Below are positions 1 to 26,163 of a DNA stretch of 26,163 bases, in pieces. Both the position numbers and the translations under genes were made by a program. Each line of letters starts with the position of its first letter. Positions within the stretch are counted from its first letter, which is position 1. The stretch comes from a virus. The notes under the pieces are model-generated. The model was not told where the DNA came from. It ran no database searches and saw only the letters and a list, made by a program, of their open reading frames with translations. The stretch is from positions 1 to 26,163 of IMG/VR virus record IMGVR_UViG_3300044700_000163; one strand, given 5' to 3'.

Positions 1-194
1 ACGTCGTGATTGGTGCCGTCGAACCCGTGTTCTTTGAGGACTGCCTTGGCTTCGGCTGAGAGGTATTTGCCCTCGCCTTCCTCAATGCAGAACCCCCATG
101 CCTCATGCGCTGCGGCGATTGATTCGGTCCATGCTTTGGCGTTGGTCTCGGCTGAGCTGAGCCCTGTTGTTGTCGTTGTCGTTGTCGTTGTCAT
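1..194 (-). CDS. small unknown protein with poly-Thr start (3' end cut by window edge)
   Basis: I do not recognise a named family. Reading leftward from ATG at 194, at least 64 residues are visible and the frame is still open at base 1. The protein starts with Met plus nine Thr, encoded by an alternating ACA/ACG tract, then an acidic helical stretch with the motif GKYLSAEAKAVLKEHG at about residues 42-57. That motif resembles GRYSHSDVEAILKGHG in the gene just upstream (256-519), so the two look like paralogues. An AAGGA Shine-Dalgarno lies about 9 nt before the ATG, which supports this start. It is the last visible member of a leftward row of small genes that by position may be early phage genes. 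Confidence 0.7.
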   Translation of the reverse strand, partial: MTTTTTTTTTGLSSAETNAKAWTESIAAAHEAWGFCIEEGEGKYLSAEAKAVLKEHGFDGTNHD

Positions 195-255
195 CGGTGT
201 TGATCCTTTTTTCTGCGAGTGTTGATGGAATGGGGGCCCGGTGTGGTGCCGGGGC

Positions 256-519
256 TCAGTACCCCAGCCAGGTCAGCAGGGCGGCCGCGTCGTAGGCGTT
301 GGTTCCGGCATTGGCTGAGCAGTGGTTGATCCAGGCCCAAAAGGTCTCGCCGTGGCCCTTGAGGATGGCCTCAACGTCGCTGTGGCTGTACCGGCCATCA
401 CGGCCGGCCCAGCTCAACATGGCGGCTTTGCTGTCGGTCAGTTCGGCCGCTGCTCGATCAATGGGCACGGCGTAGTCGGCAAGCAGGCGCTTGGCTGGTG
501 TTGTCGTTGTCGTCGGCAT
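256..519 (-). CDS. small unknown protein, poly-Thr start, paralogue of next gene
   Basis: An 87-residue protein of unknown function. I chose ATG at 519, which gives MPTTTTTPAKR, because it lies 4 nt after the stop of the upstream gene; a longer frame to 561 would overlap that gene and starts with a Pro-rich stretch. The Thr tract is short and repeat-encoded, as in the neighbour at 1-194. Residues 39-60 contain GRDGRYSHSDVEAILKGHG, alignable with GEGKYLSAEAKAVLKEHG of the neighbour. The C-terminus (WAWINHCSANAG to TWLGY) is rich in Trp and Ala. No membrane segment or catalytic motif is visible. The tight spacing suggests co-transcription with the genes at 524-691 and 703-888. Confidence 0.65.
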   Translation of the reverse strand: MPTTTTTPAKRLLADYAVPIDRAAAELTDSKAAMLSWAGRDGRYSHSDVEAILKGHGETFWAWINHCSANAGTNAYDAAALLTWLGY

Positions 520-523
520 GGCT

Positions 524-691
524 TCAGGTCTGCGGGGTGGGTGGGATGGGTTCAGGTCCAATCATTTCAAGCGCCCAAAGGCGGCCCCAAGCGCCTGCGG
601 TCCAGTGCCATTGGCATTTGCCAAGGCCGGACTTGAGGCCAGGGACGGAGGGAAGGGCGCAAATTGAGCAAGGTTGAGTTTTTGCGGTCAT
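524..691 (-). CDS. small zinc-finger-like protein
   Basis: A 55-residue protein starting at ATG 691 (MTAKTQPCSIC). Four potential zinc ligands are arranged as C8-x2-C11-x14-C26-x2-H29, followed by WTAGAWG. Small phage proteins with such a Cys/His cluster are common, but the function is usually unknown; nucleic-acid binding or protein docking is only inference. The C-terminal tail is Pro-rich (GPEPIPPTPQT). A frame opening at a TTG (706) would add five residues, but the ATG fits better: it starts 11 nt after the stop of the upstream gene and leaves 4 nt before the next ATG at 519. Confidence 0.65.
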   Translation of the reverse strand: MTAKTQPCSICALPSVPGLKSGLGKCQWHWTAGAWGRLWALEMIGPEPIPPTPQT

Positions 692-702
692 GGGTTCAGG
701 TC

Positions 703-888
703 TCAAGCCGTCAAGGCCAGGCGTACCCGGTACCGGGTCACACCTAGGTGCTCAGCGATGCGGCGCTGGCTCCAGCCAGAGCGGCTAAGGCGCTTGGTGC
801 GGGCCTCGGTGGACTCGGTGCACCAGAGGAGCACCAGGAGTGGCAGCAGGAGAGCTGCGAGGCACAAGGCCAGAACGGACGTAGTCAT
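703..888 (-). CDS. membrane-anchored helix-turn-helix protein
   Basis: A 61-residue protein. Residues 3-23 (SVLALCLAALLLPLLVLLWC) form one strongly hydrophobic segment. The rest is basic and reads as a helix-turn-helix of the resolvase/Xre-like type: residues 33-58 contain KRLSRSGWSQRRIAEHLGV followed by TRYRVRLAL, with the expected G-x-S, IA-x-x-LGV and R-x-x-V spacing. A DNA-binding domain tethered to the membrane is the simplest reading; anchoring phage DNA to the membrane or sensing there is inference. It is the first gene of the leftward small-gene row, and its ATG lies about 130 bp from the Fur-like palindrome at 1018-1036. No good Shine-Dalgarno precedes the ATG. Confidence 0.6.
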   Translation of the reverse strand: MTTSVLALCLAALLLPLLVLLWCTESTEARTKRLSRSGWSQRRIAEHLGVTRYRVRLALTA

Positions 889-1017
889 TGGATTTACTGC
901 GGTTGGATGTATTGCAACTCTTGGACCTTCGGCCCGGTTGCTTCCGAACTATAGCGAACCGATGGCCGAGTTGGGTGCGGTGAAGTTTGCGAGGCCGGAT
1001 GATTGGTCAGCCAGGTC

Positions 1018-1036
1018 GAGAATGAGAATCATTCTC
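1018..1036. promoter_or_regulatory. Fur-box-like palindrome
   Basis: The 19 bases GAGAATGAGAATCATTCTC match the classical bacterial Fur box GATAATGATAATCATTATC at 16 of 19 positions. The inner element TGAGAAT-C-ATTCTCA (1023-1037) is a perfect 7-1-7 inverted repeat, and its two deviations from TGATAAT-N-ATTATCA are symmetric. It lies about 130 bp before the ATG at 888 and about 600 bp before the terminase genes. A weak -10-like TATAGT is present leftward at 953-948, but the box does not overlap it, so control of either operon is unproven. Confidence 0.45.
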
Positions 1037-1350
1037 ACCGGACCCCCTGGTTAACCCTGGCCAGACCCCCTGTCCAGCATGCGTCACTGTCTGACTGACA
1101 GGTACGCAATGGCCCAGACCCCTTGGTATCACTAGGGGCAGGCTGCCCTTGGACACCCCCGGGTGCCGCTTTGGACAAGCGGGAGCGACCCCGGAGGGGG
1201 GGTGAGCCCCGCTGACGCCTATAGCGTAAGCCCCTCACATTTTTGGGTCAAAAAGTCACCCCTGTCCCCCTGAATCTCACCCCCTTCCCCTGTGCCCCAC
1301 CCCCGGTGAAACGACGTCCGCCATAATTTAATAGAGGTGAATATAGGTGC

Positions 1351-1375
1351 CTATGGTTCTCTATGGTTCACTATG
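1351..1375. repeat. CTATGGTT short direct repeats
   Basis: CTATGGTTCT at 1351 and CTATGGTTCA at 1361 are followed by a truncated CTATG at 1371, in perfect 10-bp phase. A further CTATGGTT occurs at 1494-1501, fused to the GGTTAACC palindrome. A 10-bp period places the copies on one helix face, as in iteron-like or operator arrays. Function is unknown. Confidence 0.5.
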
Positions 1376-1410
1376 TATTTTCATCATCAATAACAATGAA
1401 AGAAGATCCT

Positions 1411-1505
1411 GGTTAACCATATTACTCCTAGGTTAACCATGTGCTTGGTATTACCTTACCTCCTAACCGCTCCCCTTCGGGGAGCTATATATACTATGGT
1501 TAACC
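1411..1505. repeat. GGTTAACC palindrome cluster
   Basis: The perfect 8-bp palindrome GGTTAACC lies at 1411-1418, 1431-1438 and 1498-1505, each followed by AT (GGTTAACCAT). A fourth copy lies at 1049-1056. The copy at 1496-1507 is a perfect 12-bp palindrome, ATGGTTAACCAT. Such density of an 8-mer within about 460 bp is not expected by chance and suggests a protein-binding site such as an operator, origin or packaging site. Confidence 0.6.
1469..1485 (+). other. UUCG-type hairpin
   Basis: GCTCCCCTTCGGGGAGC is a perfect inverted repeat that can fold as a GC-rich stem closed by a C(UUCG)G tetraloop, a very stable RNA motif. It is followed by TATATATACTATGG and not by a T-run, so it is not a typical intrinsic terminator. 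It lies between two GGTTAACC copies and upstream of the promoter-like core at 1523-1545. An RNA processing or structural site is possible. Confidence 0.45.
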
Positions 1506-1522
1506 ATGGTTTAGATATATTA

Positions 1523-1545
1523 TATATATAGTAACTATAGGGGGG
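1523..1545 (+). promoter_or_regulatory. candidate phage RNA polymerase promoter (T7-like core)
   Basis: The core TAACTATAGGG (1532-1542) matches 10 of 11 bases of the T7 promoter segment TCACTATAGGG, and the following bases continue a run of eight G (1540-1547), which suits initiation at G1540. The upstream recognition half (-17 to -8) is AT-rich and unlike T7, as would be expected for a diverged single-subunit polymerase. It points toward the small terminase gene and lies about 92 bp before its ATG. No good sigma-70 -35/-10 pair is visible nearby. The polymerase gene is outside this window. Confidence 0.4.
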
Positions 1546-1631
1546 GGATTTTTTCCCTTCTTCACTCACGCACACATATGTACTACTGGTCCTAGGCCCT
1601 ACCATTTGCTCACTAGCTCGCCTGTGTCCCC

Positions 1632-1880
1632 ATGGGTCGCCCTAACGAATCAGAGGCCTCAAGGGTCCTGTCGAACCTCCACACCGACCTGGCGCTCCAT
1701 TTGCGGTCCAGGCTCGAGGATGGTTCCATCAGCACCGCTGAGCTCAACATCTTGCGCCAGTTCCTGAAGGACAACGGCATCTCAGCCCAACCGGTGGCCG
1801 GCACCAGTTTCGGGGACCTGGTGGCGTCGTTGCCAGACATGGATAAGATCGTGCAGATGCCCCGGCGCAAGGTCGCCTAG
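1632..1880 (+). CDS. terS: terminase small subunit (DNA maturase A-like)
   Basis: An 82-residue protein identified mainly by position: it is the first gene of the rightward operon holding the large terminase, like gene 18 in T7. The sequence is mostly helical (residues 7-50, with LHLRSRLEDGSISTAELNIL) and contains RQFLKDNGISAQPV, a pattern I associate with small terminases of marine T7-like phages. The small subunit binds the packaging site on concatemeric DNA and recruits TerL. The C-terminus is short and basic (PRRKVA). ATG at 1632 is the only plausible start; no clear Shine-Dalgarno precedes it. The next gene follows 8 nt later. Confidence 0.7.
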   Translation: MGRPNESEASRVLSNLHTDLALHLRSRLEDGSISTAELNILRQFLKDNGISAQPVAGTSFGDLVASLPDMDKIVQMPRRKVA

Positions 1881-1888
1881 AACCCGCC

Positions 1889-2302
1889 ATGCCTGATCCT
1901 GCTGACATCCCATCTGGGTTTTTCATCTCGACACCCACCAACAACGCGATCGCTGCTGCCCCTGCCATCGGCATTGGCCCCGCTGGGTTCGGCACCGTGA
2001 CTCAGCTCACCAGCAAGTCCCAGGGGGTCACCGTCAACGCCAAGGCCGGCGTCGTCACCATGCACAACGCTGCTCTGGCAGCCAGCACGGCCATCCAGTT
2101 CACGATGACCAACAGCGCCATTACCGGCACCGACGTCGTCGTCACGAACCAAGGCACAGGTGGCACCGCTGGTTCGTACCAGGCCCACTGCGTCGACACC
2201 GGTGCAGGCTCTGCGATCTTCCGGATCGTCAACACCAGCGCAGGGTCCCTGTCTGAAGCTGTGACCCTGAACTTTGTGGTCATCGACACCTACGCCGGCT
2301 GA
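1889..2302 (+). CDS. virion structural-type protein, paralogous to tail fibre C-terminal domain
   Basis: A 137-residue protein, Ala/Thr/Val-rich with no Lys/Arg-rich region and an alternating pattern typical of a beta-sandwich. From residue 37 (VTQLTSKSQGVTVNAKAG) to the end it aligns with the last 110 residues of the tail fibre at 8407-11244 (VTQLTSRTTGVTINAPCG), including matched TNSA, DVV, TEA/SEA and NF-x-VI motifs. I have seen this fold type called a structural protein in phages, but the exact role is unknown; a decoration or fibre-tip protein is inference. Its stop overlaps the TerL start by one base (TGATG), implying translational coupling. Confidence 0.75.
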   Translation: MPDPADIPSGFFISTPTNNAIAAAPAIGIGPAGFGTVTQLTSKSQGVTVNAKAGVVTMHNAALAASTAIQFTMTNSAITGTDVVVTNQGTGGTAGSYQAHCVDTGAGSAIFRIVNTSAGSLSEAVTLNFVVIDTYAG

Positions 2303-4038
2303 TGTCGAACGACAGGGGTGCTGGTTGGGTTGGCCTGCCAGAGCCCCTGTCGTCGGACTTCCGGTTTTTCTTGGTTCTGGTCTGGCGTCACTTGACCTTG
2401 CCGGACCCAACACCGATCCAGCTCGACATCGCTGCCTACATGCAGCACGGGTCGAAGCGCAGGATCATCGAAGCGTTCCGAGGCGTCGGTAAGTCCTGGA
2501 TGGCCGCGGCCTATGTGCTGTGGCTGCTGCGCCTGGACCCACAGCGCAAGATCATGGTGGTGTCGGCCTCCAAGACCCGGGCCGATGACTTCACCATGTT
2601 CTGCATGCGGCTGATCCGAGAGATGCCGATGCTTCAGTGCCTGGAGCCGGACCGAGACGAGCAGCGGAGCGCCGTGAACCGGTTCGACGTCAGGCCCGCC
2701 ATTCCCGATCAAAGCCCATCCGTCAAAGCGGTTGGCATCTTTGGCCAGTTGACCGGGTCCAGGGCCGACTTGATCCTGTCCGATGACGTTGAGACACCGA
2801 CGACGTCGTGGTCCGTTGGCATCCGGGAGAAGCTCCTGGCCGCTGTCGGTGAGTTCAACGCCATCCTGAAGCCCGGTGGCGAAATCATGTTCCTGGGCAC
2901 TCCCCAGACCGAGGAGTCCATCTACAACAAGCTGGCCCAACGCGCATACGAGGTGCGCATCTGGCCAGCCCGGTACCCCGAGAAACCCGTCAAATACGGC
3001 GATTACTTGGCCCCTGTGATCGCGGAAGGGTGCCCAGAGCTCACTAACCAGCCGACAGACCCTGGTCGCTTCAGCGAAATGGACCTGTTGCAACGCGAGA
3101 CGTCGTACGGCCGGTCGGCTTTTGCGCTCCAGTTCCAGCTGGACACCAGTCTCAGCGACGCTCAGCGGTTTCCGTTGAAGCTGGCGGACCTGATGGTGCT
3201 CGAGGTCTCGGATCATGCCCCGGAAAAGGTGGTGTGGAGCTCCGGGGCTGAGTACCGCATCAGCGACCTGCCAGCCGTCGGTTTCAGCGGCGATTTTTAT
3301 TACCGGCCGGCTTACATCCACGGCACCTGGCTGCCGTTTGATGGCTGCGTCATGTTTATTGACCCCTCTGGCCGGGGTCTGGACGAGACGGCGTACGCGG
3401 TCGTGGCTCACCTCAACGGCAATTTGTTCCTGCTGGAGTCCGGTGCGTTCCGAGACGGCTACTCAGAACTCGTTCTGCAGGGCCTAGCAGCGGCTGCAAA
3501 GCGCCAGAAGGTCAACTTGATCCTCCTGGAGGACCAGTTCGGTCAAGGCATGCTGGAGAGCCTCCTGAAGCCGTACCTGCAGGTGCAGCATCCGTGCACC
3601 ATCGAGACGGTCAGGTCCAACGTGCAAAAAGAACGCCGCATCATCGCGGCCCTGGAGCCCGTCCTGAACCAACACCGGCTCATCGTCAGTCGTTCTGTCA
3701 TCGAAGGCGACGCCAAGACCCGAGACGACGAAGCCGTCGAAAAGCGCCTGGCGTACCAGTTGTTTCATCAGTTGACCCACCTGACCGTCGATCGCGGTTG
3801 CTTGGCTCACGACGACCGCCTGGACGCTCTTGCGGGTGCGGTTCAATACTGGAACGAATCGCTGGCCATTGATGAAGACCGAGCAATCAAGGAGCGGCAG
3901 TCAGAACTCTGGGACTTGGAGCTTCAGGCGTATATGGGGGATCTTGAAGGGGCGCTGGACCGAAGCCTTTTGGGCGGCAGTATTACGGATCTTGCATCGG
4001 CCCCAGTTGCCGGTGGCTGGATCAGGACCCGTCAGTAA
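2302..4038 (+). CDS. terL: terminase large subunit (DNA packaging ATPase/nuclease)
   Basis: A 578-residue motor that packages concatemeric DNA into proheads and cuts it. Visible motifs are a Walker A-type P-loop EAFRGVGKS (residues 58-65), a Walker B DLILSDDVE (156-164) and the coupling motif FLGTPQ (about 197-202). A C-terminal RNase H-fold nuclease has acidic residues in FIDPSGRGLDE (D354), LLEDQFGQGM (E410/D411) and HDDRLDAL (504-508). The length is close to T7 gp19 (586 residues) and the motifs are of the T7 type, consistent with packaging from terminal repeats. The start overlaps the stop of the upstream gene by one base. In T7 this gene is co-oriented with the capsid and tail genes; here it is on the opposite strand. 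Confidence 0.95.
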   Translation: MSNDRGAGWVGLPEPLSSDFRFFLVLVWRHLTLPDPTPIQLDIAAYMQHGSKRRIIEAFRGVGKSWMAAAYVLWLLRLDPQRKIMVVSASKTRADDFTMFCMRLIREMPMLQCLEPDRDEQRSAVNRFDVRPAIPDQSPSVKAVGIFGQLTGSRADLILSDDVETPTTSWSVGIREKLLAAVGEFNAILKPGGEIMFLGTPQTEESIYNKLAQRAYEVRIWPARYPEKPVKYGDYLAPVIAEGCPELTNQPTDPGRFSEMDLLQRETSYGRSAFALQFQLDTSLSDAQRFPLKLADLMVLEVSDHAPEKVVWSSGAEYRISDLPAVGFSGDFYYRPAYIHGTWLPFDGCVMFIDPSGRGLDETAYAVVAHLNGNLFLLESGAFRDGYSELVLQGLAAAAKRQKVNLILLEDQFGQGMLESLLKPYLQVQHPCTIETVRSNVQKERRIIAALEPVLNQHRLIVSRSVIEGDAKTRDDEAVEKRLAYQLFHQLTHLTVDRGCLAHDDRLDALAGAVQYWNESLAIDEDRAIKERQSELWDLELQAYMGDLEGALDRSLLGGSITDLASAPVAGGWIRTRQ

Positions 4039-4060
4039 GCGATCTGGCACCAGGGCCTGG

Positions 4061-4282
4061 GTGATCCGGGTCCCTGGTGAGCACATCGGGTACGGGGGCA
4101 CCAGGGAGACCTGCTCCTTCCAGACCATCGTCGTTGCAGAGAACGAAGAGGTGGCTTGGAGCATTGCCATGCACTGCGATGTCTGGGAACGTATCCCTTG
4201 GATACTGGACGATGTCCAGATCTTTCCTCAGGCCCCTCTCACCAGCGCAAATGTCGGCCATTCGTCTCGCAGACGCAGCTAA
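4061..4282 (+). CDS. small unknown protein between terL and endolysin
   Basis: A 73-residue frame starting at GTG 4061, with an AGGG about 6 nt upstream. The sequence has normal protein character: VIRVPGEHIGYGGTRETC is followed by an acidic amphipathic stretch (VVAENEEVAWSIAMHCDVWERIP) and ILDDVQIFP. It fills the only gap between the terL stop and the endolysin start, and its 3' end overlaps the endolysin ATG (4251) by 32 nt in another frame. I do not recognise a family and see no membrane segment. A later ATG inside the frame is possible. Its reality rests on composition and context. Confidence 0.5.
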   Translation: MIRVPGEHIGYGGTRETCSFQTIVVAENEEVAWSIAMHCDVWERIPWILDDVQIFPQAPLTSANVGHSSRRRS

Positions 4283-4820
4283 ACACGACGCCGGCCTGCC
4301 GCATCAGCTGGCGGCCTGGAACGAGCTCCAGGAAACCTTGACCGCTAAGCAGCTCGAAGACTTTGCAGAGGCGTACAGGGCGGCCCCGAAGCCCAAGGCG
4401 GGCCTATTCCAGCCCGGATCCCCGTTCAGCTACAGCCTGACCCCCAACGTGACGTACGGGGAGCTCACCCAACAGTCAGAGGCCCGCAGGTTCGTGGCTC
4501 AACATCAGTGCGACACGGCTCTGGTGTTGGCTCAGTTCGTCCAGAAGGCCCGGGATCACTTCGGTGGGCCTGCAATCATCACTTCTGGCCACAGGCCCCC
4601 CAGGATCAACGCCCAGGTCGGTGGGGCCAGCCAGTCAGAGCACCTTTACGACGCACCGAACACTGGTGCCGTCGACTTCTACGTTGATGGGACCTCCGTT
4701 TACACCTTGCAGGCCTGGGCCGACAAGGAGTGGCCGTATTCCTTGGGTCTCGGGGCTCCCCGGGGCTTCATCCACGTCGGGATGCGCCCCGGCAAACCCC
4801 GGCTAAGGTGGAATTACTGA
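4251..4820 (+). CDS. M15-family peptidase, probable endolysin
   Basis: A 189-residue protein from ATG 4251. After a helical N-terminus (residues 1-50) comes a zinc peptidase domain of the M15 type: ITSGHRPPRIN (110-120), SEHLYDAPNTGAVDF with H131 and D142, and GFIHVGMR with H175. These supply the usual His/Asp/His zinc ligands of D,D- or L,D-peptidases that cut peptidoglycan cross-links. There is no signal peptide, so a holin would be needed for release; holin-like genes lie just across the convergence point at 5040. A frame open from 4077 would add 58 unlikely residues over the previous gene. M15 endolysins replace the T7 amidase in many phages. Confidence 0.88.
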   Translation: MSAIRLADAAKHDAGLPHQLAAWNELQETLTAKQLEDFAEAYRAAPKPKAGLFQPGSPFSYSLTPNVTYGELTQQSEARRFVAQHQCDTALVLAQFVQKARDHFGGPAIITSGHRPPRINAQVGGASQSEHLYDAPNTGAVDFYVDGTSVYTLQAWADKEWPYSLGLGAPRGFIHVGMRPGKPRLRWNY

Positions 4821-4830
4821 CACCAAACCC

Positions 4831-4884
4831 ATGAAAAAAGGCGGCAAGGGCACTAAAGGCGGCGGCGGCAAGAAGGGCTACTGA
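4831..4884 (+). CDS. 17-aa Gly/Lys micro-ORF
   Basis: ATG at 4831 opens a 17-codon frame, MKKGGKGTKGGGGKKGY, whose stop overlaps the next ATG (TGATG at 4882-4886). The peptide is highly basic and Gly-rich. The exact start-stop overlap with a more convincing gene and the lack of any other use for this gap argue that it is translated, perhaps to couple translation of the 51-aa gene. The function could be nucleic-acid binding or none. Confidence 0.4.
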   Translation: MKKGGKGTKGGGGKKGY

Positions 4885-5039
4885 TGGCCGACCCCAAGGC
4901 CGGGCTTTACATCAACATCAAGCGGAAACGCGACCGGATCAAAGCCGGATCCGGTGAAAGCATGCGCAAGCCAGGGGCTAAAGGAGCCCCGACTGCTGCT
5001 GCGTTCAAAGCGGCCGCCAAGACCGCCAAGAAGAAGTAG
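4884..5039 (+). CDS. small basic protein of the phage 'KRKRIAAGSGE-MRKPG' type
   Basis: A 51-residue, strongly basic protein. It contains GLYINIKRKRDRIKAGSGES (residues 7-26), then MRKPGAKGAPTAAAFKAAAKTAKKK. Proteins with this NI-x-x-KR-x-RI-x-AGSGE / MRKPG pattern recur in marine phages near lysis or packaging genes and resemble the small DUF6321-type proteins. The family name is from memory and the function is unknown; DNA binding or a virion-associated role is plausible from the charge. The start overlaps the preceding micro-ORF. The stop lies in the palindrome shared with the convergent gene at 5047. Confidence 0.7.
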   Translation: MADPKAGLYINIKRKRDRIKAGSGESMRKPGAKGAPTAAAFKAAAKTAKKK

Positions 5040-5046
5040 CCCAGGG

Positions 5047-5235
5047 CTACCGCTTGACCAGTGGGGTGATGACACCGGCCAGGATCTCGATGGCCCGGTA
5101 CAGCTTGACCGCCATCCGGCTGTATTTGCCCAAGGCCTCGTTGTCCTTCGGGGTGGGTGTCAGGTTCACAATGGCCACCGCAGCGCCGTGGACGGCCACT
5201 ACAACAGCTACGTACTCAACGATCCTGGGGGTCAT
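5047..5235 (-). CDS. small membrane protein, holin candidate
   Basis: A 62-residue protein. Residues 5-25 (IVEYVAVVVAVHGAAVAIVNL) form one membrane segment. It is followed by a polar loop (TPTPKDNEALGKYSRM) and a second moderately hydrophobic stretch (AIEILAGVITPLV) ending in KR. The pattern NLTPTPKD ... YRAIEILAGVITPL is one I associate with small phage proteins placed beside endolysins and often labelled holin. It lies on the strand opposite the M15 endolysin, ends 8 bp from the convergent gene, and overlaps the upstream gene by 20 nt. Holin function is inference from size, topology and position. Confidence 0.6.
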   Translation of the reverse strand: MTPRIVEYVAVVVAVHGAAVAIVNLTPTPKDNEALGKYSRMAVKLYRAIEILAGVITPLVKR

Positions 5236-5461
5236 GGGCGTGGGAGTTGCTGGTTGCAGTTTGCCACTTGCGATCCAGGTTGTCTGCTGCCTCCCTGGCC
5301 AACCATCGGGTCACCATGACTTCATGGTGCCAAGCGGTGTTCAGGAGCTCTGCTGTGGCCAGGAGTCCTGACCAGTCCTCGTCTTCATACAACTCCAGCA
5401 ATGTCCGCTGGACTCGCACCTCGCTCAACTCGAGCTCGAGGCTTTGTTCGATGGGGTTCAA
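5216..5461 (-). CDS. small acidic helical protein, unknown function
   Basis: An 81-residue protein starting at TTG 5461, whose last two bases overlap the stop of the upstream gene (TTGA). The sequence is acidic and helical (IEQSLELELSEVRVQRTLL, then YEDEDWSGLLATAELLN and REAADNLDRKW). The Asp-Trp-Ser-Gly-Leu-Leu-Ala-Thr-Ala-Glu-Leu-Leu core looks conserved rather than random. No membrane segment is visible. No ATG is available before residue 49, so the rare TTG start with stop-start overlap is the best choice. Its place between two small membrane-type genes suggests a lysis-related role, but this is not shown. Confidence 0.6.
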   Translation of the reverse strand: MNPIEQSLELELSEVRVQRTLLELYEDEDWSGLLATAELLNTAWHHEVMVTRWLAREAADNLDRKWQTATSNSHAHDPQDR

Positions 5462-5637
5462 TACTTGCGCTCAATAGCCCGAAGGCGGTCCTCATGGTCC
5501 TCAAGCATGACCTGCATTGCGCCAAGGATCGTCGTGGTCTTGGCTTCGAACCGACCCAGGCCCCCGGCAATTTTCCAGAGAGCAGAGACCCCGGCGCCCC
5601 CAAGGCCAAGAACGGCAACGAGGGTGGCGGGGTCCAC
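5458..5637 (-). CDS. small membrane protein with charged tail, holin/spanin-like
   Basis: A 59-residue frame starting at GTG 5637 and ending at TGA 5458-5460. Residues 5-27 (TLVAVLGLGGAGVSALWKIAG) form one Gly/Ala-rich membrane segment. The rest is a polar helix (GRFEAKTTTILGAMQVMLED, then HEDRLRAIERKY) with coiled-coil character. This topology resembles small phage holins or XhlA-like membrane proteins found with endolysins. No ATG exists in frame upstream before the previous gene, and the Shine-Dalgarno is poor, so the exact start is uncertain. The stop overlaps the TTG start of the next gene. It lies in the position of T7 gene 17.5 (holin), downstream of the fibre genes. Confidence 0.6.
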   Translation of the reverse strand: MDPATLVAVLGLGGAGVSALWKIAGGLGRFEAKTTTILGAMQVMLEDHEDRLRAIERKY

Positions 5638-5684
5638 GGACAGCGGGTCTACGTCAAAACGTATTTTACCGGTTTGGACCCGGG

Positions 5685-6017
5685 TCAGGCAAACACCCGA
5701 TACGGGGCCACAGGGGTCACCAGGAACGCGGACCAGCCTTCGGGCAACGGGCCGATGTAGTTGACGTGCCAGCCGGCCATAGGCGTCGCTGGGGTCACGA
5801 CCTCAAAGGTGTCTGGGTCGAGCACCGCGTCGTTGTTGTAGATGACGCCGACGTCGTCGATGGCCCAGTCGTGGGTGTAATAGAGCCAGGTCCAGCGGTC
5901 TTCCATCACCTCTGGATCAGCGGCACTCGGGGTGGGGCTATTGACCCGGAACCCAGCGGCTGCGGCTGCGGACTCCCAGGTGGCTTGGTCGGGGAAACGT
6001 AGGTAGTTGGTGATCAT
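5685..6017 (-). CDS. small tail-associated protein of unknown function
   Basis: A 110-residue soluble protein starting at ATG 6017, 7 nt after the stop of the adhesin gene. It begins MITNYLRFPDQATWESAAAAAG and contains WTWLYYTHDWAIDDVGVIY, then PATPMAGWHVNYIGPLPEGW. Short proteins ending in a GWHVN/LP-type region are often found right after phage tail fibre genes, where they may act in fibre assembly or form a tail component; this comparison is from memory. No signal, membrane or catalytic motif is visible. It precedes the holin-like genes on the same strand. Confidence 0.7.
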   Translation of the reverse strand: MITNYLRFPDQATWESAAAAAGFRVNSPTPSAADPEVMEDRWTWLYYTHDWAIDDVGVIYNNDAVLDPDTFEVVTPATPMAGWHVNYIGPLPEGWSAFLVTPVAPYRVFA

Positions 6018-6024
6018 GGGAGGG

Positions 6025-8394
6025 TTAGGCGTTGCGGGTGATGGTCCAGCCCCTGGAGATCAGGGTGTTGTAGGCGGCAATTGCGTTGGCAGTCCAAGTG
6101 GCAGCGCCTGCGTTGGTGCCGCCGTTCAGGCCAAGCGTGATGTTGGACTGGCCGTTGGTGACGAGAGACGTGAGGATGTTTTCGATGGAGGTGGAAGTTA
6201 GGGCGCAGGCAAGAAAAGTATTGCCAAATGCAGTTGCAACAAGAGTCCCAGTTGTATTAAACGCATTTGCTGGGAAGGTTGCAAGATTGGTGCAACCATA
6301 CCAAGCGGCGTTAAGGTTAGTTGCACTGTTAAAAGTAATTGCGGGAAAACTTGTCAAGCCGGTGCAACCTCTCCAAGTCTCCCCAAAACTTGTCCCAGCA
6401 GCCATATTAATTAGTGGAAAAGAAGTTAAACTTGAGCAACCGTACCAAGCCAATAAAAAGTTTGTTCCCGCAGCAGTGTTGATTAGCGGAAAAGAAGTGA
6501 GTCCTGTGCAACCGCCCCAAGCATTTTGGAAGTTTGTCCCGGCCGCAGTATTGATCAACGGGAAGGAGGTTAGGCTGGAGCAATAAGCCCAGGCTTGGAA
6601 AAAGGTAGTACCAGATCCAGTGTTGATCAAAGGAAAAGAAGTAAGCTTGTTGCAACCAAGCCAAGCATTTGTAAAATTAGTTCCAGCAGCAGTGTTGATC
6701 AACGGGAAGGAGGTTAGGTTGGAGCATTGATTCCAAGCAGACTGAAAATTAGTTCCAGCAGCGGTGTTGATCAACGGGAAGGAGGTTAGGTTGGAGCATT
6801 GACCCCAGGCGGCGAGAAAATTAGTTCCAGCAGCAGTATTGATCAACGGGAAGGAGGTGAGGCCAGAACATCCATTCCAGGTGCCATCAAAATTTGTTAC
6901 GGCAGCAGTGCTAATAAGCGGGAAAAAAGTAATCCCGGAACATGCGCTCCAGGCAGAAGCCAAACTTGTTGCGGAAGCAGTGTTAATTAAAGGGAAAGAA
7001 GTAAGGTTAGAACATCCATTCCAAGCGTTGACAAAGTTAGTAACGCTGGCAGTATTTATTAGCGGAAACGAAACAAGGCTGGAGCAATTAAGCCAAGCGT
7101 TGCTTAAATTTGTGGTAATACTTGTATCTACCGTTGCGTCAAAGCTTCTTAACGCAGTGCAGTTATAGAACGCTGCACTAGCATCAGCCTTCATGCTGGC
7201 TGGAGCCGGCCCAACGGCAATCACTCGATCTTTGTACGTTGCATTGTTGTTGATGTTCGGCTTAAAGAACGTGCCACTATTCAACCGGAACCCAATGTCG
7301 TGATACCCGCCACCATTGGTGAACGTATAGACACCAGTGGTCAATGTCTGCACCGTGCCGTCGCCCCAGTCCACCGTGACGCTTCCGTTTGTCGTGAAGT
7401 TCGGCAGCGCAAAAGTAGCGCCCAGGACCCGCCAGCGCCAGAAGTTGTCATTGACTCCAGCCAGGGCATTGATTTGAGCCTGGGTCAAGTCCCCGTCGTA
7501 GATGGCCGTGCGTTTGATCGTGGGGCCAACCAGCTTCACCGTGGACCCGCCACCGGCTGTGCCGAAAGGGGAGTTGACCGTGGTGAAAGCAGAGGTCGGG
7601 AAGATGCTGGAGTTGGCGTTGGACAGGGTGGCGACGTCTGGTGTGCGGGTGACGGTGGAGCCGGAAGTGGGGATGTAGGAGGTGGGGAAGGAGCCTGCTT
7701 CTATCTGGATCCCCCAAGCGTAATAATTATTTCGCCCCGCGAAATCGTGCCAAAACGATAAGCTAATTAACGAAGAAGAAGCAGTTGTAAAATTAAAAGA
7801 TATTTTTATTCTTTTCCACCCGTTTAGATAATTATCTATCCCTTGATTGGTTACAGTTACTACCGAAGGGCTAAAATTTTCATGAGAAAAAGTGTTGTTT
7901 GATAAGTCAAAAGTAGCCCTAAATTCCCCAGTATACCCTACATTGTATATTTGTATGCGCACAACACTACCCAGGCCGGGCTTAACAAAAGCACTAAAGG
8001 TATATGTTTGCCCTGCTGCATAGGCAATCTGTTTTTGCATATATCCTCCGCCAGCAGAATCAAATAAATCGGCAGTAAATGTATTGTCTGGTGCGATTCC
8101 TACATCAGCAGAATAACCTCCACCGTTTACCGATCCCCATCCACTAAATCCTCCACTATTTGTATTAAAATTTGTAGCCGCTGGTTCCACCATCAGCCCA
8201 AGGCTTTCCCCCGTCGTCGGGTTGTGATCGAAACGCGGGACACCAGCAGCAGCAGTCTTGATCAACCCGTCGGACCCCACAAACGTTGCCGTGCTGGCCC
8301 GCGTAAACGTAACCCTGGGGTCCAAGCGTTTGGTCTTTGCAAAGTCAATGCCCAGGGCTGGACGTGATGCGGGGTAAAGAGATTTGATAGTCAT
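6025..8394 (-). CDS. tail adhesin with carbohydrate-binding-like domain and 24-aa leucine-rich repeats
   Basis: A 789-residue protein, probably a second fibre or receptor-binding component. Residues 1-75 carry LDPRVTFTRASTATFVG and PRFDHNPTTGESLGL, a block common at the start of phage tail adhesins. Residues 75-250 form a beta-rich carbohydrate-binding-like domain, encoded by strikingly AT-rich DNA. Residues 330-370 contain VTVDWGDGTVQTL, a PKD-like motif. Residues 412-725 hold 13 repeats of about 24 residues, consensus C-S-x-L-T-S-F-P-L-I-N-T-A-A-G-T-N-F-x-x-A-W, like BspA/DUF285 surface repeats. A Gly/Asn-rich cap follows (NGGTNAGAATW to RGWTITRNA). An AGG Shine-Dalgarno lies about 10 nt before the ATG. 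It follows the main fibre gene by 12 nt. Confidence 0.85.
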   Translation of the reverse strand: MTIKSLYPASRPALGIDFAKTKRLDPRVTFTRASTATFVGSDGLIKTAAAGVPRFDHNPTTGESLGLMVEPAATNFNTNSGGFSGWGSVNGGGYSADVGIAPDNTFTADLFDSAGGGYMQKQIAYAAGQTYTFSAFVKPGLGSVVRIQIYNVGYTGEFRATFDLSNNTFSHENFSPSVVTVTNQGIDNYLNGWKRIKISFNFTTASSSLISLSFWHDFAGRNNYYAWGIQIEAGSFPTSYIPTSGSTVTRTPDVATLSNANSSIFPTSAFTTVNSPFGTAGGGSTVKLVGPTIKRTAIYDGDLTQAQINALAGVNDNFWRWRVLGATFALPNFTTNGSVTVDWGDGTVQTLTTGVYTFTNGGGYHDIGFRLNSGTFFKPNINNNATYKDRVIAVGPAPASMKADASAAFYNCTALRSFDATVDTSITTNLSNAWLNCSSLVSFPLINTASVTNFVNAWNGCSNLTSFPLINTASATSLASAWSACSGITFFPLISTAAVTNFDGTWNGCSGLTSFPLINTAAGTNFLAAWGQCSNLTSFPLINTAAGTNFQSAWNQCSNLTSFPLINTAAGTNFTNAWLGCNKLTSFPLINTGSGTTFFQAWAYCSSLTSFPLINTAAGTNFQNAWGGCTGLTSFPLINTAAGTNFLLAWYGCSSLTSFPLINMAAGTSFGETWRGCTGLTSFPAITFNSATNLNAAWYGCTNLATFPANAFNTTGTLVATAFGNTFLACALTSTSIENILTSLVTNGQSNITLGLNGGTNAGAATWTANAIAAYNTLISRGWTITRNA
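6223..7161 (-). repeat. 13 tandem 72-bp repeats coding for leucine-rich repeats
   Basis: Repeat units start at 7161 and step by 72 bp (the first is 75 bp) down to the last near 6294-6223. The twelve intervals from 7161 to 6294 sum to 867 bp. Two neighbouring units are nearly identical over 58 nt (6673-6730 and 6745-6802, one mismatch), which indicates recent tandem duplication. Other units differ more at DNA level while keeping the CS-x-LTSFPLINT core. Confidence 0.9.
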
Positions 8395-8406
8395 GATCGG
8401 GGGACC

Positions 8407-11244
8407 TCAGGAGTTAGCGGCTTTGATGACCGCGAAATTAAAGACCGGTGCCTCTGTCGTGGTGCCCGACAGCGTGGCAAACGACAAGTTGAAACTGCCC
8501 GCCGCTGTGGCTGTCACCCAGATCGCGTATCTGTCCGTGCCGGATCGTTGAGAGACCCGGACCACATCGTTGATTGCGACCGCTGAGTTCGTCACCGTGA
8601 ACGTCTGGAACGTGGTTGAGCCCGCAGCTGAGAACAACGTGATCGAGCCACACGGGGCGTTGATCGTGACCCCAGTCGTCCTGGACGTGAGCTGTGTCAC
8701 CGCAGCACCAGCCCCAACTGCGTAGCCGATGCCGCCCGTGGCGTTAGCCAGCATCCCGCCAACGGAGATGAAAGCCGAGTCCTGAAACGCCATCGTGCCC
8801 AGGTACTGATTCAGCGGTATCTGGTTCGGATCGGTGCCGACATCAACCTGGCTTGCCACCGGATAAACAACGCTCGCAACGGTCTCCTTGATTGGGTTGC
8901 CAAACGTGATGTCGGGATTTATGGAGCTGTAGATCCTGCGGGTCAACGTGTCCAGGTCACCACCCAGCTCAGGTGTCAGGTCGGAAACGACGTTGATGGC
9001 AACGCCTTGTGGATCAATGGTGATGAAACCTGTTTGCTGGTCTACCGCAAACGTGTCCCCAACCTTGAACTTGCCGCTCTGGTCGGTACTGGTGAGCCAA
9101 ACCTTGCCACCGTTGCGGCTGATGGCCTCGTTGGCCTCAATCGCCACCCCACCGTTTTCTGGCAGTGCGGTGTAATCAGTGCCAGACCCGGCGTACTCCA
9201 TCGTGTGGGACGCAGTGCTGACTATTGACCGCAGGTAAAAGCGCCACTGGGTTCCACTCGGAACAGTGACATCAAGACCTAGGTTCTGGGCCCTGTTGCT
9301 GGGGTTCGGACGACTGATGGTGACGTTCCACCCGGCTCCGTTGACCCCAGAGTTGAGGATTGGGTAAAGGTAGGTTGTGCCGCCTACGGTGACCTCAGCC
9401 AGCATGTTGATAGCGGGCCGGTTGGCATCACCGAACCACCCAGGACCGGTTGACGGGGCATTAATGGCAAAGGTGACAGCAGCAGCTGTGGCAGAGCCGT
9501 TCGACGTAGCTGTGAAGATTGGGCTTGGGCTCTTGCCGTCAGCAATCAATCCATATCGACCGAAGTCAGTGGTGCCGACCTCCATGTTGATCTGTCCACC
9601 AGACAACGCCTTGGCGTGGTAATGGCAAAACAGACCAAAGAACGACACGGCCTGGGCATAGCCGTTGTTGCACACCAGCAGACCTGGTCCATCCAGGCAG
9701 ATCTGGGTGAACTCGTTGAGAACGAAGCTCCTCAGGGGACTGGATACGTCCGGCAACGAACCATCAACGATGATGCCACCACCAGTTGGAGCTGACGTCA
9801 GGTCACCACCAGTGCCGGAGTAGTTGTTTGGATCAAACGCAGCATTGTTGATGCCGCTGTCGTTGTAAGAGGTGCTGTTGTTGATGTAAGGCGACTTACG
9901 AATAATGCAACCCGGCAAGAAGCCAGCAACCCAGCCTTGGTTGGCTGGTAGTCCATAGGTTGCGTCGCTATCAACAGTGTTGGTGCCACGCGCCCCTGAT
10001 GCCTTCAGGCCCGCAAAGGTGAAGTTGTCAATGTAGGTGCCGCTGTTGCAGCGGAACATGATCTGCGTTTCGGTGGCAGGCGTTGGGTGGATGAAGCACG
10101 ACCGCTGTGCCTCACCAACGATGGAAAGGTTGGCAACGGTGATGTCGATGGGCAGTACCTCTTGGTACACGCCAGGGGCCACCTTGATGATGTCGCCAGC
10201 AGCAGCAGCAGCCACGGCGTTCTTGATGGTCTTCTTTGGATTGATGATGCGGTGACCGTCGTTCGTGTCATCACCGTTGATCGAATCGACGTAAATGGTC
10301 GTGGGCTGCGTCGTGAACGTGCCGCCGGATGCAACACCTAGCCACGAAGAACCGTTCCAAACCGACAGGGTCTTGTTGACGTCGTTCTGCAGCCAGGTCT
10401 TGCCAAGCCTCCAGCCACTCCCGGCTGGCGTCGACGTCTGGACCAGCGTGTCGTGACGCACGTCCATCTCGTTGGTCGTGGCGCCAGTGGTGCCGATGTA
10501 CGCATTGCTCGAGACCCAGGTCTCGGTTGAATCAATGGTTTCGTCGGTGTTGTTCCAGGTCGTTGAATCGACGTAGGTCTTGGTGGCGGCGTCCTGGGCG
10601 GACGTCGGATCACCAAGGCCGGTGATCTTGTTGGCGCCCATGGCCAGGGCCCCGGTCATCGAGTCCCCGGCCGACGCGACCGTCGTCGAGTCCACGTACG
10701 CCTTGGTGGCTGCGTCTTGGGCGGACGTTGGATTACCGACGCCTGTGATCTTGTTGGTCGACATGGCCAAGGGGCCAGTCATCGTGTCGCCAGCTGATGC
10801 GACGGTCGTGGTATCGACGTAGTTCTTTGTGGCTGCGTCCTGTGCCGCTACCGGATCCAGGACATTGGTGATCCGTTGGTTGCTGGCCGTCGGGAAGCCC
10901 GTTGTCGGGTCCACGTAGACCGATTGCTTGATGTCGTCGTCGATCTCCTGTTCTTTGTACAGGTGCTGCAGGTTGGTGGTGTCCAGGTCAGCCGCGACCA
11001 GGGTCGACCCGTCGGCATAGTCAACCAAGTTGCCAGGTAGGGGCGTCAGTCGCCTGATCTCAACCCGAACCCCCGCCCCCGGAGCTGTCGTGAACTGGAT
11101 GGTGCTGTCGTTGACCCAGGTGAAGGCCGACGTCAGGGTGTAATTGACATACGCAACGATGTGTTCCTTGCGGATATAAGGAAACGCCACTGCGAATTGA
11201 GTGGCTGAGCCGTTGCCGGTATTGATGCTGTACGAGTAAGGCAT
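8407..11244 (-). CDS. tail fibre protein (T7 gp17-like N-terminus)
   Basis: A 945-residue fibre. Residues 1 to about 115 match the T7 fibre attachment domain that docks to the tail: MPYSYSINTGNGSATQFAV, VAFPYIRKEHIVAYVN, and PLPGNLVDYADGSTLVAADLDT. Residues 118-235 hold three copies of a 41-residue repeat with the motif PTSAQDAATK-x-YVD. From about 312 (TIYVDSINGDDTNDG) the pattern fits a right-handed beta-helix, often a receptor- or polysaccharide-binding shaft. Residues 836-945 form a terminal domain shared with the 137-aa protein at 1889-2302. It starts 6 nt after the gp16-like gene. The role is host recognition; the receptor is unknown. Confidence 0.92.
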   Translation of the reverse strand: MPYSYSINTGNGSATQFAVAFPYIRKEHIVAYVNYTLTSAFTWVNDSTIQFTTAPGAGVRVEIRRLTPLPGNLVDYADGSTLVAADLDTTNLQHLYKEQEIDDDIKQSVYVDPTTGFPTASNQRITNVLDPVAAQDAATKNYVDTTTVASAGDTMTGPLAMSTNKITGVGNPTSAQDAATKAYVDSTTVASAGDSMTGALAMGANKITGLGDPTSAQDAATKTYVDSTTWNNTDETIDSTETWVSSNAYIGTTGATTNEMDVRHDTLVQTSTPAGSGWRLGKTWLQNDVNKTLSVWNGSSWLGVASGGTFTTQPTTIYVDSINGDDTNDGHRIINPKKTIKNAVAAAAAGDIIKVAPGVYQEVLPIDITVANLSIVGEAQRSCFIHPTPATETQIMFRCNSGTYIDNFTFAGLKASGARGTNTVDSDATYGLPANQGWVAGFLPGCIIRKSPYINNSTSYNDSGINNAAFDPNNYSGTGGDLTSAPTGGGIIVDGSLPDVSSPLRSFVLNEFTQICLDGPGLLVCNNGYAQAVSFFGLFCHYHAKALSGGQINMEVGTTDFGRYGLIADGKSPSPIFTATSNGSATAAAVTFAINAPSTGPGWFGDANRPAINMLAEVTVGGTTYLYPILNSGVNGAGWNVTISRPNPSNRAQNLGLDVTVPSGTQWRFYLRSIVSTASHTMEYAGSGTDYTALPENGGVAIEANEAISRNGGKVWLTSTDQSGKFKVGDTFAVDQQTGFITIDPQGVAINVVSDLTPELGGDLDTLTRRIYSSINPDITFGNPIKETVASVVYPVASQVDVGTDPNQIPLNQYLGTMAFQDSAFISVGGMLANATGGIGYAVGAGAAVTQLTSRTTGVTINAPCGSITLFSAAGSTTFQTFTVTNSAVAINDVVRVSQRSGTDRYAIWVTATAAGSFNLSFATLSGTTTEAPVFNFAVIKAANS
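10540..10890 (-). repeat. 123-bp tandem repeats in the tail fibre gene
   Basis: Matching blocks begin at 10571, 10694 and 10817, exactly 123 bp (41 codons) apart. Each encodes a variant of NKITGxGxPTSAQDAATKxYVD followed by TTVASAGDxMTG. The third copy is the most diverged. Such collar-like repeats are common between the attachment domain and shaft of phage fibres and allow changes in fibre length. Confidence 0.8.
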
Positions 11245-11250
11245 CGGGGT

Positions 11251-14200
11251 CTAGCGGGGGGTTGGGGACCAGGAGGTGCTGGGTTGCGCTGGCTGCAAGC
11301 TGTTGTCCATACCGTACCGTTGAATGTAAGTTTTTTCAGCCTTTCTGGCTTCAGCGTCGGCCTCTTCAGCAGCAATGAGCTGACCCTTGGCCGTGTTGAA
11401 CTTGAAGTCCTCCTTGGCCAACTTTTTGAACCGTTGGATCTCGGTTTGGATTGCAGCAGCACGGAGGCTGACGTCGCGGCTTGACGGCCCGTCAATGGGC
11501 CAAGACTGGTACTGAGGGGACTCGATCAACTTGGTGGCTGTCTGTTCAAACGTCAAGCCGTACTCGTCCTTGACGGACGCAAAGCGCACGACGTAGTCCT
11601 CAAGCTCGCTGGGGGTCAGGCGCATCTCTGGGCCAAAGTCAGCGGCCCGTGGCCCAGAGAAGTTGGTGCCCTTGCCGGACAGCATGCCCATCTCTTCGTG
11701 AACGGGTCCAAGGGTTTCGCGGCCCTGCTGGAACGCAGCGAACGGGGTGAACTGCATGGCGGCTTGGAGCCAAGGCATGTCAGCCGGGATGATCTCTGCG
11801 CCCAAGATGCCCTGGGTCAAGATCGGGGCCCCGTTGATCCAGTCACGACGCGCCGGCAACGTGTTGGACCACCCGGGCGTTGCGTTGCGCACTTCGTCGA
11901 AGGTCTCCTGGAAGAAGCCCATGAGCCCGCCGATGTCGCTTGGGTCCACGGTGCGGCTGATCGGATCTGTCTCGCGTCGTGATGCCCGCAAGGCGCTGCT
12001 GTACGGCACCAGGCTGGCCACGATCCTGGACATGTACCGAGCCAATGGATCGCGTTGAGCGGGCCCCGTGATGATCTTGCTGGGGTTGAACGCTGCTTCG
12101 TACAACTCGTTGAAACCTTGGAAATAGCTTTTGCTAAGCACACCGCTGGTCGACATCCGAGCCAAGGTCAGCACCAGGCTGGACCCCAAGCGGTTGCGGT
12201 TCTCAATCGACAAAGAATTGGCAATGTCGGTGTAATCACCAATGGCCCCAAAGAGCGTGGCAAACGGTTCCAGGGCTCTCATGGACGTAGGGACCGACCA
12301 GGTCCTGGCGGTTTCGTCCCAGATCTGGATCGAATACGGCATCCGTTTCTCGATCGTCGTCCACTTCTCCTTGGCGGCAGGGTCAATCGGGCCGCCACCG
12401 TTGAACCTGAGATACCCCAGACCCGAAGCCATGGCGACCAGCGACAAAGCCGTTGACCCCATCGCCACTTCCCCCACGGCTCGGTCCCGGGTCCCGGCGT
12501 CTTCGCTTGTGACGTCCCTCCACCACGTGTCAACAAAGACCGCAGCAGGCGTGTTGCGCATGGCGGACTTGATGATGTTTGTCGGCACCCGTTGGAACGG
12601 TTGGATGAACTTGAAGATCGGACCAACCAAGCGGGCATTGGACAGCGTTTGCATGGCTTCGCCTGGGATCGACCCAATCCGGCCAAAGGGCACCGAGCCG
12701 TTGAGGACAAAGTTGGCCAAGCGGTGCTGCGTCTGGCCCTCGTCCACGTACTTCTGGGCAAAGTCCTGCAAGTCGTTGCCGCTCAAGCCCTTGGACTGGC
12801 CGATGCTGATGCCGTTCGACAGGGTCCTGGTCTCAAGCTCAGCCCACACGTTGTCGGTGAAGTTGATGGCGTTCATGAAGTTCTGGGCCTGAGGGCTTTC
12901 CATGACCACGTCGGCCAAGTTTTTGCCGTCAATCACTGCTGACTTCATGGTTTCTTGGGTCCTGGCGTCTGCGTATTGCTGCGCAAACTTCCAGGCCTCT
13001 GGACTGAACTCCTTCATGCCGCGCTCCATTGCCAGATCCATGCCCCGGGGCAGGTGGCGCACGTGCTCGTAGGAGTAGCCAGCGAGCGTGGAGTTGAAGG
13101 TGTCGATGCCAAGGGCCAAGCGGCTGGCGCCTGTGCCGACAACTTGCCACAGCTTGTTGATGGCCTGGCCGATGGGGCGTTGGGCGTATTCCTGGCTCAT
13201 GTTGACCGTGTTGATGGTCCAACCGGTCTGGGCATCTGGTCCAGACAGCAGCTCGCCTTGCGCGTCGCGTTGTGCGACACGGTCCAGCCAATCGAGCGAG
13301 CTGACGTCCATGTTCATCAACGACCGGCCAGCTTTTAAGGAGTGGCCAGCAATGCGCATGGCGTTGCTCAAGTTCATCCAGTACTGCTGGTACATCAGCA
13401 TCGAGTACATGGCTCGCTTCATTTCGCCCTGGGCCACGGCGCCTCCTGCTTGTTGCAATGGGAACCGAGCCAGGTTCAGCATGCCGTTAAAGAAGTTGGT
13501 GTTTGCAGTGACGCCGCTGCTGATCAGGTTGTTGACCCGCAACATCAACAACCCGCTGGGGCCAGTGTTCTGCATGGCCGGGTCATCAAGACGACGCCAC
13601 CACCTCTCGCGCATGGCTGGCTCAGCGCCGGCACTGATCAGGCTTTGAGCCAGCGCATCAGCCGCGGCCTGGGCCTTAGGCGTGATTTCGCCACCGTTGG
13701 CGGCTTGCACTAGCTCCTCGTCGATCTTGCCGGTGATGGTCTCCTCGATCGGGCGGGCCCCTTCAACTTGAAGCTCCCTGGTGATCGCTTCCTCAATGTC
13801 AACCGCTTCGGCTGGTGGCCCGGCAGGACCAGCAGGACCAGCGCCGACCATCTCGGCCGATGGCCCAGCAACAGCCGCGGGCTCGCCTGCCACTTGCGCC
13901 ACACCTGTTGCCGGTGGGGCGTCGTAGTTGCGGGGCACCTGCATCTCAACGCCTAGCTGGCCCCAGGGCCTGGTGACCCGCATCACGGCTTCGTGGGTGG
14001 CACGTGCTGATTCAGCCGCAGTGATCAACCGAGCCAGGCGTTCTGATTCGTTGAGACCTTCGACACCAGCTGAGTTCAGCCACATGGCAGCTTCCATCGA
14101 AGCCTCAACCTGTTTCTTGTCGGCCAGCCACATGGCACGGTTCAAAGCGCCCAGCTGGTACTCCTCAAAGCCAGCAATCAGTGGATCCAGGCCCCGCATG

Positions 14201-17200
14201 ATGAGAGGGCCGTCTTGACCGTGACGAGTCAGCCACGCTTCGCTCAAGGACCGGTACTCCTCCCGGGTGAACACTGGGCGTCCAGACATCTCGGCCCGAT
14301 CAGGCAACACCTTGGACATCGCGTTGTAACCGTCGACCAGGTCTTCCTTGGTTGCGGTGTAGATGCTTTGGCCGGAAGGGCTTTGGGTCTTTTGGAAACT
14401 GTTGGTCAGCAGATCGTCGTAGGTGATCTCTCCGCTCAGCAGTTGCTCCTTGGTCAACCCAAGTTGCTGGGCAAATCGACGCACCCACTCGTCGCTGTTT
14501 TCGGGACCAGGGCTTGGGTCCACCGGCCGCGGCCCTTCTGGCACCTCGCTGGTCAACTGCGTCGGCTGCTCTGACAACAGGCGCTCGTCCCGGGCAAAGT
14601 CAACCATGGGCTTCAGGCCGGGAACGCCCTGCTTGTCGAGCTCACGGATCCGACGGGCCCATTCCTTCTCCTGGCCCTCGGCCATGCCGACGATGTCAAG
14701 GACGCTGCCGAGCCCTTCGGTCTGTTTCTTTAGCTCGCCCGAGTACGCCTGGGCAAAGATGTCCCGAACAGATGTCCAGCCACGGCCCCGGAAAGCGTTG
14801 TACAACCGCTCGGCATAGACGAACATGTCGTCGATCAACGCAATGCCATTGAGGATGGCTTTGCCGGCCCCGGCGACGGTCTTCTCGACAGCGTCGGTGG
14901 GCTTTATTTCATTGAAAAACTTGATGTCGTCTGGGGTGACGCCAAGCATGACGGCACCCGGCGAAACACCTGCAGCAGCAGCATCTGCGTAGCTTTCAAA
15001 TGCTTGTGCACCTTGCTCAATGGGTCGATCGGTCCGTCCAGAAGCTCGACCCCGCCTGTTCTTTTCGGCAAAGTACAGCTTCAACTTGGCAAACATTGTG
15101 TTCATGACTTTCAGCTGATCCGCAGTCATGCTTCTCAACTGCAAAACATGAAACGCTTCGTGGGCGGCAACGTTTAGCTTGCTCTTTGTGTAATCAACAA
15201 TGGTTGCACCTTTGAACGGCATCAACGACATTTCGTGGAAGTCAATCACTTCCTTGATTGGGTCCCCTTCAATGCTGGACTTGAGATCAAGGTTGTATCC
15301 ACCGCCAATGCGACGCACCTTGCCTTGGGTGCCGTGGGCTGCAGTGCCCTCTTTGAACACCATCCCGTCCTGAAACTTTACGGCGACGTCGTCACCAGCA
15401 ATGCGGCGAACCACGTTGATCATGGTGTCCTTGACGGCTGCAACCACGTCCGGGTCGACGCGATACGAGCTCGGCAACTGGTCCGGCAGGATCTCGCCAG
15501 CCTTGCGCACGGCATCGGGGTCCAGTGAACCCATTTGCTCTGACGTCAGCTGAGCGCCGGGCTTGGGGGCGCCAGTTAAGCGATCAAGGGCCGCTTGAGC
15601 CACGACAAGGTCTTCCTGGACCTGTGCTTCTTGCTGGACAAACTTGGCCAGGTTTTTGTCCCAGTCCCGCTGCTGCTTTGCCGTTACAGCTGCGCTGGCA
15701 CTTGGCTCCGGTGGATTGGCTTTCAGTTGCTGAATCTGCTCCTGTGTGCCTTGCAGGAGTTTCTTGACCTCCTGCAACCTTGCTGCGGCGACAGTGACTG
15801 GCGGCTCAGCAGCTCTTGCTGTGTACGGATAGGCGTCTTCCAGTGCCTTGATTGCTTCGTCGGAAACAGCAGGTGCCGCCTCCTCGGCTGGTCGCGCAAG
15901 CACTGGCGCTTCGGGCGCCGGAGTTCCCGCGCTTGGGACACTCGGGGCCACAGCTTGCGCCGGTGGTTGATCAAGGGGGAGTCGTGGCTTGCCACCTTCG
16001 GCCTCGATCGCAGCCCGTAGCCGCTCAAGGTTCTCGGTGACGATGGCTTTAGCTGAACGCTTGGGGCCCACCAAGGCCGCCATTTCATTCAGCAGGTCCC
16101 GCACTGGCCCGGTGTACCCGGTGACCCGGTCAAAGATGTTGACAGCGATCGCAGCCTGGCCCCTTGCAGCTTGCGACCCGGCGACGTCGACGACATTGCC
16201 GGCAGCCTCAAGAATCCCCCTGCGCCCTTCCCGGGACACAGACGTCAACGCAACCATCTCCTCCCGCAAGGCCTTGAACGCCTCGGTCCTGATGTCCAGC
16301 AGTTGATCAAAATTGCTGGTCTTGAACATGTCCTCAAACCCAGGCAACACGCCACCACCAGTGACTTCAGCTGTCTGAGCAAACTTGGCCTCCTGCATGG
16401 CCTGGAGGATCTTGTCGGCCGGCCAACCCTTCTTGGCTGCCTGGGCCGCCACGTCCCGTACGACGACGTCGTCGAGCTTCACGCTGCCCAGGGCCACAGC
16501 TTTCTCCAGGCTCAACTTGCCGGTGGCGCCTTGCTCAAAGATCTCCTGCGGCAAGCGGGAGAGCGCCACGCCTTTTTCCGCCACGCCTTTGGTGACGTCG
16601 ATGTTGCGACGAGCCATCTCCTCGCCGTCGATGCCCATGTCGCGCATGATCTTGGCGGCGTCCCAAGCCGTGCCTTGGCCTTCGGCAATGTTTTCCATTG
16701 CGCCAATGGCCCGGGCCATGTCGGCATTGGGGGCGTCGATCTCCCAGGTCAAGATGTTCTGGACGCCAGACCGACGGGCCAGGTCCAAGCGGTTGTGGCC
16801 GTTGACGACCAGCAGGCGCCCGGTCTCCGGGTCACGCCAGACGCTGACGATCTTGCCGAACAACGGGTCATAGGACTTGGCGTCCTTCAGGGACCCGGAG
16901 ACACCACGCTTGCCTTTGCCTTGGCCAGCTGCCTTGAACTGCAACCTGACCGGGTCGGTGTCAATGTCAGCAACAGGCGTTTCCCGCACTTGGGAATAGC
17001 TCGGCATGGCGTTGCCACGGTCCACCGTCGGCACCGGGCCGGCTTCATCGGGCACCGTGTTAGACGCACGGGACACCGCAATCTCGGCGTCGGTCGTTGC
17101 TTTGACGAAGTCAGCTGTTGCTGCTTGCACGTCGGTCCGGGGGTCATCAAGACGCCCTTGGACCTCAACGCCTTGCTGTTCCCACAACGGCGTCCGAGGC

Positions 17201-18339
17201 CGCATGTCCATGTACGCCTTGGCGATGTCAGGCGCAGAAGGCTTGCTCTTGGGGGCCGGCTGGGTGACGCCAGGGCCGGCATTGGGATCGGTGGCAACCT
17301 TGGCGTTAGGGCCGACGGGGGCCGCGGTGACGTCAACTGTTTGCCCAGACGCCGGGGGCTCAGGTGGGACGTTGGGATCAGCACCTTTGGTGGCTTGGCG
17401 AGCATTGGCCAGGTTGATGATCGACTTGGCCACCCGGCCGAGGCCCTCGATGGTTGCGCTGGCCGCTGGGCCAACGAAGAACATGCCTTCGACGCCGGAC
17501 TTCCAACGTGCATCGGCAGCAGTGTCGCCAGGCGCTGAACGCACCAGGTCGAGCAACGGGGCATGGATTGGTGTCCCGCGCTGCTTCTCGACCCAGGTCA
17601 GGACCTGATCCGTCAGCGTCGAGCTTGCGTCAAAACCCGCGTAATCGACAATGAAGCCAGGTGCAGCGCCTTGAGCAACGATGGAGCCAGCTCCAATCGC
17701 AGTCTTTGCCGCAACACCAGCGACGCCAGGAGCGCCCTTGGCAAAGGAGCCCAAGGTCCTGGAAGCCTGGACCAAGGGTTGCACCATCCTTGCCGCACCG
17801 GCAACCGCAGGCACTTGCATGGCCGCACCGCCGGCTCCCTTCAGGCCCTTGGACGCCAAGAAGAATCCCATGGCCCCTTGGATGAATCCGCCCAGCATTT
17901 CCTCCGTCGGGTTCTGGTACTTGATCTTCGGCAAAGCCGGCAACACTCCCAGCAACTTGGCGTCCGGGGCCCCCACTGGCCGCGGACGGCCCATTGCCGA
18001 GCTGACGATGTCGGCCGGTGCGTTGCCAAGTACGCTTTGGGTCAGGTTCTGGACAGGAGCAACAATCAGCCGCGTCGCTGGTGATGCGTTTCGGCTGATG
18101 TCTTCGGCGCCTCCGGTGTAATAAGCGCCGATCGTTTTGCCGACGTCACCGGTGCGCATCAATGTCTGACCGGCAGACACAAGTCCAGAGAGTCCTGCTG
18201 CTTGCAGGTCTCCAAGTACGCCAGGCATCATGCGCGGCGAGTTGTCAGGTTTCTTGATGCTGGCCGGGTCTATGGGCTTGCCACCCGTCCGCACGTGCTC
18301 AACCGTGCCGTCGGGACGGGTGATGAATTGGGAAGGCAT
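11251..18339 (-). CDS. giant gp16-like internal virion (ejection) protein with ParB-like and HExxH domains
   Basis: A 2362-residue protein in the gp16 slot, much longer than T7 gp16 (1318). The N-terminal 300 residues are Ala/Gly-rich with hydrophobic helices. Residues 465-545 form a ParB/sulfiredoxin-like fold (GRLLVVNGHNRLDLARRSG, H515). A coiled-coil, Pro-rich linker lies near 840-910. Residues 1056-1120 carry a zinc protease motif, AAHEAFHVLQ (H1060, E1061, H1064), with a possible third ligand E1108 or E1115. Pro/Ala-rich linkers lie around 1480-1530, and a hydrophobic segment (STALSLVAMASGLGYL) near 1960. I see no T7-type transglycosylase. In T7, gp16 is ejected and helps form the channel for DNA entry; similar ejection is inferred. 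The layout resembles phage polyvalent proteins. Confidence 0.85.
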   Translation of the reverse strand: MPSQFITRPDGTVEHVRTGGKPIDPASIKKPDNSPRMMPGVLGDLQAAGLSGLVSAGQTLMRTGDVGKTIGAYYTGGAEDISRNASPATRLIVAPVQNLTQSVLGNAPADIVSSAMGRPRPVGAPDAKLLGVLPALPKIKYQNPTEEMLGGFIQGAMGFFLASKGLKGAGGAAMQVPAVAGAARMVQPLVQASRTLGSFAKGAPGVAGVAAKTAIGAGSIVAQGAAPGFIVDYAGFDASSTLTDQVLTWVEKQRGTPIHAPLLDLVRSAPGDTAADARWKSGVEGMFFVGPAASATIEGLGRVAKSIINLANARQATKGADPNVPPEPPASGQTVDVTAAPVGPNAKVATDPNAGPGVTQPAPKSKPSAPDIAKAYMDMRPRTPLWEQQGVEVQGRLDDPRTDVQAATADFVKATTDAEIAVSRASNTVPDEAGPVPTVDRGNAMPSYSQVRETPVADIDTDPVRLQFKAAGQGKGKRGVSGSLKDAKSYDPLFGKIVSVWRDPETGRLLVVNGHNRLDLARRSGVQNILTWEIDAPNADMARAIGAMENIAEGQGTAWDAAKIMRDMGIDGEEMARRNIDVTKGVAEKGVALSRLPQEIFEQGATGKLSLEKAVALGSVKLDDVVVRDVAAQAAKKGWPADKILQAMQEAKFAQTAEVTGGGVLPGFEDMFKTSNFDQLLDIRTEAFKALREEMVALTSVSREGRRGILEAAGNVVDVAGSQAARGQAAIAVNIFDRVTGYTGPVRDLLNEMAALVGPKRSAKAIVTENLERLRAAIEAEGGKPRLPLDQPPAQAVAPSVPSAGTPAPEAPVLARPAEEAAPAVSDEAIKALEDAYPYTARAAEPPVTVAAARLQEVKKLLQGTQEQIQQLKANPPEPSASAAVTAKQQRDWDKNLAKFVQQEAQVQEDLVVAQAALDRLTGAPKPGAQLTSEQMGSLDPDAVRKAGEILPDQLPSSYRVDPDVVAAVKDTMINVVRRIAGDDVAVKFQDGMVFKEGTAAHGTQGKVRRIGGGYNLDLKSSIEGDPIKEVIDFHEMSLMPFKGATIVDYTKSKLNVAAHEAFHVLQLRSMTADQLKVMNTMFAKLKLYFAEKNRRGRASGRTDRPIEQGAQAFESYADAAAAGVSPGAVMLGVTPDDIKFFNEIKPTDAVEKTVAGAGKAILNGIALIDDMFVYAERLYNAFRGRGWTSVRDIFAQAYSGELKKQTEGLGSVLDIVGMAEGQEKEWARRIRELDKQGVPGLKPMVDFARDERLLSEQPTQLTSEVPEGPRPVDPSPGPENSDEWVRRFAQQLGLTKEQLLSGEITYDDLLTNSFQKTQSPSGQSIYTATKEDLVDGYNAMSKVLPDRAEMSGRPVFTREEYRSLSEAWLTRHGQDGPLIMRGLDPLIAGFEEYQLGALNRAMWLADKKQVEASMEAAMWLNSAGVEGLNESERLARLITAAESARATHEAVMRVTRPWGQLGVEMQVPRNYDAPPATGVAQVAGEPAAVAGPSAEMVGAGPAGPAGPPAEAVDIEEAITRELQVEGARPIEETITGKIDEELVQAANGGEITPKAQAAADALAQSLISAGAEPAMRERWWRRLDDPAMQNTGPSGLLMLRVNNLISSGVTANTNFFNGMLNLARFPLQQAGGAVAQGEMKRAMYSMLMYQQYWMNLSNAMRIAGHSLKAGRSLMNMDVSSLDWLDRVAQRDAQGELLSGPDAQTGWTINTVNMSQEYAQRPIGQAINKLWQVVGTGASRLALGIDTFNSTLAGYSYEHVRHLPRGMDLAMERGMKEFSPEAWKFAQQYADARTQETMKSAVIDGKNLADVVMESPQAQNFMNAINFTDNVWAELETRTLSNGISIGQSKGLSGNDLQDFAQKYVDEGQTQHRLANFVLNGSVPFGRIGSIPGEAMQTLSNARLVGPIFKFIQPFQRVPTNIIKSAMRNTPAAVFVDTWWRDVTSEDAGTRDRAVGEVAMGSTALSLVAMASGLGYLRFNGGGPIDPAAKEKWTTIEKRMPYSIQIWDETARTWSVPTSMRALEPFATLFGAIGDYTDIANSLSIENRNRLGSSLVLTLARMSTSGVLSKSYFQGFNELYEAAFNPSKIITGPAQRDPLARYMSRIVASLVPYSSALRASRRETDPISRTVDPSDIGGLMGFFQETFDEVRNATPGWSNTLPARRDWINGAPILTQGILGAEIIPADMPWLQAAMQFTPFAAFQQGRETLGPVHEEMGMLSGKGTNFSGPRAADFGPEMRLTPSELEDYVVRFASVKDEYGLTFEQTATKLIESPQYQSWPIDGPSSRDVSLRAAAIQTEIQRFKKLAKEDFKFNTAKGQLIAAEEADAEARKAEKTYIQRYGMDNSLQPAQPSTSWSPTPR

Positions 18340-18382
18340 GACTTAGCGACCTGTATGCAACGACGTTACCGCCCGAATTGCG

Positions 18383-21300
18383 CTAAGGCTTCACGCGGGA
18401 CGGCGACCGACCGCGTTGATTCGGGTCGATTCGGACTCGGATCCGGCCGGGGCCTTGATCCAGGCTTCCGTACAACTGCTTGAAGGCTGCCGGGGACAAG
18501 TCAACGATGCGTGGGTCCTGGCGGTTGATGGAGCTATCGGTCCCTTTCATGGACCCGACGTCGTTGGCGTAAACCCGCACTGACTTGCCGGTGTCCAAGT
18601 CTTCTACCAGAAGCCACTTGTCCAGATACTTGCCACGCAAGGAACGCTGCACCGCAGCTGTCATGTGGTTGGGATTGAAGCGATCTTTGTTGTTAGCCGT
18701 CATGGCACCAACGACGCCGTCGCTGCCACCGCTGCCGGTGTAGTAAGTGGCAATGCCCGTCATGCCACCACCCCGCCTGGTGGCTGGAGTTGCCATTGCA
18801 GGGGCCTGACTGCTGCTGCTGCGGAACTCCACATGGCCGCCATGGGAGCCGGGGTAGTCGTTGACCACCCAGCCGTAGCGGGCCCCGTTCTTGCGGATCC
18901 AGGCGATCGAGGTGCCGTGGATGTCCATCGCATTGCCCCCCAAGTGCAACGATCCCTCGGCACCACGCTCTGCTCTGTTTTTGGCGGGAGTGCGCTGAGA
19001 GCTGGCGATGTCGCTCGCCTTCACCTGGCCGCCTGAGTCCCTCACCATTGCGGCGAACGCATTGGCCCCCTGCTTGGTGAAGACAGGAGGGCGACCCTTC
19101 TCGTCCTTCATCCCAGAGATGGTGTAACCGGCGCCCGAATCACCCGAACTGCCACGGATGGCGGGGCCATCGTCCCATCGACCGGGCGATCCGCTACCCG
19201 TAAAAGGGCTTTCGCCATACCGGCCGCCTCCCTGCGAGTCGAGCGTTGCAGCTGAAGCTGGTGGCATGAAGACGTTCAAGGCCCCAGCTCCGGCACTTCG
19301 GATCAAGTTGTTGAGATTTGCCGCTGTCTGCATGTAGGGGTTGGCCGCCACAGGAACCCCGCCAGCGCCTGGTTGCGCGTAACTGATCTTTTGCTGATCC
19401 CGCGCCTTCAGAAGCTCAATGTCTTTCGGATTTATCTTGGCGCCCTCAGGTGCCATCTTGTCCCACTGCTTGTAAAAGAACTGGGACGGCGCGGCACCGT
19501 ACCCGCTGCGCTTGATCAACAGCTTCATGGCGTCCGACAAGCGACCGTTCTCGACGTAGTCGTCGTAGTTCTTAAAGAACTCCGCCGGGGGCATAACAAC
19601 ACCGCTGTCGACCCGTTGCTGAAGTACGTGATTGGCGGCCCTGTTGCCGGGACCCAGCTGGTTAAGGCCAAGACCTTGCATCCAGGCTTCGGGCCCTTTG
19701 GGCATCAAGGGAACCATGCTGGGATTGGCGGGCTTGGGGGCTTGCGCTTCTTGCTTCTGCACCCAGGGCGCCAGCCTGTTTTGGAACCCTTCCTGACCAC
19801 TGCCGTCGGCCATGGTCTGACGACGCATGATCTCGATGCTGTTCGACAGTTCGACGTCCCGGTTGACAAGGAACAAGCTCTCTTTCTTGGTGATGGCCGT
19901 GCCACCCTCCGACCCAGGCAACTTCATTGCTGCCATTTCCTGTTCCATGATCCTGGCCTTGGCCAACTTGGCAGCGTTCACGGCCGGCCGCAGATCTGCC
20001 GATTGCAAGTCCCGGTATTGACCGATCATCCTGTCTGCGTACCTGGGGTCTATGAGGCCATTGACTTTCAGCTGCTCAAATTTGCGGATCTCAGTGGCCG
20101 GGTCCTTGTCGTAGCTGAACGACGTCTCGCGTTCAACCTGCTCCTGCATGGGCCTGGTCCAGGACGTGTTGGACTGGGTCCTGGATTTGTTGATCGTTGC
20201 CTGCGCGCCCTGTCGTTCGCCGTCGGTGAGTTGTGCAGCCATCAAATCAGCCTGCATGTAACGATTGTTTCGCTCGACTGGCGTCAGGCTTGGGTCATCG
20301 GCCTTGGTGATTGCAAGAATCTCAACGCCTTTGCTTTCACCAATGGACCCCTTGAACGAATCAACTGACTCGTTGAATGTCTTCAGTTGAACCATCATCT
20401 TCTGGGTCAACGCCAGCTGGGCTGCTGTGCCACCTTTGGCGCCCAGCGTCGCGAGCAACAGCTCTCCATTGGGGCCGGCCTGGACCTGGGTAAAGACGTC
20501 GATCGCCTTGCCCATCAGGTAGTGGTATCGCTGGGGGTCTGGCTTGAGGCCCTTGCCCATGCTGCCTGCAAGCACAGCGGACGACAGCCAGTCGCCGTAG
20601 TTGCCAACAAGTTTTTGGTACTCCTCAACGCCGAGACTCAGCCTGGCGCTGGTAAGCATTTGGCTTTGGTCGGCCACCATCCGAGGCACATCAACGTCTT
20701 GCCCCATGAATCCGCTGGTCAATGCTGCTTGGCTGGCTGAGCTGGCCTCATTGACCTTGCGATCCAGGTGCATGCCCATGTGCAACCTGCTGATCTCTCC
20801 GTTCTTGGCTGCCACCAACGGCATCAACTCGGCAAATCCGGCCGGGTCGTTTTTCGGCAAGCGGTACAAGGCCGACATGGTGCCACTGAGACGTGGATCA
20901 CCTGGCGGGATCTGGTCAATCGGGACGCCGTCGATCTCGGTAATGGTCTTGAATCGTTCAACAGCGGTGCCGATGTCCTCGCGCAACACAGCTTGGCCCG
21001 CGTACCGAGCCGTGTAAGCCTGTTGCAATGGGCTCAAGGCTTGCATCTGCTGGTACGCAGCAGCAGCGCCGGCGTCACCTGCTTGAGCCTGGCGCCACAA
21101 GCTGTCTCTGGCCTGGATGAAGTTTTGGCCGGGGGCAACCAGCTGCATGGCTGCAGCTTGGCCAACCGCTTGGGCCTTGGCGTCGATGTTCTTTTGCTGC
21201 TGGATGTAGCTGTCGCCCAGGGCGCCTAGGACCGGGCTGAGATTCCCGAGTGCCGAGGCCAATCGCGCCAAGTCTTGGCTCGGTGTCGGCAGGTCCGGGA

Positions 21301-21511
21301 GCGGAAAGAACTTAGGGGCGCCACCCAGCGTCGGAGCGCCCACCTGCTGGAACGTCGACACCGGCCGAGCCTGGGCCTGCAAGGCCGGAGCATTGATCGA
21401 ACCTTGGGCCAAGGCGCCACCGGACGCATCGGTGGGGATGCCACCCAGGAGTTGCGCTGCTGTGCCGCGATCCGTGTCGCCGTATGCCTGACCGGTGGAT
21501 AGACGTGCCAT
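18383..21511 (-). CDS. gp15-like internal virion protein with M15-like peptidase and RlpA-like domains
   Basis: A 1042-residue protein in the gp15 slot (T7 gp15: 747). Residues 1-780 are mostly helical and Gln/Ala-rich, as in ejection proteins. Residues 795-900 look like an M15/VanY-type peptidase: SSQRTPAKNRAERG, SLHLGGNAMDI (H856, D863) and HGGHVEFR (H893). Residues 919-1030 resemble the RlpA double-psi beta-barrel: GIATYYTGSG, VRVYANDVGSM (D984), RIVDLSPAAFKQLYG. RlpA proteins often have AAH in the middle, but here the matching MTAAVQ has V954, so activity of this part is uncertain. The two domains could open peptidoglycan during DNA entry, taking over the work of the T7 gp16 transglycosylase. 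It starts 3 nt after the gp14-like gene. Confidence 0.85.
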   Translation of the reverse strand: MARLSTGQAYGDTDRGTAAQLLGGIPTDASGGALAQGSINAPALQAQARPVSTFQQVGAPTLGGAPKFFPLPDLPTPSQDLARLASALGNLSPVLGALGDSYIQQQKNIDAKAQAVGQAAAMQLVAPGQNFIQARDSLWRQAQAGDAGAAAAYQQMQALSPLQQAYTARYAGQAVLREDIGTAVERFKTITEIDGVPIDQIPPGDPRLSGTMSALYRLPKNDPAGFAELMPLVAAKNGEISRLHMGMHLDRKVNEASSASQAALTSGFMGQDVDVPRMVADQSQMLTSARLSLGVEEYQKLVGNYGDWLSSAVLAGSMGKGLKPDPQRYHYLMGKAIDVFTQVQAGPNGELLLATLGAKGGTAAQLALTQKMMVQLKTFNESVDSFKGSIGESKGVEILAITKADDPSLTPVERNNRYMQADLMAAQLTDGERQGAQATINKSRTQSNTSWTRPMQEQVERETSFSYDKDPATEIRKFEQLKVNGLIDPRYADRMIGQYRDLQSADLRPAVNAAKLAKARIMEQEMAAMKLPGSEGGTAITKKESLFLVNRDVELSNSIEIMRRQTMADGSGQEGFQNRLAPWVQKQEAQAPKPANPSMVPLMPKGPEAWMQGLGLNQLGPGNRAANHVLQQRVDSGVVMPPAEFFKNYDDYVENGRLSDAMKLLIKRSGYGAAPSQFFYKQWDKMAPEGAKINPKDIELLKARDQQKISYAQPGAGGVPVAANPYMQTAANLNNLIRSAGAGALNVFMPPASAATLDSQGGGRYGESPFTGSGSPGRWDDGPAIRGSSGDSGAGYTISGMKDEKGRPPVFTKQGANAFAAMVRDSGGQVKASDIASSQRTPAKNRAERGAEGSLHLGGNAMDIHGTSIAWIRKNGARYGWVVNDYPGSHGGHVEFRSSSSQAPAMATPATRRGGGMTGIATYYTGSGGSDGVVGAMTANNKDRFNPNHMTAAVQRSLRGKYLDKWLLVEDLDTGKSVRVYANDVGSMKGTDSSINRQDPRIVDLSPAAFKQLYGSLDQGPGRIRVRIDPNQRGRSPSRVKP

Positions 21512-21514
21512 GAG

Positions 21515-22312
21515 TTATCTCTTGAAACGACCGCTGTAATCGGCCGCCGTGATTGGTTGGATGCCGGAACTGAACCCACCACCAAAGCCTGTGGCGCTTG
21601 CGGAACTGGGAGTCGCCTTTGGCACCGGTGGCGGCTGGCCCGTCTTGATCTTGTTGAGCGACGCGCTTGTGCTCATGCCCGTTTGGACGCCACTGACGAC
21701 GGCACCTGCGCCCTGCAGGATGAACGGCAACATGCTGGGCTTCGCTTGGTAAAGGGGCTCTTGTGGATCCAGCACCGGTTGCTTGATGTACGCCTGTTGA
21801 CTGGCGATCCGGGAGCCACGCTGGGCGGCGGCCCCACGTTTCTCAAGTTGAATCTGTTGGCCAGTAAACGCCAGATTCTGGCTGCTGTAGTAGTCGTATT
21901 GAGCTTGCTGCCTGTAGACGTCGGCCATCAGCGTTTCCACCGTGTTGCCCAGCCGCCCTGACGCCAGCACCTCGCCCCTGGCCTTGGCTCCTGCGGTTGC
22001 AGCTTGTTGTTGTTGCTGACTGGTCGCAGCAGTGTCTTGCATCAGTCGGAGATTGAGCTGTGCGATGTCGTCGTAGAACGAGTTGTCGGCCATCAGGCGG
22101 TTGATCCGCATCACTTCTTCCTGTTGGTTGGCCCGCATCACCTCAAAGTTCCGGGTCGAGCTGGCTTGCATCTGCTGAAACCGGAACCCTTGTTGGGCCT
22201 GGGCATTGGCGAAGTCGACTTGCTGCTGGGCAGACTTGTAGCCAGCCACCGCTTGACCAATGCCCAGGCCGGCACTAAGGATGCCAAGGGTGATGGAGAC
22301 CGGTTCGCACAT
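21515..22312 (-). CDS. gp14-like internal virion protein
   Basis: A 265-residue protein (T7 gp14: 196) placed between the gp13- and gp15-like genes. It starts MCEPVSITLGILSAGLGIGQ with a Gly-rich hydrophobic segment (residues 5-25). A long Gln/Ala-rich helical part follows (QQQVDFANAQAQQGFRF, then TSQQQQQAATAGAKARGEVL). A second small hydrophobic segment (MLPFILQGAGAVVSG) lies near residue 200, and the tail is Ser/Gly-rich. In T7, gp14 is ejected and sits in the outer membrane as part of the DNA channel; this protein probably does the same. The gap to the gp13-like stop is 4 nt. Confidence 0.85.
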   Translation of the reverse strand: MCEPVSITLGILSAGLGIGQAVAGYKSAQQQVDFANAQAQQGFRFQQMQASSTRNFEVMRANQQEEVMRINRLMADNSFYDDIAQLNLRLMQDTAATSQQQQQAATAGAKARGEVLASGRLGNTVETLMADVYRQQAQYDYYSSQNLAFTGQQIQLEKRGAAAQRGSRIASQQAYIKQPVLDPQEPLYQAKPSMLPFILQGAGAVVSGVQTGMSTSASLNKIKTGQPPPVPKATPSSASATGFGGGFSSGIQPITAADYSGRFKR

Positions 22313-22316
22313 AGCT

Positions 22317-22784
22317 CTAGATCCTCACGAACTCATGGAACAGCCGACCTTCTGTTCCGAATCTGGGATGCGACGAGATGAAGGTAAACCCCATCCACCG
22401 CAACCATTTGATATGCACCACGTTACGAGCATCTGCGAGATTGAAAAGCACCCGGTAGCGGAGTTGGACTCGGTCGAGGTGGGTCCGAGCCTCTCTCAGG
22501 AACCGCATGGAGTTGAGACGGTCCCGGACCAGGTCGTCGGTGCACAGCATCCAGATCGTGCCAATGTCTCCGTCTTGTGGAACGACGCCCCACATGCCCA
22601 TGGGCCTGCCGTCTCTCCCGATCATGGTCATGCAGGGAGACCCAGCAAAAAAGCTGTGCAGCAGGGACTCCTGAGGGGTGTGGCCTGAGTGCGCCCGTAC
22701 TTCTGCGACGTCCTCCTCCCTCATGAACTCCGCCACGTAGGGGATGTCAGCGACCCTGGTGGGCCTGGTGTACGCGGACGTCAC
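22317..22784 (-). CDS. gp13-like protein (GNAT-fold internal virion protein A type)
   Basis: A 155-residue protein (T7 gp13: 138) starting at GTG 22784, which overlaps the tail tubular B stop by 4 nt (GTGA). A longer frame from GTG 22820 would overlap that gene by 40 nt and adds an unlikely leader. It begins MTSAYTRPTRVADIPYVAEF and contains SPCMTMIGRDGRPMGMWGVV and DIGTIWMLCTDDLV, the strand pattern of a GNAT-like fold. It ends with a region typical of these proteins (HIKWLRWMGFTFI). T7 gp13 is needed for virion assembly but has no proven acetyltransferase activity, so I do not claim an enzyme here. Confidence 0.82.
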   Translation of the reverse strand: MTSAYTRPTRVADIPYVAEFMREEDVAEVRAHSGHTPQESLLHSFFAGSPCMTMIGRDGRPMGMWGVVPQDGDIGTIWMLCTDDLVRDRLNSMRFLREARTHLDRVQLRYRVLFNLADARNVVHIKWLRWMGFTFISSHPRFGTEGRLFHEFVRI

Positions 22785-25204
22785 AGTCGTGCAGCTCGGG
22801 TGTGGTAGAAACCTTCCCACTCTGCCGACTGGAGCCGACAGGGCAGCGGGGAGGAGCTGGTGACTTCGATCTTGGCCTCGATGTTCTGAGCCATGACCGG
22901 CACCCGAAACTTGGAGGTGCGGAGGGCCAGCTCACCCAGGCCGATCTCCTGGTCCCCAACCTCGAACCCGGTGTACGGGTACGTCATGGTGTCCCGGCCC
23001 CGTGGGGTGATCTTGATGTTGAACGACGACGTCTTGTCAAACAGCATGGTCCAGGTGCGGAGCTGCAGCTTGGGACCTGAGATCACAGCCATGCCACCAC
23101 CAGGCGGCTGCTCTTTCAGGTACTGGGTGCTGAACTCGTACAGCATGGGATACGACTCACCGACAAAGAACTTGGCACCAGTCAAGTTGCCGCGGACCGT
23201 AAGGGTACCGTTGCCACCAGCGCCACCAGCGGCAGTCGACGACAGAAGCTGAACGACCTGGCCGTGCATCAATGTGTTGCCGGCAAATGACCGGCCGACC
23301 ACAGTCATGTTGCTGGTGCTGGTGTTGATGGGGTACGGCAAGGTGATGGTGCTCTGGATGTCGAGTCCACCTGGCGTCGTCAACGCCACGGAGCAACTGG
23401 CTTCCGTGGTCTTCCGGTCCACCAGCATCTCCACCGTCGTGCCTGCGTCCACGGATTCCGGGTGAGTCACGATTTGTTCTAGGTACACGCCATCGGAGTA
23501 CTGGGCCACGACATACAGGTCACTGTCGACCAGGTCGATGCCGATCACGCTCTTGCCGGCATTGAGCTCCCAGTAACTCCAGGCGCTCTGCAGCTTGTTG
23601 TCCCCTTGGAACAGGAACTTGTAGAGATAGATGCGCCGGGGCTGGCTCTTGGCCACGGCGTAGACCGCTTCCTCGGCTGCTGTCGCAATCAGGTTGGACA
23701 AGTCCGACGGCAGAAACCGTGGCACCGCTGCTGTCACTTCCTCCGACGTAGGCACCGGGCCTGATGCATCCGGCAAGAAGAACTCCCTCAAGCCGCCGTA
23801 CTCACCCCTGGGCACCGGGAAGTACATGGTGCGACCCACGATCACCGGGTCCACCGCTTGGCTCATCTCAAACGCTGTGATCTGGGTGATCGTCGCGGTC
23901 TTAGGTGTCAACGACGCAGCGACTGCATTGCCACCACTCAACCTGAATTGCCCGTTGCGACTGAAGACCAGCAACACGTCGGCAAAAGCCAGGCTCGACG
24001 TCAGCAGGTTGATCTTTCTGCTGCCGGCACTGAGATCAATGGGGTCCGAGTCGACCACGGTCTGCACGGACTCCGGCCAGAACCTGTCGTACGCATCAGC
24101 TGCCGACATGATGACGTTCTCATCAGCCAACAACGCAAGCCGATTGCGGAACAGGTTGACGTTCTGGATCGTGGACCCAACAAAGCTCGGCTCCTTTGCG
24201 GTGATGTTGTCACCGGCGACCCGACCCGACCAATCGAACTTCCTGAAGGTGAAGGTCCCGTCGTTGTTGCGCACCAGCACGTGCGGCATGGTTGTCGCAT
24301 CAAACAAGTACTGGATGCCAGGGGCCACTGTCTCCTGCCAGACGCCATGGCCAAAGCCAGAGCCGGTGGTAGTCACGAACTTGACGTAGTAGTCGTCAGC
24401 CCCAGTGGCTGCTGTCCCAATGATCTTGACGATGAAGCCATGCTCAGCCTTGGTCGGCAGGTCGGAGATGGTGTCCACTGTGCCTTTGATGGGCACCGTT
24501 GCCGTGCCGATCCTGGTGTCGGAGCTGCCCAACGTGTAGTCAGTGCCGTCGTTTTTGACGATTCGCACGATGTAGTCGCTGGCCGTGATGGTCCAGCCAG
24601 CTCCAAGGGCCGTGGCCAGTGAGTTGCGCAGGTTGAGCGCAATGTCCACGGTGCTCGGCACATTGCCACCTGCGTTGGCTGTGGTGTACGTGACGGTGGT
24701 GCCGTTGACGGTGATGCTGTAAGTGGTGGCGTAGTCAGCAGACTTGATGAACACCATGGACTTGGTGCCCCAGGTGGGTGACGTCGTGGCTGCCATGGCC
24801 ACCGTCTTTTCACGGCTCACGATGAACGTGTAGTCAGCCACCGATGCCACGCGAAACACGGCACTGGGTTCACCAGTGATGTTGAGGTACGACGTGCCGT
24901 CAGGCGTGGCCACCGTCTTGACGGATCCATCCAGGCCAAAGACTTTGATGTCGTTGTCCAGGAGCAACACCAGGAACTGGATGGTCCCGTCGCGATCCAC
25001 GATGGTCGTGAACGGACGGTTGGCACCAGCTGAACCCGCGAACAACTTGGCCACGTGTTGCGCCGGTGGTCGCTTCTTCAACCCCTCGACCGGGCTGGGC
25101 ATGCAGTTGACCATCTGCTCGCACTGAGACGCCAGTCGCAACGCTGCTGGTTGCTGGCTGACCCCGTTGATCAGGTTTGGTATGGAGCTACTGATCAGTG
25201 GCAT
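22781..25204 (-). CDS. tail tubular protein B (gp12-like, tail nozzle)
   Basis: An 807-residue protein, close to T7 gp12 (794). It opens with SIPNLINGVSQQPAALRLAS, the hallmark NL-x-GGVSQQP-type start of this family, followed by CEQMVNCMPSPVEGLKKRP. The rest is beta-rich with repeated FTFRKFDWSG- and VLLVFSRNGQFRL-type strands. It forms the hexameric nozzle at the tail tip to which fibres attach. It begins 3 nt after the tail tubular A stop and ends in a GTGA overlap with the gp13-like gene. No frameshift or domain loss is apparent. Confidence 0.95.
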   Translation of the reverse strand: MPLISSSIPNLINGVSQQPAALRLASQCEQMVNCMPSPVEGLKKRPPAQHVAKLFAGSAGANRPFTTIVDRDGTIQFLVLLLDNDIKVFGLDGSVKTVATPDGTSYLNITGEPSAVFRVASVADYTFIVSREKTVAMAATTSPTWGTKSMVFIKSADYATTYSITVNGTTVTYTTANAGGNVPSTVDIALNLRNSLATALGAGWTITASDYIVRIVKNDGTDYTLGSSDTRIGTATVPIKGTVDTISDLPTKAEHGFIVKIIGTAATGADDYYVKFVTTTGSGFGHGVWQETVAPGIQYLFDATTMPHVLVRNNDGTFTFRKFDWSGRVAGDNITAKEPSFVGSTIQNVNLFRNRLALLADENVIMSAADAYDRFWPESVQTVVDSDPIDLSAGSRKINLLTSSLAFADVLLVFSRNGQFRLSGGNAVAASLTPKTATITQITAFEMSQAVDPVIVGRTMYFPVPRGEYGGLREFFLPDASGPVPTSEEVTAAVPRFLPSDLSNLIATAAEEAVYAVAKSQPRRIYLYKFLFQGDNKLQSAWSYWELNAGKSVIGIDLVDSDLYVVAQYSDGVYLEQIVTHPESVDAGTTVEMLVDRKTTEASCSVALTTPGGLDIQSTITLPYPINTSTSNMTVVGRSFAGNTLMHGQVVQLLSSTAAGGAGGNGTLTVRGNLTGAKFFVGESYPMLYEFSTQYLKEQPPGGGMAVISGPKLQLRTWTMLFDKTSSFNIKITPRGRDTMTYPYTGFEVGDQEIGLGELALRTSKFRVPVMAQNIEAKIEVTSSSPLPCRLQSAEWEGFYHTRAARL

Positions 25205-25207
25205 GGC

Positions 25208-25816
25208 TTAACGACGCAGGGCCCAGGCGGGCTTGTAAGTCATGAAAACATCTGTGTGGTTTGGATTGCCACGTAGCCAGCTGTGGTCCCCACGGGTCGT
25301 CTCTTCCTCCAGGAACAAGCTGCGGGCCTCAGCCTCGGCAGTGACGTTGATCCGCGACAGGTCAGCTGATCCCAGGATCGCTTCCTGCAACTGGCGGCCA
25401 GCCTTGATCATGAAGTACTGGTGGGCGTACTCAGGCACCTCGTCCCACTCAAGGATGTAGGTGACGTCGGCACGTAGGTCCTCGTCGAACTGGTAGCTGC
25501 CAGCCCGACGGTCGTAAAGCCTGCCCCCTCTCATGACGACGTCGACGTCTGGGTAGGAGTAGGGGTCGACCTTGACCCGGCTGACGTTGGACCCAATGCC
25601 GATCTGTTTGGTCACTGAGTCCCGCATCAGCAGGCGCTCGTAGTCCGTATTGAACGACCACCCCTCGGTCTGGATCTTGCGAGAGACGTCGTTGATGGCG
25701 TCTTGGGCTTGTTGTGCCAGGCCGAACTGGCCATTGAGACTGTTGACTGGTGCCTCGCCGAGCATTTGCAGCACCCGGTTCACGGCTTCCAGGAACGTGG
25801 TGCGAGCAAGGGTCAT
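25208..25816 (-). CDS. tail tubular protein A (gp11-like, adaptor)
   Basis: A 202-residue protein, close to T7 gp11 (196). From ATG 25816: MTLARTTFLEAVNRVLQMLGEAPV, then a helical region (AQQAQDAINDVSRKIQTEGWSFNTD) and beta strands, ending NPNHTDVFMTYKPAWALRR. The EAVN-x-x-L-x-x-IGE-x-PV-type start and the QTEGWSFN motif are typical of this family. It forms the dodecameric ring between portal and nozzle. An open frame extends upstream to 25984, but it overlaps the capsid gene and the terminator, so the ATG at 25816 is preferred. No clear Shine-Dalgarno is visible. Confidence 0.95.
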   Translation of the reverse strand: MTLARTTFLEAVNRVLQMLGEAPVNSLNGQFGLAQQAQDAINDVSRKIQTEGWSFNTDYERLLMRDSVTKQIGIGSNVSRVKVDPYSYPDVDVVMRGGRLYDRRAGSYQFDEDLRADVTYILEWDEVPEYAHQYFMIKAGRQLQEAILGSADLSRINVTAEAEARSLFLEEETTRGDHSWLRGNPNHTDVFMTYKPAWALRR

Positions 25817-25828
25817 GGCGAAAGCCCC

Positions 25829-25858
25829 AAAAGAAAAAGGGGGAACCGGAGTCCCCCC
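25829..25858 (-). terminator. intrinsic terminator after the capsid gene
   Basis: On the minus strand GGGGGGAC-TCCG-GTTCCCCC folds into an 8-bp stem (one G-U pair) with a four-base loop, directly followed by TTTTTCTTTT. It lies 14 bp after the capsid stop (25872) and before tail tubular A. T7 has its late terminator T-phi in the same place, between genes 10 and 11, so partial termination that favours capsid mRNA is a reasonable reading. Confidence 0.8.
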
Positions 25859-25871
25859 ATATTGACCGCGT

Positions 25872-26163
25872 TCAGCTGGTCGCGGTATAGATCTCAACCG
25901 CACAATCGGGACGCAGGATGCCAGAGCCCAGGGCCATGGAGGCAACCATGAAGGTGCCTTGCCACAGAGCATGGACATCAGCACCGGTCTGCTCCATCTT
26001 CATGTCCATCAACTTCACGGTGCCGACAGCCTGCTTGTTGAAAGCAAGAGCGACGGAGGTCGTGAAGTCAGCGGTGTAGTCGTTCTGCTCACCGGTGACC
26101 GCAGTGCGGTTGGTGGTGGGCAGGTGGTTCGACTTGAGGATGGTGATGCCAGCAACCTTCAGC
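25872..26163 (-). CDS. major capsid protein, C-terminal 96 residues (5' end outside window)
   Basis: The last 96 codons of a gene entering from the right edge, ending at TGA 25872-25874. Visible text includes LKVAGITILKSNHLP, FTTSVALAFNKQAVGTVK, LMDMKMEQTGADVHALWQG and GSGILRPDCAVEIYTATS. The late strand pattern ending in GxGxLRPxxAVEI is typical of T7 gp10-like capsid proteins of marine podoviruses, and the order capsid-terminator-gp11-gp12 agrees. It forms the HK97-fold shell. The truncation is due only to the window edge. Confidence 0.9.
   Translation of the reverse strand, partial: LKVAGITILKSNHLPTTNRTAVTGEQNDYTADFTTSVALAFNKQAVGTVKLMDMKMEQTGADVHALWQGTFMVASMALGSGILRPDCAVEIYTATS

Follow-up and report, generated by a model that had tools for sequence, protein, structure and literature searches.

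Polyvalent and ejected virion proteins of known phages

Combinations of MPTase, ParB and ART domains are known from polyvalent proteins, which are presented in passages of Iyer et al. 2017 as large late-operon products with zincin-like MPTase, ParB-type and ART domains in mosaic arrangements, predicted to be packaged and injected (PMC5512222). Neither 'gp16' nor 'internal virion' occurs in the text of that paper. DdrB of phage P1 contains a possible metallopeptidase (HELGH at 872) and, according to Iyer et al., a ParB-type domain; a processed form is present in the phage head, and processing is reported to occur before packaging.

Several giant or ejected virion proteins provide a second set of comparisons. 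The giant N4 virion RNA polymerase, which is ejected, combines an HExxH (zincin-like) module with an adjacent large helical part; it carries an RNA polymerase, and the relevant passages of PMC12633501 describe no ParB domain in it. It is a precedent for a giant ejected HExxH protein. The internal virion proteins D of ProddE (a Desulfovibrio phage), the Roseobacter CRP phages and S-CBP42 (a Synechococcus phage) are about 1220-1610 aa long. For the Prochlorococcus phage P-SCSP1 (MPP-C), passages of PMC9860041 mention two large genes that could not be annotated and that the authors speculated to encode internal virion proteins; the corresponding P-SCSP1 protein is not named in the searched passages of the P-SCSP1u cryo-EM paper.

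The 2362-residue protein and its late operon

The window analyzed here is the whole 26,163-nucleotide stretch of IMGVR_UViG_3300044700_000163, a viral contig of 26 kb. The ORF proposed by a sequence-only reading at 11251-18339 is real at those coordinates, with 2362 codons on the minus strand, and its product was rightly described as far larger than that of T7, as the gp16 homologues covered by a review range from 609 to 1337 aa (PMC8954989). Full-length relatives include L001, L002, L008, L014, L016, L017 and others. The genes of the window are as follows.

25208-25984, late operon: Tube/gp11
22781-25204, late operon: nozzle/gp12
22317-22820, late operon: gp13-like
21515..22312, minus strand: gp14-like internal virion protein (PF24072, E 2.8e-10)
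18383..21511, minus strand: gp15-slot protein of 1042 aa, with M15-peptidase-like and DPBB lytic-transglycosylase-like regions at the C-terminus (both slightly below the Pfam cut-off)
11251..18339, minus strand: gp16-slot protein of 2362 aa, whole ORF, ATG to TAG
8407..11244, minus strand: T7-type tail fibre (PF03906, E 1e-37)
6025-8394, late operon: second tail-protein-like ORF, 789 aa
4077-4820, strand opposite to the late operon: M15-peptidase protein, likely endolysin
2302-4038, strand opposite to the late operon: T7-type large terminase

The operon has the T7-type order of gp11/Tube, gp12/nozzle, gp13-like, gp14-like, gp15-slot, 2362-aa ORF and tail fibre, in which the ORF lies between the gp15-slot and tail-fibre genes. 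This position amid late virion genes is of the polyvalent type. The second tail-protein-like ORF contains tandem repeats of about 72 bp of the LTSFPLINTAAGTNF type and is possibly receptor-binding. A T7-like RNA polymerase is encoded in all 13 related records tested and was not found in the 26-kb window, which is possibly a fragment.

Searches of the whole 2362-aa protein against Pfam, NCBIfam and PADLOC returned no matches, and no host or prophage relative was confirmed in two genome-collection scans. The protein contains no strong hydrophobic segment, the maximum mean hydropathy being 1.35.

The ejection-protein framework

Comparison with internal virion protein D relied on profile A7, built from this protein or its positional equivalent in ProddE, CRP-227, CRP-114, CRP-403 and S-CBP42. 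Two terminal blocks were recognized.

17389..17760, minus strand: N-terminal block common to ordinary internal virion protein D, residues 194-317 (profile A7)
11254..13662, minus strand: helical gp16-type C-terminal block, residues 1560-2362 (phrog_6651, hhalign)

Positions 193-313 of A7 match residues 194-317 (E 2.5e-7), and the same N-terminal match is obtained in the relatives L061 (E 5.9e-15) and L066 (E 9.5e-13). Toward the other end, A7 positions 700-781 and 912-1169 match residues 1597-1678 and 1890-2176 (best segment 5.7e-35). The C-terminal block also matches phrog_6651, an internal virion protein family, at E 8.7e-26, and its hhalign comparison with A7, including ProddE, the CRP phages and S-CBP42, gives a probability of 100 and an E of 1e-38. 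Between the two blocks, about 390 A7 positions face about 1280 residues of the 2362-aa protein. Because internal virion protein D matches in two blocks, the ParB and zincin domains described below fall within an insertion of ~900 residues.

Homology to annotated members and the operon slot place the protein in the internal virion protein D class, and the gene order gp14-gp15-ORF-fibre is conserved with several autographiviruses. The internal virion proteins D of ProddE, the CRP phages and S-CBP42 share the operon slot and the homologous N- and C-terminal blocks, but are far shorter than the 2362-aa protein; neither an HExxH nor a GHNR-type motif turned up in those of ProddE and CRP-227.

The assignment to a 'gp16 slot' holds by operon position, whereas the detectable homology is to autographivirus internal virion protein D only. 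Attempts to join residues 1560-2362 to T7 gp16 failed, with an hhalign probability under 1%. As the C-terminal block lacks detectable T7 gp16 homology, the slot is positional relative to T7, and the periplasm/cytoplasm topology of T7 gp16 is not transferable to this protein. In T7, the wall hydrolase, an N-terminal transglycosylase, sits on gp16. The 2362-aa ORF has no Pfam match to an SLT transglycosylase, and the wall-hydrolase-like regions (M15 and DPBB, both sub-threshold) are instead at the C-terminus of the gp15-slot protein; in P-SCSP1g, an SLT domain is likewise found in the gp15-slot protein. A comparable hydrolase swap between the two proteins has been described for phage K1E (PMC8954989). 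The AlphaFold2 (AF2) model of residues 1560-2362 is poor (mean pLDDT 56.6), and a fold search with this model gave no significant match.

The ParB-like domain

The insertion contains a domain that the sequence-only reading had described as ParB-like, and profile and fold searches bear this out.

16363..16995, minus strand: ParB-like N domain and helix-turn-helix (HTH) region, residues 449-659 (AF2, Foldseek, VIA-align, phrog_21, phrog_6218)
16789..16803, minus strand: NGHNR motif, residues 513-517 (H515 in 34/34, R517 in 31/34)

Residues 442-618 match phrog_21 of PHROGs, a ParB-bearing family labelled portal (E 7e-36 with the whole protein, 5.8e-37 in a further search), and the isolated domain matches phrog_6218, 'ParB-like partition protein' (E 1.6e-5). 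AF2 prediction based on 34 aligned relatives yielded an alpha/beta domain followed by helices, with pLDDT mostly 80-90, and places a ParB fold around H515. Foldseek retrieved the crystal structures of Caulobacter ParB (E 1.4e-5), Geobacillus Noc and plasmid KorB, each with a probability of 1.00. With VIA-align, the model superposes on ParB over 94 residues (Z 9.9, rmsd 2.5) and on Noc in a 203-residue alignment (Z 9.6, rmsd 4.7). The fold match spans both the nucleotide-binding and the HTH parts of ParB/Noc/KorB.

H515, N516 and N550 are invariant in the 34 aligned relatives, and R517 is present in 31. Judged by eye, NGHNR appears to stand where ParB has the GERRxR phosphate motif, and the ParB/Srx features found are the N-domain fold, the HTH and this GxxR-type phosphate motif. 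The motif in the insertion is GHNR, not GERR, and the residues following N550 look unlike classical ParB. No Pfam match for ParB was obtained in the 2362-aa protein, and profile searches of the PDB with the ParB, zincin and C-terminal regions turned up no credible relative. Of the inserted blocks, ParB shows the strongest conservation (dN/dS 0-0.17), and the close relatives compared do not exchange it.

The putative zincin module

Downstream of the ParB-like domain, the candidate protease region contains three predicted features.

14968..15453, minus strand: predicted zincin-like metallopeptidase module, residues 963-1124 (predicted topology; conserved residues in 34/34)
15148..15162, minus strand: HEAFH, residues 1060-1064, predicted zinc-binding/catalytic motif
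15016..15018, minus strand: E1108, predicted to be the third zinc ligand and placed on the conserved helix that follows

By chance, a protein of such composition would contain 0.005 HExxH motifs. H1060, E1061, H1064 and E1108 are invariant in 34/34 relatives with identities down to 22%, so that HExxH is accompanied throughout by a conserved downstream metal ligand. The AF2 model gives a helix, several short strands, the HExxH helix and a later helix bearing E1108. This order agrees with the MPTase core outlined in passages of Iyer et al., namely an N-terminal helix, three strands, the HExxH helix and a Glu helix (PMC5512222).

The zinc-protease module that had been read from the motif is supported by the motif, the conserved residues and the predicted topology around H1060, but a match of the zincin part to a solved protease was not obtained. 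The predictions around H515 and H1060 do not refute the sequence-only reading, which had named a missing ParB or protease fold there as its refutation. Pfam gave no zincin match in the 2362-aa protein, and the matches listed in the whole-model fold searches (Foldseek, VIA-align) are to ParB and coiled coils. Since ParB and a long coiled coil fill those lists, the missing zincin matches are not read as absence of the fold. A zincin fold in residues 963-1124 is likely, an assignment that stands on topology and residue conservation.

Relation to polyvalent proteins

Two observations support the link to polyvalent proteins: a search of a viral structure library placed a 'Large polyvalent protein associated domain-containing protein' first, and passages of Iyer et al. 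describe MPTase/ParB/ART combinations (PMC5512222). A predicted ParB fold and HExxH...E are present in one ORF, and ART-like domains are present in relatives. Profile searches, which had been suggested as a check, gave a mixed outcome: PHROGs ParB families matched, while Pfam returned no ParB or zincin match, ART-PolyVal was sub-threshold in relatives and the DdrB profile was unmatched. P1 DdrB, tried as a bridge, gave no profile match. It belongs to another phage type, and the ParB-like domain described here includes an HTH part and has no detectable similarity to DdrB. The arrangement also differs from that of the polyvalent proteins of Iyer et al., as the cassette is enclosed by a gp16-type ejection protein that retains both of its ends.

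A counterpart of the same architecture is the 2563-aa protein of P-SCSP1 (L023), which shares ParB, zincin and the gp16-C block. It is about 30% identical, contains further regions and is annotated as 'hypothetical protein'; an ART-like stretch was noted in it by eye and is unconfirmed by Pfam. Very large proteins with a ParB-like motif were also observed in Ruegeria phage 45A6 (L130), together with HESIH, and in Salisaeta icosahedral phage 1 (L131), whose gp43 is annotated as a structural protein.

Exchange of the middle insertion among relatives

The boundaries of an exchange were mapped at the DNA level in one pair, the window and L005; the remaining pairs were compared as proteins.

14555..15913, minus strand: block replaced wholesale in L005, about residues 809-1262 (blastn breakpoints, dS)

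The window ORF and L005 are 94.8% identical in DNA over codons 129-809 and 94.7% over codons 1262-2362, and blastn detected no DNA similarity between codons 809 and 1262. In this comparison, dS values of 0.14-0.25 were obtained for the flanks, against 2.4, close to saturation, for the zincin part. Unless L005 is a chimeric contig, this pattern indicates replacement of the block by recombination. Among 14 phage pairs in which ParB is at least 92% and the C-terminal block at least 88% identical, the stretch between them is 46-59% identical. Judged from these sequence comparisons, the middle insertion behaves as a cassette exchanged between close relatives.

Domain orders were counted in complete, non-identical ORFs. 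ParB, zincin and the C-terminal block follow one another in 31 ORFs, two of which (L021 and L022, near-duplicates) have an added ART-like domain. ParB is absent from L054 and L066, which have ART-like and zincin domains, and from L067, which has the zincin; all three retain the C-terminal block. The complete ORF of L047 has ParB and ART-like domains and no HExxH, so the zincin module is dispensable. The ART assignment rests on the motif and on sub-threshold Pfam matches, which in L047 are ART-PolyVal (E 5e-4) and DUF3990 (6e-6). A split arrangement occurs in L025/L102 and most of L069-L077, in which the ParB and zincin gene lacks the C-terminal block and, where the contig is long enough, is followed by an overlapping gp16-C-like ORF of about 1100-1180 aa. 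For this downstream ORF, the match to internal virion protein D has E values of 3e-9 to 5e-9 in L070-L072 and is weak or not significant in the others.

Two recurring elements were noted beside the exchanged domains. A linker peptide, TAVQPMGNVAAAAIEPP or near-identical, recurs at cassette borders in about 20 relatives, including L005, L008, L014, L016, L017, L043, L045, L063, L066, L067, L103, L113 and others, and its coding DNA varies mostly at synonymous sites. Two copies flank the ART-like cassette of L066, and L067 has two partly matching copies. The window protein does not contain this peptide, for which reason a role in autocleavage remains a lead. An additional cassette domain, with the signature F.SDLDRAAYI, precedes the zincin in L005, L009, L010, L020, L034-L036, L043, L055, L102 and others, and it is absent from the window protein.

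A proposed cargo cassette and the alternatives

The best explanation, with a probability of about 0.6, is that an Autographiviridae-like podovirus has a polyvalent effector cassette inserted in the middle of its gp16-type ejection protein, which carries it in cis and delivers it at entry. It builds on the gene slot, the homologous ends, the ParB fold prediction, the invariant zincin residues and the block exchange, all of which are established computationally; from these, we infer packaging, docking, ejection and catalysis. The varied domain content of L047, L054, L066 and L067, the group with a split gene, the polyvalent match in the viral structure library and the T7-like RNA polymerase in all 13 related records tested also speak for it. 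The ends (about residues 190-320 and 1560-2362) keep the ejection-protein framework by homology and would dock in the internal core. If established T7 biology applies, the protein would exit the capsid at infection, either together with the DNA or before it. The inserted ParB/HTH domain, given its predicted fold, may bind DNA, probably in a nucleotide-dependent manner as in ParB/Noc. The zincin may act on its own polypeptide, so that the ParB cargo is released from the conduit, or it may cleave an early host protein; the dispensability seen in L047 and the linkers within the exchanged block would suit either role. Cassette exchange is what one would expect if the cargo is directed at host factors that vary, and not of a fixed structural part. 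Several negative results count against this explanation: no detectable homology to T7 gp16, no strong hydrophobic segment, no Pfam match for ParB or zincin, no independent structural match for the zincin and no detectable similarity to P1 DdrB. In the openly licensed literature, neither virion proteomics nor ejection data were found for this group, and the internal-virion role of the P-SCSP1 genes is a speculation of their authors.

Another view, doubtful though to be taken seriously, is that the zincin is a maturation enzyme only: it would process the polypeptide inside the capsid or during entry, to allow packing or release, and would have no target in the host. Since one of the two zincin roles in the cargo-cassette explanation is the same, the two views compete in that branch and their confidences overlap. 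Autoprocessing was proposed for MPTase domains in passages of Iyer et al. (PMC5512222), the L005 exchange takes in the zincin together with its flanking linkers, so that protease and cut sites would travel together, and TAVQPMGNVAAAAIEPP recurs at cassette borders. Against this, the peptide is lacking in the window protein, L047 is complete without any HExxH, and the HExxH-bearing N4 virion RNA polymerase is packaged uncut according to passages of PMC5512222.

It is unlikely that the ParB domain serves instead as a part of the DNA-translocation machine, a nucleotide-gated clamp that draws in phage DNA and is not an anti-host effector. The inclusion of nucleotide-binding and HTH parts in the fold match would suit such a clamp, as would the strong conservation and unexchanged state of ParB and the description of T7 gp16 as aiding DNA entry (PMC8954989). 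However, L054, L066 and L067 keep the C-terminal block without ParB, and the divergence from classical ParB at GHNR and after N550 also speaks against a clamp. Far less probable still is a non-virion late protein, either an assembly factor or a late host-takeover protein, placed in the slot by chance. T7 gp16 itself is not detectably homologous, and virion proteomics for this phage group was not found in the openly licensed literature, but each end shows homology to annotated internal virion protein D in a conserved gene order, and the distantly similar ParB-bearing gp43 of Salisaeta icosahedral phage 1 carries a structural-protein annotation.

Extending the cargo-cassette explanation beyond this protein is a tentative step, at somewhat less than even odds. 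The middle of the gp16-type ejection protein would then be an exchangeable cargo slot, comparable to the exchanged tips of polymorphic toxins, in which zincins of different subfamilies, ParB and ART-like enzymes may be traded and, once delivered at entry, would act on host factors or defences before phage genes are expressed.

Biological meaning

The usual view is that T7-like phages rely on early gene expression to disarm the host. If the cargo-cassette explanation is true, a cassette within the DNA-ejection protein would act before that stage, and its exchange between near-identical phages points to selection by changing host factors. What appears to be new, within the openly licensed literature, is the ParB and zincin pair as an insertion within an ejection protein, together with the exchange of the cassette between close relatives; no description of such a cassette inside a gp16-type ejection protein was found there. 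The explanation also offers a testable annotation for the large 'hypothetical' proteins encoded by marine cyanophages (P-SCSP1, MPP-C), in which delivery and target would be directly testable because isolates and hosts exist.
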